NCBI RefSeq assembly: GCF_030068615.1
Contig: NZ_JASJOC010000017.1
Span: 1-64,000, forward strand
Origin: Halostagnicola sp. A-GB9-2
GTDB lineage: Archaea; Halobacteriota; Halobacteria; Halobacteriales; Natrialbaceae
DNA: 64,000 nt
Direction of reading: 5' to 3'
Numbering within the stretch: the first letter of the stretch is position 1; each line of letters begins with the position of its first letter. The notes below the pieces were generated by a model. That model ran no database searches and was not told where the DNA came from. It worked only from the letters and a program-made list of their open reading frames with translations. Below, one piece after another: positions 1-64,000 of this stretch. The position numbers and the translations under genes are program-made.

Positions 1-225
1 TGTCAAGCGGTTCCACCCTCACGACTGAGACGGGCTGCTGTACTGGTTTCGCGCGCAACCGTTGGCCAAATCGCTGTTGCGCCGGAACTGACGTTCAGTG
101 GTTCAAGTGGTGCGCTCACCGTCCTCGTCAGCCGCCCCAATAGTGTTGTGCAATAGGATGTATTGTCTATGAGATGCACAACTATCGCCCTCAGGGAGCC
201 TCTCGATACTGTTCCGTTCAATCCT

Positions 226-440
226 TACAGCTGAGTCGACGGTTTACTCGACGCCGCGCCAGTGAGCAAGACGTCCTCGGGGTTGACCAGGCCATTCGCG
301 GGATACTCGCGTAAATGTGCAAACGCAACCGCGAGCGTCAGTAGTCGACGAACGCCGGCGACGACACAACGGTTCGCTATCGATCATCGGGACCATTTCC
401 TCAGGATCGACCTCCGACAGGTAATGGTTGAATTGTTCAT
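226..440 (-). pseudogene. Unrecognised decayed gene at left edge
   Basis: Two minus-strand reading frames together give one plausible protein tail. The upstream frame reads EVDPEEMVPMIDSEP. After a frame change near 370 it continues through AVAFAHLREYPANGLVN, then PEDVLLTGAASS, and stops at 226. The amino-acid choice is protein-like and acidic, unlike a random frame, so I read it as the frameshifted end of a once real haloarchaeal gene. I do not recognise the family. Bases 1-225 hold no gene I can support. The next gene, thioredoxin, is transcribed away from it. Confidence 0.35.
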
Positions 441-462
441 ATTGTGCATTCCACACAAAACC

Positions 463-468
463 TTTAAA
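463..468 (+). promoter_or_regulatory. TATA-like box for the thioredoxin gene
   Basis: TTTAAA sits about 26-28 bases before the GTG/ATG pair at 491/494. This is the spacing expected for a leaderless haloarchaeal transcript, and it supports starting thioredoxin here rather than at the upstream TTG at 428. Confidence 0.55.
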
Positions 469-493
469 CACAGTCGGTCCGTACGAAGGAGTG

Positions 494-853
494 ATGACAA
501 CTGACGCGTACACTGGATCAGCCGATAATCCGATCGACGAACCGCTTCACGTAGAAAGCACGGCGCACCTCGACGAAATCGTCGACGAACACGACGTCGT
601 ACTTGTCGACTTCTTCGCGACGTGGTGTGGCCCGTGCCAGATGCTCGAGCCCGTCCTCGAGAACCTGGCGAGCGAGACAGATGGCGTGATCGCGAAGGTC
701 GACGTCGACCAGCACCAGCAGCTTGCAGGTTCCTACGGCGTCCGGGGTGTCCCAACCCTCGCACTGTTCGCGGACGGCGAGCAAGTCGAACAGCACACCG
801 GTGCACTGCCGGCTGACCGACTCCGTGAGTTGATCGACAAATACACCGAATGA
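494..853 (+). CDS. trxA: Thioredoxin
   Basis: A 119-residue cytoplasmic thioredoxin, the usual family length plus a short acidic N-terminal extension. The redox motif WCGPC lies near residues 45-49, preceded by the typical VLVDFFATWCGPC strand-helix. The cis-proline loop GVRGVPTLALF follows. It reduces protein disulfides using electrons from thioredoxin reductase. The reductase gene starts inside its stop codon (ATGA overlap at 850-853), so the two are translationally coupled. The longer TTG start at 428 was rejected because the extra residues are cysteine-rich and not acidic and the TATA-like box lies inside them. A GTG at 491 is an equally possible start. Confidence 0.9.
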   Translation: MTTDAYTGSADNPIDEPLHVESTAHLDEIVDEHDVVLVDFFATWCGPCQMLEPVLENLASETDGVIAKVDVDQHQQLAGSYGVRGVPTLALFADGEQVEQHTGALPADRLRELIDKYTE

Positions 854-1884
854 ACGAGATCACAGATCAGCACGTCCATGAAATAGTGATCGTCGGATCG
901 GGGGTTGCCGGACTCTCAGCCGCGGTTTACGCCGCGCGATCTGACCTCGAGCCACTCGTGCTCGAGGGACCCGAACCGGGCGGCCAGCTGACGTTGACGA
1001 CCGACGTCGAGAACTTTCTCGGGTTCCCGGAGGGAATTGGCGGCATGGAGCTAATTCAACGAGGAAAAGAACAAGCCGAACGGTTCGGCGCCGAGTTCGT
1101 CCACGACACCGTCGAAGACGCGACGCTCGACGACCGGCCGTTCGAACTCGTTCTCTCGAATGGGGATCTGCTTCGGACGCGTGCGCTGATCGTCGCGACC
1201 GGTGCCAGCGCTCGGTGGGTCGGAGCCGAGGGCGAGGACGAACTGATGGGCTATGGCGCCTCGACGTGTGCGACCTGCGACGGCGCCTTCCACCGCGGCG
1301 ACGACGTACTCGTAATCGGGGGCGGTGACTCGGCGATGGAGGAAGCACTGTTCCTCACGAAGTTCGCCGACAGCGTCACGATGGTCCACCGCCGCGACGA
1401 ACTGCGCGCCTCCGAGGTCATGGCAGACCGGGCTCGCGACCACGACGCGATCGCGTTCCGTTGGAACACCGAACTCGTCGAGATCCACGGCTCGCGAGAG
1501 GAAGGTGTCACCGGCGCGACCCTGGTGAGCCACCCCGACGGCCACCCGAAGGAGAAACTCGAAGCTGGCACCAAGGTCGAGCGCGAGGAGGTCGATGTCA
1601 GCGGCGTCTTCTACGCCGTTGGACACGTTCCCAACACCGACTTCCTCGAGGACACGCCGATCGACCTGGACGATAGTGGCCACCTCAAAACCCGAGAGGG
1701 GATGACCACCGAGACGACCGTCGAGGGCGTCTTCGCCGCGGGCGACGTGATGGATCCCGACTACCGGCAGGCGGTCACGTCAGCCGGCACCGGGAGCATG
1801 GCCGCCCTCGACGCCGAGGAGTGGTTCGAACGGCAGGCAGTCCGCGAGGCTCCGGCGGCCGCCGAAGCGACAGCCGACGACTAA
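850..1884 (+). CDS. trxB: Thioredoxin reductase (FAD/NADPH)
   Basis: A 344-residue low-molecular-weight thioredoxin reductase. The FAD-binding motif VGSGVAGLSAAVYAARSD is at about residues 15-32, the redox centre CATC lies near residue 139, the NADPH-binding motif VIGGGDSAMEEALF follows, and a second FAD motif GVFAAGDVMDPDYRQ is near the C-terminus. It passes electrons from NADPH through FAD and the CATC disulfide to thioredoxin. The gene overlaps the thioredoxin stop codon by four bases, so both proteins come from one message. The last 15 residues are an alanine-rich acidic tail that is probably not catalytic. Confidence 0.93.
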   Translation: MNEITDQHVHEIVIVGSGVAGLSAAVYAARSDLEPLVLEGPEPGGQLTLTTDVENFLGFPEGIGGMELIQRGKEQAERFGAEFVHDTVEDATLDDRPFELVLSNGDLLRTRALIVATGASARWVGAEGEDELMGYGASTCATCDGAFHRGDDVLVIGGGDSAMEEALFLTKFADSVTMVHRRDELRASEVMADRARDHDAIAFRWNTELVEIHGSREEGVTGATLVSHPDGHPKEKLEAGTKVEREEVDVSGVFYAVGHVPNTDFLEDTPIDLDDSGHLKTREGMTTETTVEGVFAAGDVMDPDYRQAVTSAGTGSMAALDAEEWFERQAVREAPAAAEATADD

Positions 1885-1969
1885 CCTGGGACGTCGAGAT
1901 CCCTGTATCCATGAGGGGTTCGCAACCGGGGGACGCACAGCTGTCACTCAGGAACGCTCTTTTAACCGG

Positions 1970-2354
1970 TTAGCGAGTCAGGAACGAGTCGGAAATGATA
2001 AACGCGATCTCGTCGCGGGGCCGATTGAAGACGCCGACCATCAGAATGTCTACGGTCCATATCCCCTGGACCGTGCCCGACTCGTAGGGCAGGTCAGTAA
2101 ACTCCTCGAGAATGCCAGTCGCGATGATGCTTCGCCATCCCGCGTCTGTCTCGCCGTACACGACGAACGAGACGGGGTTGTCGACGATATCCTTCTTTCC
2201 GATCCCGAACAGGAACGAGAGTCGGAAGTAAAAGGTCTCGAGTTTGGAATCGTATCCGTACGAGACCGGGAACGACGCCAGTGGCTCGTCGCGTTCGGTT
2301 GCACAGGAATTCGTTGCGTTCGTCTTTCGACGGGTGGACCCACCACGTTAACAA
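1970..2354 (-). pseudogene. PPOX-type flavin-nucleotide-binding protein, broken
   Basis: This is a dead relative of the intact PPOX gene at 34758-35201. The intact gene reads SVVATGTLEELADAHPES and here the same place reads SIIATGILEEFTDLPYES; FERPRDEIEFHGF corresponds to FNRPRDEIAFIIS. The first residues (HPSKDERNEFL) are in one frame, then a deletion of about a dozen codons with a frame change removes the segment equal to GTGGIGVLSFATG. The rest continues in a second frame through ASFPVSYGYDSKLETFYF to the stop at 1970. PPOX proteins bind FMN or F420-like cofactors and often sit with Usp genes. Confidence 0.75.
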
Positions 2355-2468
2355 CGAAACCGTCGTTCACGTCACACTACTGGCTTCATCTACTGGTCGA
2401 GACAGAGACCGACGCTTTCACGCCTCGACACGTCCCTTCGAGAACTCTGGCTCGAATGTTGTGACCAT

Positions 2469-2669
2469 ATGAGCGCATTCGCGATTGGGGATACCCACTA
2501 CGAGAAGCCGTATGACGAACAGGAGCCAACGATCCGCCTCGGCGGTGGACGACAGTCTATGGACGTCTCCGTCAACTCTACCGTCGGAACGGTATCTAAT
2601 GAGGAGTTTACCGACGAATACGACTTCGGGTCGACGACGGTCCAAAGTGCGTCCAAAGTAGATCTGTGA
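2469..2669 (+). CDS. Small acidic ORF, function unknown
   Basis: A 66-residue ORF starting MSAFAIGDTHYEKPYDEQEP. The composition is acidic, as expected for a haloarchaeal protein, but no family is recognised. It lies between two pseudogenes, so it may itself be a relic. No clear promoter or ribosome-binding site was seen. Confidence 0.22.
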   Translation: MSAFAIGDTHYEKPYDEQEPTIRLGGGRQSMDVSVNSTVGTVSNEEFTDEYDFGSTTVQSASKVDL

Positions 2670-2730
2670 ATGTACCGCTGGTACATCTGTCAGGATGAGG
2701 TAAATTCGGGCTGGATACAGAGTGGGAATC

Positions 2731-3042
2731 TCACAGACCATCACGAATCGTTTCGGCGGGTTTCCTGTGTTGAATCGCTTCGATGAGCTCGGCATCGAAC
2801 TCCGTGGCTGCGTCTGCGAGGGATTCGAGAGTCTGTTTCCCTTCTGCACGTGGCTCCTCGACGACGTCCCAGTCCAAACTAGCTGGTTCGGCGCCAACGT
2901 CGAACCTGTCGAGTGGAACCGGTTCGGCCACCTACAAACCGTGGACGGTTGCGTCGTTTTGAGCTGTCAACTCGAGGCCGTCGTGAACCGCTGTCTTCGT
3001 CAAAGCACTGCCGTCAGCCGGTATCTGGATGGTGTCGTACAC
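2731..3042 (-). pseudogene. Universal stress protein, broken by amber stop
   Basis: From a GTG at 3042 the frame reads VYDTIQIPADGSALTKTAV, a clear Usp N-terminus (strand, then nucleotide-binding loop). After DATVHGL the codon at 2932-2934 is TAG. The same frame then continues with an acidic linker and FDAELIEAIQHRKPAETIRDG, the Usp middle section, and stops at 2731. The C-terminal GxxGRxG...GS motif that binds ATP is absent. A premature stop plus a lost C-terminus makes this a pseudogene. It faces the intact two-domain Usp at 3243. Confidence 0.75.
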
Positions 3043-3242
3043 GTGAGGGCCTTCAAGGATACTGACGTGGATCTCGGGTAAAGCAGTTGGCACTACCTCC
3101 TCGGTCACGGGAATCACCCATCGATCCATAACGAAGAACATCGGCGGGAGCAGCATCCGGACGATCGAATTACGTGGTGACTACACACCAGATACGCCTG
3201 TGATTCTTTTACGTCCTGTAGCAACAACGGTACTCACTACCA

Positions 3243-4115
3243 ATGATCGACGAGACAGCAGAGACGGAGGGGACAATACTGGTACCGATCGCGAATACGG
3301 AGACAGCAGAGCGGCAGTTAGACATAGCGATCGATCTTGCGATCGATCAGTCGTACGAAATCATGCTTTTGTACGTCCTCAGCGTTCCATCGCAGTTGTC
3401 CCTCCAGGATGGGCGCCAATACCTCCTCGAAGACGAGAACGAACAGTTGCTCGCAGACGCCGCCGAGCGCGTCGAATGCCACGGCGTTCCCGTCGACACG
3501 CGGATCCGAATCGCTCGCGGCATTGCCACCGGAATCGTCGGCGCCGTCGACGCCTACGAGGCCGATACGGTCCTGCTTGGCTGGCGCGGCCGTCCGCCAC
3601 GAGGTGACGTAGTACTGGGGAGCCACCTCGATACCGTCCTGCGAAACGCGACGTGTGACGTCCTCGTCAAGCGGATCAAGACGCCGACCGACGACGTCAA
3701 CTCCGTTCTCGTGCCGGTCGCCGGCGGGCCACATGACAGCTTTAGCGCCGAAACTGCCGCCGCGATCGCTCGCCGTCACGACGCGTCTGTCACCCTGTTG
3801 TACGTCCTCGAATCGGACGATCCTGAGATGTCGCGACCAGAAGCGGAAGCACTCCTCGGCGAGACGGCACGGACGTTCGACGGCGCCCAATCGATCAGTC
3901 GAGAACTCGTCAAAAGCGATAACGTCGCAGGGACGATCACCGACCGGACGGCTACCCACGAGATCACCGTCCTTGGGGTCTCGAGAGGCGGGATCGTGCA
4001 GCGACGGCTCCTCGGGACCATCTCCGAGGCAGTCGGACGACACGCTGCCGGAACGGTCATACTGGCAAAGCGGTACGATCCCGTTCCATCGCGGCTCAAG
4101 CGGCTGTTGTCGTGA
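3243..4115 (+). CDS. Two-domain universal stress protein, degenerate ATP motifs
   Basis: A 290-residue tandem Usp. Domain 1 begins GTILVPIANTETAERQLDI near residue 10, and domain 2 begins SVLVPVAGGPHDSFSAE near residue 150. Each should end in G-x2-G-x9-G-S/T. Here the first reads GWRGRPPRGDVVLGSHLDT and the second GVSRGGIVQRRLLGTISEA, both off consensus, so ATP binding is uncertain. Such proteins act in stress survival, often as dimers that sense adenine nucleotides. The gene stands alone, next to a dead single-domain Usp on the other strand. A serine-rich basic tail (PSRLKRLLS) ends the protein. Confidence 0.82.
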   Translation: MIDETAETEGTILVPIANTETAERQLDIAIDLAIDQSYEIMLLYVLSVPSQLSLQDGRQYLLEDENEQLLADAAERVECHGVPVDTRIRIARGIATGIVGAVDAYEADTVLLGWRGRPPRGDVVLGSHLDTVLRNATCDVLVKRIKTPTDDVNSVLVPVAGGPHDSFSAETAAAIARRHDASVTLLYVLESDDPEMSRPEAEALLGETARTFDGAQSISRELVKSDNVAGTITDRTATHEITVLGVSRGGIVQRRLLGTISEAVGRHAAGTVILAKRYDPVPSRLKRLLS

Positions 4116-4492
4116 TGTGATGGCAAAAACCGAGTTCGGTGGCGGTCTCCGATTTCGATCTTCGATCGCTGTTCGAATTGCTCCCGTCGGGGCTCCTCGA
4201 ATCACTCAGTAGTGTTCAGATCGTACGGCGTCGGCCGTTCGCCGTTCGAGGACAGTGAAGACCCCATCAAAATACATGCCGACTGAACGACGCCGTCTTC
4301 GTCGACGATCGAACACGCAGTCATAGTGTTGTTGGTAGCTATGGCGTTCGGTGGGAAAATGCTGCAGGGTTCTCCCGGTTTCTGGGAGATCTAGCGGTTC
4401 CGTCTGATCGTGACGAACGGCAATACAGGAGCAGGAACATGTGTCACGTGTAGGGTTAAGTAGTCCGTCGCCGCCGTTCGATTGTGCTGAAT
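4116..4492. other. Intergenic stretch, nothing recognised
   Basis: About 375 bases between the convergent Usp and UbiB-like genes. Short open frames exist on both strands but none looks like a haloarchaeal protein, and I see no clear terminator hairpin or repeat. Confidence 0.5.
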
Positions 4493-6046
4493 CTATCGGG
4501 CTCGAACGTAACACAGGAAGCAGCCGACGGCAACCGCGAACGCGATTGCTGCGTACAGCACGTCCTGAAACGACAACAGCGTCGCCGCGAGGACGAAGGC
4601 ACTCGAGAGCACGGCATAACCTAGCCCCGAATCGCCTGTGGTGGGTTCGACGGGATCGGTCCTAACGACGAGCTCGCCGCGCTCGAGCTGACCGAACACG
4701 GTATCGATCCGTGCCGGCAGCCCTGTCACGACTGGCGCGGACCGCCGAACGTCGTCTCGGAGGTCCTCGAACAACACCTCGAGTTCGCTTTCGATGAAGC
4801 CGTGATCGACGAGAAACGACCGCGTCGCAGCCAGAAAGTCGAACTCCGGATCGAGGCTCCGACAGACACCCTCGCCGACGGTGCCGACCCTGACGAGCAA
4901 CATCACGTTCGGCGGAATCCGGAACGGGAAGTCGTGAAGCATCGCAAACAGTTCGGTGATGATCGCACGCCAGGTAATTTCCGAGCGCCCCTCGAGCGTC
5001 TCGATCACCAGCTCGAGGACGCGACGAACCGCCACCCGATCGACCGTCGGCTCGAGAACCTCGAGCGCGATGAGGGCGTTTACCAGGCCGTCGACGTCCC
5101 GTCGGACGAGCGTCCGGTACAGGGCGGTGATGTCGGCCTGTTCCTGCTCGGTGAGCCGCTGACTCATGCCGTAGTCGTAGATAACGAGCCGTCCCGCGTC
5201 TGTGACCGCGAGATTACCCGGATGCGGGTCGGCGTGAAAGACGCCATCAACGAGCCCCATCCGCAGGTACGTGCGCGTGATCAGCGTCGCCATCTCGGTT
5301 GCGCCGAGTCCCGTATCGTCGAAGACGCCCTCGTTCGTGATTTTCGTCCCTTCGACGTACTCCATTGCGACGATCCGCTCGGAACACAGTTCCGGATATG
5401 TGTCCGGGACGACCACCCGGTCATTGTCGGCGAGGTTGTTACCGATCTCCTCCATCACCGCCGCTTCGCGCTCAAAATCCAGTTCGTCGCGGATAATCTC
5501 CTCGAAGTCGTTCGCGATGTTCTCGAGCGAATACCGCTGACGTTCGTCCGCGAACACGGCGACGAGCGGGATCAGTCGGCGGATAACGCGGAGATCCCGC
5601 TCAATCATCGAGACAAGGTCCGGACGACGGACCTTCAGCGCGATGCGTTCGTCCTCGTACTCGGCGGTGTAGACGTACGCGAGTGAGCCGCCGGCCAGCG
5701 GCGTCACCGTCTCGAGATCGATGACGTCGTCCAGTTCTGCTTCGACGATGTCGAACGGGTCGCCGCCGGTGTCCTCGGGGACCTCGTCTTGCAGGCTCGA
5801 GAGGACCTCGACGTAGAGCGGTGGGACAATATCGGGGCGCGTCGAGAGGACCTGCCCAACCTTGATGAACGCCGGCCCGAGATCGAGCATCGTCTGGGTC
5901 AATTTCTCGGCGCGCTCCCGGTGTACGGTCTCGTCGACGGAGCGTGGGGGACCGAACAGCAGGAATCGGCGCTGGTCTCTGAGAAGCGCGATCGCGATCG
6001 GAAGGAGTCGAACGAGAACCTGCACGTACCGAAAGTAGAATCTCAT
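4493..6046 (-). CDS. ABC1/AarF/UbiB-family atypical kinase, membrane-anchored
   Basis: A 517-residue member of the ABC1 (UbiB/AarF/ADCK) family. Visible signatures are the KxGQ motif in AFIKVGQVLSTRPDIVPP (near residue 60), a glycine-rich loop LAGGSLAYVYTAEY in place of the ATP loop, the conserved lysine in IALKVRRPD, the catalytic segment HADPHPGNLAV, and DYG in place of DFG. Two hydrophobic segments close the C-terminus (AFVLAATLLSF and IAFAVAVGCFLCYV), placing it in the membrane. Family members are ATPases needed for isoprenoid quinone synthesis or lipid homeostasis; menaquinone or archaeal lipid is the likely context here. It is monocistronic and convergent with the Usp at 3243. Confidence 0.88.
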   Translation of the reverse strand: MRFYFRYVQVLVRLLPIAIALLRDQRRFLLFGPPRSVDETVHRERAEKLTQTMLDLGPAFIKVGQVLSTRPDIVPPLYVEVLSSLQDEVPEDTGGDPFDIVEAELDDVIDLETVTPLAGGSLAYVYTAEYEDERIALKVRRPDLVSMIERDLRVIRRLIPLVAVFADERQRYSLENIANDFEEIIRDELDFEREAAVMEEIGNNLADNDRVVVPDTYPELCSERIVAMEYVEGTKITNEGVFDDTGLGATEMATLITRTYLRMGLVDGVFHADPHPGNLAVTDAGRLVIYDYGMSQRLTEQEQADITALYRTLVRRDVDGLVNALIALEVLEPTVDRVAVRRVLELVIETLEGRSEITWRAIITELFAMLHDFPFRIPPNVMLLVRVGTVGEGVCRSLDPEFDFLAATRSFLVDHGFIESELEVLFEDLRDDVRRSAPVVTGLPARIDTVFGQLERGELVVRTDPVEPTTGDSGLGYAVLSSAFVLAATLLSFQDVLYAAIAFAVAVGCFLCYVRAR

Positions 6047-6179
6047 CGTCGACGAACACCGGGGCCAGCGATCCGATGGTGATCCATAACCGATCGTTGA
6101 CCGAGATGCTACTAATAGCTGACTGGTTTACCTGCTTCGGGACTGCGGATTCATGTCGGCCGTGGTCGTAGCTGTCGCT

Positions 6180-7025
6180 ATGTACCGTACGATCCTCGTC
6201 CCTGTCGACGGTAGTCCCACCTCGAACGACGCGCTCGCGTGTGCCGTGTCGCTCTCACGAGCGACCGGGGCGACCATCCGGGCTGTGTTCGTCGTCGAAC
6301 CGATCGAGTACGACCTCGCGGCCAAAGACGCGTCGGCTCGAACGGCCGCCAGACAGCGCGGTCGTGAAACGCTGTCGTCGGTCGTCGGGTCAGTTACCGA
6401 CTCTGGCCTCACCGTCGACCGTGACGTCCGCGAGGGCGTGCCGTATCAGGAAATCGTCGCGCTCGCACGACGTGGAGCCGATCTAATCGTGCTGGGGACC
6501 CGCGGCTCGACGGCAGATACAGGGCTGGGGAGTACGATCCAGCGCGTGTTCACCACGGCGGAGACGCCGGTTCTCGCCGTGCCGCCGGACGCGTCCCTCC
6601 CCGATGACGGGCCGCGACGTGTCCTCATCGCGACCGACGGGAGCGAGATCGGGTCCCTGGCGGCTGATCATGCGCTCGAGCTCGCCGATCGCGTCGGGAG
6701 TGCGGTCGACGTCCTTCACGTGATCGACGAGACGAACCCCGCACTCGCTGACCCGTCCCAGCCGATCTCGGAACTTGCCAGAGAGGGCGGTCACGACGTC
6801 GTCGAATCGATCCGCGCCGCCGCCTCCGAGCGTGACCTCTCGGTCACGACGACCGTCATGCGGGGCGTTCCGGGGACTGCGATACGCTCACACGCGAGCA
6901 ACGCTGACGCCGACCTGATCGCCATGGGCACTCGCGGACACGCAACGCCGTCAGGCCAGTTACCCGGAGGAACGACCGCGCGAGTGTTGGGCCAGGCTGA
7001 TCGACCGATTCTGCTCTGTGGGTAG
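6180..7025 (+). CDS. Two-domain universal stress protein
   Basis: A 281-residue tandem Usp. The start at 6180 (MYRTILVPVDGS) is preferred to the upstream ATG at 6153, because nearly all Usp proteins begin one or two residues before the first beta strand. Domain 2 starts RRVLIATDGSEIGSLAADHA at about residue 145. The nucleotide-binding ends read GTRGSTADTGLGSTI and GTRGHATPSGQLPGGTT; the first keeps the expected spacing roughly, the second does not. Probably cytoplasmic and a dimer. It is divergent from the UbiB-like gene, and the 130-base gap between them holds both promoters. Confidence 0.85.
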   Translation: MYRTILVPVDGSPTSNDALACAVSLSRATGATIRAVFVVEPIEYDLAAKDASARTAARQRGRETLSSVVGSVTDSGLTVDRDVREGVPYQEIVALARRGADLIVLGTRGSTADTGLGSTIQRVFTTAETPVLAVPPDASLPDDGPRRVLIATDGSEIGSLAADHALELADRVGSAVDVLHVIDETNPALADPSQPISELAREGGHDVVESIRAAASERDLSVTTTVMRGVPGTAIRSHASNADADLIAMGTRGHATPSGQLPGGTTARVLGQADRPILLCG

Positions 7026-7106
7026 TCATACGGACCGCTGGAAGTCGGTATCGGCATAGCTGCAATCCGTCTGCGGTTGCGCCGGGAAGTCGGGACGACA
7101 GCCGTC

Positions 7107-7298
7107 TCACCCGTCATCGGGATGTGCGACCTCGAGGTCAAAATCGGCTTCCGGGAAGGCGACGCAGGTCAACACCCATCCGTCCTCGATCTGCTCGTGA
7201 TGGGGACTGAGAGTAAATCGAACTTGGTGCGGTTCGTCGTCGGAAATGTTTCCCAGCGAGCCGTTCCGAACGCGGCTATGCCGGTGATGACCGCCCGA
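7107..7298 (-). pseudogene. C-terminal remnant of a plant-type 2Fe-2S ferredoxin
   Basis: A frame too short for an ordinary ORF reads NGSLGNISDDE..., then EQIEDGWVLTCVAFPEADFD and LEVAHPDDG, and stops at 7107. The block QIEDGWVLTCVAFPEAD is the hallmark end of a 2Fe-2S ferredoxin, including the last cluster cysteine. The region upstream that should carry the first three cysteines (CxxxxCxxC) reads SGGHHRHSRVRNGS and lacks them, and no start codon is in place. It is therefore a truncated or degenerate electron carrier. Confidence 0.65.
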
Positions 7299-7639
7299 AC
7301 GATCGAGAGCGGGTCTGCAGAGTGACCACGCGTTCGAAGCAGTATCCAGTAACTATCTATTTCATCTCTGTTCGTCCCAGCTACCGCCGACAATATTTTA
7401 TTTCCGATGGTATTCCGTTACTCTCGTGCAATCGTAAACTTTCGGAAAGACTCCTACGCTGTATAGGCAAGCTCGTATTAGGGAGCGCGAACACGCTAAA
7501 ACAGTCCAAATATGTCATAAAGGTTGTATCTGGGCGGTATCGACGTAGCGATTCGACTCGCCACAACGCGCCGCAGAATAATGGAGTCATCAACACGGTA
7601 CTCGACCCGGCACGGCGACCTCGAGTGCGACGCACGCGG
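7299..7639. other. Intergenic stretch, nothing recognised
   Basis: About 340 bases, noticeably more AT-rich than the neighbours between 7340 and 7530. I see no protein-like frame, IS end or hairpin cluster. Confidence 0.45.
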
Positions 7640-7888
7640 TCAGAAAAAGGCGGCGACCGCGAGAACGGCGAGCAACGCGTGCCAGACGATGGCTGTCGCT
7701 GCGATCCGCGGATCGGACGCTGGAACCGGTGGGTTACGAAATATTGCATCGTAGACGAACAGCGTCGCGACGGCCGTCCCAATGAACAGCCCGGTCTGGA
7801 ACCCGAGGGCGGTCGCGATGCTTAGGAGGAACCCGCCTAACAGGCTTCCGGCGATACCGACGATGATCTTGTCGTAGTAGTCGAGCAT
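7640..7888 (-). CDS. Small three-helix membrane protein
   Basis: An 82-residue protein starting MLDYYDKIIVGIAGSLLGGF. Three hydrophobic stretches cover most of it (about residues 8-28, 31-47 and 60-80), with a loop RNPPVPASDPR between the second and third. The ATG at 7888 is chosen over a longer upstream frame that is basic and cysteine-rich. Small membrane proteins of this type are common next to haloarchaeal Usp genes. The function is not known, and nothing in the sequence suggests transport or catalysis. Confidence 0.65.
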   Translation of the reverse strand: MLDYYDKIIVGIAGSLLGGFLLSIATALGFQTGLFIGTAVATLFVYDAIFRNPPVPASDPRIAATAIVWHALLAVLAVAAFF

Positions 7889-8027
7889 GGGACTCCCTTC
7901 ACACCGAGATATGCACCTGACACATAGAATCCTTCCGCCGATTCTCGTCAACGAGGACTTCGATGCTCCCGAACGGGGCGCCACACCCAAGACTGCAAAG
8001 TTCGACTAAGAGGAAGTCATCTAGGGA

Positions 8028-8035
8028 ATATATAT
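8028..8035 (+). promoter_or_regulatory. TATA box for the Usp gene at 8060
   Basis: ATATATAT centred about 29 bases before the ATG, in otherwise GC-rich DNA. This fits a leaderless or near-leaderless transcript. Confidence 0.6.
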
Positions 8036-8059
8036 GGACTCAACCTGCCAACGACATGT

Positions 8060-8482
8060 ATGCACGTCCTCGTTCCGTTCGACGATAGCGATCCCGCGCG
8101 GGAAGCGCTAGAACATGCGGTGACAACGTATTCCGCTATAGATCTCACCGTACTTCACGTCGTGGAGCCGTCGATCGTGACCGACTGGAGGGACAATGCG
8201 AACGATTCCGATGCTTCGTTTCCCATCACTGCCGAGGACATGGCCGTCGAGTCGGTGTTCGAGTTCGTCTCGACAATTGCAGACGAACACGACATCACCA
8301 TCGCGACCGAAGTTCTCCTGGGCTCACCGTCGCGAGCTATCGTCCAATTTGCGGAGGGGAACGACGTCGACTGGATCGTCGTGGGATCACACGGTCGTAC
8401 CGGCGCGTCTCGCGTGTTGCTCGGAAGCGTGGCGGAACAGGTCGTCCGACGCGCGCCGGTTCCAGTAACGGTCGTTAGGTAA
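8060..8482 (+). CDS. Universal stress protein, single domain, ATP-type
   Basis: A 140-residue Usp starting MHVLVPFDDSDPAREALEHA. The C-terminal nucleotide motif is complete: GSHGRTGASRVLLGSVAEQV (G-x2-G-x9-GS), followed by RRAPVPVTVVR, the canonical last strand. It should bind ATP and work as a dimer in stress adaptation. The central region (EPSIVTDWRDNANDSDAS) is a flexible acidic loop typical of haloarchaeal members. It is monocistronic with its own strong TATA box. Confidence 0.9.
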   Translation: MHVLVPFDDSDPAREALEHAVTTYSAIDLTVLHVVEPSIVTDWRDNANDSDASFPITAEDMAVESVFEFVSTIADEHDITIATEVLLGSPSRAIVQFAEGNDVDWIVVGSHGRTGASRVLLGSVAEQVVRRAPVPVTVVR

Positions 8483-8755
8483 CGCGAAACGTGCAGTCGC
8501 GCTCGCTACCGTCGGGGCAAACAACTTACAATATAACTGTGGATGAATGTATAAGTCTCGCGATTCGGGAACCGTCGTTGCGAATGTACGTCGGTTACTC
8601 GGCATTGGTGTCGCCGAGAGTTGCGATGTTTCGAATTCGTTTACCGAGAGAACTTTCGGAAACTATCTCGAGTGAAGACCGATCTTCGGGAGGGAGGTCC
8701 ATCGGGGTATTGGACACTCGTCAGTGACGCTTCGGCTGCTTGAGAACGAAAATGA

Positions 8756-9178
8756 TCAGTACGGTGGCCGCTGTGCCTGCACGACTTCCGCGAGTTGCTG
8801 GTGTTCGTCGGCGAGCAGTTCGTTGAGGTCGTCGACCGTAATGATGCCGGACAGCTGACCGTCGCTGCCGACGGTCGGCAACCGCCGGACAGCGTGCTCG
8901 CTCATCAGTTCTGTTGCCCGGTAGAAACCGTCATCATGGTCGACTGTACACAGGTCTGTCGACATCACGTCCTCGGCGGTGATACCGTCGGGATGTTCGC
9001 CATCCCCGATTACCTGGAGTGTGAGATCGCGATCGGTGACGATCCCGACTGGCTTGCTGTCCTTACAGATGACGATGCTGCCGACGCTCTCGTCGGCCAT
9101 CGCCGTTGCGAGTTCTTGTACTTCAGTGTCAGTGGTTGCTGTTACGACATCGCTACGCGCGAGGTTCTCTATTGGCAT
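8756..9178 (-). CDS. Two-CBS-domain protein (Hrp1-like)
   Basis: A 140-residue protein made only of a CBS pair. CBS1 is at about residues 8-65 (ELATAMADESVGSIVICKDS...VGIVTDRDLT) and CBS2 at about 75-128 (ATELMSEHAVRRLPTVGSDG...GIITVDDLN). CBS pairs bind AMP, ATP or related adenosine ligands and act as energy sensors. Stand-alone pairs of this size are induced in bacterial hypoxia regulons, for example Hrp1 of Mycobacterium. Here it sits among Usp and PPOX genes, which fits the same role. The sequence shows no other domain, so a partner protein is expected but not identifiable. Confidence 0.88.
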   Translation of the reverse strand: MPIENLARSDVVTATTDTEVQELATAMADESVGSIVICKDSKPVGIVTDRDLTLQVIGDGEHPDGITAEDVMSTDLCTVDHDDGFYRATELMSEHAVRRLPTVGSDGQLSGIITVDDLNELLADEHQQLAEVVQAQRPPY

Positions 9179-9210
9179 GGTTCGTTTCCCCGTCCCACTG
9201 CCGTACGTAT

Positions 9211-9906
9211 AATACTGGGGATCGTATCGTGCTGACCGGCGACGATGTCGAACGCGACGACGACTGGTTGGCCATGATCAAACGACACGGCGAGAAGCAC
9301 GGGACGGTGACGGCGGTTCCGGTCTTCTACAGCGAGGACTACCCGGTCAAACTGCTCGAAGCCGCTCTGTATCGTCGTCGCCTCGCTCGTCGTCGATCGG
9401 ACGAATTGGGTGATCTGGGACGGCGATGTCACCTTCGATCGACGCGAGATCGACTGCGAGGGCTATATCGCTGATCTGCGCCGGACGGTCTCGGACGACG
9501 CCTTGCTTGCTGAGTACACCGACGAAGCCGTCGCCACGCGAACTCGTCAATCCTGTTCGTGTTCCTGGAAACCTCCGCATCACCTACGAACGTATCATGC
9601 GGTTCGCGTCAATCTTTTACCGATTTGCATCCCGTAAAACGCTCGCGATCCTCGGTCTCTTTTTGGCCACCGCAACGGTCGGCATCGTCGCACTGCTGCT
9701 GGTCGCCGGAGTCGTCACGTACCTCGCACGCGACCGCTACCACGCGCTCGGAGTCGACCGGCGGACGTGGCTATTCGCGGTTCCCTCACTCGTCCTCGCA
9801 CCCCTGTTCGGTCTTGCCGGCATCGTGCATCCGACGTTCGTCTGGGGCGGCCGGCGCCTACCATTGGAACGACACGTTCGACGTCACCGTCATCGAAAGC
9901 GAGTAG
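9211..9906 (+). pseudogene. Family 2-type membrane glycosyltransferase, frameshifted remnant
   Basis: Read across three frames, one protein emerges. The first part is GDRIVLTGDDVERDDDWLAM...VFYSEDYPVKLLEAAL. After a shift near 9366 it continues ASLVVDRTNWVIWDGDVTFD...EIDCEGYIADLRRTVSDDAL. After a second shift near 9530 it continues ELVNPVRVPGNLRITYERIM and a hydrophobic region (about 9640-9830). After a third shift near 9850 it ends YHWNDTFDVTVIESE, stop at 9906. The 'TGDDVERDD' block is the metal/sugar-nucleotide motif of GT2 enzymes, followed by C-terminal membrane helices. The first third of the catalytic domain is missing. Confidence 0.75.
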
Positions 9907-9934
9907 AGCCCAGTCCTGTAGAGCCGGATGTCAC

Positions 9935-11152
9935 CTACTCCTCCAGGAGCCAGCCGAAGCGTTTCTCCCAGAACTCCTTTCCCGGCGGTTTCTTCGTGCG
10001 TCCGTCGGTCTTTGCCTCCCGAATCTGACGCTCGAGTACGTTTCGAGCGTCGTTGATCGCGTGCTTGGCTCCGTATCCCTCTCCGGAAGCGATGAACAGT
10101 CCGCGATCAGTGTACAGGCGAACGCGAGCGAGCAGTAACGACCGGCCGCGCCGCGTTTCGTCGTGCTCCTGCAAGTGGATCTTCGCGTCGAGGATGTTCA
10201 TGCCGTGATCACGATCGTCGAACTTCTCGATCATCTCGACGATATCGTCGTACGAGAAGTCATCGATTAAGCTGGCCCCGTAAAGTTGCACGCCGCGATT
10301 GCCACCGGCCTCCCAGGTAAGCGAATCGAGGACGTCGGTTTTCGTCACGATCCCGTGGGGCGAACCGTCGTCGGTCACGACGAGCGACGAAGCGTCGATA
10401 TCGAACATCTTCTCGACGGTCGTTTCGAGCGTTTCGGACGGTGCAACGGTCCGAACTGGCGACGTCATGACGTCTCGAACCGGGAGATCGAGCATGCGTT
10501 CGCGTTCGCCTTCCCGTGCGCCGAATCCGCCGCGACGCGCGCGGGCCGTGCTCGAGGAAATTTCACCGCCGAAGGGGTCCACCCCGCCGGCGTCGCCGCC
10601 CTGGCTCTGAACCTCGGCCCGGACCGTCAGGTCGGTGACGTCGTAGAGGCTCAGGATGCCAACCGCCGTCCCATCCTCGACGATAGGGAGGTGTGTAATT
10701 CGGTGCTCCCGGAACGTATTCAGTGCCTCGCCGAGACCCGATTCGGGGGTCAGCGAGAGCAGGTCAGTCGAGGCGGCCTCCGAAACCGTCGCCGCGCCGA
10801 GGTTCGGTTTCACCGCCTCGAGGATGCTGTCGACAGTGACGACACCACACAACTCGCCGTCCTCAAAGACTGGCAATACCTGTGAATCGCTGTCAATCAT
10901 CAACTGTGCGACTTTCCGAACGTCTTCGTCGGGCGCCAGCTGGGGAACGTGCCAGACCAGCGAGCCGAGTTTCTCGTTCGGTTGGCGGTGCGACGTAGCC
11001 AGTTGCCGCCGGGTGACGACGCCCTCGAACTCGTCGCCGCGAACGACGACGCCTCTCACGTCGGAATCTGCGAACGTCCCGACGAGTTTCGAGACGGTTG
11101 TGTCGGGCGTGTACTCAACGAACTCCTCCGAAACGATGGTGTCGATGTTCAT
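9935..11152 (-). CDS. Four-CBS-domain protein with HPF/S30AE-like C-terminus
   Basis: A 405-residue soluble protein. Four CBS motifs are visible (about residues 10-55, 70-125, 130-185 and 220-275), with cores such as VVTVDSILEAV, VGILSLYDVTDLTV and HGIVTKTDVLDSLT. A glycine-rich linker lies between CBS3 and CBS4. The last 120 residues are different: MIEKFDDRDHGMNILDAKIH, then a strand LLLARVRLYTDRGLFIASGE, then GYGAKHAINDARNVLERQI. The order and the final 'AINDARNVLERQI' match ribosome-hibernation (HPF/RaiA) domains, which end in A-I-D..DKLERQL. CBS domains bind adenosine nucleotides, so the protein may link energy state to ribosome inactivation. CBS assignment is firm; the hibernation role is inference. 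Confidence 0.85.
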   Translation of the reverse strand: MNIDTIVSEEFVEYTPDTTVSKLVGTFADSDVRGVVVRGDEFEGVVTRRQLATSHRQPNEKLGSLVWHVPQLAPDEDVRKVAQLMIDSDSQVLPVFEDGELCGVVTVDSILEAVKPNLGAATVSEAASTDLLSLTPESGLGEALNTFREHRITHLPIVEDGTAVGILSLYDVTDLTVRAEVQSQGGDAGGVDPFGGEISSSTARARRGGFGAREGERERMLDLPVRDVMTSPVRTVAPSETLETTVEKMFDIDASSLVVTDDGSPHGIVTKTDVLDSLTWEAGGNRGVQLYGASLIDDFSYDDIVEMIEKFDDRDHGMNILDAKIHLQEHDETRRGRSLLLARVRLYTDRGLFIASGEGYGAKHAINDARNVLERQIREAKTDGRTKKPPGKEFWEKRFGWLLEE

Positions 11153-11294
11153 GGTGATTACGTGTATGGATCGGTTGTCTGACTGTACAGCAACAGGAGA
11201 TCAGTCGTACGCGATAGTTTGACAGCCAATGTCAAATACCCGGTGGTCGTTCCCACGTTTCAGGTATTTGCGTTCGATCGTAGGACGAGTATAT

Positions 11295-11690
11295 ATGCGC
11301 TCACAGGGCGTTCTGGCGGGATATCGTCTACATCTGGCAGCATTCGCACTCACAATCCACGGGCTCATTCATTTCCTCGGAATCGGGGCATACTTCGAAG
11401 TGATCCAGATGGCCGACCTTCCCTACAAGACGACACTGCTCGGTGGTGCCATTGACGTGGGTGATACGGGAATTCGGATCTTTGCCGTACTGACTGCCGT
11501 GGCGGGCATTGGTTTCATTGTCTCGGCCGTCGGATTGGTGTCCGACTGGCGATACTGGCGGCCTCTATTGGTCGCAATAACAGTGTTTTCACTCATCCTC
11601 ACCACTCTCGACTGGACGGTCGCTTCGATGGGAACTCTGGCCAACCTGACAATTCTGGCTGTCCTCTTCGTCCAGCTGCGGCAAGCTTGA
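11295..11690 (+). CDS. Four-helix membrane protein, unknown function
   Basis: A 131-residue protein from the ATG at 11295 (MRSQGVLAGYRLHLAAFALT). Four hydrophobic segments are visible: LHLAAFALTIHGLIHFLGIG, IRIFAVLTAVAGIGFIVSAV, WRPLLVAITVFSLILTTLDW and GTLANLTILAVLFVQL. The layout (HGLIHFLG in helix 1, FGT/GTLAN before helix 4) matches a small conserved bacterial and archaeal membrane family without known function. An upstream ATG at 11229 would add 22 basic residues and is less likely. It precedes a DUF2267 gene by 28 bases and may share its message. Confidence 0.65.
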   Translation: MRSQGVLAGYRLHLAAFALTIHGLIHFLGIGAYFEVIQMADLPYKTTLLGGAIDVGDTGIRIFAVLTAVAGIGFIVSAVGLVSDWRYWRPLLVAITVFSLILTTLDWTVASMGTLANLTILAVLFVQLRQA

Positions 11691-11718
11691 TGATCCTGCT
11701 CGAGGTCGTACGAGTGCG

Positions 11719-12240
11719 ATGAACTTCGACGAGTTCACCGGCGAGATACAGCATCGACTCGAGCTCCCGGACACTGGCCGGACGGTCCGGACGATCCGGG
11801 CTATACTCATGACGGTCGGCGAACGGATTCCTGAGGGTGCGGCCGCGGACCTCGCGGCGTCGCTGCCGATGGAAATTAAGTGGTACCTGACCGGCGCGGT
11901 CCAAGACCACGGCCAGCGGTTCGACTGGCAGGAGTTCGTCTCGCGGGTCAACGATCGCGAGGGTGATCGGACCGATCGCTCGGAGGCCGCTTACCACGCC
12001 CGGGTCATCGTCGACTTCGTGGCGTCGCAGGTGCCACCGTCGGATTTCCAACAGCTTCGAGATCAATTACCCGAGAGCGCGGACGACGGGAACTGGGGAG
12101 AACTGTTCGCGGTGGTCGATAGCGGCGGCTGGGGCGACGCCCAGGAAGCCCAGACCGGCGGTGGGCCACAACACGAGTCCGAAGCCGGCCCCGATTCCGG
12201 ATCGAACGGCGTCGAACCGGTCGACGAGACCGAAGAGTGA
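11719..12240 (+). CDS. DUF2267 protein
   Basis: A 173-residue protein. The DUF2267 domain fills residues 1-130: MNFDEFTGEIQHRLELPDTG, AILMTVGERIPEGAAADLAA, LPMEIKWYLTG and FDWQEFVSRV are its usual blocks, forming an all-helical fold with two similar halves. The last 40 residues (GGWGDAQEAQTGGGPQHESE onward) are a disordered acidic tail. DUF2267 proteins have no known reaction; they recur next to Usp, CBS and PEP synthase genes in stress clusters. A second, shorter copy lies at 17813. Confidence 0.88.
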   Translation: MNFDEFTGEIQHRLELPDTGRTVRTIRAILMTVGERIPEGAAADLAASLPMEIKWYLTGAVQDHGQRFDWQEFVSRVNDREGDRTDRSEAAYHARVIVDFVASQVPPSDFQQLRDQLPESADDGNWGELFAVVDSGGWGDAQEAQTGGGPQHESEAGPDSGSNGVEPVDETEE

Positions 12241-12259
12241 TCCCCACGAGCACGGATCG

Positions 12260-12600
12260 CTACCGACTGTCGCTTTCTGTCTCCGAGAGGCGGCGCCCGA
12301 TCGCATCGGCGCTGACGAGCGCATCACGAACGTTGTCGGGCGACACCGGGAACGGTTCGTTGTGGATCGTCTCCTCGTCGGCACAGGCTGCGTCCGCGAC
12401 GACTTCGAGTTCCTCGCTCGACGGGTCATCGAGTCCGATTTCGGCTAGCGTGGTCGGCATCCCGACCGAGGACGCGAAGCCTGCCACATCCTCGACGAAC
12501 GCATCGTCGTGGCCCTCGAGGACGAGTTGCGCGATCGTGCCGATCGTCACTTTCTCGCCGTGGGTCGCATCGTGGGTCGCCTCGAGTCGATGTCGACGCC
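12260..12600 (-). pseudogene. Glycerol dehydrogenase C-terminal remnant
   Basis: The frame reads THDATHGEKVTIGTIAQLVL, then FVEDVAGFASSVGMPTTLAE, then VADAACADEETIHNEPFPVS and ends ...SADAIGRRLSE. THGEKV is the metal-binding histidine segment of iron-containing alcohol/glycerol dehydrogenases, and 'ETIHNEPFPV' is typical of glycerol dehydrogenase ends. Only about the last 115 of about 360 residues remain; upstream the reading breaks into another frame near 12600. It once reduced NAD with glycerol or a related polyol. Confidence 0.75.
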
Positions 12601-12757
12601 GCACTCGAGTAGCACGAATTCCGTCGCGATCTATAGTAGCCACTGAAAGTCAGTTCATACCCAATCACACAGCTGTCGTGCGATTGCTGTGTGAACAGTT
12701 TCAGTTGTTACTATTGCCCGAAGGCTCTCGAACGGGTCTCGCCGACCCGGTAGGAGG

Positions 12758-15628
12758 TTAGTACCGGTCGAAGTACCTGTCCTGAACCTTCACGAAGACG
12801 GCCATCAACAGGGCAAAGACTGCGGCTGCGATCGCGATCTGGGCCCAATGGACGAGTTCGAGCGGTTCGACGTCGAACAGCAGTTGCCCGGTCGGCGTGT
12901 AGAGGACGAGCAACTGCAACGTTACGGCGACGGCGACCGCGAGCACGAGCCAATTGTTCGAGAAGAGTCCGAGCCCGTACCGGTACCGAATCGCCTGAAT
13001 TCGGACGATCTCGAAGACGACGAATCCGGTAAAGACCACCGTCTGAGCAAGTCCGCGCCCCACTTCGTAGTCTGGACTCCAGCCGACCAGTGCGGCGGTC
13101 ACATCGTATCCAGGGACTAGTTCACCGTAGAAGTTGAGGGTAAACAGCGGCAACAGACAGACTGTCATAAAGAGCGCGATGCCGACGATAGACGTGATGA
13201 TCCGGTCGGTGATGACGCCTTCGTCGGGCGGGCGTGGCTCTCGGTCCATCACGTCGTCTGCGGCCGGATCGACGCCCATCGTCAGCGCGGGAATGCCATC
13301 GGTGACGACGTTGATCCAGAGCACTTGGATCGGCGTAATCACGAGTCCCAGGCCCGCCAGCGTCCCAGTGAAGATCATCGTCACCTCCCCGCCATTACCT
13401 GACAACAGATAGTTGACGAACTTGCGAACGTTGTCGAAGATGCGCCGGCCGCCCCTAACCGCGTCCCGAATCGTCGCGAAGTTGTCGTCCAGCAGGACGA
13501 TGTCGGAGGCTTGTTCCGTGACGTCCGTCCCGCGAACCCCCATAGCGACACCAACGTCTGCGTTTTTGACTGCTGGCGCGTCGTTGACGCCGTCTCCCGT
13601 CATCGCCACCGTGTGCCCTTTCTGCTGGAGTGTCTGGAGAATACGCGTCTTGTGTTCCGGCGACGTCCGCGCGAAGATATCGACGTCGTCGACCACCTCC
13701 CGCAACGTCTCGTCTCCCATCTCCTCGAGTTCGGGTCCCGTAATCACTGTTGCCGAGCGGAGTCCGACCTCCTCACCGACTGCCCGCGCAGTGATTGCGT
13801 TGTCGCCTGTGATCATCACGACGTTGATCCCAGCGTCGAGACAGCCCGCAAGCGCGTCCGTCACCTCGGGTCGAGGCGGATCGATCATTCCCTGCAACCC
13901 AAGAAAGACCATCTCTTGCTCGACGTCCTCATCTGGCTCCTGCGCCTGCGAATCAGGAACGTCGGGTCGGTACGCAAACCCCATCACGCGCAACGCGTCC
14001 GCCGCGAACCCCTCATTTTGGGTCTCGATCTCCGTGTGCCGTTCATCCGTGAGAGAGACGGTCTCGCCGTCGACGAGTTCCCGATTACAGTGATTGAGGA
14101 CGGTCTCTGGTGCGCCTTTCATGTAGGCGACCGTCCCGCTGTCAGGCGTCTCGTGGACGGTCGTCATTCGTTTGCGAGCCGAAGTAAACTCGACCTCCCC
14201 GATTCGGGGGTACCTCCCAGTCAGATCTCGGTGATCGAACCCAGCTTTCTGGGCGGCGACGAACAGTGCGATTTCGGTTGGATCGCCGAGGTAGGTACGC
14301 TCTTGGTCGGCGGACTCGTCTGTCGTAGGCCCGTCGCGTTCACGGATGCCGATGTCGACGTTGTTACAGAGCATCCCACAGTGCAGTACCTTGGCGACCC
14401 TGTCGGTGTCGACTGGCTCGTCGTCCTGTAGAAACTCCCCGTCGGTGTCGTAGCCGGTCCCGGTCACTGTGTATGTTTCACGGTTGGCGACGATCCGCTG
14501 GACGGTCATCTCCTCCTCGGTGAGTGTACCGGTCTTGTCCGTACAGATTACGTCGACCGAGCCAAGCGCCTCGACGATCGGAAGCCTGCGAACGAGAGCA
14601 TTCTGGTCGGCCATCCGGCGCGCCCCGAGCGCGAGCGAGAGCGTGACGACCGCCGGAAGCCCCTCAGGGACCGCCGAAACCGCGATGCCGACCGCCGTCA
14701 GGAAGACCTGCAGCGGCGGTGTGTCGCCGATTACCAGCTCGGTGATCGCGATGATCGAGACGATGCCGATGACTCCGAGCGCGATGAATTTGCCCAACCG
14801 GTCCATCTCCGCCTGGAACGGCGTGTCGCGCTCTTCGGCTTCCTCGAGGGCCGTCGCGATCTGTCCGATTTCGGACTCGGGGCCGGTCTCGACGACAACC
14901 GCCATCCCGGAGCCGCGCTCGACGACGGTATCCTTGTACAGCATATTCTCGCGCTCGGCCAGTGAGGTGTCCTCGTCGACCCGACCGACTGCCTTCGAGA
15001 CGCCGACGCTCTCGCCGGTCAGGGCCGCCTCGTCGACGCTCAGGTTCGACTCGTCGACGATCCGGGCGTCGGCGGGGACGATGTCGCCGGACTCGACGAA
15101 TATAACGTCGCCGGGCACAACGTTCGTCGCGTCGATTTCGGTCTTCTCGCCGCTGCGTCTGACCAGCGCGTAGGTCGTCGACATCTCCTTTAGCGCCTGA
15201 ATGCTCTGTTCGGCACGATAGTCCTGCAAGAAGCCGAAGGCGGTGATGAACAGGACGACACCCGCAATGACCCCAGCATCGATCACGTGGCCAACCGCTG
15301 CCATCACCGCCGCGGCGACGATCAACACCCAGATTAGCGCTGGCTTGAACTGCTCGACGAAGATTTGAAGTGGCGAAATTCCCTCCTCGGCTTCGATCTT
15401 GTTGGCCCCCTCGTACTCGAGACGCTCGCGTGCTTCAGCCAGATCTAGTCCTTCAGCCGAAGTCTCGAGACCGTCGTAGATCTCCTCGATCGGTCGCGAG
15501 TGCCAGTTCGTCGTGGCGCCAGGGTCGGCTCCCGTTCGCGCTCGATCTCGGTGTTGATTCTGCTCTGAGCGTGACACGTGTACAATTTCGATCCGAATTA
15601 GTTCGTAGTCGCTTCTCGCGTTCGTCAC
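12758..15628 (-). CDS. P2-type cation-transporting ATPase
   Basis: A 956-residue P-type ATPase. In order: N-terminal cation ATPase domain ([20 protein letters not shown]), actuator loop with the TGES motif in [14 protein letters not shown], membrane segment with [20 protein letters not shown] (the P2-type PEGLP calcium-site helix), phosphorylation motif DKTGTLT, nucleotide-site AYMKGAPE, and hinge [20 protein letters not shown], then six C-terminal helices. It hydrolyses ATP to move a cation across the membrane; PEGLP and overall length point to Ca2+ or Na+/K+ rather than copper. A GTG at 15577 (VSRSEQNQH) is an alternative start that removes 17 residues. Similar ATPases occur in hypoxia-induced gene sets in bacteria. 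Confidence 0.92.
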
Positions 15629-15693
15629 TTGGTTGGGTCGACCGAGCGGCGATCAACTCACGGGGTGAACTTGACGGACCAGTCGCCGGTAGC

Positions 15694-16020
15694 TCACCGT
15701 TGGGCCTCGACGACGACCGTCATGCTGTGATCGATTGCTCTCACACCGCCGGTCACCGGGTAACAGTCCTGCGGCTCAAGCGACGCTGCGATCGACGACG
15801 ACTCGCGGAGGCCTTCGACATTGATCTCCACGCGGCATCTAACCCGATTGTCAGATACATCGGCGACGAAGTTCCATGCGTCGTCGACATCTACTTCACA
15901 CGATGACGGCGTCGTGTCCTCGAGTGCCTGATGTGAGGTCACCGTGGCTAATTCGTTCGACGACCAGTAGGGGAGAGGACCGACTCCACTATTGGCTATG
16001 CCTGCACGCTGAGCGGTCAT
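15694..16020 (-). CDS. Short acidic ORF of uncertain reality
   Basis: A 108-residue frame with an acidic middle (SCEVDVDDAWNFVADVSDNR) and a strand-rich end (RCRVEINVEGLRESSS, MTVVVEAQR). It could be a small alpha/beta domain or part of a decayed gene, but I recognise no family, and the N-terminal 25 residues are not convincing. It lies upstream of the cation ATPase with the same orientation, 65 bases from its start. Confidence 0.25.
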   Translation of the reverse strand: MTAQRAGIANSGVGPLPYWSSNELATVTSHQALEDTTPSSCEVDVDDAWNFVADVSDNRVRCRVEINVEGLRESSSIAASLEPQDCYPVTGGVRAIDHSMTVVVEAQR

Positions 16021-16094
16021 GCGGCGACCCTACCATGATTCAATTCTTAATACCCCCAGCAACGAGTCCCTATTCTGACTGTTGGTGATTTACG

Positions 16095-16500
16095 ATGTAT
16101 CTGTTCGAAGCCCTGGAATATGGCCACGATATCCTTACTGACGCAACAGCTATCGCGGTAGATTACGATCGTGAGACAAATACCAAAATCATCACTGAAC
16201 ACCCCACCACGAAATCGTCAGACAGGCCAAAGAGGCGACCGACGACACGATCGTCATCGGCAGTCACGTTCGAGAGGAAATTGCATCGACGTACGAAACG
16301 CACGATGTCGAGGTGACCAGTGCCGTTCAGCGCGGTCATCCAGCTCATGGCATCGTCGCGTATGCCGAGGACAACGATATCATCATCGGACGAACGGGCC
16401 GAACGGGTGTGATGCGGGTGATGTGAAGTACGGCTGATCGGGTCGTCCGATCGACTTCGATACCAGTCATCGTCATTCCGGAACCAAGCGATGACAGCTA
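16095..16500 (+). pseudogene. Universal stress protein remnant, two C-halves fused
   Basis: The first frame gives DATAIAVDYDRETNTKIITE. After a shift near 16205 a second frame reads HHEIVRQAKEATDDTIVIGS, then HVREEIAST, then a second Usp-like stretch, HDVEVTSAVQRGHPAHGIVA, YAEDNDIIIIGRTGRTGVM, a TGA near 16424, and finally ADRVVRSTSIPVIVIPEPSD. Two Usp C-terminal halves are joined with the intervening N-terminal half missing, and frameshifts and a stop interrupt them. This is a decayed two-domain Usp just upstream of the intact Usp at 16586. Confidence 0.7.
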
Positions 16501-16585
16501 ACGGCGAACCCGCAGTGTAGTCTGTCGTTCGAATGCATCTCACCGGTGGATGGCTTTACGAGCGTTCGTGGCGAATACCGAAACG

Positions 16586-17017
16586 ATGTCACGATCGATC
16601 CTCGTTCCACACGACGGCTCGTCGAACGCGCAGGCTGCGTTCAAGTATGCTCTCGATACTTTTCCGAACGCCCAGATCATTCTCTTTCACGCGATCGATC
16701 CGTTCGAGGTGACGCCTGCTGACGAGCAGTTACCGGCGTTGACCGACGAATGGCTAGACGACCAGCGTTCGCGAGCGGCGCAACTCTTCGAGGACGCGCG
16801 GGGGGACCTCGGAGACGAGTACGAGACGGTCGACGTCGAGACCGAGACGGGAATTGGCTCACCAGCCCAGACTATCGTCGCCGCCGTCGACGGCACTGAC
16901 GCGGATCAGATCGTGATGGGAAGCAAAGGGCGGAGCGGCGCACCCGGGGCGCGAATGGGGAGTACGGCCGAACTCGTCGTCAAGCGCGTGGATGTTCCGG
17001 TAACGATCGTGCGCTAA
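16586..17017 (+). CDS. Universal stress protein, single domain
   Basis: A 143-residue Usp from the ATG at 16586 (MSRSILVPHDGSSNAQAAFK); the longer start at 16550 adds 12 residues before the first strand and is not needed. The nucleotide motif reads GSKGRSGAPGARMGSTAEL, keeping G-x2-G-x9-GS. The end VKRVDVPVTIVR is canonical. A long acidic helix (EWLDDQRSRAAQLFEDARGD) links strands 2 and 3. Convergent with another Usp only 21 bases away at 17039. Confidence 0.88.
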   Translation: MSRSILVPHDGSSNAQAAFKYALDTFPNAQIILFHAIDPFEVTPADEQLPALTDEWLDDQRSRAAQLFEDARGDLGDEYETVDVETETGIGSPAQTIVAAVDGTDADQIVMGSKGRSGAPGARMGSTAELVVKRVDVPVTIVR

Positions 17018-17038
17018 CGCTACCAGTCGTGGTACCTG

Positions 17039-17497
17039 TCACACGTCCTCAGCACGAACGACAGTAACTGCAACTGGTGATCTCCGGACGACAATCTCGG
17101 CGACGCTTCCGAGAAGCAATCTCGTCGTCCCCGTTCGGCCGTGACTCCCCATGATAATCTGATCGACGTCGTTCTTCTCGGCGTACTCGACAATTTCACG
17201 CGACGGGTCCCCAGTAACACCGTCAGTCTCGAAATCCCCGTCGTAGTCCGTTGCTACCTCGCGGGCTGTATCGAAAATCTGTTCTTCTTCTTCGTTCGCT
17301 CGTTCGTACCACTCTTCGGAGCCGTGAATCGGTTCGTTTCGCATGTCGACCTCGGTTGCGGAACTGTATCCTGGATCAGACGGATCGAGGATGTGAAGTG
17401 CGACGATAGAGGCGGCGTCGTACTCGTCACATGCGAACTCGAGCGCCTGAATCGACAACGGCGAACCATCGATGGGAACGAGAAGGTTGCGAGCCAT
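17039..17497 (-). CDS. Universal stress protein, single domain, ATP-type
   Basis: A 152-residue Usp starting MARNLLVPIDGSPLSIQALE. The complete ATP motif GSHGRTGTTRLLLGSVAEIV is followed by RRSPVAVTVVRAEDV. An acidic insertion (NEPIHGSEEWYERANEEEEQ) precedes the third strand. It should bind ATP and dimerise. Its closest visible relative in the window is the Usp at 8060. It is transcribed against the Usp at 16586, so the two genes share one terminator region of 21 bases. Confidence 0.9.
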   Translation of the reverse strand: MARNLLVPIDGSPLSIQALEFACDEYDAASIVALHILDPSDPGYSSATEVDMRNEPIHGSEEWYERANEEEEQIFDTAREVATDYDGDFETDGVTGDPSREIVEYAEKNDVDQIIMGSHGRTGTTRLLLGSVAEIVVRRSPVAVTVVRAEDV

Positions 17498-17812
17498 CGC
17501 TTACTCGTATTGCTTCCAGTGATAAAATGCTATCTGGAGGGGGGAGTCTCCGAGCGAACGCTCGTCGGTGGTATCGGCTGCTTGGAAAACGATTCGCACG
17601 ATTGGGAGCAATTGCGCCAGACAGACGTCGACGTCATACAAATCGACGCTCGACGATCCGTTCGTTTCTTAGCGTATCGGTGCGTTCGGGATTTATGTCT
17701 CTTCGTGACCGACTTGAGAACGAATCGCATTCGAGTAGAGAGACTGGGTATCGAATTCACTGGTATCGGTACCGTCACGCCAGTCAATCTTGTGACCACA
17801 CATCCACAGACG
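17498..17812. other. Intergenic promoter region between Usp and DUF2267 genes
   Basis: About 315 bases separating divergent genes. It must carry both promoters; no protein-like frame or strong repeat was found. Confidence 0.4.
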
Positions 17813-18202
17813 ATGAATTACAAAGAATTTTCCGGGCAGGTTCAGCACAGACTAGAATACGCCCACTTCGGACAGGCAGTCCAAGCGACTCGAGCCGTGT
17901 TGACAACCCTCGGCGAACGGCTGTACGAAGGAAAGGCAATGGATCTCGCGAGTCCGCTGCCGATGGAAATCGATTGGTATCTGACCGAAGCCGAACACGG
18001 GCAGCGCTTCGACTATCAGGAGTTTCTCGATCGCGTCGCAAACCGCACGAATGTCGATCGATCCGATGCCAACTATCACGCCCAACAGAGAGTCCCAATC
18101 GTCGCCGAGATCGTTCCGGCGGACAACATCGAGAAAGCCGATGGACAACTCCCTGACGATTATGATCGGCTGTTCGAGCTAATCGACAAAACCGAGACGT
18201 GA
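17813..18202 (+). CDS. DUF2267 protein, short form
   Basis: A 129-residue DUF2267 protein. It matches the 11719 gene block by block: MNYKEFSGQVQHRLEYAHFG, RAVLTTLGERLYEGKAMDLA, LPMEIDWYLTEAEHGQRFDY and QEFLDRVANRT. It lacks the acidic tail. The start at 17813 is set by this alignment; the longer frame upstream is not protein-like. The gene ends in a four-base overlap (GTGA) with the methyltransferase gene, so the two are translationally coupled and may act together. Confidence 0.85.
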   Translation: MNYKEFSGQVQHRLEYAHFGQAVQATRAVLTTLGERLYEGKAMDLASPLPMEIDWYLTEAEHGQRFDYQEFLDRVANRTNVDRSDANYHAQQRVPIVAEIVPADNIEKADGQLPDDYDRLFELIDKTET

Positions 18203-18927
18203 GCGGAACGAATTCGGATAACTACGATACTGCGCATCGGTTGACATCGAATGATCTGCCGTCCACACCACCGGGGCCGATCGCTCGCGTACCGCGACCG
18301 AAAACCGACGCCCGTGACTGGTACGATGCGTTGAGCGACTGGTACGACATCGTCGCTGATCCGTTCGAGGCACCCGCACGATCGGTTGGACTAGACGTAC
18401 TCGAGGCTACGCCGGGCGAACGCGTTCTCGACGTCGGCTGTGGCACCGGCAGTGCACTCCTTGAGCTTTCGCGGGCCGTTACTCCCGACGGCCTTGCCAT
18501 CGGGCTCGACCTCGCACCCGGGATGTGTCAGACTGCGCGGGATCGGCTCACGGCGGCCGATCTCGAGCCGGACATCGTCCAGGGAGACGGGGCCACGCTT
18601 CCGTTCGCGGACGGAGTCTTTGACGCTCTCTTCGCAAGTTTTGTGCTCGAACTCTTCGACACGCCTGCGGTCCGACCGGTCCTGTCAGAGTGGAGCCGCG
18701 TGCTCGCCTCCGATGGTCGCCTTTGTATCGTCTCGCTGTCCCGACGGCGGGCCGGACCCGTGACGTGGCTGTACGAAGCAGTTCATGAACGCCTCCCGAC
18801 GCACGTCGACTGCCGGCCGATCTACCTCAGGGAAACGCTGCTCGAAGCCGGGTTCGTGGTCCACGATCACCGGGAGATATCCGCCTGGGGACTTCCCGTC
18901 GAAGTCGTCCACTGTGAGATCCCGTAG
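18199..18927 (+). CDS. Class I SAM-dependent methyltransferase
   Basis: A 242-residue methyltransferase of the UbiE/Methyltransf_11 type. Motif I is VLDVGCGTGSALLELSRAV near residue 78, followed by the acidic residue in AIGLDLAPGMC that binds the SAM ribose, then DIVQGDGATLPFADGVFDAL (motif II/post I) and FASFVLELFDTP. A proline-rich 35-residue N-terminus precedes the domain. The substrate cannot be told from sequence; UbiE-like members methylate quinones or small lipids. The GTG start lies inside the stop codon of the DUF2267 gene. Confidence 0.85.
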   Translation: MSGTNSDNYDTAHRLTSNDLPSTPPGPIARVPRPKTDARDWYDALSDWYDIVADPFEAPARSVGLDVLEATPGERVLDVGCGTGSALLELSRAVTPDGLAIGLDLAPGMCQTARDRLTAADLEPDIVQGDGATLPFADGVFDALFASFVLELFDTPAVRPVLSEWSRVLASDGRLCIVSLSRRRAGPVTWLYEAVHERLPTHVDCRPIYLRETLLEAGFVVHDHREISAWGLPVEVVHCEIP

Positions 18928-19077
18928 CGAACGGATTGACGCGTTTCGTCGGCCAGAAATTCAGTCGAATCGTTACTGAACGCGACAGACTCGTGTTCCT
19001 GCGGACTGGTGTACGTCAGTTCCGGTGCAACCGCCGGGCAGTCGCGGTCACGGAGCACGGTCGTCAGTCAAGAGCTT

Positions 19078-19178
19078 GATCGGGACATACCGTCGAATCC
19101 ATGAGATGTTTTGTGATGATCTCATAGTCGATCTCACGGAAGCTGACATCGATTTCGTCGTGATAGGGACGTATTGAT
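19078..19178 (+). pseudogene. Possible universal stress protein scrap
   Basis: A short frame reads IHEMFCDDLIVDLTEADIDF, then VVIGTY and a TGA at 19176-19178. 'EADIDFVVIGT' has the shape of the Usp segment just before the ATP motif (for example NDVDLIVMGTHG). It is too short to be certain. The rest of 18928-19402 shows nothing recognisable. Confidence 0.3.
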
Positions 19179-19402
19179 GAAATGGAATTCCGCGGTATCT
19201 GCTGGAGTGTCACCAAAAAAGTGCTCAGGACGGTTCCCGTTCCGAGGATTTCTATCAGGTGGACGATACAATCTCATTACATCGCATTTCAATCGGATTG
19301 AGCAGTCGACAGCAGTACGCCCGTCCTCCCAAAGCGACTTGACGCCAGTAGCGTCTGTCACCTCACCAATTGTTATCCGATAGGCCATGGTACGCAGGGG
19401 TC

Positions 19403-20758
19403 ATGGTTGACTTACGACCAAACGTCCTCTTGATCCACGCTCACGATCTCGGGCGCTACCTCGGCTGTTACGGCGTCGATATCGAAACACCTCGGATCGA
19501 TTCGCTCGCTGCGGACGGTGCACTGTTCGAACGCCACTTCGCGACTGCGCCACAGTGTTCGCCGAGTCGCGGCAGCCTCATAACTGGTCGTGTCCCTCAC
19601 GTCAATGGTCTCATGGGGCTCGCTCACGGCGACTGGGAACTCCACGAGGACGAACGAATCTTGCCCCAATATCTCACCGATGTCGGCTACGAAACGCACC
19701 TATTCGGGCTCCAGCATATCACACAAGATACGGATCGACTCGAGTACGATCACGTCCACTCGGAGGGGAACCTCTATCCGGGCGTCTCGCCCGCAGTTCA
19801 CCAGGCGAATCGTGCCCGCAACGTTTCGGCAGTCGTCTCGTCGTTTCTCGATGCATCGGCGTACGAGGAACCGTTTTTCGCGTCGATCGGGTTCTTCGAG
19901 TGTCACCGAGTCGAGGGGGACGACGGTCGATTCGGGTTCGACGCCGAGTACTACCAGGCCGACGATCCGGACGCGGTCCGACCGCTCCCGTACCTTCCGG
20001 ATCGACGAGGCGTTCGCCACGACCTCGCGGAAATGCGCGGGATGGTGTACGCCATCGACGACGCTGTCGGAACGATTCTCGACGCGCTAGCCGAGAACGG
20101 TCTCGACGAGGAGACGCTTGTGCTCTTGACGACCGAACACGGGATCGCGTTCCCGCGTGCGAAAGGAACCTGCTATGACGCGGGGATCGAAGCGGCGCTC
20201 ATTATGTGCTATCCGGGGGTTATCGATGCCGATGAACGATACGACGAACTCATCAGTAATGTCGATGTCTTGCCGACGATTCTCGATCTCACCGGGATCG
20301 AGATTCCCGAGGTAGTTGACGGAAAAAGCTTTGTCAGCCTGATCACCGATCGCGACGAAACGTACGTCGAGCGGGACCGAATTTTCGCCGAGATGACCTG
20401 GCACGATATGTACAATCCGGTTCGGGCCGTTCGAACGGATCGATACAAATACGTCCGGAGCTTCTGGCATCTTCCCACCGTCTACCTGCCGACGGACGTG
20501 TTTGCCAGTGAATCCGGCCGCGAGGTCCGCGAAACCGACGGCGTCCCGCCGCGCCAGTACGAGGAGTTGTACGACCTCCACGATGCACCCCAGGAGGATG
20601 ACAACGTCGTGTACGAACCCCGCTATCAGGACATTCGACAGGAACTCTCGCGGGAACTCTACGAGTGGATGGACGCGACCGACGATCCGCTCCTTGACGG
20701 TCCCGTCCTGCCAGGCGACTACGACGGTATTCAGTCGTGGCCGCACGAATCGGCGTAG
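19403..20758 (+). CDS. Sulfatase-like alkaline-phosphatase-fold hydrolase
   Basis: A 451-residue sulfatase-family protein. The start at 19403 (MVDLRPNVLLIHAHDLGRYL) is chosen because family members begin right at this strand. The catalytic box CSPSRGSLITGR near residue 53 has the cysteine that is turned into formylglycine in active sulfatases (C-x-P-S-R). Metal-ligand segments include TTEHGIAFPRAKGTCYDAGI. No signal peptide is present, so it is cytoplasmic. The C-terminal block LYDLHDAPQEDDNVVYEP is typical of the family. It faces the ADP-dependent sugar kinase, and a dead copy of the same pair exists at 34.3-34.7 kb, suggesting a real link with sugar-ester metabolism. Confidence 0.85.
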   Translation: MVDLRPNVLLIHAHDLGRYLGCYGVDIETPRIDSLAADGALFERHFATAPQCSPSRGSLITGRVPHVNGLMGLAHGDWELHEDERILPQYLTDVGYETHLFGLQHITQDTDRLEYDHVHSEGNLYPGVSPAVHQANRARNVSAVVSSFLDASAYEEPFFASIGFFECHRVEGDDGRFGFDAEYYQADDPDAVRPLPYLPDRRGVRHDLAEMRGMVYAIDDAVGTILDALAENGLDEETLVLLTTEHGIAFPRAKGTCYDAGIEAALIMCYPGVIDADERYDELISNVDVLPTILDLTGIEIPEVVDGKSFVSLITDRDETYVERDRIFAEMTWHDMYNPVRAVRTDRYKYVRSFWHLPTVYLPTDVFASESGREVRETDGVPPRQYEELYDLHDAPQEDDNVVYEPRYQDIRQELSRELYEWMDATDDPLLDGPVLPGDYDGIQSWPHESA

Positions 20759-21085
20759 CCACGGATCGGTTCCTAAAAGGGTGTCATAGAAGAGTTCGCA
20801 TAGAATTGATTCCGTCCTCCCCTCCAATAAAAGTCGAGGCCAGCACAACTGCAAACTGAACGCTGATGTTATAACACCTTCTTCCCCAAACCAACATTTT
20901 GGTATCGGTCACCTTCTCTGCTCTAGAGGCGGAGTCGTCGGTGGATTCTCGTTTTAGCCGAAGCTACTCGACAGACGAATACTCACTGTTCACGTTCAGC
21001 GTCCCTGACTTCAGGACGAGGTGACGTGTCGCCCGTAGACAGAATCGTTCTGGAATAGATATGCCATGTCGTTCTCGCTTTCGAT
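20759..21085. other. Intergenic stretch between convergent genes
   Basis: About 325 bases, AT-rich from 20800 to 20920. No gene seen; it presumably carries the two terminators. No clean hairpin was recognised. Confidence 0.4.
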
Positions 21086-22483
21086 TCAGCTCTCGCTCTC
21101 GTTCTCGCGCCCCTTCGCGACCGCGAGCTCGAGAAGGAAACTCGACGATGAGACAATGTCGCCGATCCCAACCGTCCCTACAGGATCCTCGACGACTCGA
21201 TTAGGACAGGCGGCGACCGTTGGAGTGTAGAGGACGCCGTCATCGGCCGTCTCGTCAAGGTGGTCCGCGAGGAGTTCGATCGCCACCCGACCCTTCGCTG
21301 ACGGTTCGTACTCCAGGCCAGTCTCGAGATCGCCGGGAGACGTAATGTCACCCAACGCGGCCTTCGTCGCGGCGTTGACGGCGGCAAACTCTAGCCCGCG
21401 CTCGACCGCCTCGGAAGGAAGATACGAGTCCATCACGGAGAGGTGATACTCCATCGCATGGAGTCGGAGACAGTCGACGCCGAGTTCGGCCCGGATCGCG
21501 TCGAGCATGCGGTAGTGAGTGAGGATTTCGTCGGACTCGAACGGGGTGTCTTCCGTCGGTTCCTTGTCGACGACCTCGAGGTCAGCGTCGTCGTAGAGGA
21601 GATTGAGTTCGTGCGTGTCCGCACCGATGACGTTCGCTTCCGGGAGGATCCACTTGTAGATGCTCTCACGGAGGTCGGCATCGTGTGTCACGGCGTACTC
21701 AATGTGGACTTTCAAATCGTCCTCGCTCCCCGATCGGAGTCTCCGAATGACCTCTCGGGCGTGACGGTGTGCCTGTTCGTAGCCCTCTTCGACGTGGTCG
21801 GGCGTAAGGTTGTGGTAACCGGCCAGCAACGCCCCGTCGACGACGTCGCCGACCTGATCGACATGCGTGTCGAGGTCGCCGGCGACGAGGTCGAACTCCG
21901 GGGGCCTCGAGGCAGCGATGAACCGGGTATCTTCGATCGCCGTGACGTCAAAGAGCTCGTCGCCGGTCCTGAACTCGAACACCCAGTTGATTTTCGTTCG
22001 GTCCGTGTTGACGGCCTCCTGAATCGGTACGGAGTCCACCTCACCGTCCTCGACCATCGGGTACGCCACTGCGTCGGGATGATCGAACATCGTGAGTTGC
22101 CTGTCTGAAAGCAGGTACGTGTACGTGACCGGCGACGCTCCCAGCGAGGAGACGAGATTGGTCATGATCCCCGTCTGGCCGCCCATCTGCTGGTTGTCGG
22201 GTTCGAATTCTGCTTCAAGGATGGCCGCGAATTCGTCCGTCATCGCGACTTCGTCGCCTCGTCCAGCCGCCATCGTGTGCGTGATCGCCGTCGCAAGGTC
22301 CCGTTTCGACGCCAGTGGACTCGACGGGTGGCGTTCGCCGGGTTCTGGCGGTCGCTCGAGGAACGCCTCCACGTCCTCGTCGACCCGGACGATTGCGTCG
22401 ACGTTAGCGTTGTACGCGACGAACACCGGCAGACCGTCTAGCGCTCGGATATCGGACTCTAGCTGGGCGTGATCGTCCACCAT
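21086..22483 (-). CDS. ADP-dependent glucokinase/phosphofructokinase
   Basis: A 465-residue member of the ADP-dependent sugar kinase family (ribokinase-like fold). The start at 22483 (MVDDHAQLESDIRALDGLPV) is preferred over a longer basic frame. Visible signatures: FVAYNANVDAIVRVDEDVEA at the sugar site, NQQMGGQTGIMTNLVSSLGA, LAGYHNLT, ANVIGADTHELNLL (NxxE-type Mg site) and the catalytic GIGDIVSSSSF near the C-terminus, where the aspartate is the general base. It phosphorylates glucose or fructose 6-phosphate with ADP; sequence alone does not decide which. Most haloarchaea lack this step and use a modified Entner-Doudoroff route, so its presence is notable. Confidence 0.87.
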   Translation of the reverse strand: MVDDHAQLESDIRALDGLPVFVAYNANVDAIVRVDEDVEAFLERPPEPGERHPSSPLASKRDLATAITHTMAAGRGDEVAMTDEFAAILEAEFEPDNQQMGGQTGIMTNLVSSLGASPVTYTYLLSDRQLTMFDHPDAVAYPMVEDGEVDSVPIQEAVNTDRTKINWVFEFRTGDELFDVTAIEDTRFIAASRPPEFDLVAGDLDTHVDQVGDVVDGALLAGYHNLTPDHVEEGYEQAHRHAREVIRRLRSGSEDDLKVHIEYAVTHDADLRESIYKWILPEANVIGADTHELNLLYDDADLEVVDKEPTEDTPFESDEILTHYRMLDAIRAELGVDCLRLHAMEYHLSVMDSYLPSEAVERGLEFAAVNAATKAALGDITSPGDLETGLEYEPSAKGRVAIELLADHLDETADDGVLYTPTVAACPNRVVEDPVGTVGIGDIVSSSSFLLELAVAKGRENESES

Positions 22484-22712
22484 GATATGGGGTGCTCCCA
22501 GTCCCAGAGAATTAATGCTATCTTCTATAAAATCGTTTGTGGTGGGTCGGTCGCAAGATCGGATCCCGGTCCGTCGTTCCGGAGTCGAGTGCACTCAGGG
22601 GGAGCGTCGGAGATAAACCGTCGGCGCGGCTAGCGCTCGCCCGTTGCTACGCGGACCCCAGTTTCGCCCCCCTGCAACTTATTTTCGTCCGCGTGGTCAG
22701 CACGGCAGAGCG

Positions 22713-24989
22713 ATGGGAGGAGAGACATTCATCAGGCAGTTAGTGGACGTGAGTAGCGAGGACACGGGGGCCGTCGGCGGAAAGAGCGCGAACCTCGGCG
22801 AACTCGCTGGCCTCGACGTGCCCGTGTTACCGGGATTCACGACGACGGCCGGCGCGTACGACTACTACGTCGAACGGACGGGCATCCGCGAGGAGATCGA
22901 GTCGGAACTCGCCGGGGTAGACCCCGAAAACGTCGCCGACCTACAGCAGCGCGGCGAGCGGGTGCGAGCCCTGATTTCGGATGCGGAGATGCCAGCGGAA
23001 CTTGAATCTGCGATCGTCGATCAGTACGAGGAACTGGCAGACCGGATCGAGATCGACGAGCCGGACGTCGCCGTCAGGAGTTCCGCGACTGCCGAGGATC
23101 TGCCGGACGCCTCCTTCGCGGGGCAACAGGAGACGTTCCTGAACGTTTCGGGGACGACGGAACTGCTCGAATCGATCAAACACTGCTTCGCATCGCTGTT
23201 TACCGATCGGGCGATCGTCTACCGCGAGAACAACGACTTCGATCACCTCGACGTGAAACTCGCCTGTACCGTCCAGAAAATGGGGCGGGCCGATCTGGCG
23301 TCCTCGGGGGTGTTGTTCACCCTCGATCCCGACACCGGCTTCGACGAGGTCGTCGTCATCGAAGCGGCCTACGGGTTCGGCGAGCCGGTCGTCCAGGGCG
23401 TAGTCGATCCCGACAGATACGTCGTCTTCAAGCCGACTACCGGCATCGTCGAGAAGCAACTCGGCGGGAAGACCCAGCGCATGGTGCGGCGCAACGGCGG
23501 CACGAAGCTCGAGTCGGTCCCGGACGACGAACAGGATGAGTTCGCCCTTTCGGACGGCCGAATCCGAGAGCTCACGACGTACGCAACTCGCATCGAAGAG
23601 CATTTCGACGCCCCGCAGGACATCGAGTGGCTCATCGATGGACAGCTCGATGAACTGTTCGTTGTCCAGGCCCGGCCAGAGACGGTCCACGGGGCAACCG
23701 AGGGGAACGTCCTCCGAACGTACAGTCTCGAGGAAACCGACGAGGAGATCTTCGACGGGATCGCGATCGGCAACGCCGTGGCGAGTGGCCCTGTCCGCGT
23801 CCTTGAAGACCACCGCGAGATGGACCGCGTCGAGGACGGCGATGTCCTCGTCACGGAGATGACCGACCCGGACTGGGTCCCCGTGATGAAGAAGGCGAGC
23901 GCCATCGTGACCGATCGGGGCGGGAAGACGTCCCATGCGGCGATCGTCTCGCGCGAACTCGGCGTCCCCGCGATCGTTCGGACCGGCGACGCGACCGAGA
24001 CGCTGATGAACGGCGACCCCGTGACGGTCGACTGTTCGACCGATGTCGGCCGGGTCTACGAGGGCGAACTCGAGTACGACGTCCGTGAGGAGGTGGTGGA
24101 CGACCTCCCCGAGACCGACACCGAAGTCAAACTGATCCTCGGCGACCCTGCGCGAGCGTTCGCACTCTCGAACCTCCCCGTCGACGGCGTGGGATTGGCA
24201 CGCGAGGAGTTCATCGTGACGTCCTACGTCGGCTATCACCCGCTGGAACTACTCGAGCGCGGCGAGGAGGAACGCTTCGTCGACGCGTTACGAACCGGCA
24301 TCGCAAAGATCGGCGCCGCGTTCTATCCCGACGACGTCATCTTTCGGCTTAGCGACTTCAAGACCGACGAGTACCGCAACCTCGAGGGCGGCTGGAAGTA
24401 CGAACCTGACGAGGACAACCCGATGATCGGCTGGCGGGGCGCCTCCCGGTACTACGACGAGGACTTCCGCGAGGCGTTCCGACTCGAGTGTGAGGCGCTG
24501 TGCCAGGTTCGCGAGGATGTTGGGCTGGACAACGTCACCGTGATGGTGCCGTTCTGTCGCACGCCCGAGGAGGGCGAACGCGTCCTCGAGTTGCTGGACG
24601 AGTACGGCCTTTCGCCGGACGAGATGGACGTATACGTGATGGCTGAACTGCCGTCGAACATCGTCCTCGCGGATCGGTTCTCGGCGCTGTTCGACGGCTT
24701 TTCCATCGGGTCGAACGACCTCACACAGCTAACGCTTGGCGTCGACCGGAACTCTGAGCAACTCGCACCCTTGTTCGACGAGACTGATGAGTCGGTCACG
24801 CGATCGATTTCCTCACTAATTGAGGAGGCCCACCGACACGACCAGCCGGTCGGGATCTGTGGCGACGCGCCGTCGACGATACCCGAATACGTCGAGTTCC
24901 TGCTCGATACGGATATCGATTCGATCTCGGTGTCGCCGGACGTCGCGGTCGAGACGTTGCTTACTGTCGCCGAACTCGAGGACGCGTGA
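22713..24989 (+). CDS. ppsA: Phosphoenolpyruvate synthase
   Basis: A 758-residue PEP synthase. The start at 22713 (MGGETFIRQLVDVSSEDTGA) fits the family. The N-terminal ATP-binding domain has VRSSATAEDLPDASFAGQQE and AYGFGEPVVQGVVDPDRYVV. The swivelling domain carries the phosphorylated histidine in GGKTSHAAIVSRELGVPAIV. The C-terminal PEP-binding barrel has IGSNDLTQLTLGVDRNS and GICGDAPS with the catalytic cysteine. It makes PEP from pyruvate and ATP for gluconeogenesis. It diverges from the ADP-dependent sugar kinase across 230 bases, so one regulator could switch direction of carbon flow. Confidence 0.95.
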   Translation: MGGETFIRQLVDVSSEDTGAVGGKSANLGELAGLDVPVLPGFTTTAGAYDYYVERTGIREEIESELAGVDPENVADLQQRGERVRALISDAEMPAELESAIVDQYEELADRIEIDEPDVAVRSSATAEDLPDASFAGQQETFLNVSGTTELLESIKHCFASLFTDRAIVYRENNDFDHLDVKLACTVQKMGRADLASSGVLFTLDPDTGFDEVVVIEAAYGFGEPVVQGVVDPDRYVVFKPTTGIVEKQLGGKTQRMVRRNGGTKLESVPDDEQDEFALSDGRIRELTTYATRIEEHFDAPQDIEWLIDGQLDELFVVQARPETVHGATEGNVLRTYSLEETDEEIFDGIAIGNAVASGPVRVLEDHREMDRVEDGDVLVTEMTDPDWVPVMKKASAIVTDRGGKTSHAAIVSRELGVPAIVRTGDATETLMNGDPVTVDCSTDVGRVYEGELEYDVREEVVDDLPETDTEVKLILGDPARAFALSNLPVDGVGLAREEFIVTSYVGYHPLELLERGEEERFVDALRTGIAKIGAAFYPDDVIFRLSDFKTDEYRNLEGGWKYEPDEDNPMIGWRGASRYYDEDFREAFRLECEALCQVREDVGLDNVTVMVPFCRTPEEGERVLELLDEYGLSPDEMDVYVMAELPSNIVLADRFSALFDGFSIGSNDLTQLTLGVDRNSEQLAPLFDETDESVTRSISSLIEEAHRHDQPVGICGDAPSTIPEYVEFLLDTDIDSISVSPDVAVETLLTVAELEDA

Positions 24990-25028
24990 TCACGAGGACC
25001 CGATCACACGACGTCTGGAACCGTTCGT

Positions 25029-26201
25029 TCAGACGACACCAGGAACTAACACGAAGAATGTGTACGCAAGAACCGTCGACATCGTGGGTCCGACGATCCA
25101 CATCGTGACGTACTTGATGATGGCCTCCGGTTTGAAGAGGTCGTCCGCCTCAAGGACGTCCTCAGGTTCGTCTTCTCCGATCGGCGGCACCTCGTCGAGT
25201 TCGTCCTCGGCGGTCAACGCCCCCATTACGATATCGGTGTCGGCTGTTCTGCCAGATAGCGCCTCGTGGGCAGCGACCGGTCTACTTGCACGCCCCCAGC
25301 CGAGGCCGACAATCGTGCCGACCGACGACAGCACGAGACTGATCGGGATTCCGATGGAGGAGAGGGCGGTGGTGATCGTCGCGGCCGTGAGCATGATGAT
25401 CAGTGCAGCAAGAAGGGGGATGTCGCTAAGATCGCTCCCAACCGATTCCATTGTCCGACGGGCAATCGTGAACCCACCGAGACCGATCGCGACTGTCGCG
25501 ATGACGATTGCCGGTTCGGCCGTCAGTGCACCTCCGCTAACGAGCGGCGCGGCGGCGTTCGGGACGTTACTTGCACCCGCACTGAAGGCCATGTAACAGC
25601 CGAGGACGACGACGGCGGTCGTGCCGACGACCTCGCGCCAGGTCGTGTTCGGGCCGAGTGCGGGCGTCGCAAACTGGCCGTCACGATTGACGGCGAAGAG
25701 CGGACCGTCCGAGTTCTCGATCTGGACGCGCTGACTGAGCCCCGAGTAGATGTACCGGCCGATGATCGCACCGATCCAGAAGGCGAAGATCGGTGTGAAG
25801 ATCCACCACGAGAGGATCCACGTGATGGTTTCGTAGTTGAGCGTGTCTGTCGCCAATCCAAGTCCCGCAATCGCCCCAACGGTCGTCATCGAGGTGGGTA
25901 CGGGCACGCCGAATACGTTGGCAACGAGGATACCGAGACCGATGAAAAAGAGAACGGCGACGCCGGCTGTGAGCGAAATCTCCATCGTGATGATCCCTTC
26001 GCTTAGCGTCTCCATTACGTTCCGGCCGACGGTCCAGCCGCCCAAAAAGACGAAGCCCGTCATGATGGCCGCCGCCGTCACCTTCCTGATCAATCCCGCC
26101 CCCACGGCGGGCCCCCACGCAATCCCGGTCGACGATCCGCCGATGTTGAACCCGACAAAAATAGAGATGGCGACACCGATCACCAGAAGGGACTCGACCA
26201 T
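25029..26201 (-). CDS. PiT-family inorganic phosphate transporter
   Basis: A 390-residue integral membrane protein of the PiT/PHO4 family. The start at 26201 (MVESLLVIGVAISIFVGFNI) puts the first helix at the N-terminus; the longer frame adds 36 basic residues. The two PiT repeats are visible as VGFNIGGSSTGIAWGPAVGA and MAFSAGASNVPNAAAPLVSG, each holding the G-A-S/N-D/V-x-x-N core that binds phosphate. A hydrophilic acidic loop (about residues 335-365, LTAEDELDEVPPIGEDEPED) lies before the last helix. It brings phosphate in with a cation. It is convergent with ppsA. Confidence 0.88.
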   Translation of the reverse strand: MVESLLVIGVAISIFVGFNIGGSSTGIAWGPAVGAGLIRKVTAAAIMTGFVFLGGWTVGRNVMETLSEGIITMEISLTAGVAVLFFIGLGILVANVFGVPVPTSMTTVGAIAGLGLATDTLNYETITWILSWWIFTPIFAFWIGAIIGRYIYSGLSQRVQIENSDGPLFAVNRDGQFATPALGPNTTWREVVGTTAVVVLGCYMAFSAGASNVPNAAAPLVSGGALTAEPAIVIATVAIGLGGFTIARRTMESVGSDLSDIPLLAALIIMLTAATITTALSSIGIPISLVLSSVGTIVGLGWGRASRPVAAHEALSGRTADTDIVMGALTAEDELDEVPPIGEDEPEDVLEADDLFKPEAIIKYVTMWIVGPTMSTVLAYTFFVLVPGVV

Positions 26202-26481
26202 CGGAGGATACTGACGGTACGAAGGCTGAAATAGGTATTCTAGCGATCGGAGAACGGGCCGACTCCATTGCGGCTGTTCGATTCCCGGACACACTGGCTT
26301 CGGTTGCATGTGCGAACGGTGGCTTTCGAGTCGCTACACGGATGAAAGGTTTACCACGAGCGTCGTGGGAGGTCACATCTGGGACCATCCCGGATCTGTA
26401 TGAGTACAAACCGACTAACGATTTACGCGACCGTGACACGATATCGGAGCCAAACGCCGTCTCTCGGGGGGATCTGAACCG

Positions 26482-27456
26482 ATGAAAGCCGTCGTCCTCG
26501 CTGGCGGATACGCGACGCGGCTGTGGCCGATCACGAGACACCGACCGAAGATGTTTCTCCCACTCGGGGAAACGACAGTCATCGAGCGTATCTACGCCGA
26601 ACTCGAGGGGGAAGCGCGCATCGATGAGGTCTACGTCAGTACGAACGAACGGTTCGCATCCGACTTCGAGACACAGCTGGGCGACAGCGAGTACGAGAAG
26701 CCGCGACTTTCGATCGAAGAGACCCGTGCCGAGGACGAAAAGTTTGGGGTTGTCGGCGCACTCGCTCAGCTGGTCAGGAGAGAGGATATCGACGACGATC
26801 TGCTGGTCATCGCCGGCGACAACATCTTCAACTTCTCGATCGGGGACTTTCTCGAGTACTACGATCGTCGGGACGCGCCGACGATCGCCGCCTACGACGT
26901 CGGCTCGCCGGAGCGGGCAACCGGCTACGGGGTCGTCGATCTCGAGGACAACCGCGTCGTCGACTTTCAGGAAAAGCCCGACGATCCGCCAGGGACCCGC
27001 GTTTCGATCGGCTGCTACGTGTTTCCCTCGGAGACGCTCGAGTTGCTACAGACGTACCTCGAGGAAGGCAACGACCCCGACGAGCCGGGCTGGTTCGTCC
27101 AGTGGCTCCAGTCGCGGGAGCCGACGTACGCGTACACGTTCGACGGAGCCTGGTTCGACATCGGCACGCGAGAGAGTTACCTCGACGCCGTCTCTTGGCA
27201 CCTCGACGGCGACTCGCGAATTGCCGAGTCGGCGACCCTCGAGGACGCGACGGTCAGATCGAACGTACACGTCATGGCGGACGCGACACTCGTCGACACC
27301 GAGGTCGAACGGGCAGTGATCTTTCCAAACGTGCGACTGGAGGCGACGAGTGTGCGCCAATCGATCGTCGACGAGAGTGCAAGTCTCGAGGAACTCGACC
27401 TACACGACGCGATGATTGGTGCGTTCACGCAGGTTCCCGGCGGGCCGAAGAGGTGA
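26482..27456 (+). CDS. Sugar-phosphate nucleotidyltransferase
   Basis: A 324-residue NDP-sugar synthase. The N-terminal signature is MKAVVLAGGYATRLWPITRH (GGxGTRLxPxT with alanine for the second glycine), followed by PKMFLPLGETTVIERIYAEL. The metal-binding aspartate lies in LLVIAGDNIF. The last 90 residues carry hexapeptide-like repeats of a left-handed helix (ESATLEDATVRSNVHVMADA and on). It makes an NDP-sugar from a sugar 1-phosphate and NTP. Next to a TreT-type trehalose synthase, an NDP-glucose product is likely. A dead copy of its first codons lies at 33905-33991. Confidence 0.88.
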   Translation: MKAVVLAGGYATRLWPITRHRPKMFLPLGETTVIERIYAELEGEARIDEVYVSTNERFASDFETQLGDSEYEKPRLSIEETRAEDEKFGVVGALAQLVRREDIDDDLLVIAGDNIFNFSIGDFLEYYDRRDAPTIAAYDVGSPERATGYGVVDLEDNRVVDFQEKPDDPPGTRVSIGCYVFPSETLELLQTYLEEGNDPDEPGWFVQWLQSREPTYAYTFDGAWFDIGTRESYLDAVSWHLDGDSRIAESATLEDATVRSNVHVMADATLVDTEVERAVIFPNVRLEATSVRQSIVDESASLEELDLHDAMIGAFTQVPGGPKR

Positions 27457-27470
27457 TTTCGAAGTCCACG

Positions 27471-28373
27471 TCACGGTGACTCGGCACTGACTGGGACACA
27501 AAAAACCGGCACGTCAGCCTGCCGAACGACGTTCTCGGTCACGCTCCCGAGAAACCACTGTCCGATACCGGTACGGCCGTGGGTCCCCATGACGATCAGA
27601 TCGACGTCACGGTCGGTCGCGGCCGTGAGGATCACGTCTGCTGGTGACCCGGTCGCGATTGCCCCGGAGACGCTGACACCAGTATCGACGGCTCGCTCCC
27701 GAACTGTATCGATCGCGTCCTCGCCGCTGTGCTCGAGCGCCTGAAGGATTTCACCCGGTTCGTTCGCCTGTGGGACGCGGTTCGTGTCGACGGAGTACAC
27801 AGTGTGGACCATCGACTCCAGTCGGTTCGCCAGCGCGATTCCCCAGTCGGTCGCGATCTCGGCACCGTCACTACCGTCCGTCGGCAGGAGAAACCCGTCG
27901 AACGTGATCTCGTCGATTCCGGTTGGGTCGGCGTTCGGTGGGACAGCAAGGACGGGCGTCCGAGCCGTACGGAGGACGTTCTCCGTGACGCTGCCGAGGA
28001 GGACTCTGTCTAGCCCCGTCCGGCCTTTCGTTCCCATGGCGATGAGGTCGATCTCGCGTCGCGTCGCGTACTCCCGGATCGTCTGGAACGGCGTTCCGCG
28101 CTTGACGGTGGTCGTAACCTCGAGATCCGCGTCATGAGAGCGCACCATGTCCGCGACGGTCTCGACGGCGTCTTCAGCCTCGGCCTCGAGCGACGCGTAC
28201 ACCGACTCCACTACGCCGGCGATCTCGTCTAGGTCGCTGCGGACGGCGACGACCGAGAGGACGTGCACATCCGCGCCGATCCGCGACGCGAGCGCAATGG
28301 CATGCTTTGCTCCCGTGAGGGCACCCTCGCTGTCGTCTGTCGGTATCAGTATCGAGTCGATAAGTCGGCTCAT
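27471..28373 (-). CDS. Two-domain universal stress protein, ATP-type
   Basis: A 300-residue tandem Usp from the ATG at 28373 (MSRLIDSILIPTDDSEGALT). Both domains keep full nucleotide motifs: GTKGRTGLDRVLLGSVTENV and GTHGRTGIGQWFLGSVTENV. Domain 2 starts ITFDGFLLPTDGSDGAEIAT at about residue 150. It probably binds ATP in both halves and forms a four-domain assembly. It lies between the nucleotidyltransferase and the trehalose synthase and has the same direction as the latter, with a 73-base gap. Confidence 0.9.
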   Translation of the reverse strand: MSRLIDSILIPTDDSEGALTGAKHAIALASRIGADVHVLSVVAVRSDLDEIAGVVESVYASLEAEAEDAVETVADMVRSHDADLEVTTTVKRGTPFQTIREYATRREIDLIAMGTKGRTGLDRVLLGSVTENVLRTARTPVLAVPPNADPTGIDEITFDGFLLPTDGSDGAEIATDWGIALANRLESMVHTVYSVDTNRVPQANEPGEILQALEHSGEDAIDTVRERAVDTGVSVSGAIATGSPADVILTAATDRDVDLIVMGTHGRTGIGQWFLGSVTENVVRQADVPVFCVPVSAESP

Positions 28374-28446
28374 GGCTATCATGTCCACCCTTCACCACCG
28401 TAGCGGATAATGGTGTGGGGGTCGTAAGGTCTTGGCATACACCCCA

Positions 28447-29700
28447 TCACCGGTTGCGATTCAGTTCGTCGGCGATCACATCGAGCAACTCCTCGAGCTG
28501 GCGAGGTAACAGGAACCGCTCTCGAACGCGCTCGCGTGCGTTATCGCCGAATCGCGTTCGACAATCATCGTCTTCGAGAAGGTCGCGGACGCGGTCGCCA
28601 GCGCCTACCGCGTCGTCCGGATCGACGAGATAACCGGTCTTTCCGTCCTCGATCTGTAGCGGGATACCGCCGACGTTCGACCCGACAACCGGCGTGCGCT
28701 TCCAGAGGGCCTCGGCGACGACCAGCCCGAACCCTTCTCGAAGCGACTTCTGGACGATGACGTCCGAATCACGCTGCAGAACGTTCACCGTCGTATCGGG
28801 TTGATCGGTCAGCACGTGGACGTTCGGATCGTCGACTGCCTCCTCGGCGACCTGTTCGTACAACTCCAGTCCCTCCGGATCGTCGCCGGCCATCCCGCCG
28901 ACCAGCGCCAGTTGGAGCTCCGGAACGTCCTCGCTGGCTCGACGGTATGCCTCAAGCGTGCCGAACTGATCCTTCCATGGATCGAACCGGGAAATCTGCG
29001 TGACGAGCGGATCCTCGAACGAAAGGGGGTCCAGCCGATCGTGCTCGTCAGTGACCGTCTCCGGGCCGAGCAAGCGGTTTTTCTTCGTTATGGGATCGAT
29101 TGAGGGGTAGATGATACTCGCTTCCGGCACTTCGAGATCGCCGACGTAGGCGGACCGGCTGAAAATCGCGTGGTCGACCCGACTCGCGTATTCGGAGACG
29201 AACGCGAGGTACTCGTCGATCGGGTCGGTGAGGTCGATGTGACAGCGCCAAACGATCGGGATATTCGGCATCGTTTCCGCCATGTGATCGAGCATCCCGA
29301 GCGGCTGTGGATCGTGGATCACGACGAGGTCGTACTCGCTCTCGTGACCCTCGAGTTCGAGGGCGTTTCGCTCGGTAACCGTCCGATAGGTCGCTTGCAT
29401 GTCGTCAGTCAGCGACGGCCCATCCCCCTGAAGCGCATTGTGCATCGCCTTGGTCACCTCGAAGAACTCGTCAGTGGCGTCCATGACGAGCCAGTCAGTG
29501 TCGATCTCGAGGTCGTTACAGACCGGAACGATCGAGCGGAGGAGTTCAGCGACGCCGCCGCCGGTCGCCGTCGAATTGACGTGCAGGATTCGAACGTCAT
29601 CTAGATCGTCGGCGAGCGACTGGAGCCGATTGAGGCGATCCTGACCCGTCACATCCGTGTACGCGTCGATCGTTCGATCCGTGAGTGATGGCGTGTGCAT
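28447..29700 (-). CDS. treT: TreT-type trehalose glycosyltransferring synthase (GT4)
   Basis: A 417-residue GT-B glycosyltransferase. The start at 29700 (MHTPSLTDRTIDAYTDVTGQ) matches the family; the longer frame is not protein-like. N-terminal signature: VRILHVNSTATGGGVAELLR and DATDEFFEVTKAMHNALQGD, both very characteristic of TreT. The donor-site motif is SLREGFGLVVAEALWKRTPV. The enzyme joins NDP-glucose and glucose into trehalose, a compatible solute, and the reaction is reversible. With the adjacent nucleotidyltransferase and the ADP-dependent sugar kinase it forms a glucose/trehalose loop. Confidence 0.88.
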   Translation of the reverse strand: MHTPSLTDRTIDAYTDVTGQDRLNRLQSLADDLDDVRILHVNSTATGGGVAELLRSIVPVCNDLEIDTDWLVMDATDEFFEVTKAMHNALQGDGPSLTDDMQATYRTVTERNALELEGHESEYDLVVIHDPQPLGMLDHMAETMPNIPIVWRCHIDLTDPIDEYLAFVSEYASRVDHAIFSRSAYVGDLEVPEASIIYPSIDPITKKNRLLGPETVTDEHDRLDPLSFEDPLVTQISRFDPWKDQFGTLEAYRRASEDVPELQLALVGGMAGDDPEGLELYEQVAEEAVDDPNVHVLTDQPDTTVNVLQRDSDVIVQKSLREGFGLVVAEALWKRTPVVGSNVGGIPLQIEDGKTGYLVDPDDAVGAGDRVRDLLEDDDCRTRFGDNARERVRERFLLPRQLEELLDVIADELNRNR

Positions 29701-30289
29701 CGTCCTACCCGTCGTACAACGACTGACGGTATCAGTTGTGGGGGCAGCACCGTTTGACATCGACGGACGAACAGACATCTTCGTCACTGGCTAAGATGCC
29801 AGTGGAGTCGACATCCGAACGTACACCACGAGTGCAAAGGGTGATCTACCACTCGAAAGGATACCGCTGGTCGGCCGATCAATAGGAGACAGCGTCCTCC
29901 GAGAGACACGCCGCCCTCGGGCCCCTCACTGGAGTAAGCAAGGGGATTACGACTGTTTCATTCGATATTTCGGGGAATATCCTGGCATATGACGAGCCAG
30001 TAATAGTAATATTACGGGAGTACATATGTAATATATGGGGTATCACACTTCGTCTGAAAAATACTATTACTTGCTGAGATCGTATCATAGAACTAATCTA
30101 ACGGTGTGGAAAGAAGGGCCGGCAGTGAGTTTTCGAGTGCTAAAAACCATCTACCCAACACTTGCCTTTTCCGTAACGAATCAGAGAGTAAAGCAAGATT
30201 CTCCCTTGCTGGACCGCCTCAAGTACAGGGTCGGCAGATTCTCACGGTGAGGGGATGATATCAATATACAGGACAATAGGCAGGATACG
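29701..30289. other. Long AT-rich intergenic region
   Basis: About 590 bases upstream of treT and downstream of pgk. From 29960 to 30200 it is clearly more AT-rich than the genes (for example TAATAGTAATATTACGGGAG). A 71-residue frame at 30035 is aromatic and basic, unlike haloarchaeal proteins, and is not accepted. This may be imported or regulatory DNA. Confidence 0.45.
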
Positions 30290-31504
30290 TCACTTCTGAC
30301 CCCCACGCTCGAGGACGTCGATTCCCACGAGCGATTCGCCGGTCAGAGCGCGGACGTACGCGCCGCCAGCGATCGAGACACGTGTAAAATCTTTCTCGTC
30401 GAGATCGTACAGAACGATCGAGTGGGCCGTATCACCGCCACCGACGACGGAAAAACAGTCGGTGTCGGCGATCGTCGACAGAATCGCGACGGTTCCGTCG
30501 GCGAACCGTTCGTCTTCAAACACGCCGACAGCGCCTTTGACGTACACGGCGTCGGATGTCGAGACAAGATTGGTGTAGCGATCGATCGTCTCGGAACCGA
30601 TATCAAGATATGATGTGTCTTTCACGATACCCTCCACCAAGACTTCGACTCGGTTATCGTCGTCCTCGTACGCGAGATCGGTTGGAAGGACCAGCCTGTC
30701 GCGGTGTGCCTCGAGAGTACGTTCGATCGTCTCGCTGTGGTTCGCCCACTGGTGGTCGAACAAGTCCATCCCGTCGACATCGTACCCGAGGTCGTGACCG
30801 TCGGCACGCAAGAACAACTCGCCGATGACGCCGCCCAGACAGAACTGATCGACGACATCGGCGAGTTGCTCGACGACGGGGATGGTATCTTCGGCTTTCG
30901 TCCCGCCGAGGATCATCGTCACGGTCCCATCGAATTCCCTGTCCCGAATGGCGGTATTTTCCCTGTACTCCTGTTCCATCACGCGACCAGCGTAGGCGTC
31001 TGTAACGAGTGGAAAGCCGACGATTGACGCGTGGGAACGATGTGCCGTCGCGTAGGCGTCGTTTACGTATGCGTCGAACGAGGTGGCGAGCGTTCGGACC
31101 AATTTTGTCTCAGCTTTCACGTCTGGCTCTTCTTCAGGCAGTTCCCCCTCGCACATCCGCACGTTTTCGAGCAGGAGTACGTCGCCGTGCTCGAGGTGCT
31201 CGATCGACGACAGCGCCTCGTCACCGTACGTATCAGCGACGAATTCGACGGACTGACCGAGGTGATCAGCGAGGATCGCTGCATGTTGCTCGAGGGAGAC
31301 AAACGTGGCCCGACCCGGTCGGCCCTGGTGGGCGAGTAATGCAATCGCGTGGTCGTCAGCGAGTAGCTCGCGAATGGTCTCGGCGTGGCGGGCGAATCTG
31401 CGGTCGTCCTGGACGACGCCGTCCTCGACAGGAGCGTTGACGTCGATACGAACGAGTAATCGCTGTCTTGGATCGAGGTCGTCGATGGTCGGGAACGAGG
31501 TCAT
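30290..31504 (-). CDS. pgk: Phosphoglycerate kinase
   Basis: A 404-residue phosphoglycerate kinase. The start at 31504 (MTSFPTIDDLDPRQRLLVRI) gives the usual N-terminus. Signatures: RIDVNAPVEDG (substrate loop), LLAHQGRPG, LLENVRMCEGE, YVNDAYATAHRSHASIVG, MILGGTKAEDT and FSVVGGGDTAHSI near the C-terminus. It interconverts 1,3-bisphosphoglycerate and 3-phosphoglycerate with ADP/ATP in the cytoplasm. It lies 48 bases downstream of the GAPDH gene on the same strand, so the two consecutive steps of glycolysis form one operon. Confidence 0.95.
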   Translation of the reverse strand: MTSFPTIDDLDPRQRLLVRIDVNAPVEDGVVQDDRRFARHAETIRELLADDHAIALLAHQGRPGRATFVSLEQHAAILADHLGQSVEFVADTYGDEALSSIEHLEHGDVLLLENVRMCEGELPEEEPDVKAETKLVRTLATSFDAYVNDAYATAHRSHASIVGFPLVTDAYAGRVMEQEYRENTAIRDREFDGTVTMILGGTKAEDTIPVVEQLADVVDQFCLGGVIGELFLRADGHDLGYDVDGMDLFDHQWANHSETIERTLEAHRDRLVLPTDLAYEDDDNRVEVLVEGIVKDTSYLDIGSETIDRYTNLVSTSDAVYVKGAVGVFEDERFADGTVAILSTIADTDCFSVVGGGDTAHSIVLYDLDEKDFTRVSIAGGAYVRALTGESLVGIDVLERGGQK

Positions 31505-31552
31505 GGGCAAGCGTATCGAACAGTCGTCGAATCGGTACTGGAGCGGTTCACG

Positions 31553-32623
31553 TCAGTGGGTGATCGTCTCCGTCATGTCGATCGTCTCAGTTTCTGCGCC
31601 GACGTATCGCGCGAGATCCAGCATCTGTGTCGAGAATCCGTACTCGTTGTCGTACCAGGCAAGTATCTTGACGATATCGTTCGCGACCACCATCGCAGAC
31701 TCGAGGTCGACGTAGGAGGCGAAGGGAAGCCCAATGATGTCCCGGGAGACGATTTCGTCGTCGGTGTAGCCGAGGACACCTGCGAGGCCGTCGTCGGCCG
31801 CGTCTCGAATAGCTTCGAGTAACTCGTCTCGTGTGACGTCCGCGTCGACGTTAACAGTGATATCGGTAATCGATCCGTTCGGCACGGGAACGCGCATCGC
31901 CATCCCGTCGAGTTTACCCTCGAGGTCGGGGAGTACCTCGATAGTCGAGTTCGCGGCACCGGTGGTCGTCGGCACGATGTTCTCGGCAGCTGCGCGTCCG
32001 CGGCGCCGTTTGTCCATCGGACCGTCGACGAGTCCCTGGCTCCCGGTGTAAGCGTGGACGGTCAGGAGAACACCCGAGACGATGCCGAACTCCTCGTCGA
32101 GAACCTGCAACACCGGTGCGACGGAGTTCGTCGTACACGAAGCGTTCGACACAATGTCTTCGCCGTCGTACTGCTCGTGATTGACGCCATAGACGAACAT
32201 CGGGACGTGCTTCTCGCCTTTCGGTGGAGCTGAGATGATCACCTTGTCGGCACCGGCAGTCAGGTGCTGGGCAGCCTCGTCGTGAGTGCGGAACAGACCG
32301 GTTGCCTCGAAGGCGACATCGATATCCAGTTCGTCCCAGGGGAGGTCCACAGGCTCACGCTCGGTGAGCAACTCCACTTCGTGACCGCTAGCATAGAGTA
32401 TGTTTCCGTCGCGAGAGACCCCAGGCAACCGGCCGTGGACCGAATCGTACCGGAATAGATACTCCATATCGTCGTCGTCCATCACGTCGTTGACAGCGAC
32501 CACGTCGACTGCGTCCTCGGTTAGCGACGCACGCAGAATGCTCCGTCCTACACGTCCGAATCCGTTCAGCCCAATTCGAAGTGGCTCGTCTGCTGTTGCT
32601 TCGCTATCTGTGTGTTCCCTCAT
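31553..32623 (-). CDS. gap: Glyceraldehyde-3-phosphate dehydrogenase, bacterial NAD type
   Basis: A 356-residue class I GAPDH. The start at 32623 (MREHTDSEATADEPLRIGLN) is preceded by a basic frame that is unlikely to be translated. NAD-binding motif LRIGLNGFGRVGRSILRA, catalytic cysteine in IVSNASCTTNSVAPV, and WYDNEYGFSTQMLDL at the end are the standard landmarks. It is the bacterial-type enzyme, not the archaeal class II enzyme. Haloarchaea that carry two GAPDHs use this type for catabolism. An acidic 15-residue leader precedes the fold. Upstream of pgk in one transcription unit. Confidence 0.95.
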   Translation of the reverse strand: MREHTDSEATADEPLRIGLNGFGRVGRSILRASLTEDAVDVVAVNDVMDDDDMEYLFRYDSVHGRLPGVSRDGNILYASGHEVELLTEREPVDLPWDELDIDVAFEATGLFRTHDEAAQHLTAGADKVIISAPPKGEKHVPMFVYGVNHEQYDGEDIVSNASCTTNSVAPVLQVLDEEFGIVSGVLLTVHAYTGSQGLVDGPMDKRRRGRAAAENIVPTTTGAANSTIEVLPDLEGKLDGMAMRVPVPNGSITDITVNVDADVTRDELLEAIRDAADDGLAGVLGYTDDEIVSRDIIGLPFASYVDLESAMVVANDIVKILAWYDNEYGFSTQMLDLARYVGAETETIDMTETITH

Positions 32624-32848
32624 AGTCGTGTGGGCCACTGCCTGCAGTATATTTGTTTGCCCTGTCCAGTAACCCATCGTGAATATCATCGACGAGACGC
32701 CTTTGGGACGGTCGCTTGACAGCTTCGACTGATCATCGATACGGTCGTTCCCGATGAAGAGGTCGAGTAGTACTCGAGGACAGGACGATATCGCCGATTC
32801 CGGCCCGTGTATCGGCTCCGATTTTCGGAAACACCGTCGTAACTTCGG

Positions 32849-33712
32849 CTATTCGCCCGCGTCGAGCGTCGACTCAAGACGATCGATCAATTCGGTGTTA
32901 CCGACGTGCAGGGGAATCCGGTCGTGAAGATCAGTTGGTTCGACATCGAGGAGTGATTGGGTACCATCGGAGGATCGGCCACCGGCCGTCTCGACAATGT
33001 AGCCGATCGGGTTCGCCTCGAACTGGAGTCGTAGCTTGCCGTTGGGACTATCTTCAAGGGCGGGATAGGCGAAGATGCCGCCGTGTATGAGGACCTGATT
33101 GACGTCGTTGATCATCGCCCCGCTATAGTGGAGTTCGAGTTCGGTCTCGATTTCGCTGGCGAACTCGCGGAATACATCGGTCCAGTTGGGGACGCGCCCG
33201 CCAAACCCGTAGACTCGCGGCGTCTCGGGAAGCGTGCTATTCTCAGTAACGACGCTTCGCTCACCGCCTATAATTTCGTACTCAGTCACCGTATCGTCGC
33301 GAGCACATACCATGGTGGTTATCGGACCGTAAATTACGTACCCTGCCGCGACGAGGGCAGTGCCACGGGCGGGCAAGGGTTCGTCGTAGATTCCAAACAC
33401 CGTCCCGAGTGGGTTATTCGATCGGAGGTTCGACGTGCCATCGAGGGGATCGATAGCGACGGACAGAGCACCATCACCGTGATTCCCGACTGCCGTTCGT
33501 TCCTCACTCGCGTACTGTGCGACCCCATCGATTGCCGAGAGGCGTTCTGCCAGCAACTCGTCGGCATACACGTCGGCCTTGGCCTGAATCTCACCGCTCG
33601 GGTTTTCGTTCCCAGCTGTCTCTCGTCGGCCGACGAACCCCTGTCGGATGTCGCTGGTCGATCGGGCGATCGTCGCGATTATCTGATCAGTAGTTGAATC
33701 GATATCGGTCAT
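32849..33712 (-). CDS. fbp: Fructose-1,6-bisphosphatase, class I
   Basis: A 287-residue class I fructose-1,6-bisphosphatase. The metal/phosphate motif reads AIDPLDGTSNLRSN (DPLDGSSN in most members, T for S here). Others: ASEERTAV at the first metal site, GFGGRVPNWTD, HYSGAMINDVNQVLIHGGIF (the sugar-phosphate loop, GAMVADVHRTL in others) and KLRLQFEANPIGYIVETAGG. It removes the 1-phosphate of fructose bisphosphate in gluconeogenesis. It precedes gap and pgk on the same strand, with 225 bases between. It opposes the ADP-dependent kinase step, so the window carries both directions. Confidence 0.93.
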   Translation of the reverse strand: MTDIDSTTDQIIATIARSTSDIRQGFVGRRETAGNENPSGEIQAKADVYADELLAERLSAIDGVAQYASEERTAVGNHGDGALSVAIDPLDGTSNLRSNNPLGTVFGIYDEPLPARGTALVAAGYVIYGPITTMVCARDDTVTEYEIIGGERSVVTENSTLPETPRVYGFGGRVPNWTDVFREFASEIETELELHYSGAMINDVNQVLIHGGIFAYPALEDSPNGKLRLQFEANPIGYIVETAGGRSSDGTQSLLDVEPTDLHDRIPLHVGNTELIDRLESTLDAGE

Positions 33713-33904
33713 ATGCAGAGTGTAGCATCGGCGGTCTCTCCCTCGTAGATACCCTGACCACGGTCGTGATCCATCGTCAGGATCGGTATCGGTTCGTTTC
33801 GGGCGATCGTAGTGTTATGGAAGGGTACCATCCATCGAAGGTCCCACAGTTGGGTATATATCGTTGACGGTCATTTTGGTTGGGCAAACAATACATCAGC
33901 ACGA

Positions 33905-33991
33905 ATTTATCGAGGGCCACTTCGGAAGTCGGTTTCTGGCGATCGGCCACAGTCAGGTCGCGTATCCGCCGGCCAAGGCGACGGCTTCCAT
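33905..33991 (-). pseudogene. First codons of a sugar nucleotidyltransferase, dead
   Basis: From an ATG at 33991 the minus strand reads MEAVALAGGYAT, a TGA, then LWPIARN, against MKAVVLAGGYATRLWPITRH in the intact gene at 26482. The arginine codon CGA has become TGA. The match extends upstream of the start (GATCTGAATCCATG here, GATCTGAACCGATG there), so this is a shared ancestral locus, not chance. After about 25 codons the similarity ends. Confidence 0.75.
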
Positions 33992-34295
33992 GGATTCAGA
34001 TCACCGCGGAAGGGACGCTCGTAGTTGGTGTCGTCGTGATAACTGTGCGACTCAGTGGAACGCTCAAGGCCACCGAGATCAGTACGTGTCTCGCCGTCGA
34101 TTGCTGGCCATACTCGCAGTCCTCTGTGGTGGTTCCTACCGACGGCTCCCGCGACCGCGGTAGTAAACCGTTCATCGGTATCGATGGCCTGGTTCTCATC
34201 GTCCGGTCGTCGTTCGAACGCCGTACGCTAACTCGCTGGGTCCGGTAGTGAGACCCACTATGGACTTTTCGAGCGCGTAATTTGAATCCTGCCGC

Positions 34296-34470
34296 CGAGC
34301 GCTGGATGAGGTTCCAGAGTTCGTCGCATACAACGCGACCAGCCGGGTCGGCGAGGAACTCGAGTCATTGCTTGAGGGGCGGCCGAACCCGCGTGCGGGA
34401 CGCCATTGAGGCCGCTGGACTCGAAGCGGAAACTCGCTGCGACGAACGCGAAGGAGACACGTAGCGATCG
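34296..34470 (+). pseudogene. N-terminal fragment of the ADP-dependent sugar kinase
   Basis: The frame reads RALDEVPEFVAYNAT, then SRVGEELESLLEGRPNPRAG, against RALDGLPVFVAYNANVDAIV and RVDEDVEAFLERPPEPGER in the intact gene at 22483. A TGA follows, then in another frame PLDSKRKLAAT, against PLASKRDLATAI. Four codons are deleted after YNA. Only about 60 N-terminal residues survive. Confidence 0.75.
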
Positions 34471-34531
34471 ATCGTGGACGACGGCTCGCTCCGACCTCAG
34501 GTCGATCGAAAGCAACGCGCCGGTCAAGCGC

Positions 34532-34710
34532 GTCGAGATCGATAATTTCGTCGTAATCGCCCAGAACGATGGATTTGTCGAGTAGCGGATCGGCAGTCGC
34601 GACCATCCACCCGTAAAGTTGCACCGAGAGGTCCAGTCGCACGTCTGATAGCACGGTTCGTCGACGACGTTGTCGTCCTCCTTTGGTGCGTCCCGGATGT
34701 CGTCCCGAGA
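34532..34710 (-). pseudogene. C-terminal fragment of the sulfatase
   Basis: The frame reads DIRDAPKEDDNVVDEPCYQ, against DLHDAPQEDDNVVYEPRYQ in the intact sulfatase near its C-terminus. After a frame change it continues LSVQLYGWMVATADPLLDKS, IVLGDYDEI, against LSRELYEWMDATDDPLLDGP, VLPGDYDGI. Only about the last 60 residues survive. Confidence 0.78.
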
Positions 34711-34757
34711 GGCGATCGAGGCCTCTGCGTGACGTTCCCTGTTCAATCGATCGTTGC

Positions 34758-35201
34758 TCAGTCCGGGACACTCTTTCGGCCTGTCAGCTTGTCGGGATCG
34801 AGTCGAAAGCCGTGGAACTCGATTTCGTCCCGCGGTCGCTCGAAGATGTCGACTGTGGGAATCCGGACCGCCCACATCCCCTGTACAGCGACCGATTCGG
34901 GATGCGCATCGGCCAACTCCTCGAGGGTACCGGTCGCGACGACGCTGCGCCAGCCGTCGTCAGTTTCGGCGTACGTCACGAACGACACTGGATTTTCAAT
35001 GACATCGTCTTTGCCGGTCCCCGGGGGAAACGAGAGTTGGAAGTAAAACGCCGCGTCGGCCGCGTAAAACCCATACGAGACTGGGAGCGACGCCGGAGGC
35101 TCGTCCGGCCCAGTCGCGAACGAGAGGACGCCGATCCCGCCGGTACCCAGCAAGTCGTTGCGTTCGGCTTCGGTCAGGTTCGTCCAGCGGAGTCCTGTCA
35201 T
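34758..35201 (-). CDS. PPOX-type flavin-nucleotide-binding protein
   Basis: A 147-residue split-barrel flavoprotein of the pyridoxamine 5'-phosphate oxidase-like superfamily. Blocks: LTEAERNDLLGTGGIGVLSF at the N-terminus, PPASLPVSYGFYAADAAFYF, NPVSFVTYAETDDGWRSVVA (the cofactor-contact strand) and EIPT-like end FERPRDEIEFHGF. It likely binds FMN or F420 and dimerises; the substrate is unknown. A dead relative lies at 1970-2354, and a second intact member, distant in sequence, lies on the opposite strand at 35367, making a divergent pair. Confidence 0.85.
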   Translation of the reverse strand: MTGLRWTNLTEAERNDLLGTGGIGVLSFATGPDEPPASLPVSYGFYAADAAFYFQLSFPPGTGKDDVIENPVSFVTYAETDDGWRSVVATGTLEELADAHPESVAVQGMWAVRIPTVDIFERPRDEIEFHGFRLDPDKLTGRKSVPD

Positions 35202-35366
35202 CCCGTATCGCTACGCTCGCCGCGCCAAAAAATTGAGGGGTGCTATCCTCTTATATTGAGAGTTCTCGAAACCGTACCTGGCAACGTACGGCGCTCGAGC
35301 GAGCGCTACGATAGGTCGATCCCGGGGAGCAATCTATGTGTATTGACCTCGTTCCACACGGTACAG

Positions 35367-35858
35367 ATGACGATCAACGAACTCACCGACTACGGCATGG
35401 AACGGATGACGGACGAAGAAATCGAGCAGTTTCTCGGGACCCGAAGCCTCGGTATCATCGGCTTACCGACGGGGGAGGCACCCTACTTAATCCCGATGTC
35501 GTACGGATACGACGGAGGATCGACGCTGTACTTCATCTACGTTGTCGGGTCTGAGAGTCGGAAAGCGACTCTCTCCGATCAGGCCGATACCGTCAGTTTC
35601 CTCGTCTACAGCGCCGAGACGATGTTTCATTGGCGAAGCGTCCTTGCAACGGGGTCGTTACGCCAGCTCTCGGAGGACGAGCTATCGACAGTCTCCGACG
35701 CTCAGACCCCCATCTGGCGGCCGGAACTCCTCGAGGCGGCGAGCGAAATAGAGTCGACTCGGGTCTACGAACTGACGGTCGACGAGTGGACGGGAATTCG
35801 ACACGCGATCGAACCTCCGACGTTCGCCCAGCGCTCGAGTCGGGAGCAATCGAATTGA
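35367..35858 (+). CDS. PPOX-type flavin-nucleotide-binding protein, second type
   Basis: A 163-residue split-barrel protein starting MTINELTDYGMERMTDEEIE. The core LGTRSLGIIGLPTGEAPYLI, PMSYGYDGGSTLYFIYVVGS, TVSFLVYSAETMFHWRSVLA and GTRVYELTVDEWTGIRHAIE-like end place it with the same superfamily as the 34758 gene. The long upstream frame is a shadow and not used. Bacterial homologues of this shape are found in hypoxia and dormancy regulons. It has its own 165-base upstream region, divergent from the other PPOX gene. Confidence 0.85.
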   Translation: MTINELTDYGMERMTDEEIEQFLGTRSLGIIGLPTGEAPYLIPMSYGYDGGSTLYFIYVVGSESRKATLSDQADTVSFLVYSAETMFHWRSVLATGSLRQLSEDELSTVSDAQTPIWRPELLEAASEIESTRVYELTVDEWTGIRHAIEPPTFAQRSSREQSN

Positions 35859-36270
35859 CGTCCTTCCCGCGCTAAAGTTCTCGCACTTTTGCAAGCGCCC
35901 GCATCGGTCATCATCTCTCCGCAAGGCTCGAGCGTCGATCGGATGACGTGAAGAAACCGCTAACCTGGAGACTGTGCAGACCGTCTCGTCGTGGTTGTTT
36001 TACCGTTGTCAAACCGGGAGCGTTCCCGAACAGTTGCTTGTGATGCCCTATGTTATCATTTATCTGAATACTGTGTCAATACGCAGGTGGGAATGTCTTA
36101 ACAGACCGAGACCGAACTCGAGGTCGCAGAGTACACGCTCGAACTGGTCGGATCGAACCAGGAGTGGACGGGACGATGGTCGACGGCGGGACCGTCAGGA
36201 CGCACGCGCCACCTGCGTGCTGTGGTCCGATGATCACACCGGCGTTTCATGGCGGTCACAAGGTGACGAA

Positions 36271-36408
36271 GCCGATCGCCGACTCGGCGAGGGTCGATCC
36301 ATCGTGATCGGCAGCCACGGTCGCTCGGGACCGTTACGTGTGTTGCTCGGAAGTGTCGCCGAACGGGTCGCTCGACGCGCACCCGTTCCGGTGCCGATTG
36401 TTCGATAA
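36271..36408 (+). pseudogene. Universal stress protein C-terminal remnant
   Basis: The last 35 residues read SIVIGSHGRSGPLRVLLGSV, AERVARRAPVPVPIVR, an excellent Usp end with the full ATP motif. Upstream, the frame is not Usp-like and has no start. Bases 35859-36270 hold no other gene I can support; TELEVAEYTLELVGS at about 36107-36150 looks protein-like but is unrecognised. Confidence 0.7.
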
Positions 36409-36431
36409 TTGTCGGAGAGCGTCCGTGCGGC

Positions 36432-37184
36432 TCACTCATCGGCTTCGAGACACGCCTTCGTTCGCCGTTCCGTATCGCGCAATAGCGTCTCATCGTCGGT
36501 GAACACTTCGATCGAGACAGTGCCGTCGAATCCCGCGAAGTGCTCCGTCACGATGTCATAGTCGATTTCACCGGCGCCGATCGGAAGGTGCGTATCACCG
36601 CGGCTTCGCGCGTCGTGGACGTGTAGGTGCGACACGAGATCACCGTAGCGCGAGCAGAACCGATCGATGCCGTCGTTGCCGTCCTCCATGTACGCGTGTC
36701 CGACATCAAAACAGACCCTCGTCTCGGTCTCGCGGGCGAGGTCGCCGAGGACGGTCAGCTGTAACCCCTGCTTTTGGTGGCCGACGTTTTCGACGACGAG
36801 TTCGATACCGGCGTCCGCGGCGGCCGCCCCGATCGCGTTGAGTTGCTCGGCGAAGAGCCACCGATGGTCCGTATTGTATGGGTTGCGGGCCGTCGCGTGG
36901 AGAACGGCTTTCTCCGCGCCGACGGACCCAGCCCAGTCAAGCAGCCGCGTCTGATACTCGACGATGGCCTCGTTGATTTCCGGAACCGGCGTCACGACGA
37001 CCTGCTTGAACGGTAAATGGACGCACAGATCGGCGTCGGCGTCGCTGAGTATCGTTTCGAGTCGATCGACGTTGATCTCGTTGAGCGCCGTCCCTTCGCC
37101 GAGCGCAAACTCCGCCAGATCGAACCCCTCGATCGTTTTTGCCATGCGATCGAGCGAGTCACCGACGGTCAGGCCACAGTCCAT
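36432..37184 (-). CDS. Sugar-phosphate isomerase/epimerase-like TIM barrel
   Basis: A 250-residue AP-endonuclease-2/xylose-isomerase-like TIM barrel. The ATG at 37184 (MDCGLTVGDSLDRMAKTIEG) has a TTAAAA box 28 bases upstream and is preferred to the GTG two codons earlier. Metal-site segments: ADLCVHLPFK, ELVVENVGH (glutamate ligand), TRVCFDVGHAYME (aspartate and histidine), LVSHLHVHDARSRGDTHLPI and TVSIEVFTD. Such proteins isomerise or epimerise sugars or cleave DNA at abasic sites (endonuclease IV); the sugar branch is more likely from length and neighbours. Confidence 0.82.
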   Translation of the reverse strand: MDCGLTVGDSLDRMAKTIEGFDLAEFALGEGTALNEINVDRLETILSDADADLCVHLPFKQVVVTPVPEINEAIVEYQTRLLDWAGSVGAEKAVLHATARNPYNTDHRWLFAEQLNAIGAAAADAGIELVVENVGHQKQGLQLTVLGDLARETETRVCFDVGHAYMEDGNDGIDRFCSRYGDLVSHLHVHDARSRGDTHLPIGAGEIDYDIVTEHFAGFDGTVSIEVFTDDETLLRDTERRTKACLEADE

Positions 37185-37603
37185 ACCCACTCATACGCTG
37201 CCCGCCTTTTAATGGCAGCGTCGACCGACGGCGGTCGTGACCATGACGGCCATCGAACCTCGCCAGTTGTTGTCGTCCATATCGCCCGTTCCGATGATGC
37301 ACCCCGAAGACGCGGGTGTACGTCGAACGCGTTCGGATATCCAGAGCTTTGTTCAGGTCTTCGTCACCGAGATACGCTGAGAGGCTGTGGGTTGTGACTT
37401 GCATCATCTTCGCACAGACCACATGGCTCAATACGGTCTCGTCAACCTGCGTTATGTGAATGACATACTACACATGTATAAAAATTGATGAAGAGTATTT
37501 GTTTTCCAATGTGCGTCCGAATCAAGTGGTTGATTCATATATCGTTATCGACTACATGACATCTGCCCCACCATTTGAAGTAGTCATCGCTGGTGGCCAG
37601 CGT
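37185..37603. other. Intergenic region with promoters
   Basis: About 420 bases between divergent genes. From 37455 to 37560 it is AT-rich and suits the promoter of the ABC operon. A frame reading LSAYLGDEDLNKALDIRT (minus, about 37330-37390) is protein-like but isolated, and I do not recognise it. Confidence 0.4.
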
Positions 37604-38542
37604 ATGCCGCCGATCGAGATCGATGATCTCACCAAACGATACGGAGATCTCGCTGCGAACGACGCAGTTACGTTCGACATCGAGAGCGGAGAAATATTCG
37701 GCTATCTCGGTCCGAACGGGGCAGGGAAGACGACGACGATCCGACTGCTGCTCGGGCTCATTAAACCAACCGCTGGAACGGCACACGTCCTCGGCGCCAA
37801 CATCCGAAACCGACGGGCGCTCACCGAGGCCAAAGCCAACATCGGCTATCTCCCGGATACGCTCGGATTCGAGGAACGACTGACCGGAAACCAGATACTC
37901 GATTACTTCGCACGAATGCGCGGCGACGAGCGACGCGAAGAGCTTCTCGACCTGTTTCGTCCGCCACTGGAAAAGCCAGTCGAGACATATTCATCGGGAA
38001 ACAAGCGAATGCTCGGGATCGTTCAGGCGTTCATGCACGATCCAGATCTCGTTATCATGGACGAACCGACGGCCGGACTCGACCCGCTCAAGCAGGATCG
38101 ACTCCATCAGTTCCTCGAAACTGAACGCAACGCTGGAACGACCATTTTCCTCTCGTCACACGTCCTGAGCGAGGTTCAGCGTATCTGCGATCGCGTGGGG
38201 ATTATTCGGGCGGGTAAACTGGCCGCTCTGGAAAACGTCGAGAACTTGCTCACGCGCAGCGGCAAAGACGTGTGGGTCCGCCTGGACGATCCGGTCGAGG
38301 ACGCGCGGTTTCGCACTGACGACATGATCGATGTGGAGGTAACTGACGCGACGATTCAGTTTACCTACACCGGCGACGTGAAGACGCTGTTGGCGCATCT
38401 CGTCCAGTTCGAGGTCGCCGACGTCGATATCGGCGATCCACAACTGGACGATATCTTCAAACACTACTACGGTGATGAGGGTGGAACTGAGAACGCACCC
38501 GCAACCGGAATCGAGGAGGACACCACAGCGGAGGCAGAATGA
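37604..38542 (+). CDS. ABC transporter ATP-binding subunit (ABC-2 export type)
   Basis: A 312-residue ATPase from the ATG at 37604 (MPPIEIDDLTKRYGDLAAND). Walker [21 protein letters not shown], signature YSSGNKRML (LSGGQ is usual, so the loop is divergent), Walker B LVIMDEPTAGLDPL, and the switch histidine in LSSHVLSEVQRI. The C-terminal 90 residues form the regulatory tail found in this subfamily. With the two permeases downstream it makes an ABC-2 exporter; the cargo is unknown. It overlaps the first permease by four bases (ATGA). Confidence 0.9.
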   Translation: MPPIEIDDLTKRYGDLAANDAVTFDIESGEIFGYLGPNGAGKTTTIRLLLGLIKPTAGTAHVLGANIRNRRALTEAKANIGYLPDTLGFEERLTGNQILDYFARMRGDERREELLDLFRPPLEKPVETYSSGNKRMLGIVQAFMHDPDLVIMDEPTAGLDPLKQDRLHQFLETERNAGTTIFLSSHVLSEVQRICDRVGIIRAGKLAALENVENLLTRSGKDVWVRLDDPVEDARFRTDDMIDVEVTDATIQFTYTGDVKTLLAHLVQFEVADVDIGDPQLDDIFKHYYGDEGGTENAPATGIEEDTTAEAE

Positions 38543-39321
38543 CGGCGATCCTGCGCACCGAATCCGGCAAACTGCTGCGTAGTTCGGTACTACTGACAGG
38601 GATGTTTGCGCTGCTCTCGGCGTTTATGTTCGCCGCCTTCCCAGGCTTTGCGGAGGAAGCGGAGTTCGTCGAGGAGGCGTTTCCGCCGGTCCTCATCGGA
38701 CTCTTCGGATTCGAAGCGCTGCACACGATTGAGGGGTTCGTCGCCAGCTACCTCTTCTCGCTCATCTGGGTCCTGTTCGCCGGCATGTTCTTCGCGTACG
38801 TCAGTGCGGGCCTGATCGTCGAGGACGTCCGGACCCGAAAGATGGATCTCATCCTGTCGAACCCCGTCTCGCGAGAGTCAGTCGTCCTCCAGAAGGTGGC
38901 CGCGCTCTGGGTCCCCCTCGTCGTGGTGAACGTCGGCCTGTTGGTCGTGCTTCTCGCGGGTGCAAACGTCCTCGGCGAGTCGCTCGACCCGATCGATCTG
39001 GGAGTGGCGCTCCTGCTCAGCGTTCCTTATTTGCTGGTCTGTGCCGGAGTCGGGATCGTGCTGTCCGTGACCGTCGACCGCGTCGAAACCGCCCAAGCCA
39101 GCGCGTTGGGACTGGTGTTCGTTCTCTGGCTGGTCGACGGGTTATCGAACATGGGTCCCGATTTCGGGTGGGTGGGACAGTTCACACCAAGTCGGTACGT
39201 TACGCCGACGGACGTCCTCGTACACGAGGAGTACGCCTACGGGGAAGCCGGAATTCTCCTCGCAGTTTTTTTCGTCCTGCTGGGACTCGCTGTCTTCATC
39301 TTCACACGGAGGGATATCTGA
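38539..39321 (+). CDS. ABC-2 permease, copy 1
   Basis: A 260-residue membrane protein with six hydrophobic segments, the first at about residues 14-34 (SVLLTGMFALLSAFMFAAFP). After helix 2 comes RKMDLILSNPVSRESVVLQK, a block found in ABC-2 permeases of the NosY/Na+-export type. The end VFIFTRRDI is the usual C-terminus. It pairs with the ATPase just upstream (ATGA overlap). The next gene is a clear duplicate. Confidence 0.88.
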   Translation: MTAILRTESGKLLRSSVLLTGMFALLSAFMFAAFPGFAEEAEFVEEAFPPVLIGLFGFEALHTIEGFVASYLFSLIWVLFAGMFFAYVSAGLIVEDVRTRKMDLILSNPVSRESVVLQKVAALWVPLVVVNVGLLVVLLAGANVLGESLDPIDLGVALLLSVPYLLVCAGVGIVLSVTVDRVETAQASALGLVFVLWLVDGLSNMGPDFGWVGQFTPSRYVTPTDVLVHEEYAYGEAGILLAVFFVLLGLAVFIFTRRDI

Positions 39322-39393
39322 GATGACTATCACGCCCACGACAGTCGATAACCGCGTCCACCGGTTCCTCAACGACGGCGTGGAGGGATCACC

Positions 39394-40176
39394 ATGACGG
39401 CCATACTGCGTCTGGAATCCAGAAAGCGTATTCGGAGTTCGGTCGTGCTGGTCGTCGTTTTCGCGCTTCTCTCAGCCCTCTACTTCTCGATGTTTCCGAG
39501 CATCGAAGAAGACATCGAGGCGCTCATGGAGGGGTTTCCGGACTTCTTTTTCGACCTGTTCGGCATCGAAGCACTGCACACGATCGAGGGATTCATCGCC
39601 GCGGAGATCTACTCGTTTTTCTGGGTAGTCCTCGTTGGCATCTATTTCTCGTACGTCGGTGCCGGGCTGATCGCCGGAGACATCCGTGGTCGCAAGATGG
39701 ATCTGACGCTCTCGAATCCCGTCTCGAGGGAGTCAGTCGTGCTCCAGAAGGTGGCGGGACTGTGGGTTCCGCTGGTCGTGCTGAACGTCGGGGTTGCCGT
39801 TATCGTCTACGTGGGGGCACTCGTGATCGGGGAGCATATCAACCCCGTCGCCATCACGATGGTACACCTGCTGTCGGTCCCCTACCTGCTGGTTTGTGCC
39901 ACCATTGGACTCGTGGCCTCCGTCGTCCTCGACCGCGCGAGAAGTGCCAGGGCGACGGCGCTGAGTCTGGTGTTCGTCCTCTGGTTGCTCGACGGCGTCT
40001 CCCAGCTGGATCCGGAATTCGAGTGGGCCGGTGTCCTCTCGCCCAGTCGCTACTACGACGAAACCGCGATCCTCGTCCGCGAGGAGTACGCCTATTTCGA
40101 TGCCGTCATTTTGGTGGGGGCGTTTCTCGTCTTACTGGGGGTTGCGACCGTCGTCTTCACGCGACGAGACATTTGA
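39394..40176 (+). CDS. ABC-2 permease, copy 2
   Basis: Also 260 residues and colinear with copy 1: MTAILRLESRKRIRSSVVLV against MTAILRTESGKLLRSSVLLT, and RKMDLTLSNPVSRESVVLQK against RKMDLILSNPVSRESVVLQK. The end VVFTRRDI is also shared. The loop between helices 1 and 2 (EEDIEALMEGFPDFFFDLFG) differs most. The two permeases probably form a heterodimer on one ATPase. The 72-base gap between them contains a short frame that is not a gene. Confidence 0.88.
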   Translation: MTAILRLESRKRIRSSVVLVVVFALLSALYFSMFPSIEEDIEALMEGFPDFFFDLFGIEALHTIEGFIAAEIYSFFWVVLVGIYFSYVGAGLIAGDIRGRKMDLTLSNPVSRESVVLQKVAGLWVPLVVLNVGVAVIVYVGALVIGEHINPVAITMVHLLSVPYLLVCATIGLVASVVLDRARSARATALSLVFVLWLLDGVSQLDPEFEWAGVLSPSRYYDETAILVREEYAYFDAVILVGAFLVLLGVATVVFTRRDI

Positions 40177-40273
40177 ACGGATCCAACCGTTCGTCTGTGT
40201 ATCGGGCACCTACCAGTCAGCTGAATCGAACGATGGTGGGGGCTATATTGAAATTGCTCGTGTACGAGGACTG

Positions 40274-41320
40274 ATGACATCGAACCGACGGGACATCCTC
40301 GAACGCGCAAGCGCAACGGCAGTAATCAGTACAGTCGGACTGGCGGGCGCGACGACAGTCGGGGCGCACCCGCGCCCACGTCCAGCAGTCGACGACGGCC
40401 TCCCGGAGTACAGTCGATGGCTCACACTCGATACCGGTGACCTCGAGTTCGTCTCCGTCGACTGGGAGACCGTCGGCGAGTATGTCGAAGACGAACTCGA
40501 GCAAGCACAGACGGAAGACGACCCGGAACTGCCCGCGGAGTTCGAAGCCGATCCGATGATCGCGCCCGTTTCGGAGGGAATGATCTCGATGTACTTCTTC
40601 ATCGGGCTCACCCTCGCCCCGTACGGACTGGGCAGGCTCCTCGACGAGACGACGTTCGAATCGACGCCTCAAGACCTGGTGTTGACCGACGCGACGTTCG
40701 TTGCGACGGGCATCGATGCCGCCGAAATCGACGCACAGCTGACCCAGGAGACGGGGATCGAGTTCATCAGGCAATTCGAACGGACGGACGAGATCGGAGA
40801 GTACGATGTGTACACGTCGGTCGAGGATGTAGAGGAGGACGATGTAATGATCGCCGTCGGCGATGAGGCGCTCGTCGTCGCTGATAGTATGGCCGTCGAC
40901 GCAAGCGACGATTCGATGGCGATACTCGAGACGGCCATCGGCGCTTCGGACGGCGAAATAGACAGAGCGACCGACGAATCCGAATCGTTTGAATGGCTCG
41001 TCGAGACGGGTGGTCACGGCGACGTCACCGTCGGACAGCACGGAGATCCAGTCGAGGACGATGTATTCGTCGACCTTGACTTTGAGGGACTCGAAGACGC
41101 CGAAGGGATCGTCTCGTCGCTCACCGTCGAGGACGAGACAACGTCGACCGGCGATTTTGTGGCGATTATCGACAATCCAGACGAGGACGCGCTGGAGGAT
41201 TTCGTCGGTGCATCTGGCGAAGACCAATCGGTGTCTGTCGATGGTGATCGCGTGACTGCGACAGCGACGTGGCGAGAGGAGACCGTGACTGGGACCCAAT
41301 CCCTACAATTCCTGAAATAA
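40274..41320 (+). CDS. Secreted acidic protein with Tat-like signal, unknown function
   Basis: A 348-residue protein. The N-terminus NRRDILERASATAVISTVGL has twin arginines and a hydrophobic stretch ending near AHPRP, so export by the Tat route is likely. The mature part is very acidic and repeats a pattern of short strands and DE-rich loops (VEDVEEDDVMIAVGDEALVV, DPVEDDVFVDLDFEGLEDAE). No catalytic motif is seen. It follows the ABC-2 operon by 97 bases and may be its surface partner. An internal hydrophobic segment MISMYFFIGLTLAPYGLG near residue 98 is unusual for a soluble secreted protein and may anchor it. Confidence 0.7.
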   Translation: MTSNRRDILERASATAVISTVGLAGATTVGAHPRPRPAVDDGLPEYSRWLTLDTGDLEFVSVDWETVGEYVEDELEQAQTEDDPELPAEFEADPMIAPVSEGMISMYFFIGLTLAPYGLGRLLDETTFESTPQDLVLTDATFVATGIDAAEIDAQLTQETGIEFIRQFERTDEIGEYDVYTSVEDVEEDDVMIAVGDEALVVADSMAVDASDDSMAILETAIGASDGEIDRATDESESFEWLVETGGHGDVTVGQHGDPVEDDVFVDLDFEGLEDAEGIVSSLTVEDETTSTGDFVAIIDNPDEDALEDFVGASGEDQSVSVDGDRVTATATWREETVTGTQSLQFLK

Positions 41321-41427
41321 GTAGGATATCTACGTGGTTGCTGGCTTGATCGACAAGTGTGCGGACCGGGCTGGCGCGGCGCTGTTTCGTCAGGCGAAAG
41401 TGAGGCGATGTGATTTTGTGGTGCTCT

Positions 41428-41545
41428 ATGCCAAAAATCGACCGCCTTATCGGATGTAACGACTGGATCGATTTGAGTTTTGTGGAGCGTGAGCGGACAC
41501 CGCGTCAGCTGATGGAACTCGGTATTCGACTCCACTTGAGAAGCG
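41428..41545 (+). mobile_element. IS6-like transposase, N-terminal remnant
   Basis: Reads MPKIDRLIGCNDWIDLSFVE, RERTPRQLMELGIRLHL, the start of a haloarchaeal IS6-type transposase. It is cut after about 40 residues and runs into other sequence. Confidence 0.7.
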
Positions 41546-41569
41546 AGCAGGTCGTAGAGCTAGTTTGGA

Positions 41570-41817
41570 ATGTCACTCGTAGGCCTGCTCAGCAAGTTCT
41601 ACGCGACGGAATTTGATGAATACTGGGAGCGTGAGCGGACAGCGATTGCGTCAGGATGTTCGCTGTCCGGCTTCACGCGACCGGTTGTTCGCTTCGAGAG
41701 ACACAAGCGATTCTTCGCTTGATCGGTGTTGAACGCTCTCATCAAATAATCCGAAACTGGATACAATGGTTGGCTGACAGCGTTCCAGACCCGCCGATGT
41801 CCACGAGAGCAGAGTTT
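41570..41817 (+). mobile_element. Second IS6-like transposase, N-terminal remnant
   Basis: Reads LLSKFYATEFDEYWERERTA and, after a frame change near 41655, MFAVRLHATGCSLRETQAIL, RLIGVERSHQIIRNWIQWLA, DSVPDPP. This is the first 80 residues of another haloarchaeal IS6-type transposase; the DDE catalytic part is missing. It touches the first remnant and is followed directly by a hairpin cluster. Confidence 0.72.
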
Positions 41818-41829
41818 TCGTGCGGCCTC

Positions 41830-41900
41830 TTGGAGAGCAAAACTCTCCAACGGTCGGCGAATCTTCGATTCGCCTCGACATCAGACGCAAAGCGTTCTGG
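41830..41900. repeat. Hairpin cluster A
   Basis: Three adjacent short inverted repeats. TTGGAGAG/CTCTCCAA around CAAAA (41830-41850), GGCGAATC/GATTCGCC around TTC (41856-41874), and CAGACGC/GCGTTCTG around AAA with one bulge (about 41882-41899). They lie right behind a transposase remnant and resemble clusters B and C in design. Confidence 0.65.
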
Positions 41901-42781
41901 TGTGGTAATATGTGTATCATACAATATAGTGTTGTCTCGATCAGTTAGTCACCGACGAACTATGAAGCAATCAATTCAAGTTTCGAACGGGAATTCTATA
42001 AGTATATAACCACTTGTTTGATCAGGTTTCATTCGACATAGTCCAGCTGACTGTTCAAGCCCAATTAAGCGAGGAAAGACATGTGATCATAGTCACCGAC
42101 GAGAAATATCGCTTCAAATGAAATATATTTATAAATTTTTTAATATTATGGTACGGCGGCTAGATCGGTGCCTCGCCGCCCGAAGACTACGACATCGAGA
42201 ATCAGATTTGACCCCATTATATTGTACTATATACCCAATGTTAATTGGAACTTATCTCAACAGGTAGTTCACATAATGGTGACTTGCGGCGGCGTAGCCC
42301 CGGTGGTTGGTTGGCGATCTGCCAGCCAATGCGTCCACACTCAGACAGCTCCGTGCAAACAGTCTATGCCGAACCGCCGTAACACGGCAGTTGTTTTTCT
42401 GACTGATAATCCGTGTGAACGAACGCCCAAGGTTCCTTTGAGCACCACTTGGGCGGCTCTATTTTCGCTCGTCTCGAGTGCTCCTTTCGCTCTGCCTACG
42501 GCTCGTCGTCACAATCACCAACTACGAGCAAGGAGACGATCCGATCCGTGAAAATTTTAATCGATGAGATGGGTTCTATGACACATTCCGTTACGTTACC
42601 ATCCTCTCCACCCTGAACAGTAGACACCGAACCTAGTTCACGACATTGCTGGTGAGATTGTTTATGGTCACAACAACTGAAGCAAAATAGGGCTGTAATG
42701 CCGAATCAACCCTTGTCTATCCAGAACTCAGCTTAGATATCAAATTCTGAGGAGTGGGTACGAGAGAGGATTTTCTAGTAC
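41901..42781. other. Non-coding, AT-rich relic zone with more hairpins
   Basis: No intact gene. AT-rich from 41910 to 42250 (for example ATATATTTATAAATTTTT at 42122-42139). Hairpins include TTGGTTGGC/GCCAGCCAA around GATCT (42307-42329), GCCG/CGGC at about 42377-42389, and CGCCCAAG/CTTGGGCG with a 16-base loop near 42425-42456. It probably consists of IS debris. Confidence 0.5.
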
Positions 42782-45004
42782 TCAAGAGACCATCCGGTCA
42801 CTTGTTTGAAGTTGGTCGGCTAGGCTCGCATAGAACGAGGCACAGCTCTCGTCGGGTGATCGGTGTGGAGCGACTGTTCCCAGTGTCTCCCAATTACCGA
42901 TTAGCACCAGCCGTTTTCGGGCTCGAGTGAGTGCAACGTTCAGTCGGCGAGGGCCTTCATCCGGGAATTCGAGAAAGCCGCTGTGTCCCTCGTCGTTGCT
43001 CCGGACGAACGAGACGATAATCGCTTCGCGTTCCCCGCCCTGGAAGGAATCAACCGTATCGACATCAACGCGTCTCGAGTTGTCGATCTCGAGCTGATTG
43101 ACTCGATTGATTACTTCTCCAACTTGTCCACTGTAGGCAGTGATAACGCCGACATCACTGGGGTCGACACCGTTCTGAACCAGGAGTTTCACTTGTTTTG
43201 CGACCGCTCGTGCCTCCTCGAGATTATAGAGAGAGTTACCGTTCGTCTGGCGTTGCTCCGCTCCGGCGATGTCGATACCCATGATGGGGTTTAGCTCATC
43301 AACGGTCCACTCACGACATCGGTCGGCCGTTTGCAACTCACCGTTGTAGAACGCTTCGTTCGGAAACGTCGCGATCTCCTCGTTCATTCGATACTGTTTC
43401 CGGAGGAGAACGGAGATCTCATCCTCGTATCGGTTGAGGAGGTATTCGAAGAGGGAGATATGCATCTCCTCCTCTTGCATCGACTCGTCCGCGCAGTACG
43501 GCGGGAGTTGCTTGTGGTCTCCCGCGAGGACGAGTTTGCGAGCGCAGTTGAGAACGATCGCCGTTGCCGGTCGGCTCGCCTGCGTCGCCTCGTCGACGAC
43601 TGCCACGTCGAAGGCGTTCTGGTCAAACTGCGACGCCCCACTGGTCGTTGCGGCGACGACGTCGGCGGCCCCAGGCGATCGGTCGATGTAGTGCTCGTCC
43701 ACGACCGGATTCCGGGTATTATTCCCAACCCGAGCGATCGACAGCTCCGTCTCCGAATCCTGTGCCATTGCGTGCAGCGTGTCCGTCTCCGGCGCGTCTC
43801 GAGTGCTATCGCCGACCAGTAGATTGTCGACGGCCTGATTCGAGTGGGCCGTTACCAGTACCGATTGTCCCTTATCGACGGCATGTTGGACGTATGCAGT
43901 CAGGGTCCGCGTTTTCCCCGTCCCCGGTGGACCGTGAATACAGACGACATCGTTCGCTCCATCCGCCCAGAGTAACGCCCGATACTGATACTCGTTCAGT
44001 CCGATGTTGGGCGCTGGAAGCGCGTACTTGTTAACGTCGAATGCGACGGAACGGTTTCCGGTGAGAAGATCTCGCTTCGAATCGTTGGCCTCCACCTGGG
44101 TGATCGCTTTGAGACGCCGGTTAAACGGGATCGGGTTCAGCAGTTCTTGTACCCAGCATTCGATCTCGTCGCTAGCCAGGATCTTCTCGACGACAGCGCG
44201 ATCACCGACGGAATCCCAAACCGGTTGGATAGTGACATTCGGTCCGTCGATATCGAGGATCTCACCCTCGAGCGGGAACTGCTCGTCGTTCGCGTCGGTA
44301 TCTACGATACAGAAGTTCCTTTCGAAGAGCCCTTCGTCGTCGCGAAGGTCGATATCGCCGTCTCTATCGTCGTCCTCATCATCCGCGATCTGGAAGACGT
44401 AGGCCATACCTTCGGTTTTGCCACGTCTTGTGCGGATAGGGAGAAACGGCCCGGAGACGTAATTCCGACGCACTGCGGTATCAAGACCGATGTCGGAATA
44501 CGTCTTCCAGTTTGACTCGCGTTGCGTTTCGCGTTCGGTGCGAACGAATTCTTTCAGTTCTTCGAAGAACGCCGCTCGATCGTCAGTACTCAATCGATCG
44601 GACGGCTGGATCCGCTCCGGTGGGAATTCGGATTCGTCGATCGGTAGTTCCGGTTCCTCCCGATGCTCGGGAAGCCAGAACCGGAGTCGATGACCGATCT
44701 CTTTCGTCCGCAATTTCTCGCAGGAGGTGAACCGTTCGGTTCCGGAGATACCGAATCCGCTGTCGAACCAACCGATGTGGTCCTGCTCCGGTCGATAGAG
44801 AACGTACTCGTTCGTCGGTACCGGCTCGTCGACCGCGAACAGGGGAACGACGTACTTGTCCCCATCCGGGGTTTTGATGTCGAGTAGCTCTTTTGCACGC
44901 TTTGCCGCTGTAGACACGTCGACTGGGTCGTACTCGGATCCACGAATGTCCGCATGAAGGAGATTGGTATCCGCGTAGTGCCAATCGTTGAATAAATCGT
45001 TCAT
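42782..45004 (-). CDS. Upf1/Dna2-like superfamily 1 helicase
   Basis: A 740-residue SF1B helicase. An N-terminal 330-residue region without known motifs precedes the motor. Motor motifs: Q-like LNEYQYRALLWADG, Walker A CIHGPPGTGKTRTLTAYVQH, Walker B VAVVDEATQASRPATAIVLN, motif III LVLAGDHKQLPPYC, motif IV LLRKQYRMNEEIATFPNEAF, motif V VDTVDSFQGGEREAIIVSFV, motif VI PRRLNVALTRARKRLVLIGN. DEATQ and GDHKQLPP are typical of Upf1/Dna2/Smubp2 helicases. It moves on single-stranded DNA or RNA. No nuclease domain or cysteine cluster is seen. It is a lone gene in an IS-rich accessory stretch. Confidence 0.87.
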   Translation of the reverse strand: MNDLFNDWHYADTNLLHADIRGSEYDPVDVSTAAKRAKELLDIKTPDGDKYVVPLFAVDEPVPTNEYVLYRPEQDHIGWFDSGFGISGTERFTSCEKLRTKEIGHRLRFWLPEHREEPELPIDESEFPPERIQPSDRLSTDDRAAFFEELKEFVRTERETQRESNWKTYSDIGLDTAVRRNYVSGPFLPIRTRRGKTEGMAYVFQIADDEDDDRDGDIDLRDDEGLFERNFCIVDTDANDEQFPLEGEILDIDGPNVTIQPVWDSVGDRAVVEKILASDEIECWVQELLNPIPFNRRLKAITQVEANDSKRDLLTGNRSVAFDVNKYALPAPNIGLNEYQYRALLWADGANDVVCIHGPPGTGKTRTLTAYVQHAVDKGQSVLVTAHSNQAVDNLLVGDSTRDAPETDTLHAMAQDSETELSIARVGNNTRNPVVDEHYIDRSPGAADVVAATTSGASQFDQNAFDVAVVDEATQASRPATAIVLNCARKLVLAGDHKQLPPYCADESMQEEEMHISLFEYLLNRYEDEISVLLRKQYRMNEEIATFPNEAFYNGELQTADRCREWTVDELNPIMGIDIAGAEQRQTNGNSLYNLEEARAVAKQVKLLVQNGVDPSDVGVITAYSGQVGEVINRVNQLEIDNSRRVDVDTVDSFQGGEREAIIVSFVRSNDEGHSGFLEFPDEGPRRLNVALTRARKRLVLIGNWETLGTVAPHRSPDESCASFYASLADQLQTSDRMVS

Positions 45005-45366
45005 AAATTCACAAATTCTGATGGGTATTTAGTTTAAATGGTTGTGCAGCTTGAGCTGTCAAATTTTGACAGTGCCGTTAGCGAGGACAGTGGAACTGAA
45101 TTTGACCGCGATAGACATATCAAAATACGACTCAATAGCTTGATGGATTTCTGCCTCATGACTGTATCCGTTCTAGGAACAAGAGACGATTCGCCTATCC
45201 TACGTTTCAGGTACCTAGAGGAATTCACCGCCTTCTAGCACACACCCAAAAAAGATGCTTTCGGTCGCCTCAATCGAGGTCTCGATCACAATACTTAGAT
45301 GTCAGATAAACCAACCTGATAGCTGTAGGTGATGAGTCGGTTAGATCAGATGGCTAAGGTATCAGA
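45005..45366. other. Intergenic stretch, nothing recognised
   Basis: About 360 bases upstream of the helicase. AT-rich, no protein-like frame. It includes the helicase promoter and leads into a transposase remnant. Confidence 0.4.
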
Positions 45367-45537
45367 TCCACCATTCACAACTGGGTGCAAAAGGCTGATC
45401 TACAGCCCTTCAGTGGAAAATTACCGGCTCACGTTGCCCTCGATGGGGTAGTGATCCAACTCACCGACCAGCGCTATTGGCTGTCCGCTACGGTTCATCC
45501 ACGCACCAACGAGTTCTTGTACGTCAGCTCTTTCTGA
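45367..45537 (+). mobile_element. IS6-like transposase, middle remnant
   Basis: Reads STIHNWVQKADLQPFSGKLP, AHVALDGVVIQLTDQRYWLS, ATVHPRTNEFLYVSSF, then TGA. This is the core entry of a haloarchaeal IS6-type transposase (usual form HVALDETVIQLNDQRYWLY, where the D of DET is catalytic; here the following E and T are lost: DGV). It is the piece that would follow the N-terminus kept at 41428, on the same strand. Confidence 0.75.
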
Positions 45538-45786
45538 CCCGAAATACCGCTGTTACCTCGATCTACAGTGCCGCATTACAGCTCGGATGATCACTGCGTC
45601 GCGTCCTGATCGGTGACGACGACAGTCGGAGAAGTGTTCGCTGCTCTTGAAAAGAACACTCAGAGCAGCCACAACCCCATTGGCTGTTGATGATCGAAGA
45701 TTCTCATGAACCCTGCGCCCTCGAGGACGGACCCCCCGTCCAGCTCACAGCCGTGTGGCCGCTTGCCCATCACGGCGACGGGGACG

Positions 45787-46137
45787 TCAATCGTCGTTTT
45801 CTGAATCGATCGGGTACGATGAGACGCCCTCCATCTCGGACGTCGATTCGTAGTTCGGATCCTGATCGGCGTCCATCTCCCCGAGAAAGACGAGCGCGAT
45901 AACGACGCCGACGAGCGCGAACCCGATGGCGACGGCAAACGCGAGCCGATAGCCCGCCGTCTGCGCGACCAGCGTCCCGCTCCCGTTTGCGAGGAGGGTC
46001 TCGGTGTGCGAGACCGCGACGGCCGAGAGAACCGCGATGCCGATGGGGCTGCCGATCTGGTACGTCGTCTCCTCGATTCCTGGCGCAATCCCGTGATCCC
46101 GGTCATCGACACCGGTGAGCGCGGCAATCGACGCACC
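45787..46137 (-). pseudogene. MFS (DHA2-type) transporter C-terminal fragment
   Basis: Reads GASIAALTGVDDRDHGIAPG, ETTYQIGSPIGIAVLSAVAV, then a final helix (LAFAVAIGFALVGVVIALVF) and an acidic tail. The order 'GV..REHG.A.G...Q.GG..G.A' is the end of DHA2-family drug/proton antiporters. Only the last two or three helices remain. It is joined directly to the start of an ABC permease. Confidence 0.7.
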
Positions 46138-46142
46138 GGCGA

Positions 46143-46304
46143 AGTCACGTCGAGCAGTTGCTCGGGGACGTGCTTGATCTTCAACAGCGCCCGCCAGCCG
46201 AACGTGATCGACGCCGAGAGGGCGGAAGGCGGCACGGGTCGGTCGCCGGTCCCAACAGCTGTTTGGATACGCTCGACGTCGGGATCCGTCGGCGAGTCCG
46301 TCAC
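46143..46304 (-). pseudogene. ABC-2 drug-export permease, N-terminal fragment
   Basis: From a GTG inside the stop codon of the ATPase gene (GTGA overlap), the frame reads ALSASITFGWRALLKIKHVP, EQLLDVT, the typical start of a daunorubicin-type (DrrB) permease. About 54 residues remain before the reading jumps to MFS sequence in another frame. The first membrane helix is already missing, so the ATPase next door has lost its partner. Confidence 0.72.
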
Positions 46305-47311
46305 CGGCGGTCACCCCCGGAGGGACCGCCGCGTGCAGGCCGATCGGTCAGCGCGAGAAACACCTCGTCGAGGCTGGGCTGACCGAGCGCGAACTCGGAC
46401 GTTTCGACGCCGGACTGAGACAGTTTCACGAAAGCGTGGGAAGCGCGCTCGGCGTCCAACACCCTCGCAGACAGCGACAACGGGTCGGAACGGCGCTCGA
46501 TGGGCGCCTCGAGCACCGACTCGAGTACCCGTTCGGCTTCCGCTCGCTGTTCCGGAGTCCGAACTCGAACGTTCAACATACACGAACCGACGGACGCTTT
46601 CAGTTCATCGGGCGTCCCTTTGGCGATGATCCGGCCCTCGTCGATGACGGCGATCAGGTCGGCCAACTGATCAGCCTCCTCGAGGTACTGCGTCGTCAGG
46701 AGCACGGTCGTCCCGTTGGCGACGAGCGCTCGGATGATCTCCCACACTTGATTCCGGTTGCGTGGATCGAGTCCGGTCGTGGGTTCGTCCAGAAACAGCA
46801 AATCGGGTGTGACGACGATGCTCGCCGCAATATCGAGGCGGCGACGCATTCCGCCGGAATACGTCTTCACTTGACGTGTTGCGGCCTCAGTCAGTCCGAA
46901 CGCCTCGAGGAGATCGGCGCTTCGCGCTTTTGCCCCCGTCCGCGAGTAGCCGAGTAATCTCGCCAAGAAAATGAGATTCTCGCGACCGGTCAAATCCTCG
47001 TCGACTGAGGCGAACTGGCCGGTCAGACTCACTCGGCCCCGAACTTCGTCTCCCGCTTTCACAACGTTGTGGCCGAACACGCGCGTCGTTCCCGCGTCGG
47101 GTCGCAAGAGCGTCGCGAGCATGCGGATGATGGTGGTCTTGCCGGCACCGTTGGGACCGAGCAGTCCGTAGATTCCGCCGGTCGGGACGGAGAGGTCGAC
47201 GCCATCGACCGCTTTCGTGTCCCCGAAATGTTTGACGAGTCCCTGGGTTTCGACCGCGTAGGTCGGTTCCGTGCCGGTGTTCTCGTCGGTGGATTTGTGT
47301 TGTTTTTGCAT
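46301..47311 (-). CDS. Daunorubicin-resistance (DrrA)-type ABC ATPase
   Basis: A 336-residue ABC ATPase. Walker [21 protein letters not shown], signature [15 protein letters not shown], Walker [21 protein letters not shown], and the C-terminal DrrA tail with [20 protein letters not shown] and [13 protein letters not shown]. It would drive export of a drug or lipid through an ABC-2 permease. The permease gene that follows in the GTGA overlap is broken, so this complete ATPase may be an orphan or may use another permease. Confidence 0.88.
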
Positions 47312-47898
47312 CTAATTCACATGTTACTCAAAGCGAAGGAATCGAATCAGAACGACCCCGAATTCGCCGGGGTTTGATATAGGCCTGGTAGTAAAATGCA
47401 CGGAGAGATGGGATGTGCTCGCCGTAAGCGCTCGGCAAGCGCGGAACGGGAGAGTGGCGAGGAAGCAGCAACGTTGTCAAGCGGCAGTTCCTCCGATCGA
47501 AGTTGAAATTCGGCAGTTAAGGCCATACCGCCCACTCGGTGAAAAACCCGGTAAAATTTCGTAGTATCTCACGGCGTCAACGGCCGGTTCGGCGTGACCG
47601 CTTAATAGTGAACGACGCCGTCGAACCAATCTACAAGCGACTCGTTCAACTTCCCAAGACCTGTCGGTCGCTTTCGGGTGCAGATCAACTGCTGACTGAT
47701 GGCTACTACACGCTGACGTCGAAGCAGCGTTCACGTCAATCGAGAAGACGTTCATGTTTTGGGTAATTCACGAGCATCGCATCACCATTATCGCTCAGAG
47801 ATCACAGAGCGGAACCCCGCATCTTCGGGTACGAGAAGGAACCGATACTGCCGGATCTACCTACGTAGATCGATTGACATGGAATCACGCAGAAACTT
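47312..47898. other. Intergenic stretch, relics only
   Basis: About 590 bases. A plus-strand frame with NDAVEPIYKRLVQLPK (about 47600-47660) is protein-like, but I cannot place it. No intact gene, no clear repeat. Confidence 0.35.
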
Positions 47899-48757
47899 CT
47901 ACAGCGAAGTGCCATCGCCATCGAACCGATCGATCGTATCACCGTTAGAATTAGTTGCTCGAAGCTCCCAAGCACCATCGCCGAGGGAGAGGATGCCACC
48001 GTCGGGATCCGGTTCGCCGTCTCGGAGGCGACGCGTTCGTTTATACACGTGATCGTCGTGTTCGAACACGGTATTGACGTTGTACGCCTCAAACAGCGGT
48101 GTCCAGTGCTGACGAATATCGCCCCGCTCTTCGGCTTCGATCGGCTTCGCACAGGGATAGGCGAGAATGTGGCTCATAGTCATCACGTGGGCGCGGTCGG
48201 TACGCTCGGACAGCGCGCGCTCGAGTCACCGCTCGAACAGCGCACAATCGAGTCACTCGGTTTGGGCTCCCGCGACAGTGGTCGTGTGATTCGAATCAAG
48301 GAGCAGTATCGAGAGATCAACCCCGATAAACTCCATCAGCGTACGCCAAGTCGCCGCCAACGAGCCCGAATAACGGATCCCACGACGACGCCTGTTTGTG
48401 CAGTGGCGGGACACTCAACGACGTTCCGATATCACCGCCTTCGGCGAACGTCATGGTCTCCGGGATCTCCTCGGGAGCAGTTTAAACGGCGAGGCCGGTC
48501 GTCCGTTCGCTCGAGAAAGCGGCGCTATTTTTGGCCGAAACGTCGACAGTCACCGGATCTGACTGTTCCACTGTCGGTACGAGCCATTGTAGCGTGACTG
48601 AAGTGGTTGGATCGTGTCCCCGCCACGTCGCGATGAACGTTGATAGCTCGGTCATTGGCGTCTTGTTGGTAAAGCCAAAGCTGGTACACCCAGCGATACC
48701 AACAGTTCCAACACTGGCGACTTGGAGGAATCTCCGACGTGTCTTCCGTCGACGCAC
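47899..48757 (-). pseudogene. Purple-acid-phosphatase-like metallophosphoesterase lipoprotein, dead
   Basis: The first frame starts with a twin-arginine signal and lipobox (RRRFLQVASVGTVGIAGC), then a fibronectin-like strand region (TTSVTLQWLVPTVEQSDPVT) to about 48482. After a frame change it continues APEEIPETMTFAEGGDIGT, SVPPLHKQASSWDPLFGLVG, GDLAYADG (metal ligands), and after another shift VDLSILLLDSNHTTTVAGAQ, a TGA, LDCALFER, another TGA, then GDIRQHWTPLFEAYNVNTVF, EHDDHVYKRTRRLRDGEPDP (the HxH-type end). Two in-frame stops and at least two shifts kill it. It was an exported, lipid-anchored phosphatase, useful in phosphate shortage. Confidence 0.78.
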
Positions 48758-48976
48758 AGACGCACCTCAGTTGCTTTGATAAGTATCCTGACTCATCAGT
48801 ACTACTCTCCCTCCAAATCCGATCCAGACACACGAATCTGCTGATTATGAGCTTCGAACCGCATACGCAAAGCCAGAAGATAGCGATCACTAACTGGCAC
48901 CTCCGGAATCAACTCACCGTTCGATCGGGGGATATTCTTAACCGAGTCGAACCTGAATATGGGAGTACGAACTGAG

Positions 48977-49240
48977 ATGACCGACCTCACTGATCCACGA
49001 CCACCGCTTCCAGCGTGGATTGTAGACGCCTACGAAATCCTCGCTACTCACAGTCACAACACAGCGGAGGATCAAGGCGGGCAGCCGATTCCGCGTGAGC
49101 AAGCTCTCGAGGTCCTTCGTGACGCTGAGCAGTTGGATCTCGAAGCGGGGGATGCGACCCATGCACTGTCCCGGCTGATCGATCGCGGCTATCTCTACGA
49201 AGTAAACGGCGAACTCCGCATAACGATACCTGAAAACTAA
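48977..49240 (+). CDS. Small acidic winged-helix-like protein
   Basis: An 87-residue protein from the ATG at 48977 (MTDLTDPRPPLPAWIVDAYE); an ATG at 48959 would add six residues. Predicted mostly helical with a final beta pair: EQALEVLRDAEQLDLEAGDA, THALSRLIDRGYLYEVNGEL, RITIPEN. The order helix-helix-'LxxRGYLYEVNGELRI' looks like a winged helix, in which the hairpin wing follows the recognition helix. DNA binding is inference. It stands between two pseudogenes and seems complete. Confidence 0.6.
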   Translation: MTDLTDPRPPLPAWIVDAYEILATHSHNTAEDQGGQPIPREQALEVLRDAEQLDLEAGDATHALSRLIDRGYLYEVNGELRITIPEN

Positions 49241-49414
49241 CAAGCAGGCGACCTGCGCTGATTCTGTCGAGCGGATCTAAAGCTCCTCTGAGACAGCTGT
49301 CTCCTCGAGCAATCCACGTCTTTCTCCGACGAATTCTGACTGGGAACAACCGGCTGAATCAGGGTCTGGCGACCGGTCACTACAGAGGAGGTCATAGAGG
49401 TCTATCAGTGGGAT

Positions 49415-49879
49415 CGTGAACGAGCGGTCAAGGAACTCGAGATTGACACGTACTTCGCGGAAGTCCTCCCGGAAGACAAGGACAAGAAAATCATCGAACT
49501 GCAAGAACAGGAAAAGCTCGTGGCGATGGTTGGTGACGGGGTGAACGATGCACCCGCACTGACGCGTTCCGACGTTGGAATCGCCATCGGCTCGGAGACC
49601 GACGTCGCCGTGGAATCCGCAGACGTCGTCCTCGTGGAAAACGATCCGCGAGACGTCGCGCATCTCGTTCGGCTGAGTCGGAAGAGCTACCGAAAGATGC
49701 AGGAAAACCTCGTGTGGGCGGCCGGCTACAACGTGTTCGCACTCCCGCTCGCCGCGGGTATCCTCGCCCCGATCGGCATCCTGCTTTCACCTGCTCTCGG
49801 AGCCGTCCTGATGTCGGCGAGTACTGTCATCGTCGCAATCAACGCACAACTCCTGCGACGGGCTGATCTCACGTTGTGA
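49415..49879 (+). pseudogene. Copper-type P-ATPase, C-terminal fragment
   Basis: Reads [80 protein letters not shown], then two helices ending [20 protein letters not shown]. This is the hinge and last membrane pair of a P1B copper/heavy-metal ATPase (CopA/CopB). About 155 of some 750-850 residues remain; the phosphorylation site and metal-binding helix are gone. No start codon in a usual place. Confidence 0.82.
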
Positions 49880-49980
49880 ATCGATGCTTATCAGATGATG
49901 CAAACAGATTATAATTCGAAAATGAACAGAGTAGACGCTCAGTCATTTATCAGCGTTACAGGAGAATACCTCGGGGATGT

Positions 49981-50103
49981 TCGGAAGATCTTCGATCTTC
50001 CGTAACTGAGCGAACCGGAACGAAGCGGGAACATAATTCCCGTGAGGTCAGCGGGGACTTCGTCCCGCCAAAATTAGCGATGTCCGCGAACGCAAAGTGT
50101 TCG
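49981..50103. repeat. Hairpin cluster B
   Basis: Four short stem-loops in about 120 bases: CGGAAGATC/GATCTTCCG around TTC (49982-50002, 9 bp perfect), CGGGAA/TTCCCG around CATAA (50026-50042), GCGGGGAC/GTCCCGC around TTC with one bulge (50051-50068), and GAACGC/GTGTTC around AAA (50088-50102). Loops are tiny (3-5 bases). The stretch follows a dead copper ATPase and is not coding. Confidence 0.7.
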
Positions 50104-50167
50104 TTTGATGATAGTAATTTTTGATTCTCAAACCACTTGACCTCGAGGCGGTTCACAAGTAGACTTA

Positions 50168-50427
50168 TCACTCTATCTGGGACATCATATAGTCAATTGC
50201 AGTCCGTATGTTGATAACACGAGTTCGACCCTCGTAATACGTGTTCGAAATCACACCTGTGATCGGTTGTTCAGCGTTCCGATCATCCATCAAAACCCCA
50301 ACGGACTCGTGTGCCATTGACCCGAGAACCATTACGGCAGCTGTGGGCAGTTCAGCATCGGCCTTACGTAATTCATCTGGGGCATCTGCTCGAACGTGGC
50401 TAGCCGTTCGTGGACGCGGTCCATGAT
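50168..50427 (-). pseudogene. Unrecognised decayed ORF
   Basis: A clean minus-strand frame reads ADAPDELRKADAELPTAAVM, VLGSMAHESVGVLMDDRNAE, QPITGVISNTYYEGRTRVIN and ends IRTAIDYMMSQIE with TGA at 50168. It is protein-like, but no start codon lies upstream in a sensible place, and I do not know the family. A short start at an inner ATG would give 54 residues. Treated as a relic or a very small gene. Confidence 0.4.
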
Positions 50428-50511
50428 TTTACCCGCTCGTGGACCATCGTGGACTCGCACTCCTACTTGTACCTCTCCTAAAAGGGTAATCCACGTTGTC
50501 GTTTCTGCTCG

Positions 50512-50829
50512 GTCTATCCAGTCAAACCGGTTCGACGAAGAACCCGTGGACGCACTCGATCTCTAGGAAGGGAGACATCCGTATCGGCTGTTGCAATTCC
50601 TCGCGGCCCGAGCGACCAGGCGTTCACGCAGACGGAACTCCACGAAGCGACCGGCATCAAGCGTGGAAGCGTCGGCGCTGCACTGTCCCGTCTTGAGGAG
50701 CGTGGGCTTGTTCGCCACCGTGGCCGATACTGGGCCATCGCCCAGGACGACCGTCTTGCCTCCTACGCTGCACAGACGAACGCCAGTTCCACTTCGACGA
50801 CGGACGACTACTACGGCGACGAGGAATGA
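50512..50829 (+). pseudogene. Winged-helix regulator (MarR-like), frameshifted
   Basis: The start is in one frame (RFDEEPVDALDL, then TAG, then RLLQFLAA). After a frame change near 50610 the rest reads SDQAFTQTELHEATGIKRGS, VGAALSRLEERGLVRHRGRY, WAIAQDDRLASYAAQTNASS and ends DDYYGDEE. It is the common haloarchaeal winged-helix protein that usually precedes a PIN-domain toxin gene. No toxin follows here. It binds DNA in the intact state. Confidence 0.7.
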
Positions 50830-50902
50830 CCAGCGATTTGCGATGGACGGAACCTTTGATTCGCTTGACTCGGGATCCCTCGCCTGAAGGCGGAGGATGA
50901 TA

Positions 50903-51409
50903 TCAATTGAACCCGATAGCTTGATCATCATCCCACGTAATCCGGTTCAGCAAACGTGGGAGTTGATCCAGTCTCCTGTGGAAGATCGCTCCTGGATGGC
51001 TATCAATGGTTTCAACTGATTCTCGAGCAACAACAGACTCTCCTTGATTGATTTGCACGTGAGTTGGTCCGAGGTCTGGATGGTCGCCATCTCGATGCCA
51101 GCCAAGCATGAACGACCGCTCCGGCTCGATCCAGTTGAACCAGTACCAATAATTACTGTCCTGCTTTGGGTCCGTAAATCCGATCTCAATACGTGCATCG
51201 GTTGACGGGTAGGTGGGGTCATCGAGAACCCATTGTGTCTTCGTAGATCCGACTACACGATAACTCCCGGATTCCCGGGGCTGGGCCAGCCGAAACTCGA
51301 CGGTATCAAACCGATCATCATTCTGCAATTCACGGACGAGGTGGACCCGATGAAGTGTTCGCATCCCAGGACGCATCCAATTAACGAGAAATAGTGGAAT
51401 ATAGATCAC
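50903..51409 (-). CDS. TumE-like small protein, possible toxin partner
   Basis: A 168-residue protein, MIYIPLFLVNWMRPGMRTLH, with a mixed strand-helix core: TVEFRLAQPRESGSYRVVGS, SNYWYWFNWIEPERSFMLGW, HRDGDHPDLGPTHVQINQGE. The 'YWYWFNW...GWHRDGDHPDLGPTHVQ' arrangement resembles TumE/DUF6516-like proteins of toxin-antitoxin pairs (body strand, then H-x-D near H..P-x..H). The gene upstream, 24 bases away, encodes a winged-helix protein; such pairs are common on haloarchaeal islands. Toxic activity is inference. The first 15 residues are hydrophobic, and a start at a later Met (MRPG or MRTL) is possible. Confidence 0.6.
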   Translation of the reverse strand: MIYIPLFLVNWMRPGMRTLHRVHLVRELQNDDRFDTVEFRLAQPRESGSYRVVGSTKTQWVLDDPTYPSTDARIEIGFTDPKQDSNYWYWFNWIEPERSFMLGWHRDGDHPDLGPTHVQINQGESVVARESVETIDSHPGAIFHRRLDQLPRLLNRITWDDDQAIGFN

Positions 51410-51433
51410 CTCTGTGGTGACAGTGAATAGCGG

Positions 51434-51958
51434 TCATACAGTAATTGGCGTTTCTCCGTTTGATTGAGACAGCTGAGAGAGATCATCATAGAGTTGCAGG
51501 GCGTTTTTCAGGAGTCGAATCTCCAACTCGAGTGCCTCCCACGTATCGCTGACGTTCCGTATCTCTTGCATTTCTGCGGCAGAGACATCATCGTTGGTCA
51601 ACTGCTCTCGCAACTCTTTGACAGAGGGGACGCCGTACTCCTCCGAGAGATTCTCTACTTGCTCTTGATACTCTTGGAGCTGTGATTCAAGCTCAGACTT
51701 TGAGTGGTCTTCGATGAGTTGGAGAATCTGGTCGAGGAACTGTTGGACTGGATTCGGTTCGTAGAGTCCATCGTCCCTTTCGCGGACTTTGTTTTCCGTC
51801 TGAAGCCGCTTGACCTCGCTATCGGCAGTCTCCCACGCAACCTCCGCTTGTTCTGCGATGTTGTTGATAGTCGTTGGTTCGTTGAGCGTGTCAACCACCA
51901 TGCGAACGCGCTCACGTCCACTCGTTTTTTTCTTCCATGATCCGGGTTTCGAGGTCAT
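51434..51958 (-). CDS. DUF7342-like winged-helix/coiled-coil protein
   Basis: A 174-residue protein from the ATG at 51958 (MTSKPGSWKKKTSGRERVRM). Residues 15-70 form a winged helix (VRMVVDTLNEPTTINNIAEQ, EVAWETADSEVKRLQTENKV), and residues 75-170 form a long coiled coil (QLQEYQEQVENLSEEYGVPS ... IRLLKNALQLYDDLSQL). This is the layout of the haloarchaeal DUF7342 family. The frame is open for another 56 residues upstream, but these (MPHEFEWQEETLGSEDFYRE...) look like the end of a different, lost gene. It probably binds DNA and regulates itself and the following TumE-like gene. Confidence 0.75.
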   Translation of the reverse strand: MTSKPGSWKKKTSGRERVRMVVDTLNEPTTINNIAEQAEVAWETADSEVKRLQTENKVRERDDGLYEPNPVQQFLDQILQLIEDHSKSELESQLQEYQEQVENLSEEYGVPSVKELREQLTNDDVSAAEMQEIRNVSDTWEALELEIRLLKNALQLYDDLSQLSQSNGETPITV

Positions 51959-52139
51959 TGGAACACATACGTAGTCGAAACTCAAATAATTTGCTCCCTT
52001 CTCGATAATATCGAGACGGCACCGTTTAGTTAGCGCGGTTTGAGAAGCGAGCAAGTCTTCGATATCCTCGCGGTAGAAGTCCTCTGACCCGAGTGTCTCT
52101 TCTTGCCACTCGAACTCGTGCGGCATTCCTCGGTTCGAG

Positions 52140-52655
52140 AGGTCTGGTGGTTCCGGGACCTCTGTCTTTCTTCGAGGAGAGAATCCTGCCGTTCACGGCA
52201 GGCGTGAATCCGAAAACGCCTACACAATCCACGTTCGGTAGCAAAAACGGATATTCAAGTGCTATCGCGTTGTAATATGACGTACACCGAGGCGATACAA
52301 CCGCCCCACTCAATCGGACAATATCGGGACTCCGAGACGCAGAATGTTCGAGACACCCATCTCGAACCGCTGTGGTGTCTCGGCCAGCGAGATAACTCCG
52401 AGTCCCCTTGCCGAGGAAAGGAGTAACGGGGGTGTGACCCTGCCAGTGGCCCTGTCATGCCGACCGGGTTACAAACCAGCAAATATCCCAACCTAGCGGT
52501 GCGGTGCCGTGTGAAGTCGTTCGACAGATCTTCGATCTGTCGTGATCACAAGAGAGCTCGCTCTCTCGGACGACCCCACCGTCGTTGGGCGTAGCCCGAC
52601 TGCCTGAGGGATCTTTGATCCCTCACCGTTTACGGTGAGGAGGAGGTCACATCCC
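52140..52655. mobile_element. IS200/IS605-like element remnant, no transposase left
   Basis: One end carries CCTGCCG/CGGCAGG around TTCA (52185-52202) beside TTCGAGGAGAGAATCC. The other end carries CCTCACCG/CGGTGAGG around TTTA (52621-52640) followed by AGGAGGTCAC, the form of right-end hairpins in haloarchaeal IS200/IS605 (TnpB-type) elements. No TnpA or TnpB signature is seen between them; the reading PLWCLGQRDNSESPCRGKE (plus) may be the end of a lost ORF. Assignment rests on end structure only. Confidence 0.45.
52522..52640. repeat. Hairpin cluster C with overlapping alternatives
   Basis: Five stems in 119 bases: CGACAGATC/GATCTGTCG around TTC (52522-52542), AGAGAG/CTCTCT around CTCG (52551-52566), GTTGGGC/GCCCGAC around GTA (52584-52600), TGAGGGATC/GATCCCTCA around TTT (52605-52625), CCTCACCG/CGGTGAGG around TTTA (52621-52640). 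The last two share bases 52621-52625, so they exclude each other. The first has the same inner 'GATC TTC GATC' as cluster B. Confidence 0.75.
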
Positions 52656-53105
52656 GAGACACTCGTCGTTTCGGACCTGATATCCGTTCGTCCGACAGAA
52701 CTTCGCCGCTTCTCGGCGTACCGCCCGGGACGTCGGGAGCGTTTCTTTGTCGCGAATTCGTTCGATGATCCAGTCGCTGATAGCCTGGATTCCTTCATCA
52801 TCGTCATCGGCATCGATCGCGTTGAGTTCCTGGAAGGTCTTCTCGTACGCCTTGCGCTGTGACCAACTGAAATCCGTATTCCGAAGCATCTTGCTGGCTT
52901 CCACGACCCGTTTCATGGCTTCGGCAACTGTTGGCCACTGTACCTGCACCCGGACGGCAGCTGAAGAGTCGAACGTCTCCTCGTCTGTCTCCGGTACTAG
53001 TTCCTCGATACTGTAGCTCCCCTCGACCGATTCGATCTCACGCTTTTGCTGGCGTCTTTCAGCGTCGTGTGCTTGCTTGTCTCGGCCGCGCTTATCGTCT
53101 GCCAT
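52647..53105 (-). CDS. Conserved haloarchaeal protein of unknown function
   Basis: A 152-residue acidic protein from the ATG at 53105 (MADDKRGRDKQAHDAERRQQ). After the charged helix come IEELVPETDEETFDSSAAVR, WPTVAEAMKRVVEASKMLRN, KAYEKTFQELNAIDADDDDE, GIQAISDWIIERIRDKETLP and a positively charged end REAAKFCRTNGYQVRNDECL. I recognise the pattern from haloarchaeal genomes (DUF5789-like), but no function is known. Related proteins usually have a longer region between the first helix and 'ETDEETF', so an internal deletion is likely. The stop codon lies right against the hairpin cluster. Confidence 0.65.
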   Translation of the reverse strand: MADDKRGRDKQAHDAERRQQKREIESVEGSYSIEELVPETDEETFDSSAAVRVQVQWPTVAEAMKRVVEASKMLRNTDFSWSQRKAYEKTFQELNAIDADDDDEGIQAISDWIIERIRDKETLPTSRAVRREAAKFCRTNGYQVRNDECLGM

Positions 53106-53702
53106 CCTCGGATTTTGGCTCTCCAGCCAGAGCTCTGTGGTCGACAACAGGGACTCCCAAACGTTTACGCCAGCCATTACAATCGAGTGTATCGGTCATC
53201 GCTCGTCAGGTTGGCTAGTTCACTGAACACTCGAGGAATTACCGGTGTTTGAGTGCCGAAGACATCATCTCAATTCAGCACCACCAAACCGTCTCAATTT
53301 TGAATAGTTTCTCTAGTACTGGAAAATCAACCGCCAATCAAAGCACTTGAGCAGACGGATTTAACCTAGTGGAGCTGCGTCAGTGATTCAATATAGTCCC
53401 CCAATATTTCGTAGACAGAATCGAACTCGGGGAGATCGGCAACGAGATCAGGGGGGCGTATTCTGCCAGCCATCACGAATCTCAGCACGCTTCTCTCTCG
53501 GAAGTCCTTCCTCGAGATTGATATCCAAGCCGTCGTGTTCACACTTCCTCGTAAAGGCTGGCACGATAACAGAATCATCAACGTCAGCTTCTGTAAATAC
53601 TGGATGTCAAATTGGTCAGAAACTGTACTCGTTAAAGATATATAAAATACCACCTATAAACACTTGCAATCTATGCCTTGAAACGAGTCTTCTATGGCTC
53701 CT
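53106..53702. other. Intergenic stretch, mainly relics
   Basis: About 600 bases downstream of the helicase-nuclease operon. A minus-strand frame reads EADVDDSVIVPAFTRKCEHD, GLDINLEEGLPREKRAEIRD, and after a shift LVADLPEFDSVYEILGDYIE (53366-53600). It is protein-like, but I do not recognise it. No intact gene. Confidence 0.4.
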
Positions 53703-56700
53703 TCAGATAATCAACCCCACCATCGAACGAAGCTCCGACTCGATCATAGAGTACTCTTTTGAATCCCATTCAAACCGTTCTTCGACCCCGGTATCGGTGA
53801 ATCGAAGTGAGGCACGGACATCACGATCGGGATCATGCTGTAACAGAGCCAGCGCGTATGCGAGCATCTGGGGGCGATAGTGCTCTGCAAGTTCAGTGCT
53901 CGTCGTCGATGAGAGGTCGTTCGATTTGTAGTCGATAATATGGAAACCGTCCGGAGTAACGAGCAGCCGGTCGATATCACCGACGATCCGTGTCTCATCG
54001 ATCCGGGCGACGACAGAGTACTCGTCGTAAGTCGCCTCGAGCGTGGAAGTAGCCTCAACCGCGTCCACAAAGTCGACTGCATCAGCGGCGTGTTCAACGG
54101 CTTCCCGAAGATCAGTCTCCGTGGGTTCTTCACCAGCCATCTGGCCCAGCCGGCGAATTATTCCCTCCCATTCGTCTCTCGGCGGACGAAGTTCGTTGAG
54201 ACGGTGGACAACCGTTCCGAAGGTGGTCGGGCTCAAGCCAGTCGACTCGTCGCTATCGCTGTCACTATAACTGTGACCTCCTTCGGAGGCGTTTGCGACC
54301 TCGTTCACGAGCGTTGTCGCAGCGACTCCCATCGCCGGCGTGTGAGCAGATGGCGAGGGAATCGATATCTCCGGCACCGAATCTCCGGCGGGTTCCTCGC
54401 GCTGCCAGTCTACGGGGCGAGGTGGAGTCCGAACGGTGTAGTTCGCGTCGCCGAGCTGGCTGTGTGCTTGGTCGCCCCGAATTGCCTGTTCGAGTAGCTC
54501 ACCATCCTCGAGGAGGATCGGTTGGAGCCAGTCCCGCCATCGATCGGCTTCAGCAAATTCGGCCGGTTCACCGAGCGCCACGCCTCCGGACTCGTCGATG
54601 TCGATATCGTGAGTGCCACAGAGGAGGAGATGATCCCGTGTCCTCGTACACGCCACGTAAAGGAGCCGCTTTGCCTCCGCTCGTTCTTGGGGGTGGTATC
54701 GTCGATCAGCGTACTCGTGAACAGCTGTCTTTTCAATCGCGAAGGCATCGTTCGGATCTGGACCACCAACCGCTGGAATCGGTGGTGCGTCATCGGTGCC
54801 GTCGACAAGCCGGACGTAGCCATGGTCGTCGATGGAACGACCAAAGTTGAGATCACTACCCAGGTCAGGCACTGTGACGATCGGGAACTCGAGTCCCTTG
54901 GCGGTGTGAACCGTTAGTAGGCGTACGCCTTCGGTGTCACCTGGGATATCGGCTTCCCCTTCACGCGGGTCGGTCTCGACCTGTCGGTCGATTCGGTGAA
55001 GTAACCCAGCTGCCGTGTGGACGCCGTTCTCACTCCAGGTTCGGACTTGGTCCCGGAACTTCTCGACGTTCGCGACGGCCTGCCGACCGCGTTCGTCAGC
55101 ACTAATTGAAGTCAAATATCCCGTATCGTCGATCACACGGGTCAGGAGTTGGTTCCACGGAAGGACGCCGTTATCGGTCGGCGTTGCACAGCCACTGAGC
55201 GTCCGCCACGTCGACAAGAGATCGAACGCATCCGCGAGCTGTGGATCGTCCGTCTCGGCGAGTGCATTCCAGACTGAATCGGCGTCCGCGATCGCAGGGG
55301 CGAGACGGTTATCGGTAAATCCGAACAACGGCGAGCGAAGCACACCGTAGAGTGAGACATCGTCCGCTGGGTCACCGAGCGCCCGAAGGAGATTCGTAAG
55401 TGCCTGCACCTCGGGCGTATCGTAAAATCCGACGCCGCCAATGACGGTGTAGGGAATATCGTACTCCTCGAGTGCCCGCTGATACCGATCCAGATGCGTT
55501 CGCCGGCGGAGTAGGATTGCGACGTCGTCAGGCGTTGCTTCTCGGTGGTCACCCGTATCGGGATCTTGGACTTCCGGCGGGTCATCGAACAGATGCGTTA
55601 ACCGGGCGGCAAGCCCCTGTGCTTCAGCTTCGATAGTGTGATCGAGCGCGCCGTCTGCAACGGGATGATCCGCGCCGAAGATCGTTTCTGCAGTCTCGGC
55701 ATCGTCCGGGACGACGAGATATTCGACGCTTCCCGTCAACCCCTCAATGTCCTCGACGCGGTCGCGTTCCGTGGTCAGGCTTTGTGGCGGGGCTTCGAAT
55801 GGTGCATGGGCGTCACCTTCTGGCTGGAATAGGTGCCCGAAGAGTTCGTTGAGGAACGACAGAGGCTCGTCTAACGTTCGGAAGTTCCCCGAAAGCTCAA
55901 GGGCAGTCGGATGTGCCGCTTCGCTCTCGGGAACGGTATCGACGCCACGCGATGCATTAACCGACTGGAGATCGGCTCGAGCATCACCGAACGTCGTTAC
56001 GTCTGCCCCACGAAACCCGTAGATGCTCTGTTTTTCGTCGCCGACGAGGAAGACGTTCGACGCCGTTTCGCCGTCGACGTCGCTGAGGAGTTTTACCAGT
56101 TCCCACTGCCGCGGATCCGTGTCCTGGAACTCGTCGACCAGCACGGAATCGAACTGCTCCTGAAGGCGCTCCCTGACGCTCTCGTTGGCTCGAAGAAATT
56201 GCAGTGTGGTTTCGATCACATCGGGAAAATCAAGGGTATCCCGACGGTCCTTCTCCGCGTTGTAGGCCTCCAGAACGTCCTCAAATACACCCAGTAAGGT
56301 GAGTGCGTAGTGAGCGCTATGTTCCTCAAGTTCGCCGGGCGTGGTCTCAACCCCTTCCTCGTGGGGTTCGACTGCTTCGATCACGGTGTTGATGACGTCT
56401 TTCAGGTCATCATAGACGGCACCGTATTCCCCCCAGTCGTCTTTGTCGCCGACGACGTAGCCTGAGCTGCTATACAGGCCGCCATTTTTCTTCTCACAGA
56501 CCTCATAGAGATCGAGGATCGCCCGTTGACAGGCGCGTAACTTACTCGCACCTGAGTCTGCGGAAAGCCGTTCGACCACATCCTCGAACGTCTGATAGGC
56601 CTGGAGTCCGTCTTCATCGGCTATCGTCGTCTGTGTATCCACTCGGCTAACAACCGTTCGCAACTCGTCCAAGAGCTCGTTGTCGTAGAGCGTTTCGCGG

Positions 56701-57347
56701 GCGGCTACAGCGTCTAAGTCACAGACGGTCTCCCAGAGAATGTCAATGTAGTCCGTGACGTCGGCATCCTGCCATGCGTCTAGGACAGCCTCGCTCTGTG
56801 GGCGTTCATCGAGCAACCCTGCGAGAACGTCGATTAGTTGATCGCGACTCCATAGCTGGGCAAGGAGTCTGATGTCGGTATCGTCCTGATTTCGTTCGAG
56901 GAATTCAGTCACAACCTCCCGCTGGAGTGTCGTCGCACCGTCCTCATCGACCACGTCGAATCCAAGCGAAACCGGAGCCTCGACAGCCCGCTCTCGCAAC
57001 AGGCGTGTACAGAACGCATGAATCGTGTGGACGTACCCGTCCTCGAGTACGTCGAGGACGCCTCGCCAGCGATGATACTCGTCCCCTGAATTGACGGTCT
57101 CGAGTTTCTCGTATACTTCCTCTCGAACGCGCTCGGTCAGTTCAGCGGCCGCTTTGCGAGTAAAGGTGATTGTGACGATATTTTCGGGCGTGAGGTCGGG
57201 ATTCTCGTCCAGTATCGTCACGTACCGTTCGGCCAGTGTCGTCGTCTTGCCGGTGCCAGCACCAGCAGTGATCGCGACGTTTCGGTCCTGGATCAGTGCG
57301 TCTTGCTGTTCCGCTGTCAGCTGAATGGTCTCAGTTTCCTCAGTCAT
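53703..57347 (-). CDS. AddA/RecB-like UvrD helicase with C-terminal nuclease
   Basis: A 1214-residue SF1A helicase-nuclease. N-terminal motifs: AITAGAGTGKTTTLAERYVT (Walker A), ENIVTITFTRKAAAELTERV (motif Ia), DSVLVDEFQDTDPRQWELVK (motif II), FLVGDEKQSIYGFRGADVTT (motif III), GVRLLTVHTAKGLEFPIVTV (motif V) and RLLYVACTRTRDHLLLCGTH (motif VI). The last 130 residues form a PD-(D/E)xK nuclease, with the catalytic pair in RIVGDIDRLLVT and HIIDYKSNDLS. It should unwind and cut broken double-stranded DNA ends. It overlaps the upstream AddB-like gene by eight bases, so both are made together. Confidence 0.9.
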   Translation of the reverse strand: MTEETETIQLTAEQQDALIQDRNVAITAGAGTGKTTTLAERYVTILDENPDLTPENIVTITFTRKAAAELTERVREEVYEKLETVNSGDEYHRWRGVLDVLEDGYVHTIHAFCTRLLRERAVEAPVSLGFDVVDEDGATTLQREVVTEFLERNQDDTDIRLLAQLWSRDQLIDVLAGLLDERPQSEAVLDAWQDADVTDYIDILWETVCDLDAVAARETLYDNELLDELRTVVSRVDTQTTIADEDGLQAYQTFEDVVERLSADSGASKLRACQRAILDLYEVCEKKNGGLYSSSGYVVGDKDDWGEYGAVYDDLKDVINTVIEAVEPHEEGVETTPGELEEHSAHYALTLLGVFEDVLEAYNAEKDRRDTLDFPDVIETTLQFLRANESVRERLQEQFDSVLVDEFQDTDPRQWELVKLLSDVDGETASNVFLVGDEKQSIYGFRGADVTTFGDARADLQSVNASRGVDTVPESEAAHPTALELSGNFRTLDEPLSFLNELFGHLFQPEGDAHAPFEAPPQSLTTERDRVEDIEGLTGSVEYLVVPDDAETAETIFGADHPVADGALDHTIEAEAQGLAARLTHLFDDPPEVQDPDTGDHREATPDDVAILLRRRTHLDRYQRALEEYDIPYTVIGGVGFYDTPEVQALTNLLRALGDPADDVSLYGVLRSPLFGFTDNRLAPAIADADSVWNALAETDDPQLADAFDLLSTWRTLSGCATPTDNGVLPWNQLLTRVIDDTGYLTSISADERGRQAVANVEKFRDQVRTWSENGVHTAAGLLHRIDRQVETDPREGEADIPGDTEGVRLLTVHTAKGLEFPIVTVPDLGSDLNFGRSIDDHGYVRLVDGTDDAPPIPAVGGPDPNDAFAIEKTAVHEYADRRYHPQERAEAKRLLYVACTRTRDHLLLCGTHDIDIDESGGVALGEPAEFAEADRWRDWLQPILLEDGELLEQAIRGDQAHSQLGDANYTVRTPPRPVDWQREEPAGDSVPEISIPSPSAHTPAMGVAATTLVNEVANASEGGHSYSDSDSDESTGLSPTTFGTVVHRLNELRPPRDEWEGIIRRLGQMAGEEPTETDLREAVEHAADAVDFVDAVEATSTLEATYDEYSVVARIDETRIVGDIDRLLVTPDGFHIIDYKSNDLSSTTSTELAEHYRPQMLAYALALLQHDPDRDVRASLRFTDTGVEERFEWDSKEYSMIESELRSMVGLII

Positions 57348-60300
57348 CGCTCATCACCGCCTGGAGATCTTCGTCGTCTCGAACACGGAGCGGCACGTAT
57401 GCGGCGTCATCCTTGCTGACCTCGTCGACGAACTCGCGCTTGCGATGGTGGCGAACGTCACACGCTCGACGGTAGTCACAGTACTGGCAGTTCGCGTCTC
57501 GAGGGGACTGCAACGTCGTGTGGAACCGTCCGTTGGCGATTGCCTCGTCGATCTGTCCCAGCCACTCGGGAACGACATCCTCCATGAAGCGCCGAAGATC
57601 GGCCTGTGAATCGAATTTCGACTCGACGCCGCGAGGAACCTTGAGGTCGTTTGGCGGCCGCACTTGATAGTACGTCGCTGAGAGCCTCCCCTGGTCGAAC
57701 AGATCTCCATCGATGACCTCGTCCGCGGCGAGCAGATAGATGGGGAGCTGGAACGTCGTCCCGCCGGTCGTTTTCGTCATGTACGGTGCCTTCCCTGTCT
57801 TGTAATCATAGAGCGAGATCTCCGAGTGCTCGCCGTTCCGATTCACGTCAATACGGTCGATGTACCCGCGAATCGCAACCGTCGATCCATCTGGGCGTTC
57901 GATTGAAAACGGTCCGGAATCTGCCTCTGGAAGCCCCTCACCGAACGGAGCTTCGAACAGGTGTGGGGACGCAAAATCCCCTCTGGAGAGTTCGTTGTCG
58001 AGAAACGTCGCGAACAGTCCCTTTTCGGGCGCATCGTGAGGTTGCACGCCGGATTCGAACGGAACGGAGTCATCGTCGCCCAACCCCGCAAAGAGTTCCG
58101 CTTTCCATCGCTCGTAGAACAGGCCGTCATACTCGAAATCAGCTTCATTGAGTTCTGCAACGGCAATTTCTCGGAGGTGAGTAGCGAGCACACCTCGATC
58201 GTCGTCGGTGAGGTCTACGCCATCCTCGAGGTTGTCCTGAAGGTCTGCATAGAAGCGCTCGAGGACGTCGTGGACGTACGAACCAGTCTCGAGGGGCGTG
58301 GGGGTAACCTCGACATCGTCGGGATCCTCGATCCCGAGAACGTTGTCAGCGTAGAATTTGAACCCGCACCTGGCGTACTGCTCGATCCGACTCGCACTGT
58401 AGGGCTCCCGATCTGCCGGTGGGTAAACTGCCCCAACAGTGTCGGAATCCAACAAGCCGTCGTGCTCAGCGAGACTTGTTGTTCCCCTCTGTTCTGCACA
58501 CTGGAGGCCCCGATCTGTTCGCTTTGTTTGTGCAGGCGAAAGATCACCGCGATCACCGGCACGACTGACCGCCACACGTCGATCAGCGGCGGTCGCGATA
58601 TGACGCTGGAGATCCTCACGGGAGCCCACGCGATCGTCGACGCCAGCTTCCGGTTCGATTCCGGTTACACGCTGTAGTTCGTCAAGTACCGGCGACCGGA
58701 CGACGGCGGATTCATCACCACCCGTCTCCGGAGTGGTGATCGTGAGCGCGTCGACGTTCGCGAGCAGGGTCGCAAACAGGTAGCGGCCACGGAGTCGCTC
58801 GTCAGCGGTGTCGAACCGTGGGTGGGACTCGGTCATCTCCTCGAAAAAGGCCGGACGTTCCGGGGTCGTCGGGAAATGCTCGCTCGTCAGGCCGACGAGA
58901 AAGACCTTCTCGAAGGATCGCATCCGGGCGTCGAGCATCCCCATCACTTCGACATGGCCGCCAGCAGCGCTCTGTGGAAATCGAATCGATACGTTACTGA
59001 AAGCTCGAGTGAATAGCGCTAATGGGGATTGGGCGCTACGTACGCCCTCCAGCGCCTCGAAGGAACTGAGTAGCTTGCCAACGCTCTGATAAGCTTGTTG
59101 TTCAACAGCCTGTTGTGCACCGCTGGCGTAGTTCTCGGCAGCCGCCTCGAGTTCGAGCCGGTCGTCCAGTAGTCGGCGTAGTGTATCGGTTGCGTCTCCA
59201 ACGGTTCCTGTACGGAGTGTCTCCAGCGTCGCTAACAGGTCCTCGATCAGTGTTTCTGTTTCGGCGTCGACGGCATCGAGAAGTGGCGTAACTGAAACCG
59301 TATCGTGCCGCCGAGCAGCAGCCGTAATAATATTGGCTTGATCAGTATCGACGACGTCGACCAGCGGATTCGCCAAGAGTGATGTGAGGTCTTCGGCACG
59401 CGGATCAGGTTCGGCGAGGTTCAGAAGGTCGTACACGACGCTTCCGGTGAACGTCTGATCCAGCTGTGATGCAGCAGTCGTAACGTGTGGAATATCGAAC
59501 GTATCGAGTGTGTCCTCTACGTAGCCTGAATACGACTCAGTGCCAGGGATGACGACGGCGAGATCATCGGGATCTCGCCCGTCCGCTAACTCGGTTCGCA
59601 GTTCGCGGGCCACAAAGCGAATCTCACGCTCGGGTGTGGGGAGTTCCCGCCACTGGAGATGATCCGGGGTTGGAATGACCTCTGGATCTGGCCGATAAAG
59701 GGCGTTGGTAATCGTTTTAAACGTTCTCCCGGCCTCGTCCACTGGCTCGAGGTGCACTGTCTCGAAGTCCAGTGAGTTGTAGACATCTCTCGCGTCGGTT
59801 GCGACGGCATCGACCCCAGACCAGCCATCCTGATGGAGCGGCAGTAGTGCGATCGTCGGAAAGTCCTCGACGATACGCGCGATGAGGCGGCGTTCAACCG
59901 GGCGAAATTCGTGGTACCCTGAGAGGATCACGATGTCCAATTCGGGCGAGACTGTGGATAACGACTGGTCCGCTGTCGCGACGGCATGGAACATTTCGCC
60001 GCGGGTACAGACCCATTCGTCGACGTAGTCGGTATGGAAATCGCGGTAGTGACGATAGGCGTTGACGGTAGCTGTTGCGATCCGATCATCGAGCGCAGAC
60101 CCCTCGAACTCTGTCTTGAGTGCGTCGGCAGTCCTGACACCAGCGTCATCGAAGAGCGAGAAACGGCTACTGAACGAATCCGCAAGCGCGGCAGACGCCG
60201 GTTCGCCGGCGAGAGCGCCTGTTGTCTCGGCCGTAGTTTTGTCGAGTGCGTACTCGGTGAGTCGCCGATCCAACTGCCCAGAAAGTGGTTGAATAGGACC

Positions 60301-60528
60301 GTGGAGGTTTTCGTACCAGTCCCGAACGACCGTATCAAGCGTCTCGGCTCGAAGGCGAAGCGGCTTGTGCGACGTGGCCCAGCGATCTTCAACCTCGCTT
60401 CGGCGAGCGTCGTTTCGAGTAATGTAGAGGATACTCCCCAGCGAATCGGTGGCAATATCAGCAGCCCGCTGAAACGCCTGGTGTTCCAATCGGGCGTGTT
60501 TCGGACCGGTAAGGAGCGTTGAATCCAT
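57340..60528 (-). CDS. AddB/RexB-like inactivated helicase with Fe-S nuclease
   Basis: A 1062-residue partner of the AddA-like protein. The N-terminal half has helicase-like folds without a good Walker A (TGPKHARLEHQAFQRAADIA). Recognisable parts: LDIVILSGYHEFRPVERRLI, EKVFLVGLTSEHFPTTPERP. The C-terminal nuclease has AIRGYIDRIDVN and ISLYDYKTGKAPY, with the catalytic D and D..K. Four cysteines, one in ARCGFKFYADN before the nuclease and three in NCQYCDYRRACDVR after it, fit the 4Fe-4S staple of AddB and Cas4. Together with AddA it would process DNA ends. First gene of the operon; its promoter lies in 60530-60700. Confidence 0.88.
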   Translation of the reverse strand: MDSTLLTGPKHARLEHQAFQRAADIATDSLGSILYITRNDARRSEVEDRWATSHKPLRLRAETLDTVVRDWYENLHGPIQPLSGQLDRRLTEYALDKTTAETTGALAGEPASAALADSFSSRFSLFDDAGVRTADALKTEFEGSALDDRIATATVNAYRHYRDFHTDYVDEWVCTRGEMFHAVATADQSLSTVSPELDIVILSGYHEFRPVERRLIARIVEDFPTIALLPLHQDGWSGVDAVATDARDVYNSLDFETVHLEPVDEAGRTFKTITNALYRPDPEVIPTPDHLQWRELPTPEREIRFVARELRTELADGRDPDDLAVVIPGTESYSGYVEDTLDTFDIPHVTTAASQLDQTFTGSVVYDLLNLAEPDPRAEDLTSLLANPLVDVVDTDQANIITAAARRHDTVSVTPLLDAVDAETETLIEDLLATLETLRTGTVGDATDTLRRLLDDRLELEAAAENYASGAQQAVEQQAYQSVGKLLSSFEALEGVRSAQSPLALFTRAFSNVSIRFPQSAAGGHVEVMGMLDARMRSFEKVFLVGLTSEHFPTTPERPAFFEEMTESHPRFDTADERLRGRYLFATLLANVDALTITTPETGGDESAVVRSPVLDELQRVTGIEPEAGVDDRVGSREDLQRHIATAADRRVAVSRAGDRGDLSPAQTKRTDRGLQCAEQRGTTSLAEHDGLLDSDTVGAVYPPADREPYSASRIEQYARCGFKFYADNVLGIEDPDDVEVTPTPLETGSYVHDVLERFYADLQDNLEDGVDLTDDDRGVLATHLREIAVAELNEADFEYDGLFYERWKAELFAGLGDDDSVPFESGVQPHDAPEKGLFATFLDNELSRGDFASPHLFEAPFGEGLPEADSGPFSIERPDGSTVAIRGYIDRIDVNRNGEHSEISLYDYKTGKAPYMTKTTGGTTFQLPIYLLAADEVIDGDLFDQGRLSATYYQVRPPNDLKVPRGVESKFDSQADLRRFMEDVVPEWLGQIDEAIANGRFHTTLQSPRDANCQYCDYRRACDVRHHRKREFVDEVSKDDAAYVPLRVRDDEDLQAVMSDD

Positions 60529-60685
60529 CGAACACTCTATACCAAGATATCCACCTCACTTGACTTTTGTCAACAGTGACAGGTGGCACTCTCAGGCGTC
60601 CCGCGTAACCGTGAGAGTTCGTCTTTTCGGTCCACGAAGTGTTCTATAGGCCTACTCTAACCCAGTGAAGAATTATACTTCCGAA

Positions 60686-60707
60686 TAGCCTATTCTGAAA
60701 TAGGCTA
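60686..60707. repeat. Perfect inverted repeat upstream of the helicase-nuclease operon
   Basis: TAGCCTATT/AATAGGCTA around CTGA (9-bp arms), with a third related half-site GGCTATTTT at 60718-60726. A symmetric site plus an extra half-site upstream of an operon is a plausible operator for a dimeric repressor. The rest of 60529-61114 shows no gene. Confidence 0.45.
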
Positions 60708-61114
60708 ATCTGAGATTGGCTATTTTCGAATACCTATGTGGCTCGTGAAGTACCTCGCACACGGTGGGGCGGGGAACTCGCGCTGCCTTTAGTTTAGACC
60801 ATCAGCAGGACACACACAGATTCCAGGATGTTTTATAAGAACATACGACGGAAACCCGGGGTGGGATTACGGAAACGACGGGAACGAGGGGGATCGAAAG
60901 ATCCTGGAATAGTCATCCAGATGATCCACGTTCTTCCGGTCATGTAGATAGCGTTGATCTCAGACCGATCTGATTCCGATCTCTATTGGTCATCGATAGC
61001 GCCTACGCAAGAGTATAATAATTTGGATGTGCGAATCGCTCACCATCTATCTTTCTCACGTGACTTTTCAATTTCGACATTATTTTGGTTTATCAAACTC
61101 TCTTTTAGGATCGT

Positions 61115-61492
61115 ATGCCAGGTAAGAACAAAGATAAATATATCAAAGAGCTAGAAAATAGGGTAGACGAGTTGGAGGATAGAATGAGCGCTATCGAAGA
61201 CATATTCGCCCCAGCTATTCTCGATCGACAGACCGCACACATCGAGGCGAAAGAAGGGGATGCACGAGATACGCTGTCCGAGGGTGATGTGAAAACAATC
61301 AAAATTTTCGATCCGCCAGGTCACGGAAGCGATCCCGATAGCGGAGTCGGAAAGATAGACGGCATCGTGACGTTCGTCAACTGTGACGGACTCAACGTAG
61401 ATGAGGGCGATGTCGTCCACTGCCGCATTACGAATGTATTGCCGAACGCAGCGCATGGCGTTGCGACGCAGATGGCAGAGTACGACGAGTAG
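61115..61492 (+). CDS. Coiled-coil plus TRAM-like RNA-binding domain protein
   Basis: A 125-residue protein. Residues 4-35 are a leucine-rich coiled coil (KYIKELENRVDELEDRMSAI). The C-terminal 60 residues resemble a TRAM/OB-type barrel: GVGKIDGIVTFVNCDGLNVD, EGDVVHCRITNVLPNAAHGV. TRAM domains read G-x-G-v-a-k-i-d-G-f-V-f-V-p...G-D-x-V-x-v-x-I-t-x-v, as here. Haloarchaea have many small TRAM proteins linked with cold and RNA regulation; a coiled-coil fusion is less usual. RNA binding is inference. It stands alone. Confidence 0.65.
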   Translation: MPGKNKDKYIKELENRVDELEDRMSAIEDIFAPAILDRQTAHIEAKEGDARDTLSEGDVKTIKIFDPPGHGSDPDSGVGKIDGIVTFVNCDGLNVDEGDVVHCRITNVLPNAAHGVATQMAEYDE

Positions 61493-61807
61493 ACAACTTC
61501 TGCGTACTCTCTTTTGAAGGGGTTTGGTGAATCGCAATACGGCATGAGGCTGAAAGATCTTAGCTAGACTGTGACGGAGTCTACTCGCTTTCTTATCGTG
61601 GAGTGTTCTGAGATTGTGGCTGGAATTGTCCAGAATAGCGCCTCTCGGGCCTTCCCTCGCCCATAGAAATCGACGCCATCTAGTGATTCACCAGAGCCAT
61701 ATCTTGCACTATCTCGTGATGATCTGCCATCATTCTATGTGAAAGGGTGAGTGTATCAACACTGTGAAAGTCTCTCCAGTGGATTCCAGTTATGCGCACG
61801 ATCGGTC
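61493..61807. other. Intergenic stretch, nothing recognised
   Basis: About 315 bases between the TRAM-like gene and a Usp remnant. No protein-like frame or repeat seen. Confidence 0.4.
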
Positions 61808-61960
61808 CGTATGGCCCTCGAGAACGCCGACATCGCCGTCGACCACGTCGTCCTCGCCGCGCACGGGCGACCCGACGAGCGACGGCCGCTGTACGGCAGC
61901 GTCTCGGAGACGGTCATACGGCGCGTGCCGGTGCCGGTGGCAGTGACAGTCGTTCGGTGA
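61808..61960 (+). pseudogene. Universal stress protein C-terminal remnant
   Basis: Reads LENADIAVDHVVLAAHGRPD, ERRPLYGSVSETVIRRVPVP, VAVTVVR and stops at 61960. It keeps a weakened ATP motif (AHGRPDERRPLYGSV). The N-terminal 90 residues are absent; the frame upstream is unrelated. Confidence 0.7.
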
Positions 61961-62069
61961 CCGACCGAGGAACACAAGACGAGCACCGATGGACGACACC
62001 TGTGGGCGGTTCGGTCGCCCGCCCTGACCGCACCTAGTACTATCCCGTCCCCCGTGGTCGGACCGGTCG

Positions 62070-63521
62070 ATGCGGTACCTCGAAATCACCGTGCCAACGG
62101 ACCGGCGGGAGGCCGTCCTCGACGTACTCGACGACGAGGGGGTCGAGTACGTCGTCACCGACGAGGCGACCGGTAGTGGAACCACAGATGCGGCGGTCGT
62201 TCGCTTGCCGTTGCCGACTCGGGCCGTCGAACCCGTTCTCGACCGGCTGGCAGACGCCGGACTCGAGGACGCCAGGGTCGTCGTCATCGATGCCCAGACG
62301 GTCGTCTCGAAACAGTTCGACGAGTTGCTCGACGAGTACAGCCACGGTGGGACCCGCAGCGAACGCACCTCGAGACAGGTGTTGCGGACGAAAGCCGACG
62401 AGTTCACGCCCTCGATCACGATCTACCTCGTCATGCTGTTGATCAGTGCGGTCGTCGCGACCGCGGGGCTACTCTCGGACTCGCCTGCGGTCGTCGTCGG
62501 GTCGATGGTGATCGCGCCGCTTTTGGGACCGGCACTCGCCGCCAGCGTCGGGATCGTCACCGGCGACGACGAGCTGCGGACGACGGGGTTCCGGTACCAG
62601 ACCATCGGCATCGCCGTCGTGATCGTCGCCTCGATCGGTCTCGCAACCCTCGCCCGCCTGGGCGGGTTCGAACCTGGTGGCGTCGACATCGTCGTCGTCG
62701 CCGAACTCGAGGAGCGGGTCTCGCCGAACCTGCTGTCGATCGCCGTCGCGCTCGGGGCCGGGATCGCGGGCATCCTCAGCCTAACCCGGGGGTTCTCGGA
62801 GGCGATCGTCGGCGTGATGATCGCGGCGGCGTTGATCCCGCCCGCGGCGGCCGTCGGTATCACGACCGCCTGGGGGATGTACGGTGCGGCACTCGGCGCG
62901 CTCGTGCTCGTCGTCGTCAACGTGCTCTCGATCAACGTCGCCGCCCTGGTTACGCTGTGGGTCGCCGGCTACCGTCCCCAGGGACTGTTCGACGTTCCGC
63001 CGACCCGGAAACCGACATACACGTACGGTGCGGTCTTCGGCGTCGCGTTGCTGTTGTTGGCGGCCCCGCTCGCCGGCGTCACCCTCGTCGAGTTCCAGGC
63101 GACGCAACTCACCTCGACGGCCAACGACGCGGTCGACGAGGCCCTCGCCGAACCGGCCTACGCGGACCTCGAGCGCGAGTCGGTCGAGGTAACCCTCGAC
63201 GACGACTATCCGCTGCGCTCGATCGACCGGGTCGTCGTCACCGTCTCCGGGACGAACCCAACCGACAATCCGGGACTCGCCGATCGGATCCAAAACACCC
63301 TCACGACGACTACTGACGAACCGATCACTGTCGAGGTCCAGTACGTCGTCGCCGAGGAGAGCGGCCCGGACACCGAGGAATCCGCGCCGTCGCTCTCGAA
63401 CGTCCAGTCTCGGTCTACAGGTGCCGCCACCTCGTCGGAGCCGACAGCCGAGAGCGAACGGACAGGACCGTCGCTCGAGACCGAGCGGAGCGTGTCGCGA
63501 CTCGGGAGTACGGCCCGGTAG
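62070..63521 (+). CDS. DUF389 (TIGR00341-type) membrane protein
   Basis: A 483-residue membrane protein. An N-terminal cytoplasmic ferredoxin-like domain of about 95 residues (MRYLEITVPTDRREAVLDVL, PVLDRLADAGLEDARVVVID) is followed by DUF389 helices: TIYLVMLLISAVVATAGLLS, SPAVVVGSMVIAPLLGPALA, AIVGVMIAAALIPPAAAVGI and more. 'GSMVIAPLLGP' and 'ALIPPAAAVG' are the family hallmarks. The last 130 residues are hydrophilic and acidic and continue past the final helix (LAGVTLVEFQATQLTSTAND). The function is unknown; the family is thought to be a transporter. It is followed by a Usp relic on the other strand. Confidence 0.87.
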   Translation: MRYLEITVPTDRREAVLDVLDDEGVEYVVTDEATGSGTTDAAVVRLPLPTRAVEPVLDRLADAGLEDARVVVIDAQTVVSKQFDELLDEYSHGGTRSERTSRQVLRTKADEFTPSITIYLVMLLISAVVATAGLLSDSPAVVVGSMVIAPLLGPALAASVGIVTGDDELRTTGFRYQTIGIAVVIVASIGLATLARLGGFEPGGVDIVVVAELEERVSPNLLSIAVALGAGIAGILSLTRGFSEAIVGVMIAAALIPPAAAVGITTAWGMYGAALGALVLVVVNVLSINVAALVTLWVAGYRPQGLFDVPPTRKPTYTYGAVFGVALLLLAAPLAGVTLVEFQATQLTSTANDAVDEALAEPAYADLERESVEVTLDDDYPLRSIDRVVVTVSGTNPTDNPGLADRIQNTLTTTTDEPITVEVQYVVAEESGPDTEESAPSLSNVQSRSTGAATSSEPTAESERTGPSLETERSVSRLGSTAR

Positions 63522-63539
63522 CGGTTTCCCTGTGCCGGG

Positions 63540-63640
63540 TCACGTCCGATCATCGACCGGATCGCACAGAACCGGCCGATCGGCACCACGGACGACGTTC
63601 TCGGTGACACTACCCAGCAGCCGGTGACCGGCTCGCGAAG
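63540..63640 (-). pseudogene. Universal stress protein C-terminal remnant
   Basis: Reads GHRLLGSVTENVVRGADRPV, LCDPVDDR with TGA at 63540. LLGSVTENVV is the diagnostic last part of the Usp ATP motif. Everything before it is missing. Confidence 0.65.
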
Positions 63641-63666
63641 TTATTGTATCTCCATCGATGAGTCGA

Positions 63667-63882
63667 CTATGACGTTCGTCGTCCGGCAACATCTCCTCGC
63701 TCGAGAGACTCGAATGCCGCGTCGAACGAACGCCACATCTCCGGATTAGTTACCGAAGTAAACTCAGCTACACCAGGCACAATAGGCACCTTAGTTACCT
63801 TTTGTCCACATTCCTTGCTCTGCCAGCACACCCACTGTTCTCGAGTCTGCAATTCCGTTGGAATGCGATCCCTCTCGACCAA
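63667..63882 (-). pseudogene. Plasmid/virus primase-helicase, N-terminal remnant
   Basis: Reads RIPTELQTREQWVCWQSKEC, KVTKVPIVPGVAEFTSVTNP, EMWRSFDAAFESLERGD, after which the frame runs out. 'IP.EL..REQWVCW....K.TKVP..P.TGE.AS.T.P.TW..F..A' is the standard start of haloarchaeal plasmid and virus primase/polymerase proteins. About 65 of some 600 or more residues remain. It marks a former replicon or provirus at this side. The last 118 bases of the window hold nothing else I can see. Confidence 0.7.
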
Positions 63883-64000
63883 ACTTGTCTGATTCGTCGT
63901 CGTTCATAATCTACGTTCTATGATGGCCTCATTGGCGCCGCCAGTCCGCTGTCAGCGGCAGGATAAAACAAACAGTATCGATACGTCCCCCGGACACCCA

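Follow-up and report, generated by a model that had tools for sequence, protein, structure and literature searches.

A probable accessory paralogue of the HibA ribosome hibernation factors among universal stress genes of Halostagnicola sp. A-GB9-2

A four-CBS protein in a stress-gene neighbourhood

The window, which is the whole 64,000-nucleotide stretch of Halostagnicola sp. A-GB9-2 DNA analysed here, carries at positions 9935-11152 a minus-strand open reading frame of 405 amino acids plus stop, whose product we call HibA-2 (Table 1). The coordinates originally predicted for a protein with four CBS motifs proved exact, and Pfam recognises four CBS stretches in it (E 1.4e-37, 128 bits). Judged by conservation, this is not a chance reading frame, because more than 50 haloarchaeal genome records hold full-length orthologues with identities of 62-89%, a figure drawn from two lists that have some genomes in common. 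Both C-terminal peptides quoted in the original prediction are present, LLLARVRLYTDRGLFIASGE beginning at residue 339 and HAINDARNVLERQI at residue 364. The latter had been taken for the end of the protein, which it is not: 28 more residues (REAKTDGRTKKPPGKEFWEKRFGWLLEE) come after it, and these are conserved in the HibA-2 clade, while the core HibA proteins described below carry a different tail in their place.

Table 1. Positions of the accessory HibA gene, its parts and its neighbours in the window
Feature	Position	Strand	Basis or remark
Accessory HibA paralogue (HibA-2), CDS	9935..11152	-	ORF, Pfam, PDB matches, tree
CBS module, four CBS domains, residues 1-278	10319..11152	-	Pfam, predicted structure, column counts
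Enlarged CBS3-CBS4 loop, residues 179-220	10493..10618	-	aligns to PTC loop of P. abyssi HibA
GGFGAREG motif in loop, residues 208-215	10508..10531	-	motif counts
HPF/RaiA (S30AE)-fold domain, residues 284-383	10004..10303	-	predicted fold, profile
C-terminal tail, residues 384-405, end WEKRFGWLLEE	9938..10003	-	alignment, counts
Putative promoter element GGGAACGACCACCGGGTATTTG (consensus GgGAAcgaCCanCGagTAcTTG)	11233..11254	-	80 bp upstream of HibA-2 start codon
Tandem universal stress protein	6153..7025	+	neighbour
Universal stress protein	8060..8482	+	neighbour
Stand-alone two-CBS protein	8756..9178	-	neighbour
DUF2267 protein	11719..12240	+	neighbour, divergent to HibA-2
P-type cation-transporting ATPase	12758..15628	-	neighbour
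Universal stress protein	16550..17017	+	neighbour
Second DUF2267 protein	17141-18202		after the universal stress protein at 16550..17017
Usp fragment	2746-3039	-	short or stop-containing
Usp fragment	7188-7295	+	short or stop-containing
Usp fragment	16298-16480	+	short or stop-containing
Usp fragment	36298-36405	+	short or stop-containing
Usp fragment	61823-61945	+	short or stop-containing

The setting had been described as rich in universal stress protein (Usp) genes, and the counts bear this out, since the genome has 87 Usp-domain matches and 12 of them lie in the window's first 28.4 kb, where 0.53 would be expected. From the Usp fragments scattered in the window, the region seems both to gain and to lose Usp copies. 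Another apparent relic is a minus-strand frame of 127 amino acids (12260-12643) whose likeness to Fe-dependent alcohol/glycerol dehydrogenases is confined to their C-terminal part; it is probably a remnant, because in N. magadii an annotated glycerol dehydrogenase gene lies near HibA-2.

Farther into the window (21086-22594, 22644-24989, 28447-29787 and 30290-33712), an ADP-dependent glucokinase/phosphofructokinase family gene adjoins a gene of the PPDK/PEP-synthase type, followed by TreT-like, PGK, GAPDH and FBPase genes. Both ADP-dependent kinases and PEP synthase produce AMP, which might supply a CBS sensor. In mycobacteria, the DosR dormancy set contains Usp, a two-CBS protein, a P-type ATPase and an HPF-like factor. 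We considered this suggestive parallel for the HibA-2 neighbourhood and set it aside as an idea only, as the likeness extends no further than the kinds of gene and no sign of joint regulation emerged.

Family membership and the fold of the C-terminal domain

To which family does this protein belong? In a phmmer search of the PDB it matched chain 9l96_a over its full length (E 8e-191), and the second match was 9sr9_H; with a 46-sequence profile the two chains gave E values of 1.9e-196 and 2.6e-68, the alignment to 9sr9_H covering profile positions 2-389. Chain H of 9sr9 is labelled 'Dehydrogenase' in the PDB; we take it to be the HibA of P. abyssi, given that its length of 392 residues and its domain plan fit the account in PMC13324472. 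That paper, published in April 2026 in Nat Commun, presents HibA as a four-CBS module fused to an HPF/RaiA domain and found in 47% of archaeal genomes. Its main text places the C-terminal domain in the mRNA/tRNA channel of the 30S subunit and the CBS module at three positions on the 50S subunit, in one of them with the loop of residues 190-207 around the PTC. It also reports that P. abyssi HibA binds ribosomes and inhibits translation in vitro, and that T. barophilus without HibA recovers more slowly and has smaller 70S pools (PMC13324472).

The C-terminal domain had been predicted to be ribosome-hibernation-like, with structure prediction as the proposed check. At the sequence level, S30AE (PF02482) matches residues 306-382 at 15.9 bits, below the Pfam cut-off of 23.7, because the likeness to HPF/YfiA is weak: 30 of 46 relatives match this model with E values no higher than 1 (best E 5.5e-4), and a profile of the domain reaches, beyond the two HibAs, B. 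subtilis HPF and bacterial YfiA at E values of 0.06-0.45. The full-length predicted model was moderate (pLDDT 75, pTM 0.64; residues 177-217 below pLDDT 50). A fold search with the whole protein returned CBS-module proteins only, among the best of them 9znf, 9zng and 9e7f, and the C-terminal domain was therefore folded separately. Modelled alone, it came out with an S30AE-type topology (E5-8 H18-31 E37-51 E54-65 E68-77 H79-100). The top Foldseek matches in the PDB were chloroplast HPF, T. thermophilus YfiA and the mycobacterial, S. aureus and E. coli hibernation factors, and the best 21 were all of the HPF/YfiA type. A fold unrelated to S30AE, which would have spoken against the prediction, did not appear. 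The domain contains invariant columns. HibA is described with two archaeal-specific insertions in its HPF domain, and the part of our protein that would hold them can be aligned with P. abyssi HibA.

We conclude that the protein is very probably (probability about 0.87) a HibA-family ribosome hibernation factor, and an accessory paralogue standing beside a core HibA. The original reading of an archaeal hibernation factor is supported by the protein's near-full-length alignment with P. abyssi HibA, a ribosome hibernation factor by experiment (PMC13324472), and by an orthologue that shares PDB entries with large-subunit proteins. The hibernation role, the family and the fold are already published, and the structure of this orthologue, from Haloferax mediterranei, is already deposited. 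A gene usually annotated merely as 'CBS domain-containing protein' now finds its place in the HibA family.

Core and accessory HibA proteins in haloarchaea

At least one HibA match was found in 144 of 145 sampled genomes of the class, and about 25 of the 145 carry a full-length copy at least 62% identical to HibA-2 of the window. The Halostagnicola genome itself also encodes a core HibA (C12:181854-182954), which is about 35-41% identical to the HibA-2 copy, depending on the segment. In the tree, the core clade (26 rows, support 98) is separate from a HibA-2 clade of 58 rows (support 100) that includes both the window protein and 9l96, and two more accessory clades comprise 14 and 5 rows (support 100 each), which gives the haloarchaea several separate clades of HibA. 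HibA-2 is patchy even inside the genus (1 of 3 sampled congeners). Accessory copies are also often plasmid-borne: 42 PLSDB records match the HibA family, haloarchaeal by all names listed, and 11 of these, not counting the record of the 9l96 protein itself, show 60-80% identity to that protein. H. mediterranei has a second plasmid-borne HibA (NZ_CP039142.1, 105963-107162, on a plasmid of 131,975 bp) that is 47% identical to the 9l96 protein. With HibA-2 on pHME505 and this more distant copy, a cultured species makes the roles of the paralogues testable.

Several individual loci deserve mention. Core HibA and HibA-2 adjoin on the same strand in a Natronomonas locus (8169-9311 and 9356-10576 of L047) and lie 5 kb apart, again on the same strand, in L056 (2623-3762 and 9139-10353), which may reflect an ancestral tandem arrangement. 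In one genome (G129) the HibA-2 copy (9140-10369 of L061) is the sole HibA match and its upstream region is without the conserved element described below (2.4 bits), as if HibA-2 were in the role of core HibA. The HibA-2 match is fragmented in L082 (8994-9872), and in L149 and L151 it has internal stops or frame breaks; these are apparent pseudogenes or sequencing frameshifts.

The genomic surroundings of the two kinds of gene differ. Within 6 kb, a Usp gene is found at 36 of 56 HibA-2 loci and 3 of 24 core loci (p 2e-5), a DUF2267 gene at 22 of 56 and 0 of 24 (p 9e-5) and a P-type ATPase gene at 12 of 56 and 0 of 24 (p 0.014), these p-values being optimistic because related loci are not independent and a few species are in both locus sets. 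Universal stress proteins are encoded next to HibA-2 in the annotated plasmid loci of H. mediterranei and N. magadii. An all-against-all clustering of neighbouring ORFs served as a pointer only, since shadow ORFs of these G+C-rich genomes dominated it. The accessory clade of five rows (L083, L084, L085, L088) lies in an even denser neighbourhood of Usp, UbiB and P-type ATPase genes.

HibA-2 also differs from core HibA within the protein. The span from D171 to M229 has a median of 59 residues in the HibA-2 clade, against 34 in core haloarchaeal and P. abyssi HibA, and the CBS3-CBS4 loop is about 24 residues longer than that of P. abyssi. By alignment, this extra stretch is the PTC loop of HibA. 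It is rich in Gly, Ser and Arg and usually closes with GGFGAREG, a motif present in 42 of 56 HibA-2 proteins, in 9 of 14 and 4 of 5 members of the other two accessory clades and in none of the 26 core proteins. Near the C-terminal end, (F/Y)GW occurs in 55 of 56 HibA-2 proteins and in 0 of 26 core proteins.

A third difference lies upstream of the gene. We searched the upstream regions of 53 HibA-2 genes, 250 bp each, for motifs and obtained the consensus GgGAAcgaCCanCGagTAcTTG, which is found in most of them. It is shared by Natrialbaceae, Haloferacaceae and Natronomonadaceae, and the distance from its start to the start codon is usually 100-110 bp; about one third of the HibA-2 genes have no clear match. 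The motif reached a log-likelihood of 380, compared with 117-125 for shuffled sequences. The copy in the window, GGGAACGACCACCGGGTATTTG, scores 30.9 bits and is the only match above 12 bits there, and in a scan of 2.2 Mb of loci the element was essentially confined to HibA-2 genes. Its strength at these genes is partly by construction, because the motif was trained on them, but its absence elsewhere is not. We considered a regulon that the neighbours would share through this element and found no support for it, as the Usp, CBS, DUF2267 and ATPase genes are unmarked both in the window and in the 2.2-Mb scan. Being so nearly confined, the element looks like a putative dedicated promoter element of HibA-2 and offers a handle on its regulator.

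The main text of the HibA paper (PMC13324472) contains no discussion of multiple haloarchaeal paralogues. The expansion with accessory loop, tail, promoter element and stress or plasmid setting is likewise undescribed there and in passages of PMC12607858.

Ribosome hibernation, free large subunits and related systems

The chain in 9l96 is 100% identical to the pHME505-encoded H. mediterranei protein WP_004060604 (tblastn), and this orthologue is a chain in 9l96, 9l98, 9l9c and 9l9v. A haloarchaeal uL2 query found one chain sequence common to 9l94, 9l95, 9l96, 9l98, 9l9c, 9l9j, 9l9k and 9l9v. An aIF6 query matched 9l9c, 9l9j and 9l9v, which places aIF6 in two of the four entries with the orthologue (9l9c and 9l9v). 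The presence of 30S was judged by two proteins, uS7 and uS12; queries with the Halostagnicola genome's own sequences found no 9l9x chain in the PDB, though any chain from a haloarchaeon would be expected to score above the archaeal chains that were listed. For a third protein, the Pfam S4 model had no match in the genome. The orthologue entries may be free 50S particles or masked maps, and they give no direct view of 70S hibernation in the HibA-2 clade. We sought a paper describing 9l96, 9l98, 9l9c and 9l9v and found none in the literature searched.

These entries lend weight to the most serious alternative, in which HibA-2 acts mainly on the free large subunit, as a factor for 50S storage, anti-association or late assembly together with aIF6, and not in 70S hibernation. 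Further, according to the main text of PMC13324472, P. abyssi HibA did not yield complexes with 50S subunits, while the PTC-facing loop of HibA-2 is much longer. However, the HPF/RaiA domain, which is known to bind at a site on the 30S subunit, is fully conserved and would be needless in a pure 50S factor, and the entries may simply reflect a 50S sample or a masked map; we regard this alternative as unlikely, at roughly one chance in four by our own estimate.

The original prediction had also called the protein adenylate-sensing, which finds partial backing. The ligand-type aspartates D171 of CBS3 and D273 of CBS4 are invariant in all clades, as is T270, which agrees with the adenylate site reported where CBS3 and CBS4 meet in P. 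abyssi HibA, a protein that binds AMP (PMC13324472). HibA-2 probably binds adenylate between CBS3 and CBS4. Control of its ribosome binding by adenylate is hypothetical, and AMP or ATP had no clear effect on the ribosome binding of P. abyssi HibA according to the same source. If the protein had retained an HPF-like domain but served mainly as an adenylate-responsive regulator, for example binding a partner when AMP rises, the invariant aspartates would be accounted for; in addition, a purified variant of the Pat2 acetyltransferase brought along H. volcanii HVO_2384, a CBS protein that has a hibernation-factor domain (PMC12607858), and P. abyssi HibA was found with DNA-replication proteins (PMC13324472). 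We consider this improbable as the main job, given the conserved HPF domain and the PDB entries shared with ribosomal proteins, and a second role of this kind would be compatible with both. Least credible of all is a redundant or decaying extra copy that is carried on a mobile stress island and does little itself: HibA-2 is patchy within the genus, plasmid-borne in many species and apparently broken in three loci, but the window copy is intact, as are most relatives, the plasmid-encoded protein of H. mediterranei was abundant enough on 50S particles for modelling, and conservation of loop, tail and upstream element across families points to selection.

Returning to HibA-2 as an accessory hibernation factor, we propose that it would silence and shield idle ribosomes, with its HPF domain in the 30S channel and its CBS disk, together with the long loop, on the 50S subunit. 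Its own promoter element might switch it on under some stress, and the longer loop may let it hold free 50S better than core HibA, possibly with aIF6, as loop length and the deposited 50S entries suggest. More tentatively, and with the odds somewhat against it, haloarchaeal hibernation may be two-tiered, a housekeeping HibA being joined by paralogues on stress islands and plasmids whose GGFGAREG loop and tail make them 50S-binding and aIF6-compatible and which a promoter element of their own switches on. If true, hibernation capacity would be horizontally acquired and specialised by subunit.

How does HibA-2 compare with known systems? Among its closest known counterparts is H. mediterranei WP_004060604, itself annotated 'CBS domain-containing protein', which belongs to the same clade, aligns over the full length with the window protein and shares its Usp neighbours, GGFGAREG loop and WEKRFGW tail; its gene lies on a 505-kb plasmid and its chain is in deposited entries with 50S proteins. 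Core haloarchaeal HibA has the same domain plan, with the short loop of 34 residues and a different tail, and is near-universal in the class, rarely near Usp genes and without the upstream element. The HibAs of P. abyssi (Q9UYR4 / PDB 9sr9) and T. barophilus have the same four CBS plus HPF/RaiA plan. The P. abyssi protein, at about 29% identity, shares with HibA-2 the full-length alignment, the CBS3/CBS4 ligand aspartates and the CBS3-CBS4 loop, the D171-M229 region being 34 residues long there and 59 in HibA-2; HibA-2 has in addition a conserved C-terminal tail and is accessory, patchy and often plasmid-borne beside a core gene. Dri and the M. acetivorans proteins SriA-D resemble HibA-2 in that their CBS modules bind archaeal ribosomes, but they are without an HPF/RaiA domain, and Dri has two CBS modules where HibA-2 has one four-CBS module plus HPF. 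Bacterial HPF/RaiA/YfiA proteins, finally, have the same fold as the C-terminal domain of HibA-2, with marginal sequence similarity and without a CBS module, and where bacterial long HPF continues into a C-terminal dimerisation domain, HibA-2 has a tail of 22 residues instead.

Follow-up and report, generated by a model that had tools for sequence, protein, structure and literature searches.

The block of broken genes at positions 33918-34703 of the Halostagnicola sp. A-GB9-2 window (the whole 64-kb stretch of DNA analysed, from a 74,227-bp contig of a genome in 38 contigs) is, with a probability of roughly 0.8, the wreck of a second, divergent (xenologous) version of a gene cluster, kin to those of Natronococcus jeotgali and of a Halopiger xanaduensis plasmid and not to the intact cluster 6 kb away. 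Three broken gene pieces are collinear with that intact cluster, and the kinship of the sulfatase piece and of the region upstream of the nucleotidyltransferase (NT) piece matches that of the two flanking oxidase genes. Fossils of this sort, collapsed xenologous clusters, are nothing out of the ordinary; the scar of a lost aldolase gene beside it is the more unusual lead.

Three broken genes in cluster order

The intact cluster occupies 19.4-29.8 kb of the window and consists of genes for a sulfatase (19370..20758, plus strand, PF00884), an ADP-dependent (ADP-specific) kinase of the glucokinase/phosphofructokinase family (21086..22594, minus strand, PF04587), ppsA (pyruvate-water dikinase, a name taken from the annotation of the Natrialba magadii counterpart), a PiT phosphate transporter, an NDP-sugar nucleotidyltransferase, here NT (26482..27456, plus strand, PF00483), a universal stress protein and a TreT-like glycosyltransferase. 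In the fossil, the start of NT (minus), the start of the kinase (plus) and the C-terminus of the sulfatase (minus) follow one another, each broken, as a sequence-only reading of the window had observed. Once flipped, this order is collinear with the intact genes at 19.4-27.5 kb, and all three pieces lie on the minus strand relative to their intact counterparts (blastn, tblastx).

The significant nucleotide and translated alignments to all three intact genes bear out that observation. When 33700-34900 is compared with the rest of the window by blastn, the sulfatase 3' end (34549-34703) aligns with 20571-20726 (77%, E 6e-28), the NT start plus 17 bp upstream (33928-34008) with 26465-26545 (81%, E 1e-16) and the kinase start (34295-34444) with 22289-22448 (68%, E 8e-7), the last match reaching 34230 by tblastx. 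A weak fourth match, upstream of NT, pairs 34146-34179 with 26338-26371 (E 0.78). Searched against the whole genome, the sulfatase and NT pieces each have a single match (E 6e-26 and 5e-15; next best 0.008), and the own-kinase match is absent from the list; the kinase piece matches other genomes better than its own (G023, E 1e-16; G016, 2e-12; G017, 1e-12).

The NT remnant (33918..33991, minus strand) retains the start codon at 33989-33991 and about 21 codons, includes an in-frame stop and loses homology at about 33918. The region upstream of it (33992..34226, minus) abuts the kinase leader. The kinase remnant (34230..34445, plus; E 5e-17 against locus L040) comprises the leader and, from the start codon on, about 50 codons; a stop lies ahead of the kinase core, and there is a small deletion. 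The sulfatase remnant (34544..34703, minus) covers codons about 402-454 of 462 (~55 codons) and changes frame near 34645. The pieces are short (160 bases for the sulfatase, about 180 for the kinase, 76 for NT), and in the gaps around 34446-34543 and 34226-34300 a search for leftovers gave no convincing match. Several genes of one cluster are thus each broken and still in cluster order, which is the arrangement of a pseudogene block.

Conservation of the stretch for a function, for example as a regulatory region or an RNA, is very improbable. The similarity to N. jeotgali, 80% over 299 bases including the NT start, would suit such a function, the upstream region being about as alike as the coding piece. 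However, all three pieces carry stops or frame changes, and Rfam gives no match at E up to 1 in 33600-34900. The fossil also changes 7 of the 93 sulfatase columns that are invariant in 11 functional copies, all of them in the first or second position of a codon. When any one functional copy is set against the other ten, 0-3 changes fall at these positions and 0-6 in all, the fossil sequence compared being short.

Kinship of the remnants and of their flanks

The sulfatase tree (23 rows, including a very distant one, L036, 15112, that was marked as a long branch but kept in) groups the fossil with N. jeotgali (G006) and plasmid pHALXA02 of H. xanaduensis (G027) with support 97/93, and rejects a pairing of the fossil with the own sulfatase (AU p=0.014). 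Three sulfatases of other genomes are closer to the piece than the own copy, and one more is marginally closer. In the kinase tree (33 rows) the fossil sits on a long branch near neither the N. jeotgali kinase nor the own one, and its pairing with the latter is not rejected (p=0.087); in identity to the piece, the own kinase takes 19th place among 32. The NT coding piece, with its 76 bases, is uninformative for kinship (one row, L109, was left out of the identity count). The kinase and NT coding pieces do not, then, decide between the own and another lineage.

In the region upstream of NT, the 233 bp before the start codon match N. jeotgali and pHALXA02 and not the own intact neighbour: among the 31 places compared the scores are 214 for N. 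jeotgali, 97 for pHALXA02 and 31 for the own locus, the last equalling the maximum over 100 shuffles. The sequence-only reading had taken upstream bases shared with the own NT as a sign of common descent. The own upstream region may differ from the fossil through an insertion of PiT rather than through lineage.

The flanks agree with the sulfatase piece and the NT upstream region. Oxidase 1 (34758..35201, minus strand) and oxidase 2 (35367..35858, plus) are intact pyridoxamine-oxidase-like genes, PF12900 being found in oxidase 1 and in the ORF containing oxidase 2, and in the trees both are sister to the corresponding Halopiger plasmid genes (97/93 and 97/99). Oxidase 1 stands directly before the sulfatase in three relatives (G083, G138 and G027; gene order in L029, L070 and L071); in the window its neighbour is the fossil, and the intact cluster has no such gene beside it. 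Its 3' flank (34704..34757, minus) aligns with the Halopiger plasmid (L029) down to 34710, the start of the sulfatase remnant. Since the flank meets the remnant where the plasmid alignment ends, a single deletion would have joined the two, with its joint at about 34703-34710. Elsewhere in the window, at 1944-2308 (minus), lies a second, partial relative of oxidase 1 with about 69% DNA identity and a stop near the end of the tblastx match.

Origin of the fossil

The sequence-only reading had held that the neighbourhood was present twice and that one copy collapsed. This stands insofar as there was a second instance of the three-gene neighbourhood, which internal deletions collapsed; that the fossil is a copy of its intact neighbour is not supported. 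An inverted duplication within the genome, followed by collapse of one copy with loss of ppsA, PiT and most internal sequence, would place collinear pieces 6 kb from the intact genes as found, and the kinase tree is compatible with it. It would also leave the remnants nearest to the own intact genes; neither the sulfatase piece nor the NT upstream region is, and these two, together with oxidases 1 and 2, are nearest to another lineage. Because the sulfatase tree, the NT upstream region and both flanking oxidases point to the N. jeotgali/Halopiger lineage, the fossil is probably not a recent inverted duplicate; we consider the duplication origin unlikely. The loss of ppsA and PiT was an assumption: relatives vary between kinase and NT, so neither gene need have been in the fossil cluster.

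It is hardly credible that the pieces were assembled by separate illegitimate insertions without ever having belonged to one cluster in this genome. Mixed origins might be read from the kinase piece, which seems nearer to a different group of kinases than to the N. jeotgali or own kinase; yet the three pieces are collinear, on the correct strands and next to the correct flanking gene, and the NT upstream and sulfatase pieces share the same nearest genome, in which both are adjacent.

For the xenologous second version, the following course of events may be proposed. A second version of an accessory sugar-phosphate cluster, in the flipped order oxidase 2, oxidase 1, sulfatase, kinase, NT, would have come to share the genome with the first; at least one of them presumably arrived horizontally, and either could have been first. 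Once two divergent versions had met, one would have been redundant and may have decayed for that reason. Internal deletions would then have taken out the bulk of the sulfatase, the kinase body and everything of NT except its start, with gene ends and the NT upstream region surviving between an intact oxidase 1 and the unit of aldolase scar and fbp.

Prokaryotic pseudogenes have been interpreted as failed horizontal transfers (PMC522871). The fossil resembles the cases in the part of that study drawn on here in that broken genes have kin in other lineages and adjoin an intact counterpart; unlike them, it is a block of three genes that decays, and a divergent version of the cluster stands intact next to it. 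The sulfatase-NDP-sugar synthase locus of pHALXA02 (NC_015667) has the oxidase pair in the same order, the same kind of sulfatase and the same NT upstream region, but its genes are intact and the Halopiger genome is without the kinase. Since a metabolic cluster that is accessory in haloarchaea occurs here in two divergent versions, of which one is decaying where it stands, an apparent duplicate next to an intact copy should not be called a duplication without kinship tests.

Distribution and decay of the cluster in relatives

The cluster is accessory and patchy, and has decayed repeatedly within the Natrialbaceae. The kinase occurs in 48/125 family genomes, once in 47 of them and twice in G079. 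Since every other genome of the 125-genome family set has at most one kinase, none of them can carry the entire cluster twice in intact form. By RpoB identity the congeners G001 and G003 are closest to this genome (98%); both are devoid of the kinase, as is G004, and G002 has it. The cluster lies on plasmids in Halopiger, Natrialba magadii and Natronosalvus. None of the 17 further window proteins scanned matched a transposase or plasmid replication family.

Gene content and order also vary. The order in pHALXA02 is oxidase 2, oxidase 1, sulfatase, NDP-sugar synthase, universal stress protein, glycosyltransferase, with no kinase anywhere in the genome, and in N. jeotgali the kinase is on the other side of the sulfatase. 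The interval between kinase and NT, in which fbp or other genes may be present too, includes ppsA and PiT in G138 and G085, ppsA without PiT in G083 and G029, and PiT without ppsA in G015 and G132; it is reduced to a short divergent spacer in G017 and G024. Natronosalvus rutilus (G145, L077) combines sulfatase, kinase and NT with an aldolase and has neither ppsA nor PiT in between. No genome seen unites the exact order predicted for the fossil cluster with its kinship, and none with both versions intact was seen among the 125 family genomes, 392 order genomes and genome_contigs, where the queries were the fossil DNA, kinase, NT, sulfatase (whole or C-terminus) and fbp only.

Remnants are found in other relatives. 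G013 (L030, 10168-10341) carries a sulfatase 3'-end remnant, codons 403-460, beside an intact kinase. Its break at codon 403, nearly that of the fossil, was considered as a shared event and set aside: the preceding sequence differs and the G013 kinase is whole, so that coincidence or a deletion-prone spot would explain the agreement. Around the intact stress-protein and glycosyltransferase genes of G022 (L075) lie a remnant of the NT 3' end and a fragment of fbp with 89% identity (14261-14386, 16839-16931). Salinadaptatus G015 (L032, 8427-8549) has an oxidase 1 3'-end remnant directly before the sulfatase, a further decay step in the cluster.

The aldolase scar upstream of fbp

The fossil adjoins an intact fbp gene for fructose-1,6-bisphosphatase (32849..33712, minus strand, PF18913 and PF00316), which in relatives is preceded by an aldolase of the DeoC/LacD family (PF01791). 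Between fbp and the NT remnant, positions 33718-33872 match the upstream region, start and end of such an aldolase. This scar includes a 40-codon ORF (33709..33831, minus) that begins at the aldolase start and closes with a TGA overlapping the start of fbp. Among the fbp loci of the best 30 of 121 genomes with a match, own included, 25/30 have a whole aldolase upstream and 5/30 a scar, namely this genome, G132, G138, Salinadaptatus halalkaliphilus (G015) and Natrialba magadii (G029). In all five scars an ORF opens at the aldolase start and ends at a stop whose position ranges from 7 bases ahead of the fbp start to 1 base inside it, and both other frames are closed. A TATA-like run is located about 24-30 bases before the start codon.

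In the fbp tree G130, which has an intact aldolase, falls between this genome and the other four scar genomes (96/81), which suggests two collapses; a single clade of the five is not rejected (p=0.16). Dinucleotide shuffles leave the scar frame open in 239, 314, 280, 103 and 556 of 1000 cases (10-56% per scar). Random in-silico deletions over six genes leave it open in 63-98% of draws, so that an open ORF alone is weak evidence for a retained leader.

The scar ORFs are perhaps retained translation-coupling leaders, a reading with modest support, which comes from Haloferax volcanii: when the upstream gene was given a premature stop, translation of its downstream partner was lost in 9/9 overlapping pairs (PMC6728339). 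In haloarchaea, a gene whose start overlaps the stop of its predecessor may require translation of that predecessor in order to be translated itself. As in those pairs, the stop of the scar ORF overlaps the start of fbp; unlike them, where in the part considered the upstream partners are genes, the partner here is a gene cut to 40 codons and the coupling is putative. It is a tentative proposal, and one we hold rather doubtful, that the aldolase could be lost only by deletions that spared its promoter and start codon and kept a frame open from there as far as the fbp start. What had been an enzyme gene would then have been turned into a short leader for coupling, and this probably happened two times or more, once in this genome and once in the Natrialba magadii/Salinadaptatus group; the collapses at this locus would have been shaped by what must stay. 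The four comparable scars of the other genomes, each with an open ORF, lie at loci L158, L159, L160 and L181. Together the scars suggest a testable rule for how tightly coupled operons of archaea lose genes.
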